From Hyphomicrobium sp. (GTDB lineage Bacteria > Pseudomonadota > Alphaproteobacteria > Rhizobiales > Hyphomicrobiaceae): 64,000 nucleotides of DNA. The notes below the pieces were generated by a model that searched no databases, had not been told where the DNA came from, and saw only the letters and a list, made by a program, of their open reading frames with translations. Both the position numbers and the translations under genes were made by a program. The stretch lies in NCBI GenBank assembly GCA_013141015.1, contig JABFRT010000039.1, forward strand, positions 1 to 64,000, in the 5' to 3' direction. This document shows positions 1 to 64,000 of the stretch, one piece after another (positions within the stretch are counted from its first letter, which is position 1; each line of letters opens with the position of its first letter).

Positions 1-493
1 CGATGCCACCGCTTACGCTGTCTGGCTGTCGAAAGTCACGGGCCAAAGCTACCGCTTGCCGTCGGAAGCCGAATGGGAGCACGCCGCGCGGGCGGGCACG
101 ACCACCGCCTATTGGTGGGGCAACGATCCTCAGCTCGACGGCAAGGTCATGGCCTGCTGCCGTGGATGCGGCAGCGAACACGATGGTAGTGGATTCTTCC
201 CTGTCAGTAGTTTCCCCGCCAATCCGTGGGGATTGCATCATGTTCACGGAAATGTCTGGGAGTGGGTCGCGGATTATTATTGTGACAGCTATGCCGGTGG
301 CCCGCCTGACGGCAGTGCGCGCACGATTGCCACGTGCCCACCACAGGAAAGTCCCGAGGGTCTGCGCATCTTCCGCGGCGGATCGTGCTTTTACGAGCCG
401 ATGCAGATGCGTGCCGCCATGAGGCTCAGAAACTGGCCGAAATTCCGCAACCAAACCGTTGGCTTCCGCGTGGCGCGTTCACTCTCGCCATAA
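1..493 (+). CDS. SUMF1/formylglycine-generating-enzyme-fold protein (5' partial)
   Basis: The reading frame is open from base 2, so the start codon lies outside the window; a TTG at 56 is internal, because the upstream codons still match the family (LPSEAEWEHAARAG is preceded by an in-frame VWLSKVTGQSYR). Visible SUMF1-fold motifs are EAEWE, the HGNVWEWVADYY block and the terminal RGGSC...RAAMRLRN...GFRVA. Members of this family are often secreted and include true sulfatase-activating enzymes. Here the RGGSC block is not followed by the second active-site cysteine of genuine formylglycine-generating enzymes, so a generic SUMF1-domain role is safer. No sulfatase gene is visible nearby. Confidence 0.88.
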   Translation, partial: DATAYAVWLSKVTGQSYRLPSEAEWEHAARAGTTTAYWWGNDPQLDGKVMACCRGCGSEHDGSGFFPVSSFPANPWGLHHVHGNVWEWVADYYCDSYAGGPPDGSARTIATCPPQESPEGLRIFRGGSCFYEPMQMRAAMRLRNWPKFRNQTVGFRVARSLSP

Positions 494-545
494 GCCCCGT
501 TAACCAGGTCAGCGCTCGGAAGCGGCGCAACCTATGGAGCACGCC

Positions 546-1070
546 ATGACCATTCCAAAATCCCTATTGGCATTATTGGCCGTCAACGTTGCCGTTTCGA
601 TGCCCGTGCAGGCAGCCAGCTTAGCTGTCGGCAAAAAGGCGGAAATCAAGGTCGATGCTAAGAAAATGGACGATGAACGCGCAGGCCTTTGGAAGAAGTT
701 CGGAGCATGGTGCGCAATCAAAGACTGGCACCCTGCCGTCGCAAGCTGCGAAGAAAGCAAGGAGGGCGACGCCGAATTCCGCACGCTCACTTTGAAGGAT
801 GGCGCCAAAATCAAAGAGAAGCTGACCGAGCGCAAAGACTTCGTCTACAAATACATGATTGTCGAGAGCCCTCTGCCCGTGAAGAATTACGAGGCGCAAT
901 TCGCACTGACGCCTGACGATGACGACGAAGACGAAATCAACTTCGCGTGGTCAGCCGTATTCGATGCCGAAGGCAAACCAGACAAGGAAGCGCGCGGCAC
1001 GATCGATGGAATTTTCAAGGCCGGGCTTGAAAACATTAAAGCCATCGTCGCCGCAGGCGCGGCCAAGTAA
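546..1070 (+). CDS. Secreted SRPBCC-family protein, MxaD-like
   Basis: A 174-residue protein with a signal peptide (residues 1 to about 24, ending VQA-A) and a START/Bet v1-like SRPBCC fold. The stretch WKKFGAWCAIKDWHPAV is the typical N-terminal block of the MxaD/SRPBCC group, which in methylotrophs sits with methanol dehydrogenase genes. A very acidic loop (TPDDDDEDE) lies near residue 120. The start at 546 is chosen over 534 because GGAG lies 6 bases before it. No methanol dehydrogenase gene is in the window, so the MxaD link is by fold and motif only; the ligand is unknown. Confidence 0.72.
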   Translation: MTIPKSLLALLAVNVAVSMPVQAASLAVGKKAEIKVDAKKMDDERAGLWKKFGAWCAIKDWHPAVASCEESKEGDAEFRTLTLKDGAKIKEKLTERKDFVYKYMIVESPLPVKNYEAQFALTPDDDDEDEINFAWSAVFDAEGKPDKEARGTIDGIFKAGLENIKAIVAAGAAK

Positions 1071-1252
1071 TCTGCAGCGACTTCGCTCGTCAACAGACGG
1101 CGCGCGCGGCAATGGGCCGGGCGCGCGCCGTCTGATTGGCGTCGCTGAATTCCCAGGCCGGGAAGTTTTCCTATATTTTCGTGGCGTGTAACGTGCGCCA
1201 AGTTGGGAACGAAGGCGATGCCAGCCACACTTCCACCGCAAGGAGCGCCACG

Positions 1253-2299
1253 ATGTCATTCGCCCCAATCCGCAACTTAGCCTTCGCGATCATTGCCTTG
1301 GCATTTGGTTCGCCAGCAGCGCTCGCTGACAGCGCCAAAGACGCCGAATTCGGCGGCAGCTGCGCTATGGGCCTCGCCGAAGGCAAGCGCATAAAAACCG
1401 ATTGCTCGGTGAATTGGAAAGCCCCCGATGGCAAAACTTATTGCTTCGGCAACGAGGACTCCAAGGCAACTTTCATCAAGGCGCCTGAGGAAAACATCGC
1501 CAAGGCCAAGGAAACATTTGCCGCCGCAACGACGAAAAACACCGGCGCTGACATGGGCCAATTTACGGCCGCCGACGTCACAACATTTATAGAAACTGAA
1601 ATCAAAGCCCAGAGCGAAAAAAACAGCGGGCTTTTTTCCATCAACGATTCGATGGCCGGGCAGACCCTATCCCTCAAATTTTCCAAAGTCGATTTCGTGC
1701 GCACCCTGCACGGTTACGGCTTCTTTCCAGACGTGTTGTTTACCGACAAGGACGACGAAAACAAAAAATACTTGATCGACTTTTGGATACGGCCGAAGGA
1801 CGGCAAACTGACGGTCGTCGATACGCGCGTTTACAAAGCCCCACGCAAAGAAGGCGATAAGTGGGTGATGATGACCCGCATGCCAAAACCCTGGTGGTGG
1901 ATACCGGCGTCCGAACATCCGGGCGAAACCGAAACCAAACGCAGTTGGGAAATTATGAGCGGGCTGCATGACCACATAGCCAGCAAGCGCGCTGAAGGCG
2001 GGGGCGTTTACAAGCTCAAAGACGACAAAACCGGAGAAGAATTGTCACTGGATTTTGTCGGCATCCATCAGCCGGTGCGCAAGCTGAAGGATGACGGGCG
2101 CTACTTCGCCTGCACCGACTTCCGCAAGGCCGGCAGCAAGGAAGAATACTACGACATCGACTTCTGGATGGACGAGAAGAGCGGCAAGATCTCGGTCGGA
2201 GGCGTGCGCGTGCATAAGGTGCCAACGCTGGAAGACGGAAACTTTATCCAAATGCCGCGCTATCAGTTTGACCCTAAGACTTTTGATATCGTCCCATGA
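1253..2299 (+). CDS. Secreted YHS-like protein with a duplicated C-terminal domain
   Basis: 348 residues. The start at 1253 has AAGGAG 7 bases upstream and gives a clean signal peptide cut near ALA-DS; the open frame to 1136 is upstream noise. Residues about 33-85 (CAMGLAEGKRIKTDCSV, then GKTYCFGNEDSKATF) resemble a YHS metal-binding domain. The rest appears to be two copies of one domain: a copy with KYLIDFWIRPKDGKLTVVDT then VYKAP...MTRMP, and a later copy with YYDIDFWMDEKSGKISVGGV then VHKVP...IQMPRY. It is probably periplasmic. The function of the repeated domain is not recognised. Confidence 0.7.
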   Translation: MSFAPIRNLAFAIIALAFGSPAALADSAKDAEFGGSCAMGLAEGKRIKTDCSVNWKAPDGKTYCFGNEDSKATFIKAPEENIAKAKETFAAATTKNTGADMGQFTAADVTTFIETEIKAQSEKNSGLFSINDSMAGQTLSLKFSKVDFVRTLHGYGFFPDVLFTDKDDENKKYLIDFWIRPKDGKLTVVDTRVYKAPRKEGDKWVMMTRMPKPWWWIPASEHPGETETKRSWEIMSGLHDHIASKRAEGGGVYKLKDDKTGEELSLDFVGIHQPVRKLKDDGRYFACTDFRKAGSKEEYYDIDFWMDEKSGKISVGGVRVHKVPTLEDGNFIQMPRYQFDPKTFDIVP

Positions 2300-2381
2300 A
2301 CCACAATCGCTAAATTGGCCGTGATCTAACGGGCATTCACGCTTCGTTTAAGTGCCAGCGGCAAGCTCTTTTGGGTGGCAC

Positions 2382-2936
2382 ATGCGACATCACTTGCGGA
2401 CGTTATTCACGGCAGCTCTGACACTTTACCCATTCGCGACAATTGTCGCGTTTCCCGTACAGGCCCGGCTCTATGAGCCGGACGCGATCGTTGTATTGCC
2501 CGGCACAAAGAACGGGCCGCCCGGCGAATGCGGCGTGCAGGCAGACTATGAGCTGTCCGGCAGCATCATGCGCGTTGAACTCTCGGGCGCACCGTCAGCG
2601 AGTGGCGTTCGCATCTACATTCGCGCCTATATGCCGTCATCTGTCGGCCCCGCCATGCGCGATCTTTGGCTGAAAACCACAACGCTATTCACGCTCGGAA
2701 ACTTCAAACCGGCGCGCGACAATGCACAAGGTATCCTGGAAACGTCCGGCGAAATCGACACGGCATCGGGCGCCAAAACTCTGCGCGAGATCGCCGACGG
2801 AGACGCTGAAATCTCGCTCATATTCGACGGCGTTCTGCCGGCTTCACGCCTAGCAATCGGCCTACCAACACCGCTACCGCCAGAAGTCGCCGCAACCCTC
2901 AATGATTGCGCGGCAGCGTTTGAAAAGCCGCGATGA
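2382..2936 (+). CDS. Secreted hypothetical protein
   Basis: 184 residues from the ATG at 2382, which is preceded by GGGTGG and opens a signal peptide (RTLFTAALTLYPFATIVAF, cut near VQA). An earlier GTG at 2352 would add ten residues without a ribosome site. The mature part has only two or three cysteines, including CGVQ and NDCAA near the end, and no motif I recognise. It lies 82 bases after the preceding secreted protein on the same strand and ends convergently with the VWA lipoprotein gene. Confidence 0.6.
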   Translation: MRHHLRTLFTAALTLYPFATIVAFPVQARLYEPDAIVVLPGTKNGPPGECGVQADYELSGSIMRVELSGAPSASGVRIYIRAYMPSSVGPAMRDLWLKTTTLFTLGNFKPARDNAQGILETSGEIDTASGAKTLREIADGDAEISLIFDGVLPASRLAIGLPTPLPPEVAATLNDCAAAFEKPR

Positions 2937-2950
2937 ACGCACGGCCGGGT

Positions 2951-3703
2951 CTATTGCGCGGCCGCCGCGCGGGGCATCTGACAGCGTGGTGGCGAGAGCA
3001 TTGCACTTCGCACTTTGGCCGATGCTGGTGCTTGCGTGACAAACGGACAGCCAAGCGTTGCTCTCAAAGCGGCGATTAGTTGGTCCGTCGTATCGACGGC
3101 GATATATTTTCCGCCGGTCGCGTCAGCCATACAGCGCGAACCGAATGGCCCTTTGATTGCCAGCGGGTCCTTATAGCCGATCACATGGATTGTCAGGTCC
3201 TTGGCATTTCGTTTCAGTGCGCTGGCCACGCCGCACGGATCACCGCCGCAGGTTTCCTCCCCATCGGTTATCAAGACGATCGTTGCGGGCTTGCTCTTAT
3301 AGTCCAGCACATCGGCAGCTTGACTGACCGATGCCGTCAATGGCGTGCGCCCAGCAGGCACTGTGCTGTTCACGTCATGCATGATCGCCGCGTCAGCGTT
3401 CAGCGCGGGCTTCAAGCGCAACTCGATGCTGTTGCAGTTATTTGCAGCCCCAGGCCCGTAAACGATCAGGCCCATAGGACGGACGGGTGCCACATCTGGC
3501 AGAACCTTAGCGAGCGCTTCCCGCACTTTGCCAATGCGCGGCGTAACGCTGTTCATGTCTGTGCCACCCATCGATCCGGAAGCGTCGAAGACGATCATCA
3601 CGTCCTGTGAGCACGATGCCGGCGCTTCGTCAGCGCGCGCGTGCAAAAACGGCGAGCAACCGGCGACAGTCAAGGTGAGTATCATCCTGGTAAACACCCG
3701 CAT
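2951..3703 (-). CDS. VWA-domain lipoprotein
   Basis: 250 residues from the ATG at 3703; an upstream ATG at 3739 adds twelve residues. The N-terminus has a lipobox (TVAGC), so the protein is probably a lipoprotein. The von Willebrand A domain spans roughly residues 35-215: the MIDAS motif is FDASGSMGG (DxSxS), with a distal threonine in PAGRTPLTASV and an aspartate in VLITDGEETCGGDPC. Such small single-domain VWA proteins bind a divalent metal and mediate protein contacts. The C-terminal tail (residues 222-250) is basic and low in complexity. Gene context gives no partner. Confidence 0.8.
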   Translation of the reverse strand: MRVFTRMILTLTVAGCSPFLHARADEAPASCSQDVMIVFDASGSMGGTDMNSVTPRIGKVREALAKVLPDVAPVRPMGLIVYGPGAANNCNSIELRLKPALNADAAIMHDVNSTVPAGRTPLTASVSQAADVLDYKSKPATIVLITDGEETCGGDPCGVASALKRNAKDLTIHVIGYKDPLAIKGPFGSRCMADATGGKYIAVDTTDQLIAALRATLGCPFVTQAPASAKVRSAMLSPPRCQMPRAAAAQ

Positions 3704-4091
3704 TCGACTGCTCCATTCCCTATTAAACGCCAAACTCATCGATGGTCAGTACGTTGATAGTCCATTGGCGGACGCTCCTACGATCATATAAACTCAAGCG
3801 GCCATGCCAGTAACTTTGTTCGAGCCGACAATCAGTGAATATTGAAGAATGGGAACAATTCTCTGGGCATACGGGAGTTCCCGTTCACGCCACACAGGCA
3901 CGGCCGTCCTAATTCGGCACCTATGTCGTCAGCGGGACTTTTTAAAGTCAATCGGGCGACCGTTGCGGAATCTGCAGCGTTGTTCTCGATTCCGGCTGTT
4001 TGCCAAATTGCTCAACTCGCCTGTCTGAGCTAGTAGTCCGGGGCTGCTAATGTGGACGCGTCCACAATGATTCTCTGGGTGGAGATTGCCA
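3704..4091. other. Divergent intergenic region without a convincing gene
   Basis: This lies between the VWA gene (leftwards) and modE (rightwards). The only open frame (3842-4033, 63 codons) has no family features and a poor ribosome site. The one structured element is the palindrome at 4051-4066, listed separately. Confidence 0.6.
4051..4066. promoter_or_regulatory. 16-bp perfect palindrome upstream of modE
   Basis: TGTGGACGCGTCCACA is a perfect dyad ending 25 bases before the modE start codon, where a promoter or operator would lie. It does not look like the TATA-rich ModE box of enterobacteria, so its binding protein is unknown. Autoregulation by the HTH-only ModE is one possibility. Confidence 0.45.
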
Positions 4092-4448
4092 ATGACCCGC
4101 GTCGTTCTGCGGATAGATTTCGACGATGATCGATATATCGGGCATGGCCGTATCCAGCTTCTTGAGCTGATCGACGAGCATCGATCAATTGCGAAGGCCG
4201 CCAAGTCGATGGCAATGTCGTACAAGCGCGCCTGGTACTTGGCCGATAGCATCAACAGCACCTTCTCGGAGCCGGTGGTCGAACGGCAACATGGTGGCAA
4301 AGGCGGCGGCTCCGCCCAGTTGACGGAATTTGGTCAAGCTCTGGTTCGCGATTACCGCGAAATGGAAGTGGTCGCTCTAAAGACTTTTGCCAGGCAGTTA
4401 CGATTTATGGAAAAGAGGCTTGGCGTCCGGAAGCAATTCCGGGCGTGA
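4092..4448 (+). CDS. modE: ModE-type molybdate regulator, HTH domain only
   Basis: 118 residues from the ATG at 4092 (GGTGGAG 7 bases upstream). It matches the N-terminal winged-helix domain of ModE: IQLLELIDEHRSIAKAAKSM, then MSYKRAWYLADSIN and GGKGGGSAQLTEFG. Classical ModE (about 260 residues) carries C-terminal Mop domains that bind molybdate; these are absent, as in many short alphaproteobacterial homologues. Its last 51 bases overlap the end of modC on the other strand. It probably controls the modABC operon, but how it senses molybdate without a Mop domain is not evident from the sequence. Confidence 0.88.
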   Translation: MTRVVLRIDFDDDRYIGHGRIQLLELIDEHRSIAKAAKSMAMSYKRAWYLADSINSTFSEPVVERQHGGKGGGSAQLTEFGQALVRDYREMEVVALKTFARQLRFMEKRLGVRKQFRA

Positions 4449-5108
4449 GTGCAGACTACCGGGGCGGCCCTTCCAGACGATCTGGCCGTTTTCCAGGACC
4501 ACGGCTTGCGATGCGAGTTTGTTCACTTCGCTTGCGTCGTGCGTGACATAGAGCATTGGAATGCGGAATTCGTCTCTCATGCGTTCGATCAGCGGAAGAA
4601 TTTCTTCCCGGCGGCCTGCGTCAAGGCTGGCGAGCGGTTCATCGAGCAATAGAATTTCAGGCCCTGAGAGCAGAGCACGCGCCAGCGCAACACGCTGTCT
4701 CTCGCCACCTGACAAACTAGGTGGCCGCCTATCCGTCAAATGGCTGATGCCCAGAACATCGACGACGGATGATTGTGAAACAATGCGCTTGCCGCCGGGT
4801 GCAAACCACCGGCCGAAATTCAAGTTCTGACCAACTGTCATGTGCGGGAAAAGCTGCGCATCCTGAAATACAATCCCGATCCGCCGCTTATGTTTTGGCA
4901 CCCAAACTTTGCGCTCTGTATCGACGAGGGTTCGGCCATCGACCGCAATCCGGCCGCGCGTTGGGCGCACCAAGCCCGCAATAAGTGCGAGCAATGTTGA
5001 TTTTCCAGAACCTGATGGACCGAATAGGGCAGTAATCCCTGCGCCGGCCGTGAAGCTTGCATTGAGGCAGAAGGTCTTTCTTTGCAGATGCACATCAACA
5101 TCGATCAT
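4398..5108 (-). CDS. modC: Molybdate ABC transporter ATP-binding protein, short form
   Basis: 236 residues with a full ABC ATPase core: Walker A GPSGSGKST, Q-loop VFQDAQLFPHMTV, signature LSGGERQRVALARAL, Walker B LLLDEPLASLD and the H-loop YVTHDASE. It energises molybdate import with ModB and ModA encoded directly upstream. Usual ModC proteins are about 350 residues and end in a TOBE/Mop domain that binds molybdate; this one stops just after the ATPase core. The gene overlaps the 3' end of modE in convergent orientation, and 12 bases separate it from modB. Confidence 0.92.
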   Translation of the reverse strand: MIDVDVHLQRKTFCLNASFTAGAGITALFGPSGSGKSTLLALIAGLVRPTRGRIAVDGRTLVDTERKVWVPKHKRRIGIVFQDAQLFPHMTVGQNLNFGRWFAPGGKRIVSQSSVVDVLGISHLTDRRPPSLSGGERQRVALARALLSGPEILLLDEPLASLDAGRREEILPLIERMRDEFRIPMLYVTHDASEVNKLASQAVVLENGQIVWKGRPGSLHSRPELLPDAKPLFHKS

Positions 5109-5120
5109 GGCCGAGCCTAT

Positions 5121-5783
5121 TCATGACTCGAAAACAGCAACGCGGCGCTGCATCCGCCGATTGAGTGCTTCAGACACAACCATTGCCGCCAACGCGATGG
5201 CCGTCGAAACCAGCATCAGGCGGATGGCAGCCTCGTCGCCCCCGGGGACCTGCGTGTAGCTATAGATAGCCGCCGAGATGGTCCGGGTTTCCCCAGGAAT
5301 ATTGGAGACGAAGGTAATTGTTGCTCCGAATTCGCCAAGCGCTTTGGCGAAGCAGAGAACGACCCCCGCGAGCACGCCGGGCAGAGCAAGTGGCAGTGTC
5401 ACCAAAAAGAATGCCCACACGCCATTGGCGCCGAGCGTACCAGCGGCCGCTTCAAGTCTCTGATCGACGCTTTCGAAAGACAGCCGGATCGCCCGCAACA
5501 TCAGAGGGAATCCCATCACAGCGCACGCAAGTGCAGCACCTGTCCACCGGAACGAAAGGTTGATACCGAAAGTGTCGAACAAAAACGATCCGATTGGCCC
5601 CCTCTTGCCAAAGGCCAGCAGCAGAACGTAGCCAGTGACGACCGGTGGCAAGACCAGTGGCAAGTGTAAAACAGCATCGACAAGCGCTTTTCCGGGAAAC
5701 TGGTATCGCGCGAGCAGATACGCAAAGGCCATTGCGACGGGCAAACAGAATGCAGTTGCCAGGCACGCAATGCGCAGGCTCAA
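5121..5783 (-). CDS. modB: Molybdate ABC transporter permease
   Basis: A multi-span membrane protein with the EAA loop (LEAAAGTLGANGVWAFFLVT) and the ModB-typical LPLVLPPVVTGYVLLLAFG and KALGEFGATITFVSN segments. The annotated start at 5783 is TTG and is probably not real: in-frame codons continue upstream as DDWTAIELSL, the usual ModB N-terminus (commonly MDWTAI). No ATG, GTG or TTG lies in that frame before an upstream stop. An ATG at 5803-5801 sits one base out of frame, as if one G were missing after it. A rare ATC start at 5813 behind AAGGAG is the other option. Confidence 0.88.
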   Translation of the reverse strand: MSLRIACLATAFCLPVAMAFAYLLARYQFPGKALVDAVLHLPLVLPPVVTGYVLLLAFGKRGPIGSFLFDTFGINLSFRWTGAALACAVMGFPLMLRAIRLSFESVDQRLEAAAGTLGANGVWAFFLVTLPLALPGVLAGVVLCFAKALGEFGATITFVSNIPGETRTISAAIYSYTQVPGGDEAAIRLMLVSTAIALAAMVVSEALNRRMQRRVAVFES

Positions 5784-5870
5784 CTCAATCGCGGTCCAAT
5801 CATCCGGTGAGATAGCTTCACTCCTTGTCTTGGCAAGAATTCAGTCATTTGGGGCTCGCTCGGCACGGCG

Positions 5871-6677
5871 CTATTTTGACAGAACCTTGAAGCCCTCCTT
5901 TTCAAAACGTGACTTGGCTTCTGCGGACTGAAGATACGTCAGAAACGCATTTGCCGCTTGAGAGTCCCTCGCCAACGCCAATGCCGCAAACGGATAGACG
6001 ATCGGCGGATGGGTATCTTCAGGAAAAATATCAACAATTTTGACTTTTGGCTCGGCAAACGCATCGGTTTGATAGACGATCCCGAAACCGGCTTCTCCGC
6101 GCGCGACCAAAGCAAGCGCGGCTCGGACATTTTCCATCTGAGCGACCTTCGGTTCCACAGCCGCCCAGACACCCAGTTTATCCAGTGCCGCCCGACCGTA
6201 TTTACCTGCTGGCACAGATTTCACTTCACCCATGGCCAGCTTACCGTTGCCGATCGCGTCGGCCAACGCAAAGTCTTTGGCGATCTTGATCGAAGCCGAT
6301 GACTCAGCCGGCGCAACGAGCACCAGCCGGTTGCCGAGCAGATCAACGCGCGTATCGTCCTTAATGAGACCCTTTTGCGATATGTAGTTCATCCATTCAA
6401 GATCGGCTGAAACGAAGATGTCGGCGGGTGCCAATTGTTCGATCTGCTTTGCAAGCGCTGAAGAAGCCGCGTAAGAAATGATGACCTTCGATCCCGTAGC
6501 TTTCATATAGCTGGCGGTCACCGCGTCCAGTGCGGTCTTGAGACTGGCTGCAGCAAAGACAGTGATATCCTTTTTTTCAACCTCCTGAGCAACAACCGGA
6601 GAAGTCACTGAAGCCCATGCCAACAAGGCCGTCACTCCGGCCACAACCTTCAGTGTCAACTTCGTGACGCCGCGCAT
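5871..6677 (-). CDS. modA: Molybdate-binding periplasmic protein
   Basis: 268 residues with a signal peptide ending near VVAQ-E. ModA family motifs are FAAASLKTALDAV at the N-terminus of the mature protein, ADIFVSADLEWMNYI, VPAGKYGRAAL and GIVYQTDA. It binds molybdate or tungstate in the periplasm and hands it to ModB/ModC, encoded downstream on the same strand. Next to nifW-fixABCX, molybdenum supply for nitrogenase is a natural role. A candidate ModE-like dyad lies 49 bases before its start. Confidence 0.94.
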   Translation of the reverse strand: MRGVTKLTLKVVAGVTALLAWASVTSPVVAQEVEKKDITVFAAASLKTALDAVTASYMKATGSKVIISYAASSALAKQIEQLAPADIFVSADLEWMNYISQKGLIKDDTRVDLLGNRLVLVAPAESSASIKIAKDFALADAIGNGKLAMGEVKSVPAGKYGRAALDKLGVWAAVEPKVAQMENVRAALALVARGEAGFGIVYQTDAFAEPKVKIVDIFPEDTHPPIVYPFAALALARDSQAANAFLTYLQSAEAKSRFEKEGFKVLSK

Positions 6678-6725
6678 CTGCCAACCCTGTTAGCTACCCA
6701 CTTATCCTGCAATATTACCACTAGA

Positions 6726-6741
6726 CTATATCGCTTTATAG
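6726..6741. promoter_or_regulatory. Candidate ModE-box-like dyad before modA
   Basis: CTATA-TCGCTT-TATAG is an inverted repeat with 5-base arms, 49 bases upstream of the modA start. ModE boxes are TATA-rich dyads in front of mod operons, so position and composition fit. The match to a strict consensus is only partial. Confidence 0.4.
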
Positions 6742-6803
6742 AACCCGCAAGCATTAATTGCATTGAGACCTGCGTTGTCTCACTGCCTGTACTTACGAAG
6801 GTG

Positions 6804-7106
6804 CTAGCCGAACTTGAAGAGGACCCCGTATCCGCCGCGCGGATAATTCCATTCGATATCGCCCGACAATTCAGCGATCACCCGGCACGTGCCGCACTCC
6901 ATGCATCCATCGGGGATGATTTCAACCTGCCCGCTATCATTGAATGCATAGCAACCCGCCGGACATACTTTGGTCAACGCTACGAGAGCGTCGGAGGGCA
7001 CGGCGTGCGGTGTAACTTTGATATGTGGCCGGCCCGCATCGACCAAATAGCGGTTTTGGAAAAGCTTCTCTTCGACTCGTGCCGCTGTTCCGCCGGAAAT
7101 TGCCAT
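6804..7106 (-). CDS. fixX: FixX ferredoxin-like protein
   Basis: 100 residues with the FixX/ETF-QO ferredoxin pattern: [10 protein letters not shown], then a [11 protein letters not shown] cysteine cluster, then the closing [15 protein letters not shown]. It carries iron-sulfur centres of the Fix complex and passes electrons with FixC to quinone. GGAGC precedes the ATG. It is the last gene of fixABCX, 55 bases after fixC, and lies directly upstream of the modA promoter region. Confidence 0.93.
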
Positions 7107-7161
7107 TTGAAGCTCCTATTGTGGGTTAACAGTCAAAAAGGTTTAGTCACAATGTGACCGG

Positions 7162-8460
7162 CTAACGCCAGCCGCGTGCGATACTGAACATGTCGCTCAA
7201 CAGGCCGAAGCGGCGCGACTTGACGAATGACTTGGCGATCTCGTTTTCTTTGGATTTCTTGTCGATGCCATCGACGCGAAACCACGTCTGCATGGCTTGA
7301 TTGAGGAGCTTCGGATAGGTTGTGAACAAATGCTTGTTGTGCAGCGCCTTTGGAAGATCCTTGTATTTTTTCATGTCCTTCATCACGAAGGTCTCATCGA
7401 GCATCTTCTTGTAGAGTGAGAGGTTCTCAGCCGTCGGTGCTTCGCGACGGGATTTGACTTGGAATATAGCTTCGGCCGCGATGCGCCCGGTCGTCATGGC
7501 AAGGTTGGAACCTTCCCGATGCACCGCATTGACGAACTGCCCTGCATCGCCGACGATCACCCAACCGTCACCGAACAGTTTGGGAATTGCCTTGTATCCA
7601 CCCTCCGGGATCATGTGGGCAGCGTACTCTTTAATCTCCGATCCAATCAGCAATGGCGCAACAGAGGGATGAGCCGCAAAATTCTCAAGCAGGCCGTAGG
7701 GCGTTTCTTTGGTCTCAGCGAAGTCCGAAATCAGGCAACCTATCCCAACCGAGAGCGATTCCTTGTTGGTGTAGATGAACGCCGTGCCCGTCATGCCTTT
7801 TGTGATGGTGCCGGCGGCTTCTATCACAAGCCCCTCGTCGCCAGTGAGATTGAAGCGCGATTCAATGGTTTCGCGCGGTAGGAAGTGCATTTCCTTGACC
7901 GCAAGAGCCACTGACGAAGGGCTTGGTACGCCACGCAAACCCGCGCGCTCCCCGAGCAAGCCATTGACGCCTTCGGCGAGCACCACAACATCGCACTTGA
8001 TAAAGCCACCGATCCGGTCAGTCCGAACGCCGATTACGCGGCCATCGGGTTCTTGCACGAGTTCCGTGACCGTGGTTTCGCAGATGACCAGTGCGCCGGC
8101 ACCTTGCACGCGTTTAGAAAACCATTTATCGAACTGCGCGCGAATGATGGTGTAGCGGTTCGGATTCTCCTCGTTAAAGTCCTCTGAACGGTACTGCATG
8201 CCGGAACTTGAGCGATCATCCATCATCCAGATGCGTTGTTCGATGATGTGGCGTTCAAGTGGCGCGTCTTCGCGGAAATCCGGAATCAGCTTTTCGAGCG
8301 CGTCGGCGTACAGGATTGCGCCTTGCACATTTTTCGAACCCGGATATTCACCGCGTTCTAGCTGCAAAACTTTCATACCGCGATTTGCCATTGTAAAGGC
8401 GCAGGCATTGCCTGCGGGGCCAGCCCCTATCACGATCGCGTCAAATTTTTCTTCGAGCAT
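7162..8460 (-). CDS. fixC: FixC flavoprotein, ETF-quinone oxidoreductase-like
   Basis: 432 residues. The N-terminal FAD-binding site is [20 protein letters not shown], and the second FAD contact is [20 protein letters not shown]. The family signature [18 protein letters not shown] is present. FixC is the membrane-associated quinone-reducing arm of the electron-bifurcating FixABCX complex, which uses NADH to reduce both quinone and a low-potential ferredoxin or flavodoxin for nitrogenase. TGAGGA lies just upstream of the ATG, and the gene follows fixB by 9 bases. It is intact. Confidence 0.94.
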
Positions 8461-8469
8461 GTTTGGTCC

Positions 8470-9573
8470 TCAGCTGGCTAAGCGATTGACAAGCAGGCGG
8501 GCGCGGAACGCTTCGGTCAATGCCGGCAAGATACGCATCGCGTCCGCTACCACTCCAACGTGGGCGAAATCGAAAATCGGAGCGTTCTTGTCGGTATTAA
8601 TGGCGACGATGAGATCTGCTCCTTCGACACCAACGCGATGCTGAATGGCGCCCGAAATGCCAGCGGCGATATAAAGCTTCGGCCGTATTGTTTTGCCGGT
8701 TTGGCCAATTTGGCGATCTGTAGTCATCCAGCCCTTCTGTACGGCAGGGCGTGAACAGCCGTATTCGGCGCCGAGAACTTCAGCAAGCCGCTTGATCAAC
8801 TGGACATTCTCCGCTGATTGCAGACCGAGCCCGCCAGCGACCACGATGTCGGCATAGGCGAGGTTCAATTTTGCTGTCGATCGGTCTGGCAGAAATGACA
8901 AGATCTTTGTAACGACACTGTCCTCGGTGAGATCTGGCTTCACTTCGATCACCCGGCCACTTCGACTTACCAAACGTTCCGGCATCGACATCACGCGCGG
9001 CCGGATCGTCGCCATCTGCGGGCGAAAGTTAAGTGTGTAGATGGTGAATAATAACGATCCGCCGAACGTCGGCCGCGTCGCGGCAAGCGAGCCGTCCTGA
9101 TCGACCGCGAGTTCGGTGCAGTCCGCGGTCAATCCCGTCAGTAAGGTTGTCGCAACAGAGCCGGCGAGATCCCGCCCAAGCGTGGTCGCGCCTAGAAGCA
9201 GTATCTCCGGCTTATACGTGTTGACGAGATTGGTGAACACACGGGCATAAGGGTCATTGCGATAGTCTGCGAGAACCGGATCTTCGACGATGTACGTAAC
9301 ATCGGCGCCATATGCGAAGCACTCTGATGCCGCGGCCTTGGCAGCGCCTCCCGGCGGGCCCATCACCACGCCCGCCAGTTCAACGCCAAGTTTGTCAGCG
9401 AGCTTGCGGCCTTCCCCCATCAGTTCCCACGATACGGGGTGAACTTCGCCACGTTCCATTTCCACGAACACCCACACGTGCTTGTAGGCTTTAAAATGGT
9501 CGGACAATTCCTTCTTCATGCCCGCGCGGCCCCCAGCTGCGGGTGCGACTGGTTTTGGTGCGTCGGTCGTCAT
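8470..9573 (-). CDS. fixB: FixB, electron transfer flavoprotein alpha subunit
   Basis: 367 residues from the ATG at 9573, which has AGGAGG 6 bases upstream; an upstream open stretch to 9603 is not needed. The C-terminal ETF-alpha FAD domain is clear: [57 protein letters not shown] and [20 protein letters not shown]. It forms the bifurcating ETF with FixA, encoded 40 bases upstream. The frame is complete, unlike that of its partner fixA. Confidence 0.94.
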
Positions 9574-9613
9574 AGCGTGCCTCCTGAACTTGACTGCGTA
9601 CATTCGCGCGGCG

Positions 9614-10469
9614 TCAGTAGCCAGCTGCGGCTTTTTGAAGTTCGTCTTCGAGCCCTGACAGCCGCGTGAAAATCGCGGCCATCAAGGCTTCCCCTGCCTC
9701 ATCGTTCCTCATGCTCGAAACGTCGACAATCTGGGCTTTATCCGCGCGCGCCGCCGGCGCAAACACGCGCTTTACGACAGTCGGCGAGCCTTTGAGACCG
9801 CACTTTGTAAGGTCTGCGATGCCAGCTTCCGCAGCAGACCACTTGGTCACTTCGGCGCGCGCGGCGCGGAACGCATCGGCCATCGAACCGCGCCTGATAT
9901 CATTGGTGCCTTCGAGCATAGTGATCAGGCATGGCAGCTTGGTTTTTTGGAACCTGGACGCCGCCTTCGGCCCGTCGCTCGACCGTGATTTCACCGTTTA
10001 CATGATCGACATTCGCGATTTTCGAAACGTAGGTCAGCTGGTTGAGATCGAGACGCTTGGCGATGCCTGGCCCCACCTGAGCCGTGTCACCGTCAATCGT
10101 CTGCTTGCCGGTGAAGACGATTTCAGGTTGCCCCCAGGTGGCTGCAATCTTGGCAATGGCCGATGACAGCGCAAACGAGGTTGCGAGCGTATCGGAGCCG
10201 GCAAAGAAGCGATCCGTCAACAGCACCGCGCGATCGGCTCCGAACGTCATCGCCTTGCGCAGACTGTCCTCGGCCATTGGCGGGCCCATTGTCAGCACGG
10301 TCACTTCGCCGCCGTGCTCGTCACGCAATTGCAGTGCCTGTACGAGTGCGAATAAGTCGTAGGGCTTGATAATCGTCGGCACGCCCTGCCGCATGATCGT
10401 GTTGGTGACGGGATGAACGCGGATCTGCGCCGAGTCCGGCACCTGCTTGTTGCAAACGACGATGTGCAT
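9614..10469 (-). pseudogene. fixA: FixA, ETF beta subunit, with a single-base frame break
   Basis: Start at 10469 (MHIVVCNKQVPDSAQIRV, GAGGAGA upstream). The first 170 or so residues are a normal ETF-beta: FTGKQTIDGDTAQVGPGIAKRL and ITVERRAEGGVQV. At the A6 run (plus-strand T6 at 9943-9948) the frame is lost and would stop at 9900. The remainder (KLPCLITMLEGTNDIRRGS to the stop at 9614) is intact one frame over. The total is 856 bases, 285 codons plus one, so one extra A explains it. This is a real mutation, a slippage site or a sequencing error; other fix genes are intact, which favours an error or recent event. Confidence 0.85.
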
Positions 10470-10507
10470 CCTATGTCTCCTCGGTTGCCCTCTCACTAAA
10501 GAGGATG

Positions 10508-10522
10508 GCAAGCCTCGTGCCA
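10508..10522 (-). promoter_or_regulatory. Sigma-54 (-24/-12) promoter of fixABCX
   Basis: On the minus strand the bases read TGGCAC-GAGGC-TTGC, an exact TGGCAC-N5-TTGC match, ending 38 bases before the fixA start codon. Sigma-54 promoters of this form drive nif and fix operons together with NifA. Confidence 0.85.
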
Positions 10523-10617
10523 ATTTCGGCGCAATTTTGAATGCTCATAGAATTCAGTTGGTTGCGATGTTTTCACAAATTACCTTGGTCGTGCGATACC
10601 CCACATCTCTGTCGCCT

Positions 10618-10633
10618 TGTCGGGTATCCGACA
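10618..10633. promoter_or_regulatory. NifA upstream activator site
   Basis: TGT-CGGGTATCCG-ACA matches the NifA consensus TGT-N10-ACA exactly, within a longer dyad (TTGTCGG-GTAT-CCGACAA). It lies about 95 bases upstream of the -24 element of the fixA promoter, within the usual range for NifA. Confidence 0.8.
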
Positions 10634-10679
10634 ATCGATGAAGTGCCTGGTGAGGCGCGATGCAACGCGCAAAGAAGCG

Positions 10680-10702
10680 CCGCCGGAGATAAACTCCAGC
10701 GG
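10680..10702 (-). terminator. Hairpin downstream of nifW
   Basis: On the minus strand CCGCTGGAG and CTCCGGCGG pair at eight of nine positions around a 5-base loop, 27 bases after the nifW stop. There is no strong T-run, so it may be a weak terminator or a processing hairpin between nifW and the fixA promoter. Confidence 0.35.
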
Positions 10703-10728
10703 ACAAGGCGTGACTGATGCAGGGCTTG

Positions 10729-11042
10729 CTATTCCCGTTCGGCGATAGGACCTGAAGTCTGGCCTTTGCGTCTCATGTCCACTCCTGAAGGTGGTTGCTG
10801 GAGCGGGCCAAAGTTCTCAAATTCCTGGTAGGCCGCTCGTTTTGACCGGCATGCGTTGATGGCGGACACGATTGGGAAGCCCACCCGCCATCTCCGGCCA
10901 GATGTTCTCCCATGCGTTTCAAGATGTGGAGGCGAGCGACGGACACTACGGCAGGATCGAATGGTAAGCCGAGGCCAACAAAAAAATCTTCAGCTGACGA
11001 GTATGCCTTGAGCTGGCCAAGGGCGTCCTTCTCATAAGCCAA
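10729..11042 (-). pseudogene. nifW: NifW, nitrogenase-stabilising protein, frame-broken
   Basis: The first part reads LKAYSSAEDFFVGLGLPFDP, then VVSVARLHILKRMGEHLA, the NifW N-terminal signature. Near 10870-10885 the NifW pattern moves to another frame (SAINACRSKRAAYQEFENFG), which runs to a stop at 10729; the unshifted frame stops at 10773. The span of 314 bases is one short of whole codons, so a single missing base fits. The listed start is a TTG; an ATG a few bases downstream is out of frame, as if a G were missing after it. NifW protects nitrogenase from oxygen damage. The nifW-fixABCX order is typical of rhizobial nitrogen fixers. Confidence 0.78.
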
Positions 11043-11045
11043 TGG

Positions 11046-12672
11046 AATGCCGCCTCGTCCACTGCCGACGAATGATCTTCGATAACTCCTGGTTCTCGCG
11101 CCATTACGGGGTCAAACACAGTTCCAGGTTTCGCCGGCGCCGTATTGGCGAGCGCATAGAAGCTGTATCCAGGGGCCGTTCTGGCGGTTCGGATGAACCG
11201 CGCTTTTCGCTCGGTCAGTTGCCCGTTCAGGGGCTGACCACTCAAATGCGCGCCGACCACGGCAACTTCAATTTGCTTTGCGGTGGTGGCCCGCACATCG
11301 ACCGGGGCGTTGACGAGGGCGAATGGCGTTGCTCAAGGCTCACCTCGCCAAGCTGCCGGTGCAATTGATCGCCCATCAGAGCCAAATCGCCGTCGCCGCC
11401 CGCTGGCGCCATCAGCGTCACACCAAAAGGCAGCCCGTCCGGCCGGAAACCCGCCGGAACAGCCAGCGCAGCTAGATCCATCAGATTGACGAAGTTGGTG
11501 TACAGCCCAAGATTTGCATTGAGGCGCACAGGATCTGCTAGAACCTCGGCAATTTTATAGGTTGTCGGTGCCGTCGGCAGCAGCAGCATGTCCATCTTCT
11601 GCCATTCGCGTCCGGCCTGCCGCGCCAGTTCAGCGAGCCGGTAGAACCCTTCGAAGGCATCGACGGCACTGATGTTTTGTGCGGCGAGAATGATATTGCC
11701 CACCGTCTCATGCATCGCGTCCGGGTGGTTGTGTGCGAAAAGTTTGATTGCTGCCAGGCGCTCGGCCACCCAAGGGCCTTGATAGAGAAGCTGCGCGGTC
11801 TGTTGAAACGCTGAGAAATCGATGTTTACGATTTCCGCGCCAAGTGCCCGGGCACGTCCGACGGCCTTCTCATAAAGCGCGGCGGCCGCCTGATCGCCAA
11901 AAAATTCAAGCGGCGCCCTTGGAACACCAATTCTGGTTGCACCGTTGCGTGCACGCCCGGAATCGAGCGCCTCTGTGCGGCGGGCATAAGCGTCGTCATC
12001 ATCAAAGTGAGACGCGGCGGCAAATACGCGCCGAGCATCCGAAACGGTTAGCGCAAAAATCGACACGGTATCTTGTGTCCGGCACGCTGGCACAACGCCG
12101 CGCGTGCTGATCAACCCCTTACTTGGTTTCAAGCCGACGATGTTGTTGAAAGCCGCTGGCACCCGGCCAGATCCAGCGGTATCCGTACCAAGGGCGAACG
12201 ACACCAGCCCGCTCGCCACGGCAACTGCTGACCCTGAACTCGAACCGCCACTGATATAGTCTCTATTGAATACGCTTGACGGCGCGCCGTAAGGCGAGCG
12301 CGTGCCGACAAGGCCGGTTGCAAACTGATCGAGGTTCGTCTTGCCGATGACGATGGCGCCTTCGGCTTCAAGCCGCTCGACAACAAACGCTGAGCGCGCA
12401 GGGTAATTCAAAAAGGCCGGACACGCGCACGTCGTCGCAAGACCTGCAACGTCGATATTATCTTTAACGGCAAATGGAATACCATAGAGTGCCCCCCTTG
12501 GTGCATTTACGGCACAGGCCAAGGCCTGCTCACGGGATCGCTTCGAAATCCACACCGCTTGCTCGCCTTGCGCTTCGATGCGGTCATAGACCTCGTTGAT
12601 AACGTCTCGTGGCGCAAACGATCCTCCACTGTACCCGGCCGTCAATGTGGCGATGTCCAAGGAAATTGTCAT
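11046..12672 (-). pseudogene. atzF: Allophanate hydrolase, frameshifted and C-terminally truncated
   Basis: Start at 12672, overlapping the carboxylase stop by 4 bases. The amidase domain is clear: AVKDNIDVAGLATTCACPAF with the catalytic Lys, and SGGSSSGSAVAVASGLVSFA with the Ser-cisSer region. Near 11325-11335 the match moves to a second frame (VAVVGAHLSGQPLNGQLTER, then ARFIRTARTAPGYSFYAL). That frame loses similarity near 11050, where nifW begins, so most of the roughly 80-residue C-terminal domain, which decarboxylates the intermediate, is missing. It would convert allophanate to ammonia and CO2 as the last step of guanidine or urea use. As read it is probably non-functional. Confidence 0.85.
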
Positions 12673-15600
12673 AGCACGGCCTCACTAGCATGGGCCTTCA
12701 TCACAATCAGCGTTTGACCGAGAGCGACTGGTTTGCCTTCACCGCAGCGGATTTCCAAGACAATGCCATCGGACGGCGCGACAATCGACATTTCCATTTT
12801 CATCGACTCGACGACGACGACAACATCGCCAGCCGATATGTGCGCGCCTTCCTCAACCGTGATTTTCCATACACACCCGGGTACGGTACTTTCAATGGCG
12901 TGTGCGCCAAGCGGTATGGATTGATCATCCGTATCAACATCGCTGGAGGCCACGGCCGACGCCGATCGGTCCGATTCCTTCCAGCGCCCGCGCTCAGCAT
13001 CAAAGGCCGCCTGCTGGCGGAACTTTGCATCGCTGATCGCTGCCGCATTTGCCGCCAGGAAAGCGCGATAGTCTTTCATTGAGAAGGTTGTTTTCTCGAT
13101 GCGAATGGCAGATGTGCCATCGATCACACCATCGCGGATGCGGCTTAGATCGCTATTCGAGACGGAATAGAACTTCACCTGGTCGAAAAAGCGCAACAGC
13201 CATGGCTTACCGCCAGTGAATGCCGGCGTCCGGCGATAGGTGTTCCAGACTTGGCTGGTTCTGCCAAACAACTGATATCCGCCCGGTCCTTCCATGCCGT
13301 AGATGCACATATATGCGCCGCCAATGCCGACCACATTGTCCGGCGTCCAGGTCCGGGCCGGATTGTATTTGGTGGTGACAAGCCGGTGGCGTGGATCGAC
13401 CGGCGTTGCGACCGGCGCGCCGAGGTAGACATCGCCCAGCCCGAGAACCAGATAGCTTGCGTCGAACACGACGCGAAAAACATCGTCGATGCTATCCAGT
13501 CCATTGATGCGCCGGATGAACTCGATGTTCGACGGACACCACGGCGCATCGGCGCGAACCGATTGCATATATTTGTCGATCGTCAGCTGAACCGCCGCGT
13601 CATTCCAGGACAACGGCATATGAACGAGGCGGGACGGCACTTCAATATCGCCGGTATCGCCGATGGCGTCTTCGATGGCCGAGAGTTCAGCAAGCAGAGA
13701 CTCGAGGGACAGAATGCGGCTGTCGTAGTGAATTTGCAGCGAGCGGATGCCCGGTGTTACATCGATAACGCCACTGAGGGCGCGCGCCTCAAGACGCGTC
13801 ATCAGAACATGAATGCGGAAGCGCAATTCCAAATCGAGGACGATTGGTCCGTATTCGACGAGCAGATATTTATCACCCGCGCGCCGGCAGATGATGCGTG
13901 GCCGCTGTGCGGTCGCCTCGCGCATCGCGACGATGCAGTCCATCGAGCCCGCCGTCGCCTGAACCGGACCGGGTCTAATCGTTTGCGGTTGCAGCGTCGC
14001 AATTTCGGCATCCTGCATTGCTTCCAGCGCTGCCGCCTGTTCGGCGGACAATTGTTTGAAGCGGACTTTGTTTCCAGGCTTCAACTGGCCGATTTTCCAA
14101 AGCTCAGCATGCACAATCGTTGCCGGGCATACAAACCCGCCCAGCGATGGTCCGTCCGGCCCGAGGATCACCGGCATGTCACCTGTGAAGTCGATTGCGC
14201 CGATGGCATAGGCATTGTCGTGAATGTTGCTGGGGTGCAGTCCGGCTTCACCTCCATCAGGCCGCGCCCATTCCGGCTTCGGTCCGATCAGACGAATGCC
14301 GGTGCGGTTTGAATTGTAGTGCACTTCCCAGGTGGCATCAAAGAATGCTGAAATATCGGCGGCCGTGAAGAACTCCGGCGCACCGTGCGGACCGTAAAGT
14401 ACACCGATTTCCCAAGTCCCGGACAATTGCGGCTTAACACTTGGCGGCAGCTCTGCGGTCTTAGATAAAACATTGAGCGGCGGCGCAAGCCGCAGAACAT
14501 CACCGGTCCGCAGTATCCGGCCGCCGTGACCTCCGAACTGTCCGAGCGTAAACGTCGACTTGCTGCCAAGATAATCCGGCACATCGATCCCACCTTGCAA
14601 CGCAAGATAGGTTCGCAACCCCGGCCCCCGAATGGCTCCACATTTCAGACTTTGACCTTTACGGACGTCAAAAGGCCTGCCATTGGCGACGGGTTCTCCG
14701 TCGAGTGCCGCCTCCATATCAGCGCCCACAAGACAGCCGACCGTGCTGCAATTGAATTTGATGTGTGGACCCGACAGCGTCATCTCCAGCGCTGCCGTAC
14801 CTTGGCTATTGTCTACAGCACGATTGGCAAGACGAAACGACAGATGATCCATCGGTCCTGACGGTGGCACACCGACATTCCAATATCCGGTGCGTCCAGG
14901 ATAATCCTGTACCGTCGTCAGCGTGCCCGGCGCCAAGATCTCCAATGTCTCCGGGGCATACGCGAAGGTTGCAAGCGTCGCGGTCGTCATTTGACCGGCG
15001 GTGAAAACCGTCGCGCGCGCAAGTTCGGTCAAGTATCCAAGATTGGTTTCGATGCCGGCCAGCTGCGTGGCGTGCAAGGCGGCGTTCATTTTCGACAGCG
15101 CTTCCGTGCGGTCTTTGCCGCTGACAATAATCTTGGCAATCATCGGATCGTAATAGGACGAGACGTCCGTGCCACTCTCAACCCAGGTCTCGACGCGGGC
15201 ATCTGCGGGCCATGCAACGTGCGTCAGTTGACCGGCACTCGGACGAAAACTGCGCGCCGGATCTTCGGCATAGACGCGCACCTGGATCGATGCCCCGCAT
15301 GGCTGCGGGATAGCATCGGGTAACGGTTCACCCGCGGCCTGCCGGACCATCCACTCGACCAGATCAACACCAGTAACTTCTTCGGTGACGCCGTGCTCGA
15401 CTTGCAGACGCGTGTTGACCTCAAGGAAATAGAATTCACCTGTATCGGTGTCGAATAGATATTCGACGGTTCCGGCGTTGGCATAGTTGACGACTTCGCC
15501 GAGGCGGACAGCGGTATCGAGTAGCTTCTTGCGTGTTGTATCATTCAACCCAGGAGCCGGGGTCTCCTCAATCACCTTTTGATTGCGCCGCTGCGCTGAA

Positions 15601-16283
15601 CAATCACGCTCGCCAAGTGCGACGACGCGGCCTTTCCCATCACCGAAGATTTGCACCTCGATGTGCCGGCCCCGGGCGACGAACTTTTCAACGAACACGC
15701 CGTTGTCCGCGAAATTGTTGGAGGCCAGTCTTTGAACGCGCTCGAACGTTGCCGGCAGATCGGCTTCCGTCTCTACAAGCTGCAAGCCGATTCCGCCGCC
15801 GCCGGCCGTGCTTTTGAGCATCACCGGATAGCCGATGCGCCGGGCTTCTCGCGCGGCGTCATGCGCCGTTGCAACAAGCCCAGACCCCGGCGCCAGCGGC
15901 ACGCCAGCTTTCGCCGCCAGTTCGCGCGCCGTATGCTTCAAGGCAAACGCCCGCACATGCGCTGGTTCAGGCCCTATGAAGGTTATACCGGCCGCGGCGC
16001 AGGCTTCGGCGAACGTGGTGTTTTCCGACAGAAAGCCGTACCCGGGATGGATCGCCTCGGCGCCTGTCGCTTTGGCCGCGGCCAATACGGCTGCAACATC
16101 GAGGTACGATTGTGCTGCAGGTGCAGGCCCGATGCGCACGGCTTCAGTTGCCATGCGTACATGCCGCGAGTGGCGGTCTGCATCGGAGTATATCGCGACG
16201 CTTTTGATGCCCATGCGGTCGAGCGTGCGGATAATGCGGCAAGCGATAGCGCCACGATTGGCGATCAGAACTTTCGAAAACAT
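12669..16283 (-). CDS. Biotin-dependent guanidine (urea-type) carboxylase
   Basis: 1204 residues. The biotin carboxylase domain is at about 1-450 (ATP-grasp; MLKSTAGGGGIGLQ, HIEVQIFGDGKGRVVALGER, FYFLEVNTRLQVEHGVTE). The carboxyltransferase-type AHS2/KipA and AHS1/KipI modules span about 455-1060 (LGPDGPSLGGFVCPATIVH; NVVGIGGAYMCIYGMEGPGG). A C-terminal biotinyl domain carries VVESMKMEMS with the biotin lysine. The family was named urea carboxylase, but copies in operons with a guanidine-I riboswitch and CgdAB act on guanidine, giving carboxyguanidine. That context is present here, so guanidine is the likelier substrate. The gene is intact. Confidence 0.92.
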   Translation of the reverse strand: MFSKVLIANRGAIACRIIRTLDRMGIKSVAIYSDADRHSRHVRMATEAVRIGPAPAAQSYLDVAAVLAAAKATGAEAIHPGYGFLSENTTFAEACAAAGITFIGPEPAHVRAFALKHTARELAAKAGVPLAPGSGLVATAHDAAREARRIGYPVMLKSTAGGGGIGLQLVETEADLPATFERVQRLASNNFADNGVFVEKFVARGRHIEVQIFGDGKGRVVALGERDCSAQRRNQKVIEETPAPGLNDTTRKKLLDTAVRLGEVVNYANAGTVEYLFDTDTGEFYFLEVNTRLQVEHGVTEEVTGVDLVEWMVRQAAGEPLPDAIPQPCGASIQVRVYAEDPARSFRPSAGQLTHVAWPADARVETWVESGTDVSSYYDPMIAKIIVSGKDRTEALSKMNAALHATQLAGIETNLGYLTELARATVFTAGQMTTATLATFAYAPETLEILAPGTLTTVQDYPGRTGYWNVGVPPSGPMDHLSFRLANRAVDNSQGTAALEMTLSGPHIKFNCSTVGCLVGADMEAALDGEPVANGRPFDVRKGQSLKCGAIRGPGLRTYLALQGGIDVPDYLGSKSTFTLGQFGGHGGRILRTGDVLRLAPPLNVLSKTAELPPSVKPQLSGTWEIGVLYGPHGAPEFFTAADISAFFDATWEVHYNSNRTGIRLIGPKPEWARPDGGEAGLHPSNIHDNAYAIGAIDFTGDMPVILGPDGPSLGGFVCPATIVHAELWKIGQLKPGNKVRFKQLSAEQAAALEAMQDAEIATLQPQTIRPGPVQATAGSMDCIVAMREATAQRPRIICRRAGDKYLLVEYGPIVLDLELRFRIHVLMTRLEARALSGVIDVTPGIRSLQIHYDSRILSLESLLAELSAIEDAIGDTGDIEVPSRLVHMPLSWNDAAVQLTIDKYMQSVRADAPWCPSNIEFIRRINGLDSIDDVFRVVFDASYLVLGLGDVYLGAPVATPVDPRHRLVTTKYNPARTWTPDNVVGIGGAYMCIYGMEGPGGYQLFGRTSQVWNTYRRTPAFTGGKPWLLRFFDQVKFYSVSNSDLSRIRDGVIDGTSAIRIEKTTFSMKDYRAFLAANAAAISDAKFRQQAAFDAERGRWKESDRSASAVASSDVDTDDQSIPLGAHAIESTVPGCVWKITVEEGAHISAGDVVVVVESMKMEMSIVAPSDGIVLEIRCGEGKPVALGQTLIVMKAHASEAVL

Positions 16284-16288
16284 TTGGC

Positions 16289-16936
16289 TTAAGCTCCCTC
16301 GCCCCAGATCAACACCTCGACCGGCGTCGGGTTATAGGCGTTGCATGGATTGTTCAGCTGCGGGCAGTTGGAGATAAGAACGATGACGTTCATCCCGGCG
16401 CGCAATTCCACATATTTGCCCGGCCCCGACATGCCATCGGCGAATGTCAATTTCCCGTCCGGTGTGACCGGCACGTTCATGAAGAAATTGATGTTGTGGG
16501 CGATGTCGCGCTTCGTCAGGCCAAACTGTTCGTTCTCGGCGACCGCGAGGAGAAAGCTGTCGCGGCACGCATGCATACATTTCTTCTCAAGCGCATAGCG
16601 GACCGTATTGCTTTCCGTCGCACAGGCGCCGCCAAGAGTGTCATGTCGCCCGACAGTGTCAGCTATCACTGTCAGCATGTGCCGGCAGCGGTCTGACAGA
16701 ATGCGCGTGCCAGCCCCGATATAGACATTGCCTTGCTCGCGGATCGTATCGCACGCGGAATAGCGTTCATGCGGATCGTCCGCATTGTAGAACAGCGTAT
16801 CGGCAGCCTGATTGCCTTCAAGGTCGACGATACGCAGCGCTTGTCCGCGCTTGACGACATGCATCCAGTAGTCACCAGCACCGATCGTCTGGCGATACGC
16901 CGCGTCTGCGGCCTGAAGTGTGCTCTCCTTGATCAT
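16289..16936 (-). CDS. DUF1989 protein, carboxyguanidine deiminase subunit (CgdA/CgdB type)
   Basis: 215 residues from the ATG at 16936, with TGAGGA upstream; the frame is open further to 17023. DUF1989 motifs: [20 protein letters not shown], then [39 protein letters not shown] and [20 protein letters not shown]. Formerly called urea carboxylase-associated protein; the heteromeric pair hydrolyses carboxyguanidine to allophanate and ammonia. It is encoded 5 bases before the carboxylase and just after its paralogue. Which of the two is CgdA I cannot decide from sequence alone. Confidence 0.88.
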
Positions 16937-16947
16937 CGCACTCATCC

Positions 16948-17670
16948 TCAGCCGCAACCGCATGCGTGATACAGTCTGGTGTTTTCGAATCCCCGGCCGT
17001 TCTCGGCCGCCGACAGCCGGCACGCATCGCCAGGCGACGCAGCCGTGCCTTGGAAAATTTCAAAACGCACCGGTTTGCGGGGATAGTGCGCTGACGGGTT
17101 GAGCGGATGCGGACAAGTGTGCATCAGCACCAGCGTGTCCATCTCGAAGCGAAGCTCAACCTTTGCGCCTGCGCGTGCGGCGGACGCGTCATAGGCAAGC
17201 GCTCCGCCTTCCGCAACAGTAACTTTGCTGAACCAATTGACGTTGGCCGCCAGATCACGGCGGCTCATGGCGTACTTCGCGGCCTCAACGAGAAAGCTGT
17301 CGTGGCCATTTTGCTGCCAATCGTTGCTGTGGGTCTGATAGGATGTAGCGCCCCATTTTTCTGCGACGCGCGCCTTGGTGGCATTGCCGCAAACCGTATC
17401 GTGCCACCCAAACGTGTCGGACGTGATTGAGCAAAATATCCGGCCCATATCCGAGTAAAGGCAGTGCCCGGCGGTCAGCTTGAACGTATGCTGGCACTTC
17501 AACGTATCGGGCGCATTGTAACGCTCGGCAAGATTCAATGGATTATAGAACAGCATGCCCGCGTTGGCGCCACCGTCGATATCGGTCAAGCGCAGAACCG
17601 CGTTCCGCCGCATGACGAAGGACCAGTGCTTACCCGGCAGCAATGTGTCCGCGTACGAATCCGTTTCCAT
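16948..17670 (-). CDS. DUF1989 protein, second carboxyguanidine deiminase subunit
   Basis: 240 residues from the ATG at 17670 behind GGGAGGT. It is a paralogue of the next gene: [20 protein letters not shown], then [21 protein letters not shown] and [19 protein letters not shown]. Cysteine and histidine residues in the [11 protein letters not shown] block are well placed for metal binding or catalysis. It should act with the neighbouring DUF1989 protein to deiminate carboxyguanidine. Its C-terminus (YHACGCG) ends in an unusual cysteine pair. It lies 114 bases after the ABC ATPase gene. Confidence 0.88.
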
Positions 17671-17784
17671 CCTATGACCTCCCTTGCCGGACACGCACGA
17701 CGGCGCGCGCCCAAAAGTTCCGGGCCGTCCCGGGTTTGAGGAAATCCGTCTGGGCCGTCCCAGACGGAATTGAAATAGCGCATC

Positions 17785-18609
17785 TCAGTCTGGCGGCTTC
17801 ACCGCAGATTGAGACGGAGCGCCGGCAATGCGCGGCGGCCATATTGCAATGTCACGCGTGATGGTCGCGCCTTGCGTTTCTTTCGGGCGCTCATCGTCGC
17901 GCGCCAAATCCCCCGAGAGCGTCGCGCCAAATCGCTCCAATTCTTCCGGCCGGTTGCGCGGGCGCTCGAAAGCAATCACCCGCGTGGCCAAGCGGAATGC
18001 TTCGCTAAGATCGTGTGTGACCATAACGACCGTCAAATCACTGGCGTTCCAAATGCGGCGGATGAGAACGTGAATATCGGCGCGGATGCCAGGATCGAGC
18101 GCACCGAAGGGTTCATCCAGCAGCAGCACCTTTGGCCGGCAGATCAATGCTTGCGCCAGCGCCAGGCGTTGCTGCATGCCGCCTGAAAGTTCGGCTGGAT
18201 ATTTACCTTCATGGCCGCCGAGCCCCACGTCCGCCAGAATTTGCAAAGCATCCGCGCGGGCAGCTGCACGCCGGTTGCCAAACAGGCGGCCGAGCAGCGG
18301 CGACTGCTCCAGCTCACGGCCCAGCATGACGTTGCCAAGAACGGTCAGATGCGGAAATACCGAGTAGCGCTGAAACACGACGCCGCGGTCTTTATCCGGT
18401 TCAGGCTTCAGCGGCACGCCGTCCAGCAGGATCCGTCCACGGGTCGGCACGTCGTCACCGAGCAGCATTCGCAGGAAGGTGGTCTTGCCGCATCCCGACG
18501 GTCCAACAAGGGCCACGAAGGAGCGCGAGGCGATTTCAAGATCGAGCCGCTCCAGGACAACGGTGGCGCCGTATTCCTTCCAAACTTTTTCGAACGTAAT
18601 CGCGGTCAT
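17785..18609 (-). CDS. Guanidine-operon ABC transporter ATP-binding protein
   Basis: 274 residues from the ATG at 18609, overlapping the permease stop by 4 bases. ATPase motifs: GPSGCGKTTFLRMLLG, VVFQRYSVFPHLTV, LSGGMQQRLALAQAL, LLLDEPFGALDPGIR and MVTHDLSEA. It belongs to the nitrate/sulfonate/taurine-type group. With the adjacent permease and binding protein it forms the importer usually found in carboxylase operons, here probably for guanidine or a related amidine. The C-terminal 50 residues are specific to this subgroup. Confidence 0.9.
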   Translation of the reverse strand: MTAITFEKVWKEYGATVVLERLDLEIASRSFVALVGPSGCGKTTFLRMLLGDDVPTRGRILLDGVPLKPEPDKDRGVVFQRYSVFPHLTVLGNVMLGRELEQSPLLGRLFGNRRAAARADALQILADVGLGGHEGKYPAELSGGMQQRLALAQALICRPKVLLLDEPFGALDPGIRADIHVLIRRIWNASDLTVVMVTHDLSEAFRLATRVIAFERPRNRPEELERFGATLSGDLARDDERPKETQGATITRDIAIWPPRIAGAPSQSAVKPPD

Positions 18610-19424
18610 GCCGACCTCGCTGCCGCAAACCACGGGAAGGCTTTGCGCTGCAGAACCCGCAAGGCGAGATCCATAAGAAACGCGAGCAGCGTGATCCAGA
18701 TGACGTAGGGAATAATCACATCCATCGACAAATAGCGGCGCACGAGAAAAATCCGGTAGCCGAGGCCGGAGTCCGCGGCGATCGCTTCCGCCGCAATCAG
18801 AAACAGCCACGCAGGACCGATCTCCAGCCGGACGGCATCAATCAAGCGCGGCAGCATTTGCGGCAGCACGACGCGCAACGCGATTTGCCAAGTTGATGCA
18901 CCGAGCGTTTGCGCCTTGATGATCTGCTCACGTGGAATTTCCTGGACACGCAGGACTAAGTCCCGGATCAGCTTCAGCGACGTGCCAACAACGATCAGCA
19001 TGATCTTCGAGGCTTCGCCAAGCCCCATGATGATGAATAAAATCGGCAGCAGCGCCAATGGCGGAACCATTGAGGAGACAGCAACCACCGGCCCAAGAGT
19101 GGCGTTAGCCACCGGCAACAGGCCGATCACGATGCCGGCAACCAAGGCGATTGCCGTCGATATGGCCAGCGCCGACAACAGCCGCACGAGACTCGCGGCG
19201 GTGTCGGACCACATCAAATAGAGCCCGGTGCGCTGGTCGGGGGTTAGGGCGTACTGCCCAACCGCCTCAGCCATCGCCCCGACGCCCGGCAGCAGCTTAT
19301 CATTCGGATTTACAGCCAGGCGCGTGTGCGAGCCCCACAGATATGCGAGCATCAAGAGTACAAACGGCAGGCACGCGAGCGCAATCCGCCACGTCGTATC
19401 GGGCTTTATATTGATCGCGCGCAT
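18606..19424 (-). CDS. Guanidine-operon ABC transporter permease
   Basis: 272 residues, about six membrane segments, with the permease loop EIPREQIIKAQTLGASTWQI (EAA-like) and the terminal LRVLQRKAFPWF. It is the TauC/SsuC type. It is translationally coupled to the ATPase gene by a 4-base overlap and follows the binding-protein gene by 48 bases. Substrate inferred from the operon. Confidence 0.9.
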   Translation of the reverse strand: MRAINIKPDTTWRIALACLPFVLLMLAYLWGSHTRLAVNPNDKLLPGVGAMAEAVGQYALTPDQRTGLYLMWSDTAASLVRLLSALAISTAIALVAGIVIGLLPVANATLGPVVAVSSMVPPLALLPILFIIMGLGEASKIMLIVVGTSLKLIRDLVLRVQEIPREQIIKAQTLGASTWQIALRVVLPQMLPRLIDAVRLEIGPAWLFLIAAEAIAADSGLGYRIFLVRRYLSMDVIIPYVIWITLLAFLMDLALRVLQRKAFPWFAAARSA

Positions 19425-19472
19425 CGTTCCCCGCCGTTTGCTTTATGACCGGTTTGCTTCAGACCGGTTGCG

Positions 19473-20537
19473 TCACAGCCGGCCGTCGGCAGCCGCCTTC
19501 ATGAATGCCGCGTCGTAGCGCAGCTTTACGTTGGCCTTGTCGCCGAACACTGTCTTGTCGGGGAATTCAACACCGATGGCAGCGGCCGATTTTGCGTCCT
19601 TGCCAAGCAGCGCCTTGTCGAACAGGAATTTGGACACCCGCTCGGTCGTCGTTTTGAGATCTGCGCCGCTGGTGAAAGCGACGGCATCCGCGGGTGCAGC
19701 GAACAGCTTGGTTGTCGCCAGCTGTTCTTCAAAGCCCTTGAGATCGGTTCCCGAAGCCTTGGCCATCGCTTCCTTGGCGTCGTTGCCTTTGCCAAGCGCC
19801 GCCATGGTGTCATACCAGATCCCGGCAAGGGCCTTGGCGAAGTTCGGATTGTCTTTCACGACGTCAGTGTTGGCGACCATAAGGTCAATAATTTCGCCTG
19901 GGATCTGCGAACTATCGAATACCTTTTTGGCGTCCGGCGATTCAAGTATCGTCGAGACGATAGGCTTCCAGGTGACAACCGCCGTGACGTCCGCCGTCTT
20001 GTAGGCCGCCGCCATATCGGCGTCCGACGTGTTGACAACCTTCAGATCTTTTTCCTCAAGCTTGGCGGATTCGAGTGCGCGGGCCAGGAGGTAATGAGAA
20101 ACGGAAAACTCAACCAGATTGACGTTCTGGCCTTTGATGTCTGCAAGCTTCTCCTTGCCCTTGAGGATCACGGCATCGTTGCCATTTGAGAAGTCGCCGA
20201 CAATGACGGCCGTCGTATCAACGCCGCCGGCTGCCGGAATGGACAACGCATCCATGTTTGTCACCGTCACCGCGTCGAATGCGCCGGCGGTGTATTGGTT
20301 GATCGACTCGACGTAATCGTTGAACTGCTTGACTTCGATCTTAATGCCGTATTTGTCGGCCCACTTCTTGACGATGCCCGTGTCTGCGGCATAGCCCCAC
20401 GGCATCCAGCCGACATAGATCGACCAGGCGACTTTGAAATCTTTCTTTTCAGCGGCAACGGCTGGCGCGGCGGCCAACGTTGCAGCGACCGCGATGGCCG
20501 CTATGCCTTGTGAAATTTTGCAGATGAAACGGTTCAT
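19473..20537 (-). CDS. Guanidine-operon ABC transporter substrate-binding protein
   Basis: 354 residues with a signal peptide (cut near AVA-AE). The mature start FKVAWSIYVGWMPWGYA is typical of the binding protein next to urea/guanidine carboxylase, of the NitT/TauT fold; later blocks include VNLVEFSVSHYLLARAL and VTWKPIVSTIL. It is the first gene after the guanidine-I riboswitch, whose 3' end lies 117 bases upstream, so its expression should rise with guanidine. Confidence 0.9.
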   Translation of the reverse strand: MNRFICKISQGIAAIAVAATLAAAPAVAAEKKDFKVAWSIYVGWMPWGYAADTGIVKKWADKYGIKIEVKQFNDYVESINQYTAGAFDAVTVTNMDALSIPAAGGVDTTAVIVGDFSNGNDAVILKGKEKLADIKGQNVNLVEFSVSHYLLARALESAKLEEKDLKVVNTSDADMAAAYKTADVTAVVTWKPIVSTILESPDAKKVFDSSQIPGEIIDLMVANTDVVKDNPNFAKALAGIWYDTMAALGKGNDAKEAMAKASGTDLKGFEEQLATTKLFAAPADAVAFTSGADLKTTTERVSKFLFDKALLGKDAKSAAAIGVEFPDKTVFGDKANVKLRYDAAFMKAAADGRL

Positions 20538-20596
20538 CGATAACCCCTGTGCTGACCACTCTGCGCCGTGGCCGCAAAAACATCGGGATCATGAGG

Positions 20597-20648
20597 GGAA
20601 GGGTGCAACGCATATTGGGAGCCCTTCCGCTCAAGAGCTCGCGCTCTT
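20597..20648 (-). promoter_or_regulatory. Leader hairpins after the guanidine-I aptamer
   Basis: Between the aptamer and the first gene the minus strand has two inverted repeats: AAGAGC-GCGA-GCTCTT (20633-20648, tetraloop) and GGAAGGG...CCCTTCC (arms 20622-20628 and 20597-20603). Neither is followed by a clear T-run. They may form part of the expression platform. Confidence 0.4.
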
Positions 20649-20654
20649 TGCGGC

Positions 20655-20768
20655 GTAGGTCTCCCGGGCTTTTGTCCCGCCGTGGCTCCGTTCCGCGTGA
20701 CGCCGAACGGGAGTGCCTCTCTCGGACCAGTCACGGCAGTTTTGCAGCTGCCGCCGGAACCCTAGAGG
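20655..20768 (-). promoter_or_regulatory. Guanidine-I (ykkC) riboswitch aptamer
   Basis: On the minus strand the conserved blocks of the ykkC/guanidine-I RNA occur in order: CTAGGGTTCCG, then ACTGGTCCGAGAGA, then CACGGCGGGACAAAAGCCC and GGGAGACC. These are the ligand-binding core of the class that senses free guanidinium and switches on detoxification or degradation genes. It lies upstream of the transporter-CgdAB-carboxylase operon, which is the strongest evidence that the operon works on guanidine rather than urea. Confidence 0.95.
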
Positions 20769-21059
20769 CGTTATAATTGCTACACTGCACGCCGCGTGCC
20801 ACGTCGATGCCCCCGAAAACATGGGACTTGCGCCAAGCCCCCGTGTGGCAAATGCCTGCTTTTTGACTTCACCGCCCAGCAGCTGAGCAATATGCTTCCG
20901 CAACACAACGGCGTTGCGCCAGCCTCGGTCGCGGCACCCATTCGGGGCGCACCCGGTACAGGCCCGCCCGCGTTTTGCGATACTCCTGAAGCGTAAGTCG
21001 TTGAGGAATATGCCCGGCTGAATGGAAATCCTGGCTGGGGTGCCTCTGCAATAGAATTG

Positions 21060-21088
21060 TTGGCACCATCCTTGATGGATGGTGCCAA
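21060..21088 (-). terminator. Terminator hairpin after the cytochrome b561 gene
   Basis: A perfect 12-base inverted repeat (arms 21060-21071 and 21077-21088) with a 5-base loop, 27 bases after the stop of the minus-strand cytochrome gene. The following bases on that strand are only moderately T-rich (CAATTCTATT). Confidence 0.65.
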
Positions 21089-21114
21089 CACGGCAGCGGG
21101 CATACGAACAAATG

Positions 21115-21675
21115 TCATACCCTCTTGCGGCCCGTCAGCATGGACAGGACCAGATTTTCGCCATGTTCAATGCTGGCGACAATGACACCCAGAACATGCA
21201 GCGCAATCAGCACGAGTGTGATGTTGGCAATCGCTTCATGCACATCTTCCAAGGTCTCAGAACCCCAATAGCTATCCGTTGTCATGAGAACACCGGTAGC
21301 CGACAACCCAATCAGGGCCGCGATCAACGCCAGGATCATTAGGCCGCCAGCGGGGTTATGGCCGAGATGGCGCGGGGCTTCCAGCGAGGCGCTTTGCTTC
21401 AAGAATGCCGCCACCGCGCGCGGGCCTTTGACAAAGTCGGAAAACCGCGCGTAGCGCGGGCCGATGAAGCCCCACACGATCCGCAGTGTGACCAACGCCC
21501 CGATGGTGTATCCGGCCGCCAAATGCAGCCATTCAACCTCGTCGCCGCTCAGAAAGGCGACGGCAAAAAGCCCAACGAGACTCCAATGGAACACGCGGAC
21601 AAATGGGTCCCATACTCTTACAACTGCCGGCGGCGCAAGGCCGCCGGCACTATCAGACTGTTCAATGTGTGCCAT
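21115..21675 (-). CDS. Cytochrome b561-family membrane protein
   Basis: 186 residues from the ATG at 21675, 5 bases after the upstream PepSY stop. Four membrane segments with histidines placed to hold b haems: VRVFHWSLVGLF, EWLHLAAGYTIG and DVHEAIANITLVLIALHVLG. The VRVWDPFVRVFHW opening is typical of the Ni/Fe-hydrogenase b-type and related cytochrome b subunits. These pass electrons between periplasmic partners and quinone. Co-transcription with PepSY genes is common, but the electron donor is unknown. Confidence 0.88.
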   Translation of the reverse strand: MAHIEQSDSAGGLAPPAVVRVWDPFVRVFHWSLVGLFAVAFLSGDEVEWLHLAAGYTIGALVTLRIVWGFIGPRYARFSDFVKGPRAVAAFLKQSASLEAPRHLGHNPAGGLMILALIAALIGLSATGVLMTTDSYWGSETLEDVHEAIANITLVLIALHVLGVIVASIEHGENLVLSMLTGRKRV

Positions 21676-21680
21676 GAAGC

Positions 21681-21980
21681 TTAGCCCTTCTTGGATGGCG
21701 CCTTCCATTCAGTGCCGACAGGGTTGCCGGTCGCCGGATCGATGAAAAATTCGATGCGCTTGCCATCCGTATCCCGCGCATAAATTTCGGCGCATGTTTC
21801 CTTCATCTTCGCCTTCACGACTTCATAGCCGTGTTCCTTGACATTCTTCTCGATCGCCTCGAGCGTCATCCACTTGGTCTTAGGTTCTGTGGTGCAGGCT
21901 TTGCCGAAGCTCTCGGCAGATGCACTGGCGCTCAAGCCGGCAAGCAGTGCCGTGGTGACAATCATTGTCTTCGTGTTCAT
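21681..21980 (-). CDS. Secreted PepSY-domain protein
   Basis: 99 residues: signal peptide to about residue 22 (ASA-ES), then one PepSY domain (MTLEAIEKNVKEHGYEVVKA, then CAEIYARDTDGKRIEFFIDP). Two cysteines (CTTE, TCAEI) match positions in its neighbour, suggesting a disulfide. PepSY domains are small periplasmic modules linked to protease inhibition or metal and redox functions. It lies just upstream of the cytochrome gene. Confidence 0.8.
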   Translation of the reverse strand: MNTKTMIVTTALLAGLSASASAESFGKACTTEPKTKWMTLEAIEKNVKEHGYEVVKAKMKETCAEIYARDTDGKRIEFFIDPATGNPVGTEWKAPSKKG

Positions 21981-22111
21981 GGCGATGGTCCTTTTTGGTG
22001 GGTCGGTTCAGTGGGTGCCGCGATCAGCGGTATGGGAATGAGTATTGCTTGAGAGGGATGATCAGACCCTGACGGGTGGCGTCAGCGTCCCGTCATCGAA
22101 CAGAGCTGCCG

Positions 22112-22393
22112 TCATCTCTCCGTCTTGACGACAGCAGCCGTCACCGGATCGAGTTTCAATTCGGCCTTTTTTCCGTCCTTGTCTTCGACGCCGGCCTCCG
22201 CACAGCCATCTTCGAATTCGATCTTCTTTACCTTGTAACCCTGGTCGACAAGCTTCGACGTCAGCTGGTCAATGGTCTGCCATTGCTCTTTCGGAGCCTT
22301 GGTGCAGGCTTCGTCATCGCTGGCATTCGCGGCTTGACTGGAACCAATGATGGTCAAAGCGCAGAACGCTAAGGATAAGGGGGCGAAACGCAT
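22112..22393 (-). CDS. Secreted PepSY-domain protein
   Basis: 93 residues with a signal peptide (cut near ANA-SD) and a PepSY domain: QTIDQLTSKLVDQGYKVKKI, then CAEAGVEDKDGKKAELKLDP. It is a paralogue of the protein downstream, with the same cysteine pair (ACTKAP, GCAEA). It is transcribed away from the third PepSY gene, sharing a 159-base intergenic region with it. Confidence 0.78.
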   Translation of the reverse strand: MRFAPLSLAFCALTIIGSSQAANASDDEACTKAPKEQWQTIDQLTSKLVDQGYKVKKIEFEDGCAEAGVEDKDGKKAELKLDPVTAAVVKTER

Positions 22394-22552
22394 GGTTTTC
22401 TCCTGCTGTTAGAACATTCCGCCAGAGCATCCGGCGGCATGCGCAAGGTTATGCAGCAGGGCGGCTGACCGCCGCGTGATGTGCGGCGTCAGCATTTGGT
22501 CATCTACAAAAACCTAGTATAAGGGACGTTGTTTTCTGAGAGATCGTTCAAG

Positions 22553-22903
22553 ATGTTGCAGGGTTTCAATCGTCGCTCATTCGTGCTGGCCCTGATCGCT
22601 GCAATCTCCATTGCCTTGCCGGCGCGGGCTGACGAAGGCGATGATCACGACGGCGGACGCGAGCGCGAGCACCACCGGCAAGACCTGATGCGCGACGCCG
22701 TTGAGCGTGGTGATATCAAGCCGCTGACCGATGTGTTGCGCATCGTGCAGCCCAATTTGCCGGGAGAAATCATCGGCGTTGAAGCTGAATTCAAAGCCGG
22801 CGGATGGATCTACGAGTTTCGCGTTCTGGATGCTCAGGGCCGCCTGTATGAAGCCCATGTGGATGCAGCAACAGCAGCCATCACGAAAATAGAGGAAAAG
22901 TGA
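22553..22903 (+). CDS. Secreted PepSY-domain protein upstream of a two-component system
   Basis: 116 residues from the ATG at 22553; a TTG at 22529 is less likely. Signal peptide to about residue 26 (ARA-DE), an acidic/histidine-rich linker (DEGDDHDGGREREHH), then PepSY: IKPLTDVLRIVQPNLPGEII, then YEFRVLDAQGRLYEAHVDAA. Its stop overlaps the response-regulator start, so it is translationally coupled and may act on the sensor kinase input or be its product. Confidence 0.82.
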   Translation: MLQGFNRRSFVLALIAAISIALPARADEGDDHDGGREREHHRQDLMRDAVERGDIKPLTDVLRIVQPNLPGEIIGVEAEFKAGGWIYEFRVLDAQGRLYEAHVDAATAAITKIEEK

Positions 22904-23568
22904 TGCGCATTCTCGTGGTCGAGGATGATCCGCGGATTTCAGCGGATGTGTGCCGTGCACTCAAAGCCGCTGGCTATCTGCCAGACGCGGCGTTCGATGG
23001 CGAGGATGCATGGTATCGCGGCGACACGGAAGACTACGATCTGGTGGTACTCGATCTCGGCTTGCCGCTCATGGACGGACTAAGCGTACTCAAAAAATGG
23101 CGCGAAGCTAAGCGTAAAATTCCTGTCATCGCTTTGACGGCACGCGGCAGTTGGATGGAACGCGTCGAAGGCATCGACGCTGGCGCCGATGACTACCTGC
23201 CAAAGCCGTTTCGTATGGAGGAACTGATCGCCCGCGTGCGGGCTCTCGTCCGCCGTTCAAGCGGCCATTCGTCTTCGCAGATCTCGGCTGGGTCTCTTAC
23301 ACTCGACGAACGCCAGATGCGGGTCAGCGTGGACGGCGTGCCGGTTGATCTGGCACCGCTTGAGTACCGCGCGGTCGCCTACCTGATGCACAACCTCGGC
23401 CGTGTCGTGACCCAGGGCGAATTGAGCGAGCACATTCATGGATCGGCAGACGCTTACGATTCCAATGCCATCGAAGCACTGATCGCCCGCATCCGGCGCA
23501 AAGCCGGAGGAGATGTCATCAAAACGCGGCGCGGCTTCGGCTACATCGTCGAGGAGGAAACGGCGTGA
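22903..23568 (+). CDS. OmpR/PhoP-family response regulator
   Basis: 221 residues. Receiver domain with acidic pocket VVEDDPR, phospho-acceptor aspartate in LVVLDLGLPLMDG, the ALTARG threonine and the KPF lysine; C-terminal winged helix with RARVRALVRRSS linker and AIEALIARIRRKAGGDVIKT recognition helix. Start at 22903 overlaps the PepSY stop; its own stop overlaps the kinase GTG start. Close to the PhoP/QseB type. Confidence 0.93.
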   Translation: MRILVVEDDPRISADVCRALKAAGYLPDAAFDGEDAWYRGDTEDYDLVVLDLGLPLMDGLSVLKKWREAKRKIPVIALTARGSWMERVEGIDAGADDYLPKPFRMEELIARVRALVRRSSGHSSSQISAGSLTLDERQMRVSVDGVPVDLAPLEYRAVAYLMHNLGRVVTQGELSEHIHGSADAYDSNAIEALIARIRRKAGGDVIKTRRGFGYIVEEETA

Positions 23569-24899
23569 AGTCTGGCTCCCTTCGGCTGAGACTTGTTGCC
23601 GGCGGGGCCGTGGCGATAATCGCGGCCCTTGTCGTTGCGGGCGCAGGCCTAACGTATCTGTTTGAGCGTCACGTTTTGCGATCCTTGGCTGGTGATCTCG
23701 AAATTCATCTGCGCCAGGCGCTGGCATCGATCAATCTCAACGCTGCAGGCCAACCGCAATTGTTGCGCGAGCCGGCCGACCCTCGCTTTGCCGAGCCGCT
23801 GTCGGGGCTGTATTGGCAGTTGAACTCAGACACGAGCGTCGTGACGCGGTCGCGATCATTGTGGGATGCGGCACTCAAATTGCCAACCGATCAGCTGGCA
23901 ATTGGAGAGGTCCACCAGCATCGCGTCTCTGGCCCAGGCGGCAGTGATTTGTTAGCGGTCGAACGGACGATTTTTCTCAAAGCAAACGACACGCGCATGC
24001 CGGTCCGGGTTGTGATTGCAGCTGACCTTGGAAAAGTTGCGCAGGCACGGCGATCCTTTGTTGCCGACCTCGTTCCATCTCTGGCGCTGCTCGCGTGCGT
24101 GCTCGCGGCGGCAGCCTGGGTGCAAATCGGTCTTGGCTTGCGGCCGCTCAAACGGGTCCGCGACGGCATATCCGCCATTCGCACCGGCCGGTCTGAAAAA
24201 CTGGATGCCACCGTGCCGAGCGAAGTCTCACCCCTCGTTGATGAAATCAACAGTCTTCTCACGGCACAGGAGAATGATTTGCAGCGCGCGCGCGGCCGCG
24301 CCGCAGACTTGGCACATGGCTTAAAAACGCCGTTGTCGGCGCTTGCATCCGATGTCCGGTCCTTGCGTGAACGCGGGGATGGCGAGACCGCCGCACGGAT
24401 AGAGGAGGTTGGTGAAGCCATGCGGCGGCACGTCGAACGCGAACTCGCCCGCGCCCGCATCCGCGGTATGCGCGGATTTGGAACCGCCCCGCATACGCCG
24501 CTGCGGCCGCTTGTCGAAGCTCTGGTGTCCATTCAGAGCAGAGGCCTGATTGAGCAGAGGCTGACATTTCAAATCGATGTGGACCCGAGCCGACAGATAG
24601 CTATGGATAAGGCCGACGCTGCGGAAGTGATCGGAAATCTGCTTGAGAACGCCAGCCGGTATGCGCGAACCACCGTCAAAATTGGCTGCCAAGCCGATGG
24701 CCGGGTGGTGATTGAAGACGATGGGCCGGGTGTGCCGGAGGCGATGAGATCATGGGTTCGCGAACGCGGCGGAAGACTTGACCAGCGTCCCGATGGGGCG
24801 GGCCTCGGTTTGGCAATCGTGCAAGACGTGCTTGCAGCATATGACCGGCAATTGCTTCTTGAGACGTCACCACTTGGAGGACTGCGGGCGATTTTCTAG
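23565..24899 (+). CDS. PhoQ-like sensor histidine kinase
   Basis: 444 residues starting at GTG 23565, overlapping the regulator stop. Two membrane segments (about 13-32 and 168-188) flank a periplasmic sensor domain. The H-box is AADLAHGLKTPLSAL; the N-box EVIGNLLENASRYA, the G1 box EDDGPGVPEA and the G2 box GAGLGLAIVQDVLAAY follow. It would phosphorylate the preceding regulator. The PepSY gene at the head of the operon suggests an envelope signal. Confidence 0.92.
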   Translation: MKSGSLRLRLVAGGAVAIIAALVVAGAGLTYLFERHVLRSLAGDLEIHLRQALASINLNAAGQPQLLREPADPRFAEPLSGLYWQLNSDTSVVTRSRSLWDAALKLPTDQLAIGEVHQHRVSGPGGSDLLAVERTIFLKANDTRMPVRVVIAADLGKVAQARRSFVADLVPSLALLACVLAAAAWVQIGLGLRPLKRVRDGISAIRTGRSEKLDATVPSEVSPLVDEINSLLTAQENDLQRARGRAADLAHGLKTPLSALASDVRSLRERGDGETAARIEEVGEAMRRHVERELARARIRGMRGFGTAPHTPLRPLVEALVSIQSRGLIEQRLTFQIDVDPSRQIAMDKADAAEVIGNLLENASRYARTTVKIGCQADGRVVIEDDGPGVPEAMRSWVRERGGRLDQRPDGAGLGLAIVQDVLAAYDRQLLLETSPLGGLRAIF

Positions 24900-24980
24900 C
24901 CCGGGGCACGATCACGCGGCCGCAAAATATGGGCAGCGCCGCCGTTCATTTCCGAGTGACCGTGGTTGATACCCACTCAG

Positions 24981-26030
24981 CTACTGTGCAGGTGTCGGCA
25001 CGACGCTGCTGCCCGGACGGTAGCCCGCGCCGCCGACGATCTGATGGGCAGCGATGGTCGTGTCGAGGTGGCCGTAACGCGGCTCGGTTCCAGACCACCA
25101 GTTCATAATGTGGCGTGCGAAGTCGCTGACGATATCGCAGTTGCACCACGACGGTGTCTTGCCCCCGGTAAGTGCCGTCGAAAGCGAGGCGTAGGTGAAT
25201 TTGTATTCAACGAAATACGAGCCGCGCGCGCCCTGCAGTTCTATGCCCGCAACCACCTGCATGGCCGGGCCTGCAGCCTGGTACTCGTTGGTTTTAGGCT
25301 CTTCGCCTTCGCCCTTCGGCCACACTTCGACATGAGGCAGCGCGACGCCTGCACCTAAGCCGACATATGGCCGCCACCGCGTGGCAATCCCGCCAAAGCG
25401 TAATAACGCCGTCGGCAGCAACAGGTTGTGGCCGTGTGAAAACTCCAATCGCTCCAAAACGTCGGTGAGCTTGATTGGCGAGGTTACTGGCTGGCCTTTC
25501 AGCAGGCCTTCGGCTTCGACCACATCAGGTATCGCGCGTTCGCCGGTGACTTTACGTCCGTGCGCGCCTTTGCCGGTGCGCGCAATCGCCTTGTCGTGCA
25601 GAAAATCGATCATGCCGCCGAACGGCCCGCTCCAGCGCACGCCGCGCACGCCTGCGTAAAGCGGAAAGTTAAATGGCTCACCGTCCCAGCGCAGTTTTTT
25701 CAGTGTCACGTCGGTTCCGTCCGGACGCGTCATGTGGATGTCGCTGCGATGATGCCAGGGGATGCCGACGTATCCGCCAAACAGCGCGTCGCCGCGTGTG
25801 TCCGTTCCGCTACCACCCGGTACGGCGACAACGCCGCCACTACCGCTTTCGGAGCGGGCCGCATCATTGGGCGCGGCAAACAGCATCCCGTCGGACAACG
25901 TTTGCCCGCTCAGCAGAAGCATTGCCGAAAGAGCCGCGAGACGGTGCCATCCGTCCGGCGTTGGCCACGTGAGGGACCGGGCCCCCTGAAACGAGCGCGC
26001 TATAGATTGGCCGATCACGTGCGCACTCAT
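24981..26030 (-). CDS. Outer-membrane beta-barrel protein, function unknown
   Basis: 349 residues. A membrane-targeting hydrophobic stretch (LAALSAMLLLSGQTL) is preceded by about 30 residues, so the true start may be an internal codon. The body shows alternating aromatic/hydrophobic strands typical of small barrels: LFGGYVGIPWHHRSDI, FPLYAGVRGVRW, WRPYVGLGAGVALPHVEV, MQVVAGIELQGARGSYFVEY and HQIVGGAGYRP. This fits the OmpA/opacity-like barrel class. No enzymatic motif seen. Confidence 0.6.
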   Translation of the reverse strand: MSAHVIGQSIARSFQGARSLTWPTPDGWHRLAALSAMLLLSGQTLSDGMLFAAPNDAARSESGSGGVVAVPGGSGTDTRGDALFGGYVGIPWHHRSDIHMTRPDGTDVTLKKLRWDGEPFNFPLYAGVRGVRWSGPFGGMIDFLHDKAIARTGKGAHGRKVTGERAIPDVVEAEGLLKGQPVTSPIKLTDVLERLEFSHGHNLLLPTALLRFGGIATRWRPYVGLGAGVALPHVEVWPKGEGEEPKTNEYQAAGPAMQVVAGIELQGARGSYFVEYKFTYASLSTALTGGKTPSWCNCDIVSDFARHIMNWWSGTEPRYGHLDTTIAAHQIVGGAGYRPGSSVVPTPAQ

Positions 26031-26224
26031 CCCATACCTCCTGCCATTGCGCGGATGCAGCGGGGCGCCTGAAATCGTTTAGCCCGCTACGCTTATCGCC
26101 TTGTTGCCATGACCTAAGCCGGTTTTGACGAAAAATTTTGATCTAGGTTGGGTTTGGTCGCGCCAAATGCCGCAGCGGCGGATGCCCAGCCACCCATGGC
26201 GCGTTCGTGACGTGCATACGCCCC

Positions 26225-27175
26225 CTAGCGCAGGAATGCGCCGAATGCGCGCGGGCCATCGCCAACCGTAACGCGCGCTTTGACTTCCATAGCGCCGGTG
26301 TCGATTCTTTCCAACGTGTTGTCGGACCAGCAGGCGACATAGACCGCCGATCCGTCCGGCGTTGCAGCAATCCCCTCGGGGTATTCGCCAACGGGGATCG
26401 TCTTGATTACCGCATGGGTCTCGATATCAAAAACCGTGACGGTGCCGCTGCCTTGATTAGTGACATACGCCCGGCCCTTGGCGATGGCGATGGCATAGGG
26501 CCGCCGTCCGGTTTTGACGGTGGCGATGATCTTGCGCGCGGCAATGTCGATGACGGTTACGTCGTTGCTTTGAACGTTGGCCGTATAGGCGCGGCGGCCA
26601 TCGGCGCTGATCGTCAAGCCAAACGGGTGCTCACCCACCTTGATACCGTCGAGGCGTTTGAAAGTTGCAGCATCAATGACCGAGACGGAATCGCTCTCGC
26701 GATCAGACGACAAGATCAACGCTCCATCAGGCGTGACAGCAATACCGGACGGCGCATTGCCAACATCGACCGCACCTGACTGCTTGCGCGTCGCTGGATC
26801 AATAGACAGCAAGCGCTGCTTGTACCAATCGGCAACGTAGATCATGCCGGACTTTGGATTGACCGCGATGCCGAGCGGGCCATCGCCCACTTTCAGGCGG
26901 TGAGACACCACACGTTTGACCGCATCGACGAACACAACCTCCTTGCTATCGGGCGATGCCAGATAGGCTTCATTGCCGTCGGGCGACAATGCGATGCCAG
27001 CTGGCTTGCCACCAATCGCAATTGGTGGCGCGGCGGTCATTGTGGTTAGATCAACGATACTGAGATTGTCGGACAGCTGATTGGTGACGAAGGCTTCGCG
27101 CGGTGCGCCCTCCGCGGCAGCACCAGCCACACCACACAGCAAAAGTCCGGCAGAAATCGTCAAGCGCCTTAACAT
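26225..27175 (-). CDS. Secreted YVTN beta-propeller protein
   Basis: 316 residues from the ATG at 27175 (GGAG upstream), with a signal peptide ending AAA-EG. About seven repeats of roughly 40 residues, each with AVTPDG/ALSPDG and YVA/YVT strands (e.g. GIAVNPKSGMIYVADWYKQR, AIAKGRAYVTNQGSGTVTVF). It forms a periplasmic beta-propeller. Similar proteins occur in PQQ-dependent alcohol oxidation clusters; the pqq genes here are 24 kb away, so the link is weak. Confidence 0.85.
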   Translation of the reverse strand: MLRRLTISAGLLLCGVAGAAAEGAPREAFVTNQLSDNLSIVDLTTMTAAPPIAIGGKPAGIALSPDGNEAYLASPDSKEVVFVDAVKRVVSHRLKVGDGPLGIAVNPKSGMIYVADWYKQRLLSIDPATRKQSGAVDVGNAPSGIAVTPDGALILSSDRESDSVSVIDAATFKRLDGIKVGEHPFGLTISADGRRAYTANVQSNDVTVIDIAARKIIATVKTGRRPYAIAIAKGRAYVTNQGSGTVTVFDIETHAVIKTIPVGEYPEGIAATPDGSAVYVACWSDNTLERIDTGAMEVKARVTVGDGPRAFGAFLR

Positions 27176-27228
27176 TCTATACTCCATGCCCGGAATTTGC
27201 TCGCAATCGACGGCTTGTAGCGCGGCCT

Positions 27229-27648
27229 TCATTCATCATGTGAGCGAACCTGGCGCATTTTCTTGACGCCCGAGCGCACGCTCTTGGCTTTAATCCGCCG
27301 CTCCTTTGACGCTCGCGACGGCCGCGTCTTGATGCGCGGCTTCGGCGCGATCAGTGCTTCCGCGATCAACGCCGTCAATCTCTTGCGGGCGTCGGAACGA
27401 TTCATTTCCTGGGTGCGGAACTGATCGGCCTGAAGGATCAGAACGCCATCGTCGGTCAACCGGCGGCCAGCCAATTTGGCGAGCCGCGCTTTGACGCTCG
27501 GGGTCAAGACTTCGCAGGCTTCCATATTAAAGCGCAGCTCAACGGCGGTTGAAACCTTATTGACGTTCTGCCCGCCAGGGCCCGACGAGCGCACGAAGCG
27601 TTCTTCGATCAAATCGTCGTCAATCTCAAGATCGGCATTGATACGCAT
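27229..27648 (-). CDS. arfB: Alternative ribosome-rescue factor / peptidyl-tRNA hydrolase ArfB
   Basis: 139 residues from the ATG at 27648; homologues start at this point (MRINADLEIDDDLIEERFVR). The catalytic GGQ loop is SSGPGGQNVNKVSTAVELRF, and the basic C-terminal tail (RIKTRPSRASKERRIKAKS) is the part that enters the empty mRNA channel. It frees peptides from stalled ribosomes. It sits directly after the VOC gene stop. Confidence 0.93.
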   Translation of the reverse strand: MRINADLEIDDDLIEERFVRSSGPGGQNVNKVSTAVELRFNMEACEVLTPSVKARLAKLAGRRLTDDGVLILQADQFRTQEMNRSDARKRLTALIAEALIAPKPRIKTRPSRASKERRIKAKSVRSGVKKMRQVRSHDE

Positions 27649-27649
27649 G

Positions 27650-28021
27650 TCAAGTGTCAGCTCGTTCAGAATAAAATGTAATGCGGTTGCCAAAGGGATC
27701 CGTCAGCGCGATTTCGGAACCACCCCACGGCACCTGCTCCGCTGAAGGGCGAAGCGCCTTGTAGTTCTTACTGCGCAATTCTGCGAGTAACGCATTGACA
27801 TCCGGACAGCCAATGCGCACCGCACCACCAGGGCAGCAATCACCGTGATGCCCCGTCAAATGCAGACGGCAAGCGCCGCGCGAAACTTGCATGTAGAGCG
27901 GGAAATCGGGCTCGAAGCGGTGCTCCCAATCGACTTTGAAGCCAAGGTAGCCGGCATAGAAAGCGCGGGCCTGCTGCTCATCAAAAATACGCAGAATTGG
28001 AACCGGGGCACCAAAGTTCAT
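27650..28021 (-). CDS. VOC-family (glyoxalase/bleomycin-resistance fold) protein
   Basis: 123 residues, one vicinal oxygen chelate module pair: PILRIFDEQQARAFYAGYLG at the start, and ALTDPFGNRITFYSE at the end, the normal closing motif of this fold. The start overlaps the stop of the flavoprotein gene (ATGA). The substrate cannot be read from sequence; homologues are often labelled bleomycin-resistance-like. Confidence 0.85.
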   Translation of the reverse strand: MNFGAPVPILRIFDEQQARAFYAGYLGFKVDWEHRFEPDFPLYMQVSRGACRLHLTGHHGDCCPGGAVRIGCPDVNALLAELRSKNYKALRPSAEQVPWGGSEIALTDPFGNRITFYSERADT

Positions 28022-29631
28022 GTCGCAATCCTCCGCCGCTTGAAATCACTGATGATCTCGCGCGCCGCGTTCATGCCGGGCACACCTGTCACGCCGCCGC
28101 CCGGATGAGCGCCCGATCCACACAGGTACAAACCCGGCACCGGCATCCGGTAGTTGGCGTATCCAAGCACTGGCCGCGCCGCAAACAGCTGACCAAGCCC
28201 CAGCTGGCCGTGGAAAATATCGCCATCAACCAGCCCGAACCGCTCTTCCAGATCAAGCGGCGACAATAGCTGGCGATGCAGAACCGCGCGCTTGAAGTTC
28301 GGCGCAAAGCGCGTCACGGCATCAATAACGACGTCTGCGAAGGCTTCTTTTTCGTGGGCGTTGACCCAACTGCGCCCGCCGGGCAAGCGCGGCGCGACGT
28401 GCTGCACGAACAGACTTGCGACATGCTGGCCCTTGGGCGCGAGGCTGTCGTCAATCGTCGAAGGGATTAGCATCTCAACCACCGGTTCCGACGCCCACCC
28501 ATCGCGTGCCGCATCGAGATAGGCGCGTTCAAGATAGTTCATGGTTGGGCCGATCACGACGCCCGCACCGTGCTGAGGTGCCAGCTGTTTGCCTGGACGG
28601 CACGTGAAGTCCGGCAACTCCGAGAGCGCGACGTTCATGCGGAACGTGCCGGAGCCGCTCTTGATTCCCGTGAAACACTCGCGGACCTCTTGTGAAACAG
28701 CGCCGTCCGGCACGTAAGCGCGAAACAGAAGCTTGGGCGGGATGTTGGACGCCACGGTGCGCGCCCGGATTTCTTCCCCCGTTGACAGGATGACGCCCGA
28801 TACGCGTTCGCCATTCATGCGCAGCATCGCGACTTGAGCATTGGTGCGGATAATAGCGCCGCGCGCCTTGGCAACCGACGCCATCGCCTGCGTGATCGCG
28901 CCCATGCCGCTGCGCGCGTGGCCCCACACGCCGCTTTTGCCGTTCACTTCGCCGAAGCAGTGATGCAGCAGCACGTAAGCGGTGCCCGGTGTCGAGGGCG
29001 CAGCGAACGCGCCGACAATGCCGTCGAACGCGAAGGCGGCGCGAATGACCGGGCTCTCAAACCATTTGGCCAGGAAATCGGCTGCGCTGGCCGTGAATAA
29101 TTCGAGCAGCAAACGCTGATCATCGAGCGGCAACTTCAAAACGCGGCGGCCGAATGCGCCGCCCTTGATCAACTCAAGCAGGCCACCACCGGCATTCGGC
29201 GGCGTGCGCGTCACCAAATCCCGCAGAACATTGGCAGCCCGCTCCAACGCATCGTTGTAAGCTGGCAGGCGGTCCGCGTCGCGCTTTGAGAAGGCCGCGA
29301 ACTCCGCGTACTTCTCGTCGCTGTCATACGGCATCAGCAGGCCGCGCGTGCCATGAACCGGCCAGAAGTTTGCCGCCGGCCGTTCGAGAATTTCAAGGCC
29401 GTGGCGCTTCAATTCAAGATCGGCGATGACTTTAGGATTGAGCAAACTGACGGTGTAGGACGCGACCGAGTTGCGAAACCCGGGCGCGAATTCTTCCGTC
29501 ACCGCCGCGCCGCCGGCGACGGCATTCTTTTCGAGCACAACAACTTTCAATCCCGCACCTGCGAGATAGGCGGCGGTGGTCAATCCGTTATGTCCGCCGC
29601 CGAGAATAGCAACGTCGAAGGTTTCGCTCAT
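28018..29631 (-). CDS. FAD-dependent oxidoreductase, phytoene-desaturase-like (PYROXD2 type)
   Basis: 537 residues from the ATG at 29631 (paired ATGATG). N-terminal Rossmann FAD site FDVAILGGGHNGLTTAAYLA followed by KVVVLEKNAVAGGAAVTEEF; C-terminal FAD contact GLYLCGSGAHPGGGVTGVPG. This is the carotenoid-desaturase/amine-oxidase superfamily group related to PYROXD2, without a carotenoid gene nearby. It is coupled to the VOC gene. Confidence 0.88.
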   Translation of the reverse strand: MSETFDVAILGGGHNGLTTAAYLAGAGLKVVVLEKNAVAGGAAVTEEFAPGFRNSVASYTVSLLNPKVIADLELKRHGLEILERPAANFWPVHGTRGLLMPYDSDEKYAEFAAFSKRDADRLPAYNDALERAANVLRDLVTRTPPNAGGGLLELIKGGAFGRRVLKLPLDDQRLLLELFTASAADFLAKWFESPVIRAAFAFDGIVGAFAAPSTPGTAYVLLHHCFGEVNGKSGVWGHARSGMGAITQAMASVAKARGAIIRTNAQVAMLRMNGERVSGVILSTGEEIRARTVASNIPPKLLFRAYVPDGAVSQEVRECFTGIKSGSGTFRMNVALSELPDFTCRPGKQLAPQHGAGVVIGPTMNYLERAYLDAARDGWASEPVVEMLIPSTIDDSLAPKGQHVASLFVQHVAPRLPGGRSWVNAHEKEAFADVVIDAVTRFAPNFKRAVLHRQLLSPLDLEERFGLVDGDIFHGQLGLGQLFAARPVLGYANYRMPVPGLYLCGSGAHPGGGVTGVPGMNAAREIISDFKRRRIAT

Positions 29632-29885
29632 CATCTGCGGGCTTTTCGCTGAGTTACCGCGCGTTTGCAACGCCATGCGGCTTATCTATAGGTTCAATCA
29701 TTCAATTCTGCTTGTGCTGCACCGCACAGCAAGTTTCTGAGAGTAACTCGAAGTTAGCATTGATTGGCCGCAGTTGAACGCCCACACTCCCTGTTAAGGA
29801 TGCATTTATATCTGGCCCCTACCCTTGAGGGCATACGCGGCCAGTTCTTTTGGGCCCGAGCCTTCCCGGCACAGCGGAGATCACG

Positions 29886-30134
29886 ATGACCGCAGCGACG
29901 ACAGCCCTGGATATGCGCCGCAGCGAAACCGCCGTGACGGCAAGTCCGCTGGTCTATCGCCTGGCGGGTCTGGCGTTTGCAACGGTGCTGCCTGCGCTCT
30001 TCTGGGTGGCCGTCGCCGCCAGCCTGGGCAATGCCGCCGGATTCCAACTTGGTGCGTCGGCGCTCATCTTAACGGGAACGACCATCGCCTTATTTCTCGG
30101 CTCGGTTTGCGCGCCGATTGTGTTGAAGGCCTAA
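29886..30134 (+). CDS. Small membrane protein
   Basis: 82 residues from the ATG at 29886 with CGGAGAT just upstream. Two predicted membrane segments: LAGLAFATVLPALFWVAVA and LGASALILTGTTIALFLGSV. Its end overlaps the convergent Cys-rich gene by 4 bases. Function unknown. Confidence 0.6.
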   Translation: MTAATTALDMRRSETAVTASPLVYRLAGLAFATVLPALFWVAVAASLGNAAGFQLGASALILTGTTIALFLGSVCAPIVLKA

Positions 30135-30418
30135 CCACTCCAACTGCAGCGCATCTCCCGGCAAACTTGGCCCCGGCTACCGGCGATTTTGCATTTGGCG
30201 GTGACGAATGCGCACGTCCGGCAGCTATAGCTCGACAGGCAGCCGCGATAGCCCCCCCCCTTGGCAAACTGGCACGTAACCAGCGACTGACAATCGCGCT
30301 GCGGATTGATGAGGCCGCCCACGCCTTGGGGGCTCGAACCCTGCTGCGCGAGCGCCGCTGATGACATGGTGGCCACGGCCGCGGCCACGATCCAAACCTT
30401 CAACCATCCGCAACGCAT
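30131..30418 (-). CDS. Small secreted cysteine-rich protein
   Basis: 95 residues: signal peptide to about residue 24 (ALA-QQ), then eight cysteines in the mature part, spaced 5-10-5-2-6-9-4 residues apart. That fits four disulfides in a compact periplasmic or secreted fold. The C9/G9 run at 30247-30255 falls in the GGG of KGGGY and is a possible length-error site. No known family recognised. Confidence 0.6.
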   Translation of the reverse strand: MRCGWLKVWIVAAAVATMSSAALAQQGSSPQGVGGLINPQRDCQSLVTCQFAKGGGYRGCLSSYSCRTCAFVTAKCKIAGSRGQVCREMRCSWSG

Positions 30419-30493
30419 GAAACGCCTCCAGTGGCTCCCGCGTAGGGCACGCCCTCTACCCGAGTTGCGGGTCGATTGCGGCGAGCATTATGC

Positions 30494-30525
30494 AAAAGGG
30501 CCCGGCGCGCAAGGCACCGGACCCT
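30494..30525 (-). terminator. Rho-independent terminator of ilvE
   Basis: On the minus strand AGGGTCCGG and CCGGGCCCT pair at eight of nine positions around an 11-base loop and are followed by TTTT, starting 29 bases after the ilvE stop. Confidence 0.8.
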
Positions 30526-30553
30526 CTTTAAGTGTCTAAACTGCGTGGCCTGG

Positions 30554-31450
30554 TTACTCAGCCGCCGCGCGCTTCTTCGGCCGCACGGCATCCGTGTAGT
30601 CGTTGATCAGCGTTTCCGTGATGGCCGCTGGCTTATAGCGGTGCTCGCCGATTTCCGAGACGGGCGTGATCTCGGCCGCAGTGCCGGTAATGAAGCACTC
30701 GGTGAATGAACCCAGCTCTTCCGGCATGATGATCCGCTCAATGACTTCGATGCCGCGCGCACGCGCGAGGCTGATGACGGTGCGCCGCGTAATGCCATCC
30801 AGGAAGCAATCTGGATCGGGCGTATGGATCGCGCCATCCTTGATCAGAAACACATTGGCGCCCGTGCATTCGGCAACGCGGCCGCGATAGTCGAGCATCA
30901 ACGCGTCGGAATACCCGGCCCGTTCGGCGCGGTGTTTTTCGATCGTGCAGATCATGTAGAGGCCCGCCGCCTTGGCCTTCGCTGGCGCACAGGCGGGGTC
31001 GGGACGGCGATACTGTGCGTGCGCGATGCGAATGCCCTTGAGGCGCTGTTCCATTGGGAAATACGATCCCCAATTCCATGCTGCGACCGCCAAGTGGATT
31101 TTCGACTGTTGCGCCGATACGCCCATTTGTTCGCTGCCGCGCCACGCGATTGGCCGGACGTAGCAATCTGATAAATTGTTGGCCGCAACCGTGTCCCGGC
31201 AAGCCTGATCGATTTCGGCAACCGTATAGGGAATGTCGAAATCCAAGGTCTTGGCGCTGAAGATTAGGCGTTCTGAATGTTCGGTCAGTTTAAAAATCTC
31301 GCCATCATAGGCGCGTTCACCCTCAAATACGGAGCTGGCGTAGTGCAGGGCGTGGGTCAGCAGGTGGACCTTGGCATCCCGCCACGCCACCAGCTGGCCG
31401 TCGAACCAGATGAAACCGTCGCGATCGTGATAGGGAACGAGGTCTGCCAT
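30554..31450 (-). CDS. ilvE: Branched-chain amino acid aminotransferase
   Basis: 298 residues from the ATG at 31450 (the open frame continues to 31561 without family match). Fold-type IV PLP enzyme: HYASSVFEGERAY near the start, the PLP-lysine region TIEKHRAERAGYSDALMLD, and ECTGANVFLIKDG and ECFITGTAAEITPV further on. It transaminates leucine, isoleucine and valine with 2-oxoglutarate. The gene is divergent from the MarR-regulator-kinase set, an arrangement common in Hyphomicrobiales. Confidence 0.93.
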   Translation of the reverse strand: MADLVPYHDRDGFIWFDGQLVAWRDAKVHLLTHALHYASSVFEGERAYDGEIFKLTEHSERLIFSAKTLDFDIPYTVAEIDQACRDTVAANNLSDCYVRPIAWRGSEQMGVSAQQSKIHLAVAAWNWGSYFPMEQRLKGIRIAHAQYRRPDPACAPAKAKAAGLYMICTIEKHRAERAGYSDALMLDYRGRVAECTGANVFLIKDGAIHTPDPDCFLDGITRRTVISLARARGIEVIERIIMPEELGSFTECFITGTAAEITPVSEIGEHRYKPAAITETLINDYTDAVRPKKRAAAE

Positions 31451-31690
31451 GCTGAAAATGTCCTTAAGTTCTGGCGCGAGTTCTATATGCGAGATTTGGC
31501 TGAGCCCATCCGCCCTGGCTGAATACCCACCGCCGGGCAGGGGCCCCGGGCGCGCATCCAAGTGTTGCTGTGTGTGCCTTAGCGCCCCCAGCCGCCCGCT
31601 TCAAGATCCCGGACTTGCTGGTGAAACACTAATTGACTGTTGGTGACTATTTGACTTGAAACATGAACCGATCAAGGCCAATAAGTCAAC

Positions 31691-32281
31691 ATGACTGACA
31701 TAACGTCTGATGGTGCGCCCGTAAGGCGTTCAGGTGACATGAGTTCAACGAAATCTCCGCTTTGTCCCGCCCCCGCCGATGGCACAGCCAATGTCGACAT
31801 CGTCTCCTGCGTCGAGCTGTTTTATTTCGCCTATCGCGATTTTACCTGCGATCCGGACGCCATTCTCGAACAATACGGCTTCGGCCGGGCCCACCACCGG
31901 GTGCTGCATTTCGTGCATCGCAATCCCGGACTGAAGGTCGCTGAACTGCTCGATATCCTCAAAATTACCAAGCAAAGCCTGGCCCGCGTGCTCAAGCAAC
32001 TGGTCGATGAAGGGTTCATCATTCAGCGGGCCGGTGACGAAGACCGCCGCGAGCGCCGCCTATATGCCTCGGCCAAAGGTGCGCGCCTCGCTGAAAAGCT
32101 GACCCAGATCCAGGTTAAAAGGCTTGAATCGGCACTCGCCCAGGCGGGGCCCGGTGCTGAGCGGTTGGCGCGGCAGTTTTTGTTTGCCATGATCGCCGAA
32201 AAGGACCGCCCGCACGTCGAGGCGCTTTTGAAAGCCGCAAACGGCGACAACTCATCTGCGCCGCCGCCGGGAGGAGTTTGA
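31691..32281 (+). CDS. MarR-family transcriptional regulator
   Basis: 196 residues from the ATG at 31691; an internal ATG at 31739 is an alternative start. The winged helix spans about residues 70-150: GRAHHRVLHFVHRNPGLKVA, then ELLDILKITKQSLARVLKQL, then the wing RAGDEDRRERRLYASAKGAR. It is followed without a gap by the response-regulator gene (TGA-ATG). The operon and the divergent ilvE are candidate targets. Confidence 0.9.
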   Translation: MTDITSDGAPVRRSGDMSSTKSPLCPAPADGTANVDIVSCVELFYFAYRDFTCDPDAILEQYGFGRAHHRVLHFVHRNPGLKVAELLDILKITKQSLARVLKQLVDEGFIIQRAGDEDRRERRLYASAKGARLAEKLTQIQVKRLESALAQAGPGAERLARQFLFAMIAEKDRPHVEALLKAANGDNSSAPPPGGV

Positions 32282-33001
32282 ATGAAAGCCATCTCGACTC
32301 AAGCGCGCGGCGAACCGCTGCCCGACAACGCGCCGCACATTCTGGTGGTCGATGATGACTTGAAAATCCGCGCCCTACTTGGTCGCTTTTTGGTCAGCAA
32401 CGGCTTCCGCGTGACGGAAGCTGGAGACGCCGCTGCGGCACGCGCCTATATGCGCGGATTGTCGTTCGATCTTGTGCTGCTCGACGTGATGATGCCCGGC
32501 GAATCCGGCCTCAGCCTAGCCCGCGATCTGAGAGCCACGCGCCCCGTTCCGATCTGTATGTTGACTGCATTGGCCGATGCGGAAGACCGTATTTCAGGGC
32601 TCGAAGCTGGCGTCGATGACTATGTGTCAAAGCCGTTCGAGCCGCGCGAGCTGCTGTTGCGCATTAAAAATATTTTGCGCCGTGGCCAAGCCCCGAGTGC
32701 CGCCTCGCGCGATGACATCCGCATGGGCCCGTGCGTGTTCAACATCACCCGCGGCGAACTCAAGCGCGACGAAGAAGCTGTCAAGCTGACCGAGCGCGAA
32801 CGAGATCTGATGCGCCTTTTTGCCCAGCGCATTGGCAATCCGGTGCCGCGCCACGAACTCTCAAGCGACGACAGCACCGGCAGCGAACGGGCGATAGACG
32901 TGCAGATCAACCGCTTGCGGCGCAAGATCGAGAGCGACCCTTCCAACCCCGTCTATCTGCAGACGGTGCGCGGCAAGGGTTACATTCTCTACACCGACTG
33001 A
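32282..33001 (+). CDS. OmpR-family response regulator
   Basis: 239 residues. Receiver: VVDDDLKIR, phospho-aspartate in LVLLDVMMPGESGLS, MLTALAD, YVSKPFEPREL. DNA-binding winged helix: VKLTERERDLMRLFAQR, then AIDVQINRLRRKIESDPSNP and VRGKGYIL. It is close to OmpR itself and is paired with an EnvZ-like kinase encoded 28 bases downstream. Confidence 0.94.
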   Translation: MKAISTQARGEPLPDNAPHILVVDDDLKIRALLGRFLVSNGFRVTEAGDAAAARAYMRGLSFDLVLLDVMMPGESGLSLARDLRATRPVPICMLTALADAEDRISGLEAGVDDYVSKPFEPRELLLRIKNILRRGQAPSAASRDDIRMGPCVFNITRGELKRDEEAVKLTERERDLMRLFAQRIGNPVPRHELSSDDSTGSERAIDVQINRLRRKIESDPSNPVYLQTVRGKGYILYTD

Positions 33002-33029
33002 AACTGCCGCAAGGCAAAGGCAGCCCAAC

Positions 33030-34454
33030 ATGGTCGCAGCGCGCGACGCAGACGTGAGCAAACAAACAAAGGCTCCGATTGGCGCCTGGATCGCCTGGGC
33101 GCGCCAAAGCGCGTTTGCGCAACGGGCGCTGGCTATTCTGGCAGAGCTTCTGCCCAAGGGGCTGTACGCGCGCGCGCTGCTGATCATCATCACGCCGATT
33201 GTGGTGCTGGAAGGCGTGATTGCGTTTGCTTTCATGGAACGCCATTGGCAGGCGGTGACGCGGCGTTTGTCGGAAGCAACCGCCCGCGATATTGCAGCGC
33301 TGATCGATATTTATGAGGAAGTGCCGAAAGCCGACGGCCCGCAAAAGATCATCGATCTGGCGCGCGACCGGCTTGGCCTGACGATGGAAGTTCTGCCAAC
33401 GGGTGATCTGCCGCCGCCGAAACCGAAGCCGATGTTCGCCCTGCTCGATCGCGCGCTGTCGAATGAATTGCGCCGCCACGTCCAGCTGCCGTTCTGGATC
33501 GATACAGTGGGTGAAACCAAATACGTTGAAATCCGCGTCAAACACGACAACGCGATCCTGCGGTTCATCGCGACGCGCAGCCAGACGTATGCCTCGAACT
33601 CGCACATCTTCCTGCTGTGGATGGTCGGCACCTCGGTGATTTTGCTGACCGTCGCAATCCTGTTCCTGCGCAATCAGATCCGGCCGATTTTGCGCCTGGC
33701 GGATGCCGCCGACGCCTTCGGCAAGGGCCGCTCGATCCCTGATGATTTCCGCCCGCGCGGCGCACGCGAAGTGCGCCAGGCAGCCGTCGCGTTCCTGCAA
33801 ATGCGTGATCGCATAACGACCCACGTTGATCAACGCACCACCATGCTCGCCGGCGTCAGCCACGATTTGCGTACTGTGCTGACGCGCTTCAAACTCGAAC
33901 TCGCCTTGCTCGAAGACACGCCCGAGACACGTTCTCTGGCCGCCGATGTCAACGAGATGCAGGACATGCTCGAAGACTACCTCGCGTTTGCCAAGGGCGA
34001 CGGCGGCGAGGAAGCCAAGCCAACCAACTTGCGTGAGCTGCTAGAGGAGATTCAGGAAGAGTCGCTGATGTTCGGCGCAGCGATTGAACTCAAAATGCGC
34101 AAGCGCAAGGGCGACCTTGTTCTGCCGTTGAAACGTCAGGCGCTAAAACGCGCGATCACCAACCTTGTCACCAACGCCGCGCGCTTTGGCGACACGGTGA
34201 TCATCCGCGCCGCAACCGAAGGCCAGTGGGTGCGCATCGAAGTCGATGACAATGGCCCCGGCATTCCGCCGTCCGAACGCGAGAACGTGTTCCGGCCGTT
34301 CTACCGGCTCGACCATGCCCGCAATCAGGATGAGGGCAATAGCGGACTTGGGCTTGCGATTGCCCGCGACATCGCCAAAAGCCACGGCGGAGAAATAGCG
34401 CTTGGCGAAAGCTCGATGGGTGGCTTGCGTGCGATCATTTCGCTACCGCTATGA
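33030..34454 (+). CDS. EnvZ-like sensor histidine kinase
   Basis: 474 residues. Membrane segments at about 52-69 (ALLIIITPIVVLEGVIAF) and 193-213 (LLWMVGTSVILLTVAILFL) bracket a periplasmic domain; a HAMP linker (RNQIRPILRLADAADAFGKG) follows. H-box LAGVSHDLRTVLTRFKLEL, N-box KRAITNLVTNAARFGDTV, G1 DDNGPGIPPSERENVFRPF, G2 GNSGLGLAIARDIAKSHGG. It should phosphorylate the OmpR-like regulator. Confidence 0.94.
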   Translation: MVAARDADVSKQTKAPIGAWIAWARQSAFAQRALAILAELLPKGLYARALLIIITPIVVLEGVIAFAFMERHWQAVTRRLSEATARDIAALIDIYEEVPKADGPQKIIDLARDRLGLTMEVLPTGDLPPPKPKPMFALLDRALSNELRRHVQLPFWIDTVGETKYVEIRVKHDNAILRFIATRSQTYASNSHIFLLWMVGTSVILLTVAILFLRNQIRPILRLADAADAFGKGRSIPDDFRPRGAREVRQAAVAFLQMRDRITTHVDQRTTMLAGVSHDLRTVLTRFKLELALLEDTPETRSLAADVNEMQDMLEDYLAFAKGDGGEEAKPTNLRELLEEIQEESLMFGAAIELKMRKRKGDLVLPLKRQALKRAITNLVTNAARFGDTVIIRAATEGQWVRIEVDDNGPGIPPSERENVFRPFYRLDHARNQDEGNSGLGLAIARDIAKSHGGEIALGESSMGGLRAIISLPL

Positions 34455-34704
34455 AAATATTCAGTTTTTTCTAAAATCCTGGGACTGAACGGCCCGCACA
34501 CGAATTTGTGAGTTGAGTGTTATGTTATGGTGTTACATAAATGATTTAGGAACGGCTTCACCACATGACGACCGTTTCAAAGCCCGCCGCCGTCGGCGTC
34601 CTCCTCCGGCACAGGGTTCTAGGTAAGCTGCCGCAGCCTCGCGAGGGGCTGCACTCATCAAGCGGGCCGCGCTTCGAGGCATCGAGATCTGACATTCAGC
34701 CAGA

Positions 34705-35532
34705 TCACTGCCCGAGGTCGTGGCCCCTTTTTTGCGCGGCCAACACAGCCTCCGTCATCAGCCGCTGCAAGCCATCGCCGTCGCGCATCAATACGGCGAG
34801 GGCCGCCGCCGTGGTGCCGCCGGGCGAGGTCACGTTCTGGCGCAGTGTCGCCGCATCAAGCGGTGATTGATGCAGCAGTTCACCGGCGCCCGAGACTGTG
34901 GCGCGCGCGAGTTTGGTCGCGGTCTCTGCATCCAGCCCCGCGGCGCTCCCGGCTTGCGCCAGGCATTCAGCCAGCAAAAATACGTATGCCGGACCTGAAC
35001 CCGAAACCGCCGTCACCGCATCGATCAAGGCTTCGTCCGGCACCCAAACGACATCGCCGACCGCCCGCAATAGACGGTCACAGGTCGCTTTTTGGATATC
35101 CGTCAAATGCCTATTGCCGGCAGCGCCCGTGATGCCCCGGCCAATCGCGGCGGGGGTATTGGGCATGGCGCGGACAACGGCTATACCGGGCGCGAGGTGC
35201 TTCTCAAAACTTGCAATCGAGCGCCCGGCCGCAATTGACAGCACCACAGTCTTTGGCCCAGCCAGCTTGGCAAGACCGCTAAACACCTGATCCATGAGTT
35301 GGGGCTTAACCGCCGCAACGATAACGGCGGGCGCGGTGGCAAGACTTGAAATATTGGTTTCGGCGCGGATACCGTATTTGGCGGCCAGCGCTGCCGCATC
35401 GCCCGACAGCGCCGGGTCCTGAATGATCAGCGACGACGCGGGCAGCCCGCCCGCCAGCCAACCCTGCAACAGGGCTGCGCCCATTTTTCCGGCGCCCGCA
35501 AGGACGACCGGACCTTCAAGGGAGAGTGTCAT
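34705..35532 (-). CDS. proC: Pyrroline-5-carboxylate reductase
   Basis: 275 residues from the ATG at 35532. The NADP site is VVLAGAGKMGAALLQGWL; the C-terminal ProC signature is ALIDAVTAVSGSGPAYVFLL followed by VTSPGGTTAAALAVLMRDG. It reduces pyrroline-5-carboxylate to proline, the last step of proline synthesis. It lies 33 bases after a YbjN gene on the same strand. Confidence 0.95.
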   Translation of the reverse strand: MTLSLEGPVVLAGAGKMGAALLQGWLAGGLPASSLIIQDPALSGDAAALAAKYGIRAETNISSLATAPAVIVAAVKPQLMDQVFSGLAKLAGPKTVVLSIAAGRSIASFEKHLAPGIAVVRAMPNTPAAIGRGITGAAGNRHLTDIQKATCDRLLRAVGDVVWVPDEALIDAVTAVSGSGPAYVFLLAECLAQAGSAAGLDAETATKLARATVSGAGELLHQSPLDAATLRQNVTSPGGTTAAALAVLMRDGDGLQRLMTEAVLAAQKRGHDLGQ

Positions 35533-35565
35533 CACGTAAACCGCGTTCGAGGAGCGCCTGAGGCT

Positions 35566-36066
35566 TCAAGCCCGGCCCTCGGTCTCAAACATGGTCGAAA
35601 CCAGGGCCTCTTTGCTTTCCTTACCCGCCCAAACAACGAACTGGAAGGCCTGGTAGTACTTCTCGCAGCCTTCAAGTGCGGCTTTGAGCATGGCTTCGCA
35701 CTGGCGGGTGGTCGGAACGGCGCCGTTCAACAGAAGCGCGTGGCGGAACATGACTAGGCCTTCCTGGGTCCACAAATCGAAATGGCCAAGCCATAGCTGC
35801 TCGTTGATTTGGGCGACCAGGCGATACATTTCCGGCAGGCGGTTTTCAGGCACGCGGAAGTCAAAGGCGCAAGCAAGGTGCAGCGCTTCCAGGTCGTCGC
35901 GCCAATTGAGCGAGATGTGATAGTCGGTCCACGTGCCGGCAACGATCAGCGTCATCTCGTCGTCGCTCGAACGCTCGGCCGGCCAGTCGTGGCTGTGCGC
36001 CAGCTGCTCGATCAAATCGATCGGGTTGTAGACGCGCTCTGCGCTGCTGCGTTCGGCAAAAGCCAT
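35566..36066 (-). CDS. YbjN-domain protein
   Basis: 166 residues with the YbjN/T3SS-chaperone-like fold: NPIDLIEQLAHSHDWPAERS, then RLPEMYRLVAQINEQLWLGH and LVMFRHALLLNGAVPTTRQC. This protein is widely conserved next to proC and ubiK-like genes in alphaproteobacteria. No enzymatic motif; cytoplasmic, and a chaperone-like role is speculation. Confidence 0.85.
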   Translation of the reverse strand: MAFAERSSAERVYNPIDLIEQLAHSHDWPAERSSDDEMTLIVAGTWTDYHISLNWRDDLEALHLACAFDFRVPENRLPEMYRLVAQINEQLWLGHFDLWTQEGLVMFRHALLLNGAVPTTRQCEAMLKAALEGCEKYYQAFQFVVWAGKESKEALVSTMFETEGRA

Positions 36067-36405
36067 GTCGTGCGGATCCTTATCATTCGCGTCATGCGAA
36101 GGCGTGCAGCAATCATCGTCTTGAAAACAGCGACGCCAAAACCTTGCTCACTCACTGCCTTATCGTGAGGCGGACAAAAACAGACGGGCTGGCGAGTCGC
36201 AAGCCAGCGGCGGCACCACATCCGCCTTGTCCACGGCCAAAGTGACAACCAACAGCCAAGCGGTGCAAATCGCCGCTTCATACGCAGAATGTTGTGTGAA
36301 GTCCGCAGTTTGATGTGGATGAATGGTCCGGATGAATTCGGCCACGATTGGCCGCCGGACGAACCGGCAGCCGCCCGGCTGATCGATATGCGGGCGATCA
36401 ATTCA
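36067..36405. other. Intergenic region, nothing recognised
   Basis: Several overlapping open frames exist on both strands but none has a ribosome site, family motif or plausible composition. It separates the start of the YbjN gene from the end of ubiK, both leftward. Confidence 0.5.
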
Positions 36406-36660
36406 TCAACGCGCGGCGACGAGTGCCTCAAGCGCTGCGATCCGCTTGGACAACGCCTCGTTTTCTTCGCGCGCCTTTTGTGCCATCGCCTTGACGGCTT
36501 CGAAGTCTTCGCGCGTCACAACATCCATGTCGCGCAAGAACCGCTCGGACTGGCTCTTGAACAGGTTCTGCGCCTCTTGCTTCATACCATCTGCGGCGCC
36601 GGCTGCGTCCGTCATCAGCTTGGCGAAATCGTCGAAAAACCGGTTGGACGTCTGGGTCAT
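36406..36660 (-). CDS. ubiK: UbiK-family accessory factor (BMFP)
   Basis: 84 residues from the ATG at 36660; the frame is open upstream to 36792 without family match. N-terminal amphipathic helix NRFFDDFAKLMTDAAGAADG, middle FKSQSERFLRDMDVVTREDF, then a C-terminal coiled coil (ENEALSKRIAALEALVA). UbiK-type proteins help assemble or stabilise the ubiquinone-synthesis complex at the membrane. It is divergent from lgt. Confidence 0.88.
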   Translation of the reverse strand: MTQTSNRFFDDFAKLMTDAAGAADGMKQEAQNLFKSQSERFLRDMDVVTREDFEAVKAMAQKAREENEALSKRIAALEALVAAR

Positions 36661-36888
36661 TGGCTTGGGCCTCGTGAACTTCTCTCTATTCCTGGCTGAA
36701 TATGGCCGCGCCCACCCCGGCCCGCAAGGCATGATGTTACCGGTCGCGGGCGCCCGGTCGAGCCTTGACAGGGGACATCGCATCCCGAACAACAGCCGGG
36801 AAACCGGACCGGACTGTCATCGGGCCTGCGATCCGGCCCGATATTGCCGGTCACGCGTGCGCACCGCACTTGAGGAACACCACGCCTG

Positions 36889-37728
36889 ATGATCACGCTT
36901 GCCGCGCTCAGCTTCCCCAACATCGACCCGGTCGCCTTCTCCGCCGGACCGCTGTCGATAAAGTGGTACGGCCTCTCTTATATGGCAGGTCTGATCCTCG
37001 GCTGGCTCTATGTCCGCCACCTGTTGTCTGCACCGCATCTTTGGAAGGACAAGAAGGCGCCGTTCGGCCTGGAACGGGTCGACGATCTGCTGCTCTACAT
37101 CACTCTGGCCGTCATCCTGGGCGGGCGGCTTGGCCAAGTGCTGCTGTATGAGCCCGGTTACTACTTTGCCAATCCGGTCGAGATCCTCAAAACGTGGCGC
37201 GGCGGCATGTCGTTCCACGGCGCGCTGATCGGATCGGCAATCGCGATTTTGCTGTTCGCCCGCCAATTCAAAGTTTCAGCGCGGACCGTTATGGACCTGT
37301 GCTGCGCGGCGGTGCCGTTTGGCTTGTTGTTTGGCCGCGTCGCCAACTTCATCAATTCCGAACACTGGGGCCGGGCCACGGACGCCGCCGTCGGCATGGT
37401 ATTCCCTAATGGCGGGCCAGAGCCGCGCCATCCAAGCCAACTCTATGAAGCAGCACTTGAAGGCTTGGTGATGTTAATCATCATGCGGGTGGTGACGCAT
37501 CACATGCTTGGCCTGAAGCGCCCCGGCTTCACCGCCGGCGTGTGGTTGGTTTGGTACGCGGTTGCGCGCACGATCTGCGAATTCTTCCGCGAGCCCGAAC
37601 CGATCCATGCCCTCAACATCGAACCTTTTACGGCCGGGCAATTGTATTCAATACCGATGCTGCTGCTCGGCCTCTATTTCATTGCCACAGCACGGCGCGA
37701 GGACGCCAAGGAGCACCTCCAAACGTGA
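36889..37728 (+). CDS. lgt: Prolipoprotein diacylglyceryl transferase
   Basis: 279 residues, seven membrane segments. Lgt signature GRVANFINSEHWGRATDA and the HGALIG motif with its essential histidine (MSFHGALIGSAIAILLF); HPSQLYEAALEG follows. It adds the diacylglyceryl group to the lipobox cysteine of prelipoproteins in the inner membrane. Its stop overlaps the start of midA. Confidence 0.96.
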   Translation: MITLAALSFPNIDPVAFSAGPLSIKWYGLSYMAGLILGWLYVRHLLSAPHLWKDKKAPFGLERVDDLLLYITLAVILGGRLGQVLLYEPGYYFANPVEILKTWRGGMSFHGALIGSAIAILLFARQFKVSARTVMDLCCAAVPFGLLFGRVANFINSEHWGRATDAAVGMVFPNGGPEPRHPSQLYEAALEGLVMLIIMRVVTHHMLGLKRPGFTAGVWLVWYAVARTICEFFREPEPIHALNIEPFTAGQLYSIPMLLLGLYFIATARREDAKEHLQT

Positions 37729-38831
37729 TGTACGATCCCGAGGTGCGGCGCGACACGCCGCTGGCGCTGAAACTCAAGGACACGATCGCCCGTGACGGCG
37801 CGATTCCGGTTTCCGACTACATGGCGCAGTGCCTTTGGGATGAAGACTACGGCTATTATGCAACCCGCACAGTCATCGGCAGCACCGGCGACTTCATCAC
37901 CGCCGCCGAAATCAGCCAAGTGTTTGGCGAACTGATCGGGTTGTGGTGCGGCGTCGTCTGGAAGCAGGGCTTGGACGCGCCTGCATCTTTGAGGCTGGTC
38001 GAATATGGCCCAGGGCGCGGCACCATGATGCGCGATTGCCTTCGCGCCGCTGCAATTGTGCCGGGGTTCATACAGGCCGCATCTGTGCATCTGCTGGAAA
38101 TGAGCGACGTGCTAACGCAAGCCCAGCGCGATGCCCTGGCAAACTGCGGTGCACCTGTCACCTGGGGACACAACCTCGCAGGCTTCGCACCACCTGCCAT
38201 AATCTTGGCCAACGAGTTTCTTGATGCTTGGCCAGTCGAACAGTGGGTCAACACCGACCTCGGCTGGTTCCCGCGCGGCGTCGGCACCGACCGGGCGGGC
38301 AGACTTGTGTTCACGGCCCTCAACGGCGAGCATCGCCGCGACGATCTCGACCAGCGATTCACGGATGCGCCGATTGGCGCCATTTACGAAACTCAGCGCC
38401 CGGAACGGCTGGCTGAGGCTTTCAAAGCGCTCAGCCAAAAGGGGCCTATTGCGGCGCTGATCATCGACTATGGCCACGTCACGTCCGTCAGCGGCGACAC
38501 GCTGCAAGCTGTGCGCGGGCACGCCTATGAATCACCGCTGACCTCGCCGGGCGAAGCCGATCTTTCAGCGCAGATCAGCTTTTACGAACTGGCAACGGCG
38601 TTGCATGCAGCAGGTCTCGCTATTGACGGGCCGGTCACGCAGGCTGAATTCTTAGGCTCGCTTGGAATCGTCGAACGCGCGTCGCGGCTGATGTCCGCCA
38701 ATCCGGCCCGCGCCGGCGAAATCGAGTCAGGCGTTGCCCGTTTGATAGCTCCAAACGGCATGGGCACACGTTTCAAGGCCATTGGCGTACGCTCGCCGCA
38801 GCTGCCAGCGCTGCCGGGATTTGGGAGTTAA
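37728..38831 (+). CDS. MidA/NDUFAF7-type SAM-dependent methyltransferase
   Basis: 367 residues from the ATG at 37728, overlapping the lgt stop by one base; the open frame upstream lies within lgt. Family motifs: IPVSDYMAQCLWDEDYGYYA, STGDFITAAEISQVFGELIG, VEYGPGRGTMMRD (SAM site) and ILANEFLDAWPVEQW. The mitochondrial homologue methylates an arginine of complex I subunit NDUFS2; the bacterial target is probably the matching Nuo subunit. Confidence 0.92.
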   Translation: MYDPEVRRDTPLALKLKDTIARDGAIPVSDYMAQCLWDEDYGYYATRTVIGSTGDFITAAEISQVFGELIGLWCGVVWKQGLDAPASLRLVEYGPGRGTMMRDCLRAAAIVPGFIQAASVHLLEMSDVLTQAQRDALANCGAPVTWGHNLAGFAPPAIILANEFLDAWPVEQWVNTDLGWFPRGVGTDRAGRLVFTALNGEHRRDDLDQRFTDAPIGAIYETQRPERLAEAFKALSQKGPIAALIIDYGHVTSVSGDTLQAVRGHAYESPLTSPGEADLSAQISFYELATALHAAGLAIDGPVTQAEFLGSLGIVERASRLMSANPARAGEIESGVARLIAPNGMGTRFKAIGVRSPQLPALPGFGS

Positions 38832-38838
38832 TTTAGCG

Positions 38839-39612
38839 ATGTTGTCACCCATCACTGCCGCAAACCTCAGCGCTGTTTGCGCAATCCGCCACGGCTTTTT
38901 CACACGCGCGGGCGGTGTCTCACGCGGCATTTATGAAGGCCTCAACTGCGGGCTCGGATCTGACGACGACCAAGGATTCGTCCGCGAAAACCGCCGCCGC
39001 GTGTCGGACTTCCTCTATGGCGAGCACGGCGATGTGACCACGGTTTACCAGGAGCACGGCGCCATCTCGCTGGCCGTCAAGTCGCCGATCCCGCGCGAAG
39101 CGCTGCCAAAAGCCGACGCCATCGTCACCACGACACCGGGCTTAGTGATCGGCGTGTTGACCGCCGACTGCGCGCCGGTTCTGTTTGCCGACGCTGAAGC
39201 CAAGGTTGTCGCTGCGGCGCATGCCGGATGGCGCGGCGCGGTTGCCGGCATCATCGAAAGCACAATCCTTGAAATGGAGCGCCAGGGCGCGCAGCGCGAG
39301 CGCATCATGGCAGCCGTCGGCCCATGCATCAGTCAGGCGGCCTATGAGGTCGGCCAAGAGTTCAAGGATGAAGTGGTTTGGCTCGACGACGGCAATAGCC
39401 GGTTTTTCAAGCAAACCGCTGGACAGGCCAAGCCGCACTTCGATTTAGCCGGGTATGTGATCTCGCGGCTGAGCGGCGCCCGCATCACCAATATCGTTAA
39501 CACAGCGCAATGCACGCATGGCAGCGAATCGCTTTTCTACTCGTACCGCCGCTCGACCCAACGCCAGGAACCGGATTACGGCCGCCAAATCTCTGCCATT
39601 GTCGTGGCTTAA
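38839..39612 (+). CDS. pgeF: Peptidoglycan editing factor PgeF (laccase-domain, YfiH)
   Basis: 257 residues from the ATG at 38839. Motifs: HGFFTRAGGVSRGIYEGLNC, VLTADCAPVLFAD, AAAHAGWRGAVAGI (copper/zinc-binding Cys-His set) and VGPCISQAAYEVG. PgeF removes L-Ser wrongly placed in peptidoglycan precursors. It follows midA by 7 bases in the lgt-midA-pgeF run that is standard in this order. Confidence 0.93.
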   Translation: MLSPITAANLSAVCAIRHGFFTRAGGVSRGIYEGLNCGLGSDDDQGFVRENRRRVSDFLYGEHGDVTTVYQEHGAISLAVKSPIPREALPKADAIVTTTPGLVIGVLTADCAPVLFADAEAKVVAAAHAGWRGAVAGIIESTILEMERQGAQRERIMAAVGPCISQAAYEVGQEFKDEVVWLDDGNSRFFKQTAGQAKPHFDLAGYVISRLSGARITNIVNTAQCTHGSESLFYSYRRSTQRQEPDYGRQISAIVVA

Positions 39613-39812
39613 CTGCACAATCCACAGCCAACTGCCTGTTCGAGCCCCACAACCCGCGTTCTGACCACGATTTATTGCGGCGGGCATCTGGACGGCGGCG
39701 CTGACGCTGATCTACAGGTTGGGTGAGTACCGGTAGTATCAGGGAGTTCAGGCCGCGGAGTATGTATGCGCGCCACCGGAAGTGTGCGGTTGGACAACAG
39801 GGGGACGTCAGC

Positions 39813-40931
39813 GTGACGACCTTATACTCTGCTAATAACCTGTCTGCGATGATCGCGGGCTTGAAAAGACCGATGACGGCAGTGCTCGCCGTGTCCTTTG
39901 CCGCGTTCGCGCTGGCAGGCTGCGAGAGCGGGTCAAACCTTTTGGCGGGCGGCGACAATGCCGGTCCTCAGACGGCGATCGCAACGCCGCCGGCAGCAAC
40001 CAACGCGCAAACCGCGCGGTTGGAGATCGCACCTGTTATCGGCGCGCCCGATAATATCTCGCGCGATTTACAAACCCAGCTCACCGCATCGATGGAACGC
40101 AACAAAATTTCTGTTGCGCGGGCTCCGGGCGGCAAGGGCGAATACACGCTGCGCGGCTACATCGTTGCTGCACGCGAAAAAACCGGTTCTAAGATTTCCT
40201 ATATCTGGGATGTCACCGACCAAACCGGCAAACGCGCCAACCGCATTACGGGCGAGGAATTCGCGGCAGGAGCCGGCAAGGATCCGTGGTCGTCGATCAC
40301 TCCGCAAATCGTGCAAAGCATTGCCGATAAAACGGCAGCGCAAATTGCGAGTTGGCTTCCTGGTAACGCCAACGTCCCCGTCGCCAGCAACACCGGCACC
40401 AACGCGCCAGCAGCCGTAACGCCGGACGCGCTAAAGGTTGCAGCAGCAGCGACGCCAGCGGTTGCCAATGGCGCCCTGCCAGCGGCAACGCCCGCAGCCC
40501 TCACGACCGCCGCCAATACGCCGGCCGCGGCCATCGGCCCGACCACCGGCAGTATCGACAGCGGCGCTACAGTCGCGACGATGGTGCCCCAGGTCACCGG
40601 CGCACCGGGTGACGGCAGCGCAACGCTGACGACCGCCATCCAGCGGGAGCTGACCAAAAACGGTGTGGCACTTACCGGCACACCGGGTGCTGCGACCTAC
40701 AAGGTCGAAGGCAAGGTCGCGATGGGCCAGGGCAAGGACGGCAAGCAGCCGATCCAGATCGATTGGAACGTCATCGACCCGAAGGGCAAAAAGCTCGGCA
40801 CGGTCAGCCAGAAAAACGAGGTTCCGCAGGGTTCGCTTGATGGCGCCTGGGGCAAGACGGCCGATGCCGCTGCTGCTGCCGCCGCTCAGGGCATCCTTAA
40901 ACTTCTGCCGCAGCAAAAGGCGTCAAATTAA
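39813..40931 (+). CDS. Lipoprotein with two similar domains
   Basis: 372 residues if started at the GTG at 39813 (GGGGGA 7 bases upstream); ATGs at 39849 and 39873 are alternatives. A lipobox (FALAGC) marks an outer-membrane or inner-membrane lipoprotein. Two regions look like copies of one domain: one beginning VIGAPDNISRDLQTQLTASM with ISYIWDVTDQTGKRANRITG, the other VTGAPGDGSATLTTAIQREL with IQIDWNVIDPKGKKLGTVSQ. A 90-residue Ala/Thr/Pro-rich linker joins them. It sits between pgeF and prs. Function unknown. Confidence 0.72.
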   Translation: MTTLYSANNLSAMIAGLKRPMTAVLAVSFAAFALAGCESGSNLLAGGDNAGPQTAIATPPAATNAQTARLEIAPVIGAPDNISRDLQTQLTASMERNKISVARAPGGKGEYTLRGYIVAAREKTGSKISYIWDVTDQTGKRANRITGEEFAAGAGKDPWSSITPQIVQSIADKTAAQIASWLPGNANVPVASNTGTNAPAAVTPDALKVAAAATPAVANGALPAATPAALTTAANTPAAAIGPTTGSIDSGATVATMVPQVTGAPGDGSATLTTAIQRELTKNGVALTGTPGAATYKVEGKVAMGQGKDGKQPIQIDWNVIDPKGKKLGTVSQKNEVPQGSLDGAWGKTADAAAAAAAQGILKLLPQQKASN

Positions 40932-40980
40932 GCAAACCCCACGCAATATGGGGATTGCGTTGTCGCACATCGAAGTCTTT

Positions 40981-41009
40981 GGGCCTGGGCGGTTGTAACG
41001 TCCGGGCCC
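40981..41009 (+). terminator. Imperfect hairpin after the lipoprotein gene
   Basis: GGGCCTGGGCG and CGTCCGGGCCC pair at nine of eleven positions around a 7-base loop, 49 bases after the stop; the following TATTGTTAT is T-rich but not a clean T-run. Confidence 0.5.
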
Positions 41010-41079
41010 TATTGTTATACGCCCGTCATTATCTGCGACGCGAGACGCACCGCACCGTTCATGCAGCACAGGTTAGGTC

Positions 41080-42090
41080 ATGCCTTTCGATGCCAAAGCC
41101 GCAGACGTAAAAAGCGGTGGGGATGTGAAGGGCGAACTCCGGGGGAAATCGAACGTGAAGGTCGTCGCCGGAAACTCCAACCGCCCGCTCGCCGACGCGA
41201 TCAGCGCTTACCTCAAACTGCCGATGACCAAGGGGCAGGTGAAGCGCTTCGCCGATATGGAAATTTTCGTCGAGATTCAGGAAAACGTCCGCGGCCAGGA
41301 CGTCTTCATCGTGCAATCGACGTCGTTCCCAGCCAACGACAACATGATGGAACTGCTGATCCTGATCGATGCGTTGAAGCGCTCATCCGCGCGCCGCATC
41401 ACGGCCGTCATTCCGTATTTCGGTTACGCCCGCCAGGACCGCAAGCCAGGCCCGCGCACGCCGATCACGGCAAAGCTGGTCGCCAACTTGATCGAACGCG
41501 CCGGCGCTGATCGCGTGCTGACGCTTGATTTGCACGCCGGCCAAATCCAGGGCTTTTTCGACATCCCGACCGACAATCTTTTCGCGGCCCCGGTGATGAC
41601 TCGCGACATCGAGGAAAACTACGGCAAAACCGGCGACGTGGTTGTGGTCTCGCCCGACGTCGGCGGCGTGGTGCGCGCGCGTGCATTGGCAAAGCGCATC
41701 GGCGCGCCAATTGCGATTTGCGATAAGCGCCGCGATAAGCCGGGCGAAAGCGAAGTCATGAACGTGATTGGCGACGTTTCCGGCAAGCGCTGCATTCTGA
41801 TCGACGACATCGTCGATTCTGGCGGCACGCTGTGCAATGCCGCAGAAGCGCTTTTAAAAAACGGCGCCATTGAAGCGTCGGCCTACATTACGCACGGTGT
41901 GCTGTCGGGTGGCGCGGTCAACCGCATTCAAACATCGAAGCTGAAATCGCTGGTCATCACCGATTCGATCCTGCCGACCGAAGCCATCCGCGCCGCCAAA
42001 AACATCCGCGTCATCCCGATTGCGCCCTTGATCGGCGAAGCCATTCTGCGCACCTCGCGCGAGGAAAGTGTGAGCAGCCTGTTTTACTAG
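41080..42090 (+). CDS. prs: Ribose-phosphate pyrophosphokinase
   Basis: 336 residues, with an N-terminal extension of about 25 residues over the usual 310. Family motifs: [58 protein letters not shown] and the PRPP loop [20 protein letters not shown]. It makes PRPP from ribose 5-phosphate and ATP. Single gene, own promoter likely after the hairpin at 40981. Confidence 0.96.
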
Positions 42091-42631
42091 CGCTTGGCGA
42101 CTCCCGTTCCGGGAACCGGCCGCCACGCGCGGGCTTGTTGTTACTTACATCGCTCTTTGTTGCGCCTTCCGGCTCTCCCTCTTGTTTGTGCGTGGCCGCC
42201 CCACCAACCCCCCGCGCGTTTCCGCGAGCCGGCCGGAAGGCACGGGTTTGTGCTGTCGTTCTTCGCTTCATTTTGGCGTTGGCGACGCACCGCAATTTAT
42301 CATTCCGGCTTGCCGCGCTGGCGCAGAAATACGGAGCGATCACACCTCCCTCCACCCGCTTTCCCGGACGGAGTGATGCAATCAGCATCACGCAGAGCCG
42401 GGACCTCTTGCGGTTGAGGGTTGAGTAAATCTGCACCTCGTAAAGATCCCGGATAACCGTGGCACAAAACCGGCACTTCACAACTTGCATTGGGGCCACG
42501 GTTTCCGGGAAGGCGGGTATTGGGGGTGCGTGTGCAATCATCGCGACCGCCTTGGCCCATTGAATCCACTGCACGAATGCGTATGTGAGGGACGCGACGC
42601 AGTGCGCGCCGGGTAAGGGAGCCTTTTGATC
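42091..42631. other. 540-bp intergenic region with a large hairpin and no gene
   Basis: Open frames here (e.g. 42135-42428 plus, 42300-42569 minus) have no ribosome site or family match and look like repeat-derived noise. An imperfect inverted repeat lies at 42447-42510: 16 and 15-base arms (TCCCGGATAACCGTGG; CCACGGTTTCCGGGA) with one bulged base and a 33-base loop. It may be a dispersed palindromic repeat. Confidence 0.55.
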
Positions 42632-43162
42632 ATGATCCGCAGTCTTGCCGCTAAAGTTTTGACCGCTGCCGCCATTGCAATGATGGCGTTTGCGGCGCCG
42701 GGCGGCACGGCGTCTGCTGCCGAACCGGATCTTATTTACAAGAAAACCACCGTCTGGAAACTGCTGGCTCCCGACGCCAAAATCGGCACCTATGGTCTTG
42801 ATGACCCGGAAGTCGAGGGTGTCGCCTGCCATTTCAGCGTGCCGGAAATTGGCGGCTGGAAAGGCTGGATCGGCGTTGCCGAGGAACTCAGCCAAGCCTC
42901 GCTGTCGTGCCGGCAGTACGGCCCAATCACGTTCAAGCGCAAGCTGACACAGGGCGAGGAGATGTTCTCGCAGCGCCGCTCGTTCTTTTTCAAGCGCATG
43001 CAAATCGTGCGCGGCTGCGATGCCAAGCGCAACATGCTTGTGTATCTCGTCTACACTGACAAGCTGATTGAAGGCAGCCCGGAGAACTCAACCTCCAGCG
43101 TGCCGATCATGCCGTGGGGCGCGGCTGCGCCGGTGAAATGCAGCGAGTGGATCAGCGAGTAG
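42632..43162 (+). CDS. creA: CreA-family secreted protein
   Basis: 176 residues from the ATG at 42632; a TTG at 42626 is better spaced from AAGGGA and could be the real start. Signal peptide to about residue 28 (ASA-AE). CreA body: KTTVWKLLAPDAKIGTYGLD, then VACHFSVPEIGGWKGW and SLSCRQYGPI...GEEMFSQRRSFFFKR. Widely conserved periplasmic protein of unknown biochemical role. Confidence 0.9.
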   Translation: MIRSLAAKVLTAAAIAMMAFAAPGGTASAAEPDLIYKKTTVWKLLAPDAKIGTYGLDDPEVEGVACHFSVPEIGGWKGWIGVAEELSQASLSCRQYGPITFKRKLTQGEEMFSQRRSFFFKRMQIVRGCDAKRNMLVYLVYTDKLIEGSPENSTSSVPIMPWGAAAPVKCSEWISE

Positions 43163-43197
43163 GGATCACGCTGCGCGACCGGCGCACCACCTTAATA

Positions 43198-43620
43198 TTA
43201 GCCTGTGGCCACGCACCCCTTACACTTGCCGCGCAATTCGAGCGTCATAGAGCGGACTTCGAATTCGGCGGTCTTGGCCCACGCTGTCAGCGCCTTGATA
43301 GCGGACGCGCTGTCGAATTCGTTCACGGTTCCGCAGGTATCGCAAATCGCGAACACGGCTTTGCCGGCGTGGTGCGGGTGATTGCAGGCGACGAACGCGT
43401 TCAGGCTTTCAAGGCGGTGCGCCAGCCCGTCGTCGATCAGCCGCTGCAGCGCGCGGTAAACGGTGGGCGGAGCGGTGACACCAAAGCCGCGCACCTGTTC
43501 GATCAACTCATAGGCCGAAACCGGACGGCCCGCGCCGCGCAGGGCTTCGACAATAATCTTGTCCTGGTCAGCGGCGGACCGGCGCTTTGCGGGGGGCTTT
43601 GAAGTCGGGTGGTGCGGCAT
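43198..43620 (-). CDS. zur: Zinc uptake regulator, Fur family
   Basis: 140 residues from the ATG at 43620 (the frame is open to 43674). Winged helix: ELIEQVRGFGVTAPPTVYRA, then LQRLIDDGLAHRLESLNAFV; metal sites CNHPHHAGKAVFAICDTCGT and the second cysteine pair RGKCKGC. The early truncated N-terminus and CNHPHH motif are closer to Zur than to Fur. It would repress zinc-uptake genes, none of which are in the window. Confidence 0.85.
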   Translation of the reverse strand: MPHHPTSKPPAKRRSAADQDKIIVEALRGAGRPVSAYELIEQVRGFGVTAPPTVYRALQRLIDDGLAHRLESLNAFVACNHPHHAGKAVFAICDTCGTVNEFDSASAIKALTAWAKTAEFEVRSMTLELRGKCKGCVATG

Positions 43621-43916
43621 CGGCTGGCAAGGGCTCCGGCCCCTAATTTGGGGCAAATCGCTTCGTTGGGCCATTGTCGCCCAAATTCAGGGCCAAGTCT
43701 CCCTGGATTGGCCATTTGCCCCGGGAATCGGCCCTGAAAGTCCGATTTTCCGCCGTCCCGCGGCATTGCCGGAGGTTGCACGGGCCCGGAACCCCGCGTA
43801 TATAGCGGCCATCTCTCGAGAACATCCTGAGACGCTGGACGGCACCCTTGGAGGCCGGTTCCCAGCTTTTGGCATTTCCGAATGGTCGGAAGCCAACAAC
43901 ACACGGAGACGAAGCC

Positions 43917-44687
43917 ATGTCAGAGCTTATCCCGCTCAAGGCAACGGCGCGCCCGCGTGCAGGCAAGGGGGCCGCACGCCAAGCACGCCGCGACGGAAAT
44001 GTACCTGCCGTCATCTACGGTGACAGCAAGACGCCCGAGACCATCAATCTCGAATACAACGCCTTGTGGAAGCAGGTCCTCAAGGGCCACTTCACCTCAA
44101 CCGCATTCGAACTCGACGTCGAAGGCACCAAGCACATCGTGCTGGCCCGCGATGTGCAGGTTTGCCCGGTGCGCGACACGCCGCTCCACGTCGACTTCCA
44201 GCGCGTTGGCAAGGATGGCATCATCCGCGTCTCGGTGCCGGTCAAGTTCGTCAACGAAACAGCGTCGCCCGGCTTGAAGCGTGGTGGCGTTCTCAACATC
44301 GTGCGCCACGACATCGAAGTGTTCTCGCCTTACGACAAGATCCCGGCCTTCTTCGAAATCGACCTCACGGGTCTCGAAATCGGCAAGTCGATCCACATGT
44401 CGTTCGTGCAGAAGCCCGATTACATCTCGCCCGTCATCAAGAACCGCGATTTCACGATTGCGACGATTGCCGGCGCGCTGAAGGGCGATACGGAAGAAGC
44501 CGCGACGACGGCAGTAGCCGGCGACGCAGCCGCCGCTCCAGCAGCAGGAGCCAAGGCTCCGGCCGCCGCAGCTGGCAAGGCCGCAGCACCGGCAGCCGGT
44601 GGCAAGGCCGCTCCTGCTGCCGCAGCCGGCAAGGCAGCACCTGCTGGCAAAGCAGCACCAGCCGCCAAGCCTGCTGGCAAGAAGTAA
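43917..44687 (+). CDS. rplY: 50S ribosomal protein L25/general stress protein Ctc
   Basis: 256 residues from the ATG at 43917. N-terminal L25 domain binding 5S rRNA (LKATARPRAGKGAARQARRD, VPAVIYGD), then the TL5/Ctc C-terminal domain (VDFQRVGKDGIIRVSVPVKF, RHDIEVFSPYDKIPAFFEID). The last 65 residues are a low-complexity Ala/Pro/Gly/Lys tail, longer than in most L25 proteins. It is followed by pth, a classical pairing. Confidence 0.95.
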   Translation: MSELIPLKATARPRAGKGAARQARRDGNVPAVIYGDSKTPETINLEYNALWKQVLKGHFTSTAFELDVEGTKHIVLARDVQVCPVRDTPLHVDFQRVGKDGIIRVSVPVKFVNETASPGLKRGGVLNIVRHDIEVFSPYDKIPAFFEIDLTGLEIGKSIHMSFVQKPDYISPVIKNRDFTIATIAGALKGDTEEAATTAVAGDAAAAPAAGAKAPAAAAGKAAAPAAGGKAAPAAAAGKAAPAGKAAPAAKPAGKK

Positions 44688-44698
44688 AGTTGTTCAAG

Positions 44699-44730
44699 CC
44701 CGGCGCGGGTTTTCGCTCGCGCCGGGTTTC
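44699..44730 (+). terminator. Rho-independent terminator of rplY
   Basis: CCCGGCGCG and CGCGCCGGG form a perfect 9-base stem around a 10-base loop, followed by TTTC, starting 12 bases after the rplY stop. Confidence 0.85.
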
Positions 44731-44753
44731 GCATCTGCGACGGGCCAATTTTT

Positions 44754-44889
44754 ACCCGTCATCCCGGATGCGACGCAGCAATCCTTTATTGGTGCCGCGC
44801 CGATCCCGGATCTTGCAATAGCCCACACAGGAAGATCCCGTGTCTGCGGCGCACCACAAGAGTGCTGCACCGCGCACGGGATGACGGGT
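44754..44889. repeat. Palindromic intergenic repeat with 13-bp inverted ends
   Basis: A 136-base element bounded by ACCCGTCATCCCG and CGGGATGACGGGT, an exact inverted repeat. The GTCATCCCGG...ATCCCGGAT text resembles dispersed intergenic palindromes common in Hyphomicrobiales genomes. It fills the space between the rplY terminator and the pth ribosome site. Confidence 0.65.
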
Positions 44890-44920
44890 ATCCGGTGCTC
44901 GAACCGTCGGAGGACAAGCG

Positions 44921-45673
44921 ATGAAACTGTTCGTCGGCCTCGGCAATCCTGGCGATAAATATTCCGGCAACCGCCACAACATCGGCTTCATGGCGGTCGA
45001 GACCATCGCCCGTGCGCACGGTTTTTCGCCTTGGCGCAAGAAGTTCAATGCGCTGATGTGTGAAGGCTCCATCAACGGCGAACGCGTCACGCTTCTGAAG
45101 CCCGAGACGTTCATGAACGATAGCGGCCGCGCCATTGGCGAGGCGATGCGCTTCCTCAAAATCGAATCGGCGAACGTCGTCGTGTTCCACGATGAACTTG
45201 ATCTGCTGCCCGGCAAACTAAAAGTCAAAGCCGGCGGCGGCAATGCCGGCCACAACGGCTTGCGCTCAATCTCGGCGCACATCGGCAACGACTATCCGCG
45301 CGTCAGGATCGGCATCGGCCATCCGGGCTCGAAAGATGCGGTGGTCCATTACGTGCTCAACGACTTCGCCAAGTCCGAGCGCCAATGGGTGTCGGACATG
45401 CTCAGCGCCATTGCGGATGCGGCGGGTTTTCTGGCCAAGGGCGATGAGGCGCGCTTCCTGACTGAGGTCGCCCGCAAGACCCAACACGCAGGCGAAGCGG
45501 ACGGCGGCGAAACAGATGCGCCGGAAAAGCCACAACGCGCCGGAAAACCGCCGTCAGCGCCGGCTAAACCGGCCAAAAGTGGCCATCCGGCGGGCGAGCG
45601 GGCCAACAAGCGCCAATCGGCGCTGGCCGACAACTTGAAAAAATGGCTGAGTGCGCGAAAATCCGGGGAATAG
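44921..45673 (+). CDS. pth: Peptidyl-tRNA hydrolase
   Basis: 250 residues; the usual Pth is about 190-200, the extra being a basic Ala/Pro/Lys tail from about residue 190. Catalytic and binding motifs: VGLGNPGDKYSGNRHNIGF (catalytic His), LLKPETFMNDSGRAI, VFHDELDLLPGKLKVKAGGG and GHNGLRSISAHIGNDYPRVR. It releases tRNA from drop-off peptidyl-tRNAs. ATG behind GGAGGA. Confidence 0.95.
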   Translation: MKLFVGLGNPGDKYSGNRHNIGFMAVETIARAHGFSPWRKKFNALMCEGSINGERVTLLKPETFMNDSGRAIGEAMRFLKIESANVVVFHDELDLLPGKLKVKAGGGNAGHNGLRSISAHIGNDYPRVRIGIGHPGSKDAVVHYVLNDFAKSERQWVSDMLSAIADAAGFLAKGDEARFLTEVARKTQHAGEADGGETDAPEKPQRAGKPPSAPAKPAKSGHPAGERANKRQSALADNLKKWLSARKSGE

Positions 45674-45737
45674 TTGTGTACAGAGCGCCGGGGAATGCGC
45701 GGTGCGCGTGAGCGCGCGTCAACAGTTGGGGTGAGAC

Positions 45738-46529
45738 ATGGTTCAGTTCGAAGACGATACCCGCCACAGCCGCACCGGCGTCTTTGCCAGAGGTGAACGC
45801 ATCAACAATCGCGCCGGTTGGTTTGATTGGCTGTATCGCCTGATGGGCGCGCGCCATGAAGCGTTGATCGGCACGCTGGCTTTGCTGTTCACGGCGGGCG
45901 TCAGCGGCCTGGTTATCAAGGATGCGCTGCTGGCCGGATCAAAAGATAAGTCGGGCCTGCGCCGCATCATCGCCAAAAAATGGAACGAGCGGACAATGGT
46001 GTTCCCGATCGAGGGCACCGATAGCGCCGGGCGCAGTGCGCTGTTCGACGTTGTGGTGCTGACCAAGAATTACGGTTGGATCAAAGGTTCAACGACGGAA
46101 CTCGAACGTGGCGATACCAAGCTCACGGCTGAAGATGTCGAGAACGAAGTGCTGGCGCCGCAACTGCGCGAAGGTCTTGGTTCGGCCAAGGAACTGATCG
46201 CGGTTGGTCTGGCGAGCCAGGAAGGCCAGAGCGAAAACGAGATCCAGCGCGGCGGTTTGCGCGCCAACCGGATCGCCGAATGGGTACGCGCAGCGGTTGA
46301 CCCGTCTATCCCGATGTCGACCCTTAATCTCGGCCAATACAGCGAGCCCTGCGACGATTGCGAAACCGCTGACACCAGCTGGCAGCGCCCGTTTATCGTC
46401 ATCGCCGTGCGTCAAGCGTCAGCTGGCACCAACATCGGTGAAGCCCTGCAGAACGCCATGTCGGACAAGGAAAACTTGCCGAGCCCGTCGCGCTATTCGA
46501 CGTTTGCGCTGGCCAAATATCAGAAGTGA
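45738..46529 (+). CDS. Single-span membrane protein, unknown
   Basis: 263 residues with a central membrane segment (LIGTLALLFTAGVSGLVIKD, about 43-62), a basic cytoplasmic N-terminus and a C-terminal region of about 200 residues including a repeated acidic helix (AEDVENEVLAPQLREGLGSA) and a CDDC motif. The gene after it is 20 bases away on the same strand. No family recognised. Confidence 0.6.
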   Translation: MVQFEDDTRHSRTGVFARGERINNRAGWFDWLYRLMGARHEALIGTLALLFTAGVSGLVIKDALLAGSKDKSGLRRIIAKKWNERTMVFPIEGTDSAGRSALFDVVVLTKNYGWIKGSTTELERGDTKLTAEDVENEVLAPQLREGLGSAKELIAVGLASQEGQSENEIQRGGLRANRIAEWVRAAVDPSIPMSTLNLGQYSEPCDDCETADTSWQRPFIVIAVRQASAGTNIGEALQNAMSDKENLPSPSRYSTFALAKYQK

Positions 46530-46549
46530 CGGGCTTCCGGAGGTTAGGC

Positions 46550-46777
46550 ATGAGGAACAGCAGGCAGAAAGGCGTGTTTGCCAATATGTGGGGCGGTCAA
46601 TCCTGGCGCGACGTTCAGCCGGTCGTGATCCGCGTCTCGCTCTTCGCCGCGTTTGGCTTCACGGCCCTGCTGTACGCGGTCGATGCGCGGCTGAGCTATC
46701 ATGATGGTGTGTGCAATGATGCCTCGTCCACCAGCTACATCGGCGACGCCGACAAGCGGCGCGAGGCGTGCGGGTAA
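46550..46777 (+). CDS. Small membrane protein, unknown
   Basis: 75 residues from the ATG at 46550, with GGAGGT 5 bases upstream; one membrane segment (VVIRVSLFAAFGFTALLYAV) and a short tail with two cysteines (VCNDAS, EACG). It lies in a row with the preceding membrane protein and the Kazal gene. Confidence 0.6.
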   Translation: MRNSRQKGVFANMWGGQSWRDVQPVVIRVSLFAAFGFTALLYAVDARLSYHDGVCNDASSTSYIGDADKRREACG

Positions 46778-46778
46778 C

Positions 46779-47096
46779 GTGCGCACTTACGCACGCATTG
46801 GCGCGGCGCTCCTTGCCACTACAGCGCTTAGCATCAGCAGCGCCCAAGCAGGCGGCATCGGAAGCACATGCGGCAGCCGGGGAATGAAGCCGTGCAGCGC
46901 TGGCTTGTTCTGTGATTTTCCTATTTCAGCCAAATGCGGCGCAGGCGATCAGTCTGGAAGGTGCACCCGGCGTCCACAAATCTGCACGCGCGAATACCGC
47001 CCCGTGTGCGGCTGTGACGGCAAAACCTACGGCAACGACTGCGAACGGCGCGGTGCTGGTGTTGCCAAGTCGCACGACGGAACGTGCCAGAGATGA
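46779..47096 (+). CDS. Secreted Kazal-domain protein
   Basis: 105 residues starting at GTG 46779, one base after the preceding stop. Signal peptide to about residue 22 (AQA-GG); a first cysteine-rich segment (CGSRGMKPCSAGLFCDF) and then a Kazal serine-protease-inhibitor domain: CTREYRPVCGCDGKTYGNDC, ending HDGTC. Bacterial Kazal proteins are uncommon; a role against proteases is likely but the target is unknown. Confidence 0.8.
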   Translation: MRTYARIGAALLATTALSISSAQAGGIGSTCGSRGMKPCSAGLFCDFPISAKCGAGDQSGRCTRRPQICTREYRPVCGCDGKTYGNDCERRGAGVAKSHDGTCQR

Positions 47097-47103
47097 GCGC
47101 GCG

Positions 47104-47667
47104 TCACCGCAGCTTGAAGCGCAACCGCGTGCGCCGCAGCGCCAGCGACGTGCCGAACACATAATCCCAGAATACTGTGGTGATGCCGTAGTTGCCGTCC
47201 ACGCGCGAATGGTGGTGAAGCGCGTGGTGACGACGCAGGTGATATAGCCAGGACTCCGGCTGAACGTTCCAGTGATGGGCCGCGTGATGCAACACCATAT
47301 AGGCCAAGTAGCCAGCGAGCATGCCGGCCGTTAGGCCCGAAGCCGCGGTGGCGCTGAACGTCACGACTGGCGCGTAGCTCAGACCAAAAATCATGACGAT
47401 GCCGAGAACTGGCGGTGCGCCGATGAAGGCATTGGGTGCCGCGTGGTGCGCATCGTGCTGCTCTTTAAAGAACGGCACATTGTGATACAGGATGCGATGA
47501 ACCCAATATTCAAAAATCGTCCAGAACGCGAAGCCGGCAGCCGCGGCCCCAAGCCATGAGGCCATATTTTGTGGCGATAGGCCGGAGCCGGTTTCAACGG
47601 CCAGATAAACGATGGCTGTAACGGCGATGAAGACGTCGGCATAGTAAGCGAGTGGGCTAAGGCGCAT
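47104..47667 (-). CDS. Sterol desaturase/fatty acid hydroxylase-family membrane protein
   Basis: 187 residues, several membrane spans, with the di-iron histidine clusters HRILYH, HDAHH, HHAAHH and HHALHHHSRVDGNYG. This is the fatty-acid hydroxylase superfamily. Which lipid is hydroxylated cannot be told from sequence. It ends convergently just after the Kazal gene. Confidence 0.88.
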   Translation of the reverse strand: MRLSPLAYYADVFIAVTAIVYLAVETGSGLSPQNMASWLGAAAAGFAFWTIFEYWVHRILYHNVPFFKEQHDAHHAAPNAFIGAPPVLGIVMIFGLSYAPVVTFSATAASGLTAGMLAGYLAYMVLHHAAHHWNVQPESWLYHLRRHHALHHHSRVDGNYGITTVFWDYVFGTSLALRRTRLRFKLR

Positions 47668-47727
47668 TGTTTCAATAACCGGTTGTTAGATGGCACCCCA
47701 CGCTCATGCCGCGCCATCATTGCGTGT

Positions 47728-48141
47728 TCATGACGGCGGCGGCATGACTTCGTAAACCGGCAGCGATGGATCGCAATAGTCCCAGCTGATGGCACTCTTA
47801 TGCCAGACGACGGCGCCCGGCGAAATCGCGCCGGGCTGGTGGAATGTTCCAGCGTGGATGATGCTGATGTCCGGCATGCCGGAGTTTTCACGCAGCATCT
47901 GCGAGCCACACACCGAACAGAACATGCGCTTGTTGATGTTGCCGCTGCCGGCGGCAGATTCAAACACGGTCAGTGGTCCCGTCACAATCGCGCTGCCCTT
48001 TTTGACAACCACGTTGGTCAGGTGCCCGGTGCCGCTCAATTTTTGACAATCGGTGCACTGGCAATGCACCGCTTTCAGCGCCGCCTCATCGCAGCTCAAT
48101 TTGCATTGACCACAAAGGCATTGGCCATCAAGCATCCCCAT
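47728..48141 (-). CDS. GFA-family (formaldehyde-activating enzyme-fold) protein
   Basis: 137 residues from the ATG at 48141 (AGGAGA upstream; the frame is open to 48225). Zinc-binding motif set: GQCLCGQCKLSC, HCQCTDCQKLSGTG and FCSVCGSQM. This fold occurs in glutathione-dependent formaldehyde-activating enzyme and many uncharacterised relatives; the short ones are rarely true Gfa. Formaldehyde relevance in a methylotroph is possible but unproven. Confidence 0.85.
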   Translation of the reverse strand: MGMLDGQCLCGQCKLSCDEAALKAVHCQCTDCQKLSGTGHLTNVVVKKGSAIVTGPLTVFESAAGSGNINKRMFCSVCGSQMLRENSGMPDISIIHAGTFHQPGAISPGAVVWHKSAISWDYCDPSLPVYEVMPPPS

Positions 48142-48430
48142 CAGCTGATCTCCTGGAATATCGGCCGTCAATCGCGCTTCTGCGAATGGCCGGTTGCAAA
48201 GTCCGCCCACGGGGTAGAACTCCAATGGAGCAATAAAGTTTCCAACCCCGCCGCCGGCGAAGGCTTACGGCCTTTGCAGACCGTTAACGGACTGTTGTCA
48301 TAATAGCGGGCGTCATATTGACTGTTAGACGCGCCGCGGCGGCGCTGCCCCTTGCATCGGGGCGCGCATAAGCCCATGCTATGCAGACGATGTGGCGCCC
48401 GCACCGCTGCATTCCAACAGAGGTCTTACC

Positions 48431-48730
48431 ATGAAGTTTTATCTGCCCACGATTGCTGTTTGTGCAGCCTTGGCCGTAACCATTGGCGCACCGGCCGCTG
48501 ATGCAGCACCGAAAGCCAAGATCAAAGCCAGCCAGCCTTTGAAAGGCGTGATCTACGGCAAGCAGCGCCGCATCGGGTACTACTCGTACAAGTACAGCGA
48601 CGTGATCTCGCCGGGCAGCCGCTCGAACCCGGCCGTCACTGGCATGCATGAAAGCGGCGCGATCGACAGCGACTTCTTCTTTCCCCGTCCCTCGGGTCCG
48701 TTCGGCGGCTACACGCCGTACATGCGCTGA
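48431..48730 (+). CDS. Small secreted protein, unknown
   Basis: 99 residues: signal peptide to about 25 (ADA-AP), then a basic mature part ending in a Gly/Pro/Tyr-rich tail (FFFPRPSGPFGGYTPYMR). No motif recognised. A good terminator at 48787 follows. Confidence 0.65.
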   Translation: MKFYLPTIAVCAALAVTIGAPAADAAPKAKIKASQPLKGVIYGKQRRIGYYSYKYSDVISPGSRSNPAVTGMHESGAIDSDFFFPRPSGPFGGYTPYMR

Positions 48731-48786
48731 CTTTTGGCGCTAACTGCCGGCGCGGAACGCTCGAGACGTTTAGCAGTCATTCGAAA

Positions 48787-48818
48787 GGCGCGCGGCCAAG
48801 AGCCCCGTGCCTTTTTTT
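48787..48818 (+). terminator. Rho-independent terminator
   Basis: GGCGCGCGGC and GCCCCGTGCC pair at eight positions plus one G-T, around a 5-base loop, followed directly by T7. It ends the small secreted gene at 48431. Confidence 0.8.
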
Positions 48819-48954
48819 GTTGCGCCACGTGCCACCGCGCGGGACGGCTGACCGGCGTCAATTTTTGTTCCGACGGACGGCGCGCTGTTGCGGCGTTTAA
48901 TGAGTGACGCCCACCGGTAAGGGCAGATCAACGGTCGTATTCAGAGGCGCACCC

Positions 48955-49332
48955 ATGACCATTAACGTTCGGACAATCGCATTCGCGCTCGGCAGCGCCG
49001 CCGCGCTGGCGTTCGCATCCGCCGCTGCCGCCGCGGAACTCGCAGGTGATGCCGTCCGCGGCCACGCTTACGCAAAGGCACAGTGCGCCCAATGTCACGC
49101 GATTGAACCCGGCGCTACCAGTTCCCTTGTCTACAATGCAGCACCCTTCGCGACACTGGCTGCGTCGCCACAACTGACGGTCAAAGGCATCAACGCCTGG
49201 GTGATGGCCGCGCATCAAACCAAGCGCAAGCCAGCAATTCCTGCGGCCAACTGCGCCGACATCGTCGCCTATATCAAAAGCCTCGCGCTCAAGCCGGCGC
49301 CAGCGCTTGACGGCGGCGCGGCCAATCCGTGA
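48955..49332 (+). CDS. Small secreted c-type cytochrome
   Basis: 125 residues from the ATG at 48955 with a signal peptide ending AAA-EL. One haem-binding CAQCH motif at about residue 45, then a C-terminal helix (NCADIVAYIKSLA). The usual distal Met within an xPxMP stretch is replaced by KRKPAIPAAN; MAAHQT lies just before. The axial ligand may be atypical. No electron partner is encoded next to it. Confidence 0.8.
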   Translation: MTINVRTIAFALGSAAALAFASAAAAAELAGDAVRGHAYAKAQCAQCHAIEPGATSSLVYNAAPFATLAASPQLTVKGINAWVMAAHQTKRKPAIPAANCADIVAYIKSLALKPAPALDGGAANP

Positions 49333-49486
49333 CGCGCCCAGCAAAATAAAACGACGGATCGCTGCGTATGGCGCGTTTTGACGAATACCGGCCCGGTGCC
49401 GTGCCCGCGCCCCCCTGTGGTGCACGGAACCCGGTGCCCTACACCCCGTCACACCGGGCCGGTCAGATGTATTCAAGGAGTTGCAG

Positions 49487-49804
49487 ATGAAGCGCATTAC
49501 CACAATTGCCGCTGCCCTCGTGTTCGCACCTTGCCTAGCGTTGGCTGCTGAAACCGCAGCGCCTGCCACAACCGCACCAGCCGCCACCGCTGGGCCAGCC
49601 GCTGCTGCATCAGCCGATCCAGCAGGCACTGCAGGAGAGCGCGGCCAGCAACGCTGGTCAGCGTGCGCCAGTGATCTGCAGAAATTCTGCGCCAACATCG
49701 AACGCGCACGCGGCGCAAAGCGCACCTGCCTTGAAAGCCACGCAGCGGAACTCTCGGACGGATGCAAGACCCGCATGGCCGAAAAGCGCCCCGCTGCGAA
49801 CTAA
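49487..49804 (+). CDS. Secreted cysteine-rich-repeat protein
   Basis: 105 residues behind AAGGAG. Signal peptide, an Ala/Pro/Thr-rich linker (AETAAPATTAPAATAGPAAA), then one Cys-rich GLG1/FGFR-type repeat: CASDLQKFCANIERARGAKR and CLESHAAELSDGCKTRM. Single copies of this repeat are common in alphaproteobacterial secretomes; role unknown. Confidence 0.78.
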   Translation: MKRITTIAAALVFAPCLALAAETAAPATTAPAATAGPAAAASADPAGTAGERGQQRWSACASDLQKFCANIERARGAKRTCLESHAAELSDGCKTRMAEKRPAAN

Positions 49805-49861
49805 CGCGTTCAAACAGCAATGGAGCGCCCGCCGATTTTTGCCGCAAGGCTTTGCAGAAGG

Positions 49862-50506
49862 CTACAAACTTTCAGCCTTCCGCATCCGGCGCGCGTATTC
49901 GAACTGAAAGACAATCACCACACTTGCGGCCGCCGCGAAGAAACACCACACCGACGCGAACGCATGCCAGTACGCGGCATACGCGACGAGTGACCCGGCA
50001 ATCAGGATCAGCGCCAGCAAGCGGATCGCGCGATGCGTCGAAACGGCTGCCGCGCCGCACACAGCCACCGGGTACATCAGGCGGAAGATGCCCGGCATAT
50101 CCGGGTCGCCACTGTAGACGATGTGTCCGCTGCCGATGCTGGCGATTTGCGGCGCCGCGTTGAGTGACCATAAAAAATATCCGGCAACAATCGCGCCACA
50201 CGCGAGCGGCAGCGCCATCCATTGGCGGCGCTTGGCATCAGGCTCGATCAAATAAGCCGACAGCGGCGCATAAACCGGCCAGAACACCAGCGCCAACAGC
50301 AGAAAGAGTTGGGTCCAGGAAGACGCATCGGCGCCGCTGGTCAGCGCCTGCCAGAGCATCCCTTCAATCGCTTGCTGGCCGGCAAAAAACAGCGGCATCG
50401 CGGCCAGCATCCACTCTGCGCGCCGCGTGGTTCGCGAGAGCGCGACGGCACCGGCAACACCCGTGACGGCGGCGGCAAGAAAACTCGCGTCGGCTGAGAA
50501 GCACAT
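49862..50506 (-). CDS. Multi-span membrane protein (MCFSA-type, DUF6629-like)
   Basis: 214 residues, about seven hydrophobic segments; begins MCFSADASFLAAAVTGVAG and includes FFAGQQAIEGMLWQAL, the marks of a family of conserved membrane proteins of unknown role. It is divergent from pqqB, sharing a 267-base spacer. Confidence 0.72.
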   Translation of the reverse strand: MCFSADASFLAAAVTGVAGAVALSRTTRRAEWMLAAMPLFFAGQQAIEGMLWQALTSGADASSWTQLFLLLALVFWPVYAPLSAYLIEPDAKRRQWMALPLACGAIVAGYFLWSLNAAPQIASIGSGHIVYSGDPDMPGIFRLMYPVAVCGAAAVSTHRAIRLLALILIAGSLVAYAAYWHAFASVWCFFAAAASVVIVFQFEYARRMRKAESL

Positions 50507-50773
50507 GTAAAACCTATCGAATGCAATAACATTACGGCAATGCTGTCAGTTGACCAGGCTCCAGCAGCCGGCACAAGCCGCAAACGTTGGCCCACCGGCC
50601 AGCGCAGGTTAACCGCGCCGCCATTCTCACGAAGCCTTGAAGCCGGTGTGATCGAAGTGTTGACGTGGATCAACGGGTCGCGCGCACTCATTTGCAAGGT
50701 AGCCGGCAACGGACGGTTGCTGGCGCGGCGGCACTGATCTGGCAAACAAAACCCGCGGGCTTGAGGAAACGGA

Positions 50774-51706
50774 ATGCTCGTTCGAGTTTTGGGATCAGGC
50801 GCCGGTGGCGGCTTCCCGCAGTGGAACTGCACCTGCCACAACTGCCAGTCGGTGCGCGACGGCAAACCGGGTTTCACCGCTCGCACACAATCGTCGCTCG
50901 CGGTCAGCACCGACGGAGCCTCTTGGGCCTTGCTCAACGCGTCCCCCGACTTGCGCCAGCAAATCGCCGATGCGCCCGCGTTGCAGGCCAACCCAAAATA
51001 CGGTTTGCGCAACAGCCCGATCAAAGCGGTGGTGATGACCAACGGCGACGTCGACCATATGTCGGGCGTCATCAATCTGCGCGAAGCGCAACCCTTCACA
51101 ATCTACGCGACGCGGCGCGTGCTTGGCATCGTCAAGGACAACTCGATCTTCCGCATTCTCGCAGCAGATACAGTGCGGCATGAAGAGTTAACTCTAGGGC
51201 AACCGGTTGCGCTCAGCGGGGCCGGTGCCGGTCTCGGTCTCGACGTTGAAGCGTTCGACGTGCCAGGCAAGATAGCCTTGTATCTTGAAGACGCGAGTGC
51301 GGGCCCAAGCCTGGGCACCACCACAGGCGACACCATCGGCCTCAAGGTCACAGAGCGCGCAAGCGGCAAAACCTTCTTTTACATTCCCGGTTGCGCCACC
51401 CTTGATGACGCGTTGAAGGCGCGCCTGAAAGGCGCCAGCCACGTCTTCTTCGATGGCACGCTATTTGATGATGATGAAATGGTCCGCGCCGGGTTGATGC
51501 CAAAGACCGGCCCGCGCATGGGCCACATCTCGATGAGCGGCCCGAAAGGCTCTATCGCAGAGTTCCACGATCTCGGCGTGAAGCGTAAAATCTACGTGCA
51601 TATCAACAATTCAAATCCGGTTCTCGATGAGGCGAGCAAGCAACGCCGCGCTGTCGAAGCTGCCGGTTGGGACGTCGGCTATGACGGTATGGAGGTTCGT
51701 CTATGA
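50774..51706 (+). CDS. pqqB: PQQ biosynthesis protein PqqB
   Basis: 310 residues. Metallo-beta-lactamase-fold signature of PqqB: VLGSGAGGGFPQWNCTCHNC, then TNGDVDHMSGVINLRE, GKTFFYIPGC and RMGHISMSGPKG. PqqB hydroxylates a precursor in pyrroloquinoline quinone synthesis. Its last bases overlap pqqC (ATGA). No pqqA was found before it. Confidence 0.95.
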   Translation: MLVRVLGSGAGGGFPQWNCTCHNCQSVRDGKPGFTARTQSSLAVSTDGASWALLNASPDLRQQIADAPALQANPKYGLRNSPIKAVVMTNGDVDHMSGVINLREAQPFTIYATRRVLGIVKDNSIFRILAADTVRHEELTLGQPVALSGAGAGLGLDVEAFDVPGKIALYLEDASAGPSLGTTTGDTIGLKVTERASGKTFFYIPGCATLDDALKARLKGASHVFFDGTLFDDDEMVRAGLMPKTGPRMGHISMSGPKGSIAEFHDLGVKRKIYVHINNSNPVLDEASKQRRAVEAAGWDVGYDGMEVRL

Positions 51707-52467
51707 ATGAGTTCGTGAAAAAATTTGTAGCAGTCGAAAAGCCTTGGACAAAGCAAGAATTTGAAGCGCAGATCCGCGGCGTCGGCCCGGTTCAATATCA
51801 CGACCTCCATCCGTTTCACAAAGCGCTGCACGGCGGCAAACTGAACAAGGGCCAAGTCGCCGCTTGGGCGCTCAACCGCTACTGCTATCAGGAGGCTATC
51901 CCGCGCAAGGATGCAGCCTTCATGAGCCGCACGCATGACCGCGAATTGCGCCGCGAGTGGATCCATCGCGTCCAAGATCACGACGGAATTATGCCCGATG
52001 AAACCGGCGGCATTGAGCGTTGGCTGGTGCTGACCGATTGTCTCGGCCTTGACCGCGAATACGTCACCAGCATGAAGGGCGCGCTGCCAGCCACACGCTT
52101 CGCCGTTGAAGCCTATGTTCGCTTCGTCGTCGAGCAGCCGCTGGTGGTTGCAGCCGCGTCCTCGCTGACCGAATTGTTTGCGCCATCCATCCACCGCGAG
52201 CGCATCGCCGGCATGCTTGCCAATTATAACTTCGTCAACGATGACGTGATGGCATACTTCAAGCGCCGCCTCAGCCAGGCCCCGCGCGATGCAAACTTCA
52301 CGCTTGAGTTCGTCAAGGACAATGCCCACACGCGCGAATTGCAGCAGGCCTGTGTCGATGCCGTCCGCTTCAAATGCGATGTGCTGTGGGCTCAGCTTGA
52401 CGCTTTGCAACTTGCCTATATCAACGGCATGATCCCGCCGGGTGCCTATCGCCCTGACGGCGTGTAA
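51703..52467 (+). CDS. pqqC: PQQ biosynthesis oxidase PqqC
   Basis: 254 residues, full length for PqqC: VQYHDLHPFHKALHGGKLNK, AWALNRYCYQEAIPRKDAAF, QDHDGIMPDETGGIERWL and AASSLTELFAPSIHRERIAG. It carries out the final ring closure and oxidation to PQQ. Some relatives are PqqC-PqqD fusions; this one ends at the usual PqqC length, so no PqqD domain is attached. Confidence 0.95.
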   Translation: MNEFVKKFVAVEKPWTKQEFEAQIRGVGPVQYHDLHPFHKALHGGKLNKGQVAAWALNRYCYQEAIPRKDAAFMSRTHDRELRREWIHRVQDHDGIMPDETGGIERWLVLTDCLGLDREYVTSMKGALPATRFAVEAYVRFVVEQPLVVAAASSLTELFAPSIHRERIAGMLANYNFVNDDVMAYFKRRLSQAPRDANFTLEFVKDNAHTRELQQACVDAVRFKCDVLWAQLDALQLAYINGMIPPGAYRPDGV

Positions 52468-52543
52468 TTTCACCGGCCGGCGGGGGAGCATGACGGCTGC
52501 CCCGCCCGCTCTATTTTTAATATTCAACGCAAGGCATACGCGC

Positions 52544-53698
52544 ATGACCGGCACGGCACACATCGAGGACGCGGCTGAAATGTCGGAACCTGTCGAGGCA
52601 TGCGCCCGCCCGCGTGCGCCACTCGGGCTGCTGGCCGAGTTGACATACCGCTGCCCGCTGCAATGCCCGTACTGCTCGAACCCGCTGGCCATGGAGAAAG
52701 GCGCCAAAGAACTCTCGGCTGCCGAATGGGGTGATCTGTTCCGCCAAGCAGCGTCACTTGGCGTGCTGCAAGTCCACCTCTCCGGCGGCGAGCCATGCTT
52801 GCGGCCAGACCTTGAAGACATCCTAAAGTCCGCCGTCGATGCCGGGCTTTATACCAATCTCATCACATCCGGCGTGACACTGACACGTGAGCGCCTGGAA
52901 AACTTGGCCAAGCTCGGCCTTGATCATGTGCAGCTGTCGATCCAGCACACGGACGTTGGCAAGGCAGATCTAATTTCCGGCTACCCAGGCGGCGTTGCGA
53001 AAAAGCGCGACGTCGCACGCTGGACCATTGAACTTGGCCTGCCTCTCACCATCAACGCGGTCGTGCATCGCCACAACATCGAAGATCTGCCGGCCTTGAT
53101 CGACTACGCTGTCGAGGTTGGCGCAGGCCGCATCGAAATCGCCAACACCCAGTATTACGCCTGGGCATTAAAAAACCGCGCCGCCCTCATCCCGACCCGC
53201 GAGCAGTTCTACAAGTCGCTGGAGATCGTCAACGAAGCCAAGGAACGCCTCAAGGGCATTCTGGTATTCGACGTGGTTTCGCACGATCACTACGCGGTGC
53301 GCCCGAAACCGTGCATGGGCGGGTGGGGCCGCAATTTGATCGACGTATCGCCAACCGGCAAAGTCATGCCGTGCCACGCCTGCGAGACGATACCCGGCAT
53401 CACCGTCGAGACCATCCGCGACAAAACTCTGGCCGATATCTGGATCAAAGGCGACGCGTTCAACAAATACCGCGGCACCAAATGGATGAAAGAGCCGTGC
53501 CGCTCGTGCGACCGGCGCGAAATCGATTGGGGCGGATGCCGCTGTCAGGCGCTGGCGGTCACAGGCGACCCGTGCAACGCCGATCCGGCCTGCGCGCTCT
53601 CCGATTGGCACAAGGAGTTCGCCGGTATCGCGGAGACGGAATCCAGCGCGCCGCCGCCGCCGTTCATTTACCGGCGCATCGGCGTTCCAGCGGAGTAA
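52544..53698 (+). CDS. pqqE: PQQ biosynthesis radical SAM protein PqqE
   Basis: 384 residues from the ATG at 52544; an ATG at 52580 is also possible, and the frame is open from 52442. Radical SAM cluster ELTYRCPLQCPYCSNP, then LSGGEPCLRPDLEDI; C-terminal SPASM-type cysteines MPCHACETIPG, EPCRSCDRREIDWGGCRCQA and CNADPACALS. PqqE links Glu and Tyr side chains of the PqqA peptide and needs the PqqD chaperone; neither gene is visible here. Confidence 0.94.
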   Translation: MTGTAHIEDAAEMSEPVEACARPRAPLGLLAELTYRCPLQCPYCSNPLAMEKGAKELSAAEWGDLFRQAASLGVLQVHLSGGEPCLRPDLEDILKSAVDAGLYTNLITSGVTLTRERLENLAKLGLDHVQLSIQHTDVGKADLISGYPGGVAKKRDVARWTIELGLPLTINAVVHRHNIEDLPALIDYAVEVGAGRIEIANTQYYAWALKNRAALIPTREQFYKSLEIVNEAKERLKGILVFDVVSHDHYAVRPKPCMGGWGRNLIDVSPTGKVMPCHACETIPGITVETIRDKTLADIWIKGDAFNKYRGTKWMKEPCRSCDRREIDWGGCRCQALAVTGDPCNADPACALSDWHKEFAGIAETESSAPPPPFIYRRIGVPAE

Positions 53699-53887
53699 CC
53701 GTGCAACAGCCAAAGGCGAGGCCGCGAAAGACTGCGTAGTATCAGAATTGATGTGCCGAACCGCCTCACATCGACGGCGTCAAGCGTTGATCTTCATCAA
53801 TCGGCAATGCGGCATCAAACCCTAGTCTCGGCACCACAATTTCGAATTGCTGGCGCCCGTTTGGCGCCTGAATAGGGGAGACCGCAA

Positions 53888-54094
53888 ATGTTCAAAGTCG
53901 CTTCGCTTATCTGGATCATGCTCGGCACCGTTCTGGCTGGCATCGCGACGACGGTCGTGCTGGTCGTGCCGCAATTGGCGGCCGACTCCGAACGCATGAT
54001 TCCGCTGGCCGCCATCGCCGGTGCTGTGCTCGGCATTCCGTTGTCGATGCTGATTGCCAAGCGCATCCAGGCGCAAACCGTTCGCACACGCTAG
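53888..54094 (+). CDS. Small two-span membrane protein
   Basis: 68 residues behind GGGGAG. Two membrane segments (SLIWIMLGTVLAGIATTVVL and LAAIAGAVLGIPLSMLIA) and a basic tail. Conserved in related genomes, function unknown. A terminator follows. Confidence 0.7.
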   Translation: MFKVASLIWIMLGTVLAGIATTVVLVVPQLAADSERMIPLAAIAGAVLGIPLSMLIAKRIQAQTVRTR

Positions 54095-54112
54095 AAAATT
54101 AGCACCTATATT

Positions 54113-54151
54113 AGCGGCCCCAGCCCTTCAGATGTGCGGGGCCGCTTATTT
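54113..54151 (+). terminator. Rho-independent terminator
   Basis: AGCGGCCCC and GGGGCCGCT are a perfect 9-base inverted repeat around a 16-base loop, followed by TATTT, 18 bases after the stop of the small membrane protein. Confidence 0.82.
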
Positions 54152-54234
54152 CTGATCTATTGAGCCGCCGTTTGACGGGTTGCTTTCTATTGGCGGCTCA
54201 GGGTTGCGCCCCGGCACAGTTGTGCGCTTCACGT

Positions 54235-54432
54235 TTAGTGTGACTGTAATTCATGGGACGGCAATTCGTCGTCAGGCAGCCGCTGCTGCTCCAGACTTAC
54301 CTGTCCGCCCCATCGTCTTTCACATCCGGCGATAACTATCGCGACGGCCAGTACGCCAAGCATAACCACGCCAAGCGCCTGCCAAGGATGGCCTTGGATG
54401 AAATCTCCGAATGTATCGAGTACATCTAACAT
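54235..54432 (-). CDS. Small membrane protein, unknown
   Basis: 65 residues from the ATG at 54432 with GAGG upstream; one membrane segment (ALGVVMLGVLAVAIVIAG) and a polar tail. The frame is open upstream to 54480. Low support beyond ribosome site and segment. Confidence 0.5.
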   Translation of the reverse strand: MLDVLDTFGDFIQGHPWQALGVVMLGVLAVAIVIAGCERRWGGQVSLEQQRLPDDELPSHELQSH

Positions 54433-54763
54433 ATTGCACCTCACTCCAGGACGCAAAATAAACGGCCCACAAAGGAACAACGGCTGAGCGGCAATAGTTA
54501 TTCGCGGACCGGCGCAAACAAAGCGAATGACAGTTTCGTCAGTATTTTATGGCGTTTTTCGTCAATCGGCGTGTCAATTAATTTGGCTAATCCTTTCTCC
54601 AACGCACTAGGCGGTGTGCATAAACTTCACGCGCAATCGAGCATGTATGCGCCGCCGCAATTCGTGTTGAATAGTGCCCGCAAAAATCGAGCGCATGGAC
54701 AACAATCGCCATTCGCAGCGATGACGACGTCAACAGCCTGTGCGCGACTATGTTGCTCGCGAA
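54433..54763. other. Intergenic region without a recognised gene
   Basis: The plus-strand frame 54571-54810 runs into the DUF1285 gene in antisense and has no family match. The stretch is AT-richer than its flanks (e.g. around 54530-54600) and may hold the promoter of the leftward small membrane protein. Confidence 0.5.
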
Positions 54764-55372
54764 TTATTCCAGCGGCCACCAGACGCCGCCCGACCAAATG
54801 CCAAGCGTAGCATCGCCGCGCTCTTCAGCCAGCGCGACGAGGTCAGCATAAACCGCGCGCGTGACGAGCGCTTCGAGCCGCCCGCGCACACAGACATAGG
54901 GCTTTAGCCCGCCATCGGGGGCAGCGGGCTCAAACCGCAACGGGTGATCGCCATCCACCGATACCACGTCATCGACGTTGGTGCGGAACGTGAGTGTCTG
55001 TCCCGCACCTGAACCGGTCACTGCCATCTCGACAGCCAGAAACGGCGCGTCGGCAACCGCGACATCGACCTTCTCGGCTGGGGTCACGAGATAGGTTTTG
55101 CCGTCGCCGTCTTTCCGCAAAATACTGGCGAACAATTTGACGAGCGCGATGCGCCCAATCGGGCTGCCCTGATACATCCAGGTTCCGTCGGCGCGGATGG
55201 CCATGCCGATGTCGCCGCAATAGGGCGGGTTCCAAGTCTCGACAGGGCGCGGGCCGGTGCCATTGCCCGCTGCCTGCACCAACGCCTCAAGCCCGCCTGG
55301 CGCGGCTGCGCCCTCGTTTGGCCGGGAACTCATTCCTGAACCCTTTGCACTGCTGCCAGCCTCTTTGCCCAC
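54764..55372 (-). CDS. DUF1285-family protein
   Basis: 202 residues (start could also be the ATG at 55333). DUF1285 motifs: WNPPYCGDIGMAIRADGTWM, YQGSPIGRIALVKLFASILR, DGDGKTYLVTPAEKVDVAVA and RGRLEALVTRAVYADLVALA. Cytosolic conserved protein of unknown role, often next to moxR-type genes in this order; here it is divergent from moxR. Confidence 0.88.
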   Translation of the reverse strand: MGKEAGSSAKGSGMSSRPNEGAAAPGGLEALVQAAGNGTGPRPVETWNPPYCGDIGMAIRADGTWMYQGSPIGRIALVKLFASILRKDGDGKTYLVTPAEKVDVAVADAPFLAVEMAVTGSGAGQTLTFRTNVDDVVSVDGDHPLRFEPAAPDGGLKPYVCVRGRLEALVTRAVYADLVALAEERGDATLGIWSGGVWWPLE

Positions 55373-55561
55373 ATGGCTTTGAGAACTTGGTGGCCGCTGA
55401 AGCTATCCAAAGACGGGACACGCCCTTATTCTAACCGAACATTCACTTGACCCTAGAGGGCCCGGGCGGGATCGTCCATGGCCCAAAGCTGGGTATCGGG
55501 ATCCGTTTGGCTCCTGGAATATAACGATAAAACCGACGACACCGCGAGGCCGGACACCGAC

Positions 55562-56560
55562 ATGAGCACTGTTGTGGATACCCAGACCGATATCGTGCCG
55601 CGTCTGGAAGCGGCGTCCGAACGGATGCAGAAGGCCCACAAGGCCGCCGCGTCGGTGATTTTCGGCCAGGATGTCGTGATCGAGCGCGTAATGATCACGC
55701 TGCTGTCTGGCGGCCACGCGCTGCTGATCGGTGTGCCAGGCCTCGCTAAAACCTTGCTCGTCGATACGCTCGGCAAAGTACTCGGCCTTGATGCAAAGCG
55801 CATTCAGTTTACGCCCGATTTGATGCCGTCCGACATTATCGGCTCCGAAGTTCTTGAGGACGAGCCGGGCCGCGCTCGCTCGTTCCGCTTCATCAAGGGG
55901 CCGATTTTCACGCAACTGCTGATGGCCGACGAAATCAACCGCGCCTCGCCGAAGACCCAGTCGGCGCTGCTGCAGGCCATGCAAGAACATCACGTCACGG
56001 TTGCCGGCCAGCGCCACGACACGCCCGCACCGTTCCACGTGCTGGCAACCCAGAACCCGCTCGAACAGGAAGGCACCTATCCGCTGCCCGAAGCCCAGCT
56101 TGACCGGTTCTTGCTGCAGGCCGATGTCGATTACCCGGATCTGATTGCCGAACGCAAAATGCTATACGCGACCACCGGCAATGATACGGCCAAGCTCGAA
56201 GCCGTGTTGTCAGCACAAGAATTGATGGCAACCCAGCGCCTCGTCCGCCAGATCCCGGTGCCGGATAAAGTTGTCGAAGCCATTTTGAAATTGGTGCGCT
56301 CGGCGCGTCCGGGCACCGGTGCCAGTTCCGAAACCGACAAGTTCGTCGCCTGGGGTCCGGGCCCGCGCGCCAGTCAGGCATTGATGCTCGCGGTGCGCGC
56401 CAAAGCCTTGATCGATGGCCGCTTGGCTCCCTCGGTGGACGACGTGATCGCGCTGGCCGAGCCGGTCTTGAAGCACCGCATGGCGCTGTCATTCGCGGCC
56501 CGCGCCGAAGGTGAAGACCTCGCCCACATCATCAGCCGCCTCGCCGCGGCAGTGGAGTAA
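55562..56560 (+). CDS. MoxR-family AAA ATPase
   Basis: 332 residues from the ATG at 55562 (the frame is open from 55478). Walker A IGVPGLAKTLLVDTLGK, Walker B LMADEINRASPKTQSALLQA, sensor LATQNPLEQEGTYPLPEAQ and arginine-finger region LDRFLLQ. MoxR proteins act as chaperones that insert metals or mature partner complexes, working with VWA proteins encoded beside them. Followed within 5 bases by a DUF58 gene. Confidence 0.94.
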   Translation: MSTVVDTQTDIVPRLEAASERMQKAHKAAASVIFGQDVVIERVMITLLSGGHALLIGVPGLAKTLLVDTLGKVLGLDAKRIQFTPDLMPSDIIGSEVLEDEPGRARSFRFIKGPIFTQLLMADEINRASPKTQSALLQAMQEHHVTVAGQRHDTPAPFHVLATQNPLEQEGTYPLPEAQLDRFLLQADVDYPDLIAERKMLYATTGNDTAKLEAVLSAQELMATQRLVRQIPVPDKVVEAILKLVRSARPGTGASSETDKFVAWGPGPRASQALMLAVRAKALIDGRLAPSVDDVIALAEPVLKHRMALSFAARAEGEDLAHIISRLAAAVE

Positions 56561-56565
56561 GGCCT

Positions 56566-57564
56566 ATGGCCGGCCTCAAAGGCCAACGCCCAACTGGATC
56601 TCCTGAGCGGCCCGGCGTGCTTGCGCTCGAGCGCGAAGCCGTTGGCATTGTTGATCGCATGCCTGAGTTGCTGATGGAAGCAGACCGCATCGCATCGACC
56701 GTCGCGCATGGCATTCACGGCCGCCGCCGCGCCGGCCCAGGCGAAACGTTCTGGCAGTTCCGCCAATACCAACAGGGCGAAGGCGCGCAGCTTGTTGATT
56801 GGCGGCGCTCGGCATCGTCCGATCATCTGTTCGTGCGCGAACGCGAATGGGAAGCCGCTCACACGCTGTATCTGTGGCCAAACATGTCATCATCGATGGA
56901 ATTCAAAAGCCATCTGAGCGCGACCACCAAGGCCGACCGCGCACTGGTGCTGATGCTTGGCGCCACTGAACTGTTGGTCCGCGGCGGCGAACGCGTTGCG
57001 TTGCTCGGACTGACGCAACCGACCGCCAGCCGCCGCGCCACGCAGAAGCTTGCCGAAGCGCTGGTGATGAATGCCGATACGCTTGCCGCCACGTCTGAAC
57101 CGGCGGTCACGCGGCTGTCGCGCTTTTCGACCGTCATTCTGTTTTCAGATTTCCTCGACCCGATCGAAAAGGTGCGCGAAACAATTGAATCAATGGGGGC
57201 TGCTGGCGCAAACGGCCACCTCGTGCAAATTCTCGATCCCGCCGAAGAGACTTTACCCTATCAGGGGCGCACCGAATTCCTCTCACCCGACGGATCGCAA
57301 CGCTGGATCGCGGATCGCGCCGAAAGCCTGCGGGAGCGCTATCGTGCGCGGCTGCTCGCCCATCGCGCCGCCATTCAAGATATCGCCCACCGGCTTGGAT
57401 GGTCGTTCCTGGTCCACCACACCGACCGGCCGGCCTCCGAACCCTTGCTGTCGCTGCTGATGCGGCTTGATGGTTCCCACGGCGGCTATCGCTGGATGGG
57501 CAACAGTTCGGACGTTACCGAACGTAACACTGCAAAACCAACGGATGCGGGGCGCGGCGAATGA
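56566..57564 (+). CDS. DUF58-family protein
   Basis: 332 residues. The DUF58 signature is present: RRRAGPGETFWQFRQYQQGE and QLVDWRRSASSDHLFVRERE, and the C-terminal half has a VWA-like fold (LIAHRAA...IAHRLGWSFLVHHTDRPASE). It is the usual partner of MoxR. The stop overlaps the next gene by 4 bases. Confidence 0.9.
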   Translation: MAGLKGQRPTGSPERPGVLALEREAVGIVDRMPELLMEADRIASTVAHGIHGRRRAGPGETFWQFRQYQQGEGAQLVDWRRSASSDHLFVREREWEAAHTLYLWPNMSSSMEFKSHLSATTKADRALVLMLGATELLVRGGERVALLGLTQPTASRRATQKLAEALVMNADTLAATSEPAVTRLSRFSTVILFSDFLDPIEKVRETIESMGAAGANGHLVQILDPAEETLPYQGRTEFLSPDGSQRWIADRAESLRERYRARLLAHRAAIQDIAHRLGWSFLVHHTDRPASEPLLSLLMRLDGSHGGYRWMGNSSDVTERNTAKPTDAGRGE

Positions 57565-60461
57565 GTTTTGGCCCCCTCGCGTTCCTCAGTCCCTGGCTGC
57601 TGGCAGCCCTCATCACGCTGCCTATTATCTATTGGCTGCTGCGCGCGGTGCCGCCGCGTCCGGCAACGGTTGAATTTCCGCCGACGCGGATTTTGGTCGG
57701 GCTTGAGAACGAAGAAAAAACTGCCGACAAAACCCCGTGGTGGCTGACGCTGATCCGTTTGCTGGCGGCAACGCTGGTCATTCTGGCGTTGGCTGATCCG
57801 GTGCTCAATCCCTCGAAGAATGCCGGCCTCAAGGGCACCGGCCCTGTCGCGCTCATCGTTGACAACGGCTGGGCGGCAGCCTCGCGCTGGCCTGAACGGC
57901 AAGCCATGATCGAGCGCCTTATCGGTGAAGCTGAAAGCGCGCAACGCCCGGTTATTCTTGTGCCAACCGCAACACCCTCCAAAGCCGCCACGCCAAAAAT
58001 CGAAGCGCCCGCCGACGTCCGCAATACTGCGGCCGCCTTGATGCCAGAACCTTTTGCACCCGACCGGGGCGAAGCCATAACAGCGCTAGAGTCGGCGCTT
58101 GCCAACGCCAAGGCCATGAATCCGAGCATCGTCTGGCTGCACGACGGCATTGATCACGGCAAAGATTCAAGCGCGCTCGCAGACCGCTTGGGCAAACTCG
58201 CCGGAAACGGCTCGCTGACGGTTCTTGATGAAACAAAAGGTACGCAAGCCATCGGCCTTGCCGCAAAGCTCGGCGAAAAAGGCCGCCTCGAAGCGCTGGT
58301 TCTCTCACCCGGTGGTGCAGCACGTGATGGCGCGGTCTACGCGTTTTCCGCGCGCGGCGAGCGGCTGGGCGAAGCGGCGTTTAAACTTGGCGCTGGAGCC
58401 GCGTCCTCCGAAATCGGCTTCGATCTCCCGCTGGAATTGCGCAATCAGGTGGCGCGCATTGAAATCCCGTCGGAGCGCTCAGCCGGAACCGTCAGCCTGA
58501 TCGATGCCGCGACCCAATGGCATCGCGTTGGCTTGATCTCAGGCGAGAACCGAGAGCAGGCGCAGCCGCTGTTGGCGCCGCTCTACTATATTCAGAAGGC
58601 CTTGAAGCCTTATGCGGAACTGGCCGTCAGCAACGACAGCAACCTTGCCTCAGGCCTTGACGTCGTGTTGCGCCAGAACGTGTCTGTGCTGATGCTCGCC
58701 GACATCGGCACGCTGACCGGAGAAGCCGCAAAGCAAGTTGAAGACTTCGTCAAACGCGGCGGCGTTCTTGTCCGTTTTGCAGGCCCACGCCTTGAAAAGG
58801 CAGGCGATGAGTTGCTGCCCGTTGAATTGCGCTCGGGCGGCCGGTCGCTCGGGGGCGCATTGTCGTGGTCGAGCCCGCAGCCGCTGGCAGCTTTCGATGA
58901 GTCCAGCCCGTTCGCGGGTCTCGCGATCCCAACCGACGTGACCATCAACCGGCAGGTGCTGGCAGACCCCGCGCGCCTGACACCCGAACTTGAAATCTGG
59001 GCGCGGCTTAAAGACGGTACGCCGCTCGTCACCGCCACGAAGCGTGGCAATGGCAAACTGGTCTTGTTTCATGTCACCGCCAATTCCGATTGGTCGAACT
59101 TGCCAATCTCCGGCCTGTTCGTCGATATGCTGCGGCGCTTGTCAACCATGGGCGCGATTGGCGCCAGCGGCGACGGCACATCGACGACGACACAAGACGC
59201 TGCCGCAACGGACGCGCAAAACATTCTGCCGCCAATCCGCACACTTGACGGTGCCGGCGCATTGAAAGCGCCGCCGCCAACCGCCGAGCCAATCAAAGCG
59301 TCCGAACTTGCAACCACGCAACCCTCGCGACTGCACCCGCCCGGGTACTATGGCAACAGCGCCGCGCCGCGCGCTGTCAACGTGCTGACGCCAAAGAGCA
59401 CGCTTGCGCCGTTCCCAGCGCTTGCCTCAAGCGTGCAACGGCTCAGCTATGACAACGCCGCAGCGACGCCGCTGAAGCCATGGATGCTGGCGCTTGGCTT
59501 AGCGCTATTGTTTGCCGACGTGTTGGCGATCCTGATTTTGCAGGCCGGTAGCCTCAAAGGGTTGACGCAACGCCGGGCATCGCCGCGTGCCGCCATGATC
59601 GCGCTCGCGGTTATTGCCGCGTCCGCAATGGCGGCGCACAATACCAATGCGCAAGAGCGCACGGCGTCACCACCCGGCGCGTCGGGCGCATTACCGCCAC
59701 CGGCAATTGCCGACACCGCTGCCATCAGTGCGACCAGCAAAGTCACGTTCGGCTATATCTTGTCGGGCGACCGCGCCACCGATGACGCCAGCCGCCAAGG
59801 TCTGCTCGGCCTCGCCAAAGTCTTGGAAACCCGCACCGCCGTTGATCCGGGCGAACCGGCCGGCGTTGACATCAGCAAAGACGAGATCGCGTTTTTCCCA
59901 ATCCTCTATTGGCCGGTCGTTGAAAGCGCCGAAGCGCTTCCTGACAAAGCCATTGCCAAGATCGATGCTTACATGAAGGAAGGCGGGCTAATCATTTTCG
60001 ACACCCGCGATTACGGCCAGGGCGGATCCAACACGCTGCCGATGGCCGGTAAAGGCGGCAACGCCTTGCAGCGTCTACTCAGCAAGCTCGACGTGCCGCG
60101 CTTGGAGCCGGTGCCTGAAAATCACGTCGTCACCAAATCGTTTTATCTGCTGCGCGCGTTCCCAGGCCGCTGGGACGGTGGCCAGCTATGGGTCGAAGCG
60201 ATCAGTGAAAACACCAATGACACGCATCGCGCCCGCGTCGCCGACGGCGTGACGTCGATTATGATCACGTCGAATGATTTCGCGGCGGCCTGGGCGCTCG
60301 ATGAGCGTGGCCGGCCGGTCTATCCGGTGGTGCCCGGCGGAGAGATGCAGCGCGAAATGGCGTTCCGTTCCGGCGTCAACATCGTCATGCATGCGCTCAC
60401 CGGCAACTACAAAGCCGACCAAGTGCACGTCCCGGCGTTACTCGAACGGCTGGGGCAGTAG
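57561..60461 (+). CDS. BatA N-terminal / DUF4159 membrane protein
   Basis: 966 residues. N-terminal BatA-type double span (LAFLSPWLLAALITLPIIYW and LIRLLAATLVILALADPVL) in the first 80 residues, a long periplasmic region, a membrane segment at about 639-657 (LALGLALLFADVLAILILQA), and a C-terminal DUF4159 domain (about 730-960: KVTFGYILSGDRATDDASRQ, then FFPILYWPVVESAEALPDKA, GGLIIFDTRDYG). DUF4159 is related to glutamine-amidotransferase-like folds. Component of the MoxR system; cargo unknown. Confidence 0.9.
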   Translation: MSFGPLAFLSPWLLAALITLPIIYWLLRAVPPRPATVEFPPTRILVGLENEEKTADKTPWWLTLIRLLAATLVILALADPVLNPSKNAGLKGTGPVALIVDNGWAAASRWPERQAMIERLIGEAESAQRPVILVPTATPSKAATPKIEAPADVRNTAAALMPEPFAPDRGEAITALESALANAKAMNPSIVWLHDGIDHGKDSSALADRLGKLAGNGSLTVLDETKGTQAIGLAAKLGEKGRLEALVLSPGGAARDGAVYAFSARGERLGEAAFKLGAGAASSEIGFDLPLELRNQVARIEIPSERSAGTVSLIDAATQWHRVGLISGENREQAQPLLAPLYYIQKALKPYAELAVSNDSNLASGLDVVLRQNVSVLMLADIGTLTGEAAKQVEDFVKRGGVLVRFAGPRLEKAGDELLPVELRSGGRSLGGALSWSSPQPLAAFDESSPFAGLAIPTDVTINRQVLADPARLTPELEIWARLKDGTPLVTATKRGNGKLVLFHVTANSDWSNLPISGLFVDMLRRLSTMGAIGASGDGTSTTTQDAAATDAQNILPPIRTLDGAGALKAPPPTAEPIKASELATTQPSRLHPPGYYGNSAAPRAVNVLTPKSTLAPFPALASSVQRLSYDNAAATPLKPWMLALGLALLFADVLAILILQAGSLKGLTQRRASPRAAMIALAVIAASAMAAHNTNAQERTASPPGASGALPPPAIADTAAISATSKVTFGYILSGDRATDDASRQGLLGLAKVLETRTAVDPGEPAGVDISKDEIAFFPILYWPVVESAEALPDKAIAKIDAYMKEGGLIIFDTRDYGQGGSNTLPMAGKGGNALQRLLSKLDVPRLEPVPENHVVTKSFYLLRAFPGRWDGGQLWVEAISENTNDTHRARVADGVTSIMITSNDFAAAWALDERGRPVYPVVPGGEMQREMAFRSGVNIVMHALTGNYKADQVHVPALLERLGQ

Positions 60462-60470
60462 AGGCGCATC

Positions 60471-62627
60471 ATGAACTGGTCCATTGATTTCGCGCCTTTG
60501 CTTCCGCCGCCGTTGCTGTGGCTGCTGGTTGTCGTTGCTGCAGCGCTCGTTGGCCTGCTGCTCTGGCGGCGTTCGCGTGGTGCGTGGCTGCGTTTTGCAG
60601 CCCTTGCCGCAATGCTGGCCGCGCTCTTTAATCCGACACTGCGCGAAGAAGAGCGCGAGACGCTCGCCAACGTCGCAATCGTGGTGCTGGACGAATCCAC
60701 AAGCCAGAAACTCAGCGCGCGGCCTGAGCAAACCGCCGCCATCAAAATTGATCTTGAAGCCAAATTCGCAAAAATTCCGAATCTGCAAATCAAGTGGGTA
60801 ACGGGCGCCAAGCCAAGCGACACGGCTGCCGCTGGAACCAACCTATTCGCCGATCTCAACGCCGCTTTGACTGATACCGCCCCTGACCGCATCGCCGGCG
60901 TGCTGTTCGTCACCGACGGTCAAGTCCACGATGTGCCGAAGTCGGCGGCAAGCCTTGGCTTTGAGGCCCCTGTCCACACGCTATTGACCGGAGCAAAAGG
61001 CGAATTCGACCGGCGCATCGAAATCATCGAAGCACCCAAGTATGGCCTCGTTGGCCAGTCGCGCGCCATTCAACTGGCCGTCCGCGAAACCGGCAAGACC
61101 GGCGCCGCCAATACGCCCGTAACGTTGAAAGTCCGGCGCGAAGGCCGCCCGGATGAGACGATCCGCAGCGAAATCGGCCGCACCAACAAAGTCGATATGC
61201 CGTTCCCGCACACCGGCCAGAACATCGTTGAGATCGAACTTGACCCTGTGCCGGGTGAACTGACGCCCGCCAACAACCGCGCGGTTATCGCCGCGGAAGG
61301 CGTGCGCGAAAATCTGCGCGTGCTGCTGGTCTCCGGCGAACCGCATGCGGGCGAGCGCACCTGGCGCAACTTGCTAAAGTCAGATGCCGCCGTCGATCTG
61401 GTGCACTTCACCATTTTGCGGCCGCCGGAAAAGCAAGACGGCACGCCGATCAACCAGCTTTCGCTGATCGCTTTTCCGACGCGCGAGCTGTTTTCGGAAA
61501 AGATCAAAGAGTTCGATCTGATCATTCTCGACCGCTATGAGAACAAGGGTATTCTGCAACCGCAGTACTATGACAATATCGCGCGCTATGTCGATCAGCA
61601 CGGCGGCGCGTTGCTGATCGCGGCGGGCGACGACTACGCGGGCCCGTTCTCGATCTACAAAACCATGTTGGCATCCGTGCTGCCGGCTTCTCCGTCGGGC
61701 CGTGTGATTGAGACACCGTTCCGCGCCAAAATCACGGCGGATGGTCAAAAGCATCCGGTGACCATTGGGCTGCCCGGTTCGATTGGTCCGCAACTCGCCG
61801 ACGCCAAGGCCGGGGCAGGACCTGAACCGTCCTGGGGCCGATGGTTCCGCCAGGCGGAAGTGCGCGCCGACCGCGGCAGCGTCGTCATGAGTGGTGCCGA
61901 GGATCGCCCATTGCTGATCCTGGATCGCAAGGGCAAAGGCCGCGTGGCACTGCTGACCTCTGACCATGCTTGGCTGTGGGCACGCGGCTTTGACGGCGGC
62001 GGCCCACACACAGACCTGTTGCGCCGCCTATCGCATTGGCTAATGAAAGAGCCGGACCTCGAGGAAGAGCGCCTGATCGCCAATTCCAAAGGATTGAAAC
62101 TGACTCTTGAGCGCCGCTCAATGGAAGACAAAATCGGCACAGTCAAATTGCTTGGTCCGGGCGGTGAAACGTCCGACGTCAAGCTTGACGCGACGGCTGC
62201 CGGATCAGGCATCTGGCGCGCAACTGTCGATGTCAAAGTTCCCGGCCTCTACAAAGCCGAAACTGCCGGGCCCCAAGGTACGCTGACGGCTGTCGCCAAT
62301 GCCGGCGTCGAGGACCCGCGCGAAATGAGCGAGGTCACCGCCACCGAAGACAAGATGAAGCCCATTGCGGACACGACAGGCGGCGGTGTGTTCTGGACCA
62401 AGGCCACCGGGCTGCTCGCGTCTTCGTCCGCATCCGCAATTGAGGTGCCGCGCATTTCGATGATGTCGAACGCCAAGGTGATGGCGGGCACCGGTTGGCT
62501 CGGCCTCAAGGACCGCGAAGCGTTTTTAACGCGGGGCGTAAAACTGACGCCGATGTTCACGGGACTTGCGGCACTTTCCGCCTTGCTCGCCTTGATCGCA
62601 CTCGCCTGGTGGCGCGAAGGACGTTGA
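60471..62627 (+). CDS. Membrane protein with VWA-like and amidotransferase-like regions
   Basis: 718 residues. N-terminal span (LWLLVVVAAALVGLLLW), a VWA-like start with a DxSxS MIDAS motif (AIVVLDESTSQKLSARPE), a later amidotransferase-like region (GVRENLRVLLVSGEPHAGER, then YVDQHGGALLIAAGDDYAGP), and a C-terminal span (FTGLAALSALLALIALAWW). It is the fourth gene of the MoxR-DUF58-DUF4159 run, 9 bases after its neighbour. Confidence 0.86.
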   Translation: MNWSIDFAPLLPPPLLWLLVVVAAALVGLLLWRRSRGAWLRFAALAAMLAALFNPTLREEERETLANVAIVVLDESTSQKLSARPEQTAAIKIDLEAKFAKIPNLQIKWVTGAKPSDTAAAGTNLFADLNAALTDTAPDRIAGVLFVTDGQVHDVPKSAASLGFEAPVHTLLTGAKGEFDRRIEIIEAPKYGLVGQSRAIQLAVRETGKTGAANTPVTLKVRREGRPDETIRSEIGRTNKVDMPFPHTGQNIVEIELDPVPGELTPANNRAVIAAEGVRENLRVLLVSGEPHAGERTWRNLLKSDAAVDLVHFTILRPPEKQDGTPINQLSLIAFPTRELFSEKIKEFDLIILDRYENKGILQPQYYDNIARYVDQHGGALLIAAGDDYAGPFSIYKTMLASVLPASPSGRVIETPFRAKITADGQKHPVTIGLPGSIGPQLADAKAGAGPEPSWGRWFRQAEVRADRGSVVMSGAEDRPLLILDRKGKGRVALLTSDHAWLWARGFDGGGPHTDLLRRLSHWLMKEPDLEEERLIANSKGLKLTLERRSMEDKIGTVKLLGPGGETSDVKLDATAAGSGIWRATVDVKVPGLYKAETAGPQGTLTAVANAGVEDPREMSEVTATEDKMKPIADTTGGGVFWTKATGLLASSSASAIEVPRISMMSNAKVMAGTGWLGLKDREAFLTRGVKLTPMFTGLAALSALLALIALAWWREGR

Positions 62628-62694
62628 ACATGACCGGCTTTCTTTGGCGCATAGCCTTACCACACCCGCAAGCGCATCTGTGCAGGAGAGACTG

Positions 62695-63477
62695 ATGGAA
62701 CCTCGTCCTCTCGGCATCGTGGGAACCGACAGCCTGGCGCGCGCGGCGGCAGAACGCATCGCCGCCAGTGGCCGCCGCGTTTTGCTTTTCGTTAAAGGTG
62801 ACACGACCGGCGGTAAGCCTGCAAAAAACATCGAACGCGCCGCAACGCCGACCGATATCGGCTTCGATTGCGAGATCGTTTTTTCGTTTATTGATGACAG
62901 CGCAGCACTCCGCGATCTGTTGATCGGCACGCCGGAGCGCTTGGGGCTCGGCGCGGAAATGAACCCGGGCGCGGTGCTCGTTGATTTCGGCATCCGACCG
63001 CCGCGTGAAACGCAAGCACTGCTCGGCGTCACCGGAACGCGCGGCATCGCCATTCTCGATGCAGCCATCGTCGGTGGGGAAAATGGGTTGGCAGCCTGCG
63101 GAATTTCCATTTTGGTCGGCGGTTACCCGGACTCGGTGGATTTGGCCGAAGCCGATTTGGCACTCCTTGGCCGCGTTGACCGCACCGGCCCACTCGGCAG
63201 CGCGCATACGGCCTCGGCGCTGATGGGCTACATCGAAGCCGCGCATCACGTCGCGCATGAAGAAGCCGCCGCCGTCGGACGCGCACTCGGGCTCACGAGC
63301 GAAACCATGGCGCGTGTGCTGCATTCAGACCGCCACATGGCAAGCCCGGGCAACATCATCACCCTCGCGCGCCGCACCGGCCTCGCGTTGAAACTCGCCA
63401 CCGACCGCGGCGTCAGCGCCGACGTGATCGATTTCACCGGGGCACGGCTCTCGAAGGTTGCAGAAGCCCAGCTGTGA
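62695..63477 (+). CDS. Degenerate NAD-binding oxidoreductase (6-phosphogluconate/HIBADH-like)
   Basis: 260 residues from the ATG at 62695 behind GGAGAG. Rossmann half: PLGIVGTDSLARAAAERIAA, VLVDFGIRPPRETQALLGVT; C-terminal helical half: LGSAHTASALMGYIEAAHHV. The cofactor loop GxGxxG is altered (VGTDSLA), and at the position of the catalytic lysine in this family there is a histidine (GSAHTAS). It may have lost classical dehydrogenase activity. It follows the MoxR operon by 67 bases. Confidence 0.75.
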   Translation: MEPRPLGIVGTDSLARAAAERIAASGRRVLLFVKGDTTGGKPAKNIERAATPTDIGFDCEIVFSFIDDSAALRDLLIGTPERLGLGAEMNPGAVLVDFGIRPPRETQALLGVTGTRGIAILDAAIVGGENGLAACGISILVGGYPDSVDLAEADLALLGRVDRTGPLGSAHTASALMGYIEAAHHVAHEEAAAVGRALGLTSETMARVLHSDRHMASPGNIITLARRTGLALKLATDRGVSADVIDFTGARLSKVAEAQL

Positions 63478-63630
63478 CGTGTACACGGCCACACATAGTC
63501 TCTTCGTTTCTTGGGAGTGGTTAGAGATGAGTTTAGTCGGGTGTTGACCCAGTGCTGACTCAACCGGCCATCGTAGTTTCGCGATGTAAACGCGGCTAAG
63601 TTCGGCGCCGAATGTAACGGAGAGCGCAAA

Positions 63631-64000
63631 ATGGGACTCGGTCTGGAAGTTGGCATCTTGCCGGGCTTGGTCGAGATGGATGAAGAAGGTTACCAACACT
63701 ACAAGGAGCAATTTTGCCTCATCAGCCAGGCGCTTTTGAAGGCTGGTATCGAGAAACACGTTGAGCCCGAGGAGGTTGAAGGTATCTTCACCTGTGACAT
63801 GTTAGGCTATTCCACGATTCATTGCCTTCGCCGCTTCGGCGCACACCTAGCGCTTGAAAAGCCACCGCCACCTCCAGCAACTGTCGACGCTGAAAAGGAT
63901 CCATTTCTTTCAGAGTATTATAAGCGATTTGAGAGCGGTGAAGATTTGCGGTTCCAGCATGTGATCATACATAGCGACGCAGAAGGCTTTTACATTCCAG
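63631..64000 (+). CDS. Unknown conserved protein, 3' end beyond window
   Basis: The frame starts at ATG 63631 with GGAG upstream and stays open to the window edge (at least 123 residues). Visible text: MGLGLEVGILPGLVEMDEEG at the start, then FTCDMLGYSTIHCLRRFGAH and a proline stretch (LEKPPPPPATVD), then LRFQHVIIHSDAEGFYIP. The composition is cytosolic. I do not recognise a named family. Confidence 0.7.
   Translation, partial: MGLGLEVGILPGLVEMDEEGYQHYKEQFCLISQALLKAGIEKHVEPEEVEGIFTCDMLGYSTIHCLRRFGAHLALEKPPPPPATVDAEKDPFLSEYYKRFESGEDLRFQHVIIHSDAEGFYIP

Follow-up and report, generated by a model that had tools for sequence, protein, structure and literature searches.

What does the guanidine-I riboswitch of this Hyphomicrobium sp. 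locus control, and by what means? The DNA considered here, referred to as the window, is the stretch of 64,000 nucleotides at positions 1 to 64,000 of contig JABFRT010000039.1. The initial annotation of the window placed a guanidine-I aptamer ahead of a complete guanidine-degradation operon.

A guanidine operon behind a guanidine-I aptamer

A covariance-model search with RF00442 bore out the proposal of a guanidine-I riboswitch ahead of the operon. The match covers the whole model (positions 1-107), lies above the gathering score of 63 bits and is the only one across the genome (Table 1). The span first given for the aptamer, 20655-20768, was right as to the locus and a few bases off. From the match to RF00442, the aptamer is predicted to bind guanidine. 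On the minus strand it is followed, in this order, by a TIGR03427 binding protein, a permease, an ATPase, UAAP1, UAAP2, a TIGR02712 carboxylase and an allophanate hydrolase, and the transporter, two DUF1989 genes, carboxylase and allophanate hydrolase were therefore described correctly from the start. The two DUF1989 proteins (we take DUF1989 to be the family COG3665) are of both kinds expected for CgdAB, as one scores above the cut-off of TIGR03425 and the other above that of TIGR03424, and they adjoin the carboxylase. The start of UAAP1 was placed at the ATG at 17670, picked by the SD sequence GGGAGG ahead of it. Among the named loci, the nearest carboxylases are those of two Hyphomicrobium MAGs (78% and 71%).

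The operon is one for guanidine assimilation in a Hyphomicrobium-like alphaproteobacterium, a kind of operon that is already known. Its ABC importer, with a TIGR03427 binding protein inside the operon, is likely a guanidine importer, in line with the candidate put forward at first. By analogy with the known pathway, guanidine would be imported, carboxylated, deiminated to allophanate and hydrolysed.

Table 1. Features of the guanidine locus in the window
Feature	Position	Strand	Basis or remark
Sigma-54 (-24/-12) promoter TGGCACGCGGCGTGCA	20786..20801	-	11/12 consensus positions
Guanidine-I riboswitch aptamer (RF00442)	20659..20776	-	82.5 bits, E 7e-14
Leader / proposed translational expression platform	20538..20658	-	comparison of aligned leaders
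ABC substrate-binding protein (TIGR03427), probable guanidine binding protein	19473..20537	-	544 bits, cut-off 334
ABC permease (BPD_transp_1)	18606..19424	-	family match
ABC ATPase	17785..18609	-	ATG at 18609
Guanidine-II riboswitch aptamer (RF01068, mini-ykkC)	17720..17766	-	42.8 bits, gathering 32 (whole-window scan)
UAAP1 / carboxyguanidine deiminase subunit gene (DUF1989)	16948..17670	-	TIGR03425 318 bits, cut-off 206
UAAP2 / carboxyguanidine deiminase subunit gene (DUF1989)	16289..16945	-	TIGR03424 336 bits, cut-off 285; ATG at 16945
Guanidine carboxylase, 1204 aa, D698 + D951	12669..16283	-	profile match + residues
Allophanate hydrolase, 476-aa ORF: amidase domain, then out of frame	11242..12672	-	NF006043
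Allophanate hydrolase C-terminal domain remnant, other frame	11042..11272	-	last 53 of 127 residues unmatched
Broken nifW remnant abutting operon end	10893..11033	-	further piece, other frame, near 10860

The broken end of the operon

Is the operon complete? That part of the initial annotation is not supported, because a frameshift interrupts the allophanate hydrolase and its C-terminal domain lacks the end; the amidase domain remains. The amidase domain is matched over residues 3-449 (NF006043, 628.6 bits, cut-off 487). The C-terminal domain does not continue in frame, and 74 of its 127 residues, measured against the domain of a relative, are found in another frame. When the relative's domain was searched against the genome, this partial match came up and no second one. 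The open frame of the hydrolase has 479 codons in the window, and at least 600 in 42 of the 50 matches (from 48 of 102 family genomes). The eight shorter frames are those of the window, of G053 (at a contig end) and of six more distant copies with 48-54% identity (346-575). The truncated enzyme may be functional even as an amidase domain alone. AtzF shortened to 467 residues has been found as active on biuret as the full-length protein.

The region at 4398-11033 contains ETF/fix-type genes, a ferredoxin-like gene, a broken nifW and an apparently split fixA, and a molybdate-type transporter was read there from Pfam hits. The ETF-type genes beyond nifW were read as fixA, fixB and fixC, and fixA seems to be split over two overlapping frames, of which Pfam detects the first only. 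A fixC product together with NifW occurs in two of 22 genus genomes, the window's own and G045, near nifH in the latter. A nifH match above the cut-off was found in G045 only and none in the window's genome. The region resembles what is left of a nif island, and a rearrangement joining the operon to this decaying island fits the break best.

An error of assembly or sequencing, in an operon that is in fact complete, could also produce the break. Several frame breaks fall close together, at 9.9-11.3 kb (in the allophanate hydrolase, in nifW and probably in fixA), that of fixA lies, by eye, beside an A6 run, and the genome is a 69-contig draft, 97.6% complete; however, the neighbouring 1204-aa carboxylase frame is open, and the two halves that a wrong join would have left behind are absent from the assembly, because the genome holds a single partial C-terminal match and no nifH above the cut-off. 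Such an error is rather unlikely, if well within the range to be reckoned with, and a rearrangement next to the decaying nif island is the preferred reading of the operon end.

A sigma-54 promoter next to the aptamer

Two control elements were overlooked in the initial annotation, the guanidine-II aptamer inside the operon and a sigma-54 promoter in front of it all. The consensus for sigma-54 is GG-N10-GC within TGGCACG-N4-TTGCW. TGGCACGCGGCGTGCA agrees with this consensus, and 10 nt separate its GC from the start of the aptamer. Two sites in the 64 kb, both strands considered, score at least 11, namely TGGCACGCGGCGTGCA and one upstream of fixA. The second sigma-54-like site, TGGCACGAGGCTTGCC (10507-10522, minus strand), agrees at 11 of 12 positions and serves as a fair positive control.

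Further evidence comes from the family, in which 30 of the 34 guanidine-I matches were fetched with their leaders. The motif stands 10-13 nt before the aptamer in all 30 leaders. It scores at least 10 in 29 of them, with 0-3 of 200 letter shuffles as good; the score in L086 is 9, equalled by 13 of 200 shuffles. Among the other alphaproteobacterial loci the motif occurs at the same spacing in 10 of 12 (the exceptions are L016 and L030). In nine beta- and gammaproteobacterial loci it is farther off, at 38-53 nt, with L019 and L059 at 67-69 nt. The scan of these loci covered the 28 guanidine-I loci less L004, L018 and L040. At the level of sequence, then, the presence of a sigma-54 promoter is shown, and transcription would start at about the first base of the aptamer, since the spacing from the -12 element is the usual one. 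Because the promoter is of this type, the operon is probably transcribed when nitrogen is short.

No NtrC-like site better than shuffles was found in the 300 bases upstream of 43 loci. In the available part of a sigma-54 regulon study, 102 COG3665 genes are predicted to be under sigma-54, 59% of them annotated as urea carboxylase, and the word 'guanidine' was not found in its main text. Likewise, the available part of a study of the Burkholderia cenocepacia NtrC regulon lists urea carboxylase and related genes, and 'riboswitch' was not found in the main text.

A leader that probably acts on translation

How would the guanidine-I aptamer act on the genes behind it? The initial annotation noted two extra hairpins of unclear role in the leader. 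A role can now be suggested for them: they probably form a translational expression platform, in which a decoy strand and the SD compete for one anti-SD strand. In the window, the decoy GCCGCAAAGA comes directly after the aptamer, the anti-SD strand is UUUUUGCGGC, with GAUCCC before it, and the SD (AGGGG) lies 6 nt ahead of the ATG. In the absence of guanidine, a helix called H1 (aptamer tail GGGAG with CUCCC) would trap the strand after the aptamer, and the anti-SD strand would cover the SD. In its presence, the aptamer would keep its tail, the decoy would pair with the anti-SD strand and the SD would be open. In this way the guanidine-I leader would most likely govern translation of the importer genes.

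Evidence for the helices comes from an alignment (A2) of 23 leaders, which are related by shared ancestry. It consists of L003 and the 22 of 30 family leaders that have a binding protein of roughly 75% identity or above; the eight more distant ones were left out. H4, the pairing of the SD with the upstream anti-SD strand, has 87.6% of its cells paired, and 29.6-49.6% when one strand is slid. Two-sided changes occur at four of its pairs, a number matched by 53 of 500 shuffles and raised to five by a slide of +1, and its share of paired cells under shuffling is 85.7% against the observed 87.6%. H5, the pairing of the decoy with the same anti-SD strand, is 76.6% paired, and 39.4-47.9% when slid. 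It has five pairs with two-sided changes, which 4 of 500 shuffles reach, and 12 further pair types against 8.4 in shuffles, which none of 500 reach; its paired share of 76.6% compares with 73.9% in shuffles (6 of 500 as good). H1 joins the aptamer tail GGGAG to a nearly constant CUCC and takes the base that closes the aptamer helix P3. Because its strands are nearly constant, it offers no covariation evidence. Cognate duplexes beat swapped ones for both H5 (183 of 20000 permutations as good) and H4 (344 of 20000). Pairing is poor in L003 and L108, where 282 and 40 of 300 shuffles are as good.

The same three-strand logic is spelled in different letters in other Alphaproteobacteria, as AAGGGAU / AUCCCUUUU / AAAAGGGG in Rhizobium and as GGGUUGGCG / CGCCAACCCC / AGGGGUUGG in Niveispirillum. 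In a search of single sequences, the pattern reached p <0.05 in 12 of 35 leaders, comprising 7 of the 12 outside the family and 5 of the 23 of Hyphomicrobium type; the window's own leader did not reach p 0.05. For Hyphomicrobium, the comparison of sequences was relied on instead. The 12 outside leaders are those kept after exclusion of L061, whose leader is cut short. This Rhizobium lemnae leader (5743 onward) ends after the decoy and has no anti-SD strand, by deletion or by a fault of assembly.

What does folding add? H1 and H5 are mutually exclusive in the folding model by construction. In all 23 leaders, P3 with its closing pair is less favourable than H1 when H1 has just been completed. 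In transcripts ending at the anti-SD strand, the probability of H5 averages 0.76 when folding is free and 0.91 when P3 is forced; with P3 forced it is at least 0.97 in 21 of 23, or in 20 of 23 when the count uses four fixed pairs. Forcing P3 leaves the SD more open than forcing H1 does in 19 of 23 leaders (means 0.34 vs 0.17). In full leaders with P3 forced, H5 reaches at least 0.9 in 12 of 23, and 0.15 in the window. For the whole leader of the window, the proposed ON form has -97.4 kcal/mol, against -101.1 for the aptamer with a closed SD. Equilibrium folding was rejected as proof of a switch on these results; a guanidine-dependent switch of the window leader is not predicted at equilibrium, and a kinetic switch is therefore plausible. 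Support for the helices comes from conservation and, for H5, from compensatory changes; the direction of switching and its dependence on the ligand, which we infer, would probably be kinetic.

One possibility is that guanidine-I acts here on transcription, by intrinsic or Rho-dependent termination, and that the SD hairpin is secondary. The class is usually described as transcriptional in the available part of a review (PMC12186494), and the accessible text on V. boliviensis presumes the same of its guanidine-I (PMC12508155). The betaproteobacterial leaders L006 and L015, read by eye, have a classical terminator using GCCCGGGAG. Leaders of Rhizobiales type have, by eye, a U-run after the decoy helix, which could itself be a terminator; the sign of the switch would then be reversed there. 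The window speaks differently: its SD sits in the conserved hairpin H4, and a terminator scan, which counts loops of 3-8 only and would miss long ones, detected, from the aptamer to the start codon, no stem followed by a U-run. The candidate of an intrinsic terminator in the window leader was rejected, as all three hits of the scan lie upstream of the aptamer. One terminator-like stem, at 21058-21090, precedes the sigma-54 site, as would be expected of one that ends the gene before it. For L026, the anti-SD/SD hairpin was the only hit, the loop of the decoy helix being too long for the scan. Rho-dependent effects on the leader may occur. Overall, control at transcription is judged rather unlikely for the window, and the translational platform is the reading kept here.

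A guanidine-II aptamer between importer and catabolic genes

The second sensor class was found between the ATPase and the first cgd gene, with a score above the gathering threshold of RF01068. Is the pairing of the two classes common? In a survey of 103 family genomes, 32 have guanidine-I and 47 have guanidine-II, and a comparison of the two match lists by hand placed guanidine-II 2-5 kb downstream of guanidine-I, on the same contig and strand, in 28 of the 32 guanidine-I genomes. The genomes without such pairing are G004, G014, G084 and G100; G084 has its two aptamers on separate contigs, and the aptamer of G014 is near a contig end. Among 30 guanidine-II matches fetched (of 56), 24 lie between the ATPase and UAAP1. 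At the other six no operon gene was matched, and the next reading frame is, by eye, an SMR exporter. A scan of six named loci found both aptamers in five (Hyphomicrobium twice, Rhizobium, Phyllobacterium and Azorhizobium) and guanidine-I only in the sixth, Niveispirillum. L002 and L003 come from the same genomes as G051 and G057 and are not independent of them. The presence of guanidine-II ahead of the cgd genes is observed; its action would be a second guanidine check on the catabolic half.

Guanidine or urea as the substrate of the carboxylase

Two residues bear on the substrate. According to the available part of the comammox paper (Nature 2024, PMC11410670), Asp at K. lactis position 1584 is required and Asp at 1330 separates guanidine carboxylase from urea carboxylase. 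D698 of the window aligns to N1330 of the K. lactis urea amidolyase (5i8i), GAIDFTGD vs GAINFTGD, and D698 and D951 correspond to K. lactis 1330 and 1584, positions taken by counting in the 5i8i alignment. Both published residues and the DUF1989 pair agree with the initial assignment to guanidine carboxylation (CgdAB route) instead of plain urea use, and the residues predict a preference of the carboxylase for guanidine over urea.

The residue at 698 follows gene context. In an alignment of 72 carboxylase rows, window included, it is Asp in 50 of 51 loci with a UAAP2 match and Asn in all 13 loci where the carboxylase follows an allophanate hydrolase and UAAP2 is not matched. The other eight rows, which are the window (its neighbours unscored) and contigs that are cut before the neighbours or show none, have six Asp, one Asn and one gap. 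At position 951, all 72 rows have Asp. A column-wise search for other residues that split the contexts returned gap columns only, with cut contigs in the wrong group. A guanidine-I model built from 29 family aptamers, with an RNAalifold structure and not that of Rfam, matched 28 of 80 loci at E up to 0.1, and none of the 13 urea-type loci.

That the locus is instead a urea operon, with a urea carboxylase, a urea importer and incidental riboswitches, is suggested by NCBIfam names (TIGR02712 urea carboxylase, TIGR03427 putative urea ABC binding protein, TIGR03424/5 urea amidolyase associated) but is rejected as scarcely credible in view of D698 and D951, the DUF1989 genes, two guanidine riboswitch classes within one operon and the 13 urea-type loci that match neither UAAP2 nor guanidine-I.

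A sister clade with asparagine

Does the Asp/Asn rule hold throughout the family? Residue 698 is Asp in 26 of the 29 family carboxylases fetched and Asn in three (G047, G055 and G057), and all 29 keep Asp at 951. The three Asn carboxylases (L194, L181 and L200, respectively) form one clade with an SH-aLRT of 100 in a quick tree of 53 rows. In the tree it is placed beside the window and L002 and is distant from the urea-type clade. The clade retains guanidine-I, guanidine-II and both DUF1989 genes (L149, L159 and L162). It appears to be an exception to the published rule, which would label these enzymes urea carboxylases.

The importer of G055 and G057 (L003 6565-8429, L159, L162) shows no permease between binding protein and ATPase. 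Elsewhere in the same two genomes (L104, L106) there is another guanidine-I, whose binding protein is more distant.

The proposed circuit and what it would mean

Taken as a whole, the explanation offered here combines a sigma-54 start at guanidine-I, a translational leader, a guanidine-II check, a pathway from import to hydrolysis and a truncated last enzyme, and it is held with reasonable though not high confidence. More tentative, and short of an even balance, is the broader proposal of a three-input gate in Alphaproteobacteria, in which sigma-54 would be followed by guanidine-I acting on translation through an SD-mimicking decoy and then by guanidine-II metering the catabolic half apart from the importer, together with a sister clade in which the circuit is kept entire while the carboxylase has reverted to the urea-type Asn.

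What is new is the added layers of control, together with the probable translational platform, which departs from the usual terminator picture of guanidine-I; the operon kind itself is known. Among the titles and abstract openings listed in a literature search, with most subscription papers outside it, neither a link of sigma-54 with guanidine sensors nor a translational guanidine-I platform was found. Guanidine use would be coupled by the circuit to the nitrogen-type sigma factor, whose promoter keeps a fixed distance from the sensor. One can now test whether guanidine-I is able to act on translation and why a single transcript has two guanidine sensor classes. If the Asn reversion is true, either the published Asp/Asn rule is not absolute or the pathway there has switched substrate. 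In either case, the clade offers a natural test of the residue rule for annotating guanidine carboxylases.

Comparison with known systems

The carboxylase is homologous to the K. lactis urea amidolyase (5i8i; 1189 bits), from which the window differs by Asp, not Asn, at K. lactis 1330 and by the presence of DUF1989 genes. The aptamer fits the curated model of the guanidine-I class (RF00442). That class is usually a transcriptional ON switch according to the accessible part of PMC12186494, whereas in the window no terminator was found and a conserved SD hairpin faces a competing decoy.

As described in the same part of that review (PMC12186494), Raoultella terrigena and Klebsiella michiganensis resemble the window in having the importer under guanidine-I and the carboxylase and allophanate hydrolase under guanidine-II. 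In contrast, the deiminase goes with guanidine-I in these two species and with guanidine-II in the window, and in enterobacteria guanidine-II precedes the carboxylase gene, unlike in the window.

Another close layout is that of Vreelandella boliviensis, for which the available text (PMC12508155) reports growth on guanidine as sole nitrogen source and binding by its guanidine-I at about 44 micromolar. Its operon likewise has guanidine-I first, an internal guanidine-II, an ABC importer, cgdA/B, gca and atzF. However, guanidine-II stands there before gca and after cgdB, and mgdH/mgdL are added. In the window, guanidine-II stands between the importer and the cgd genes, and therefore all of the catabolic genes follow it.
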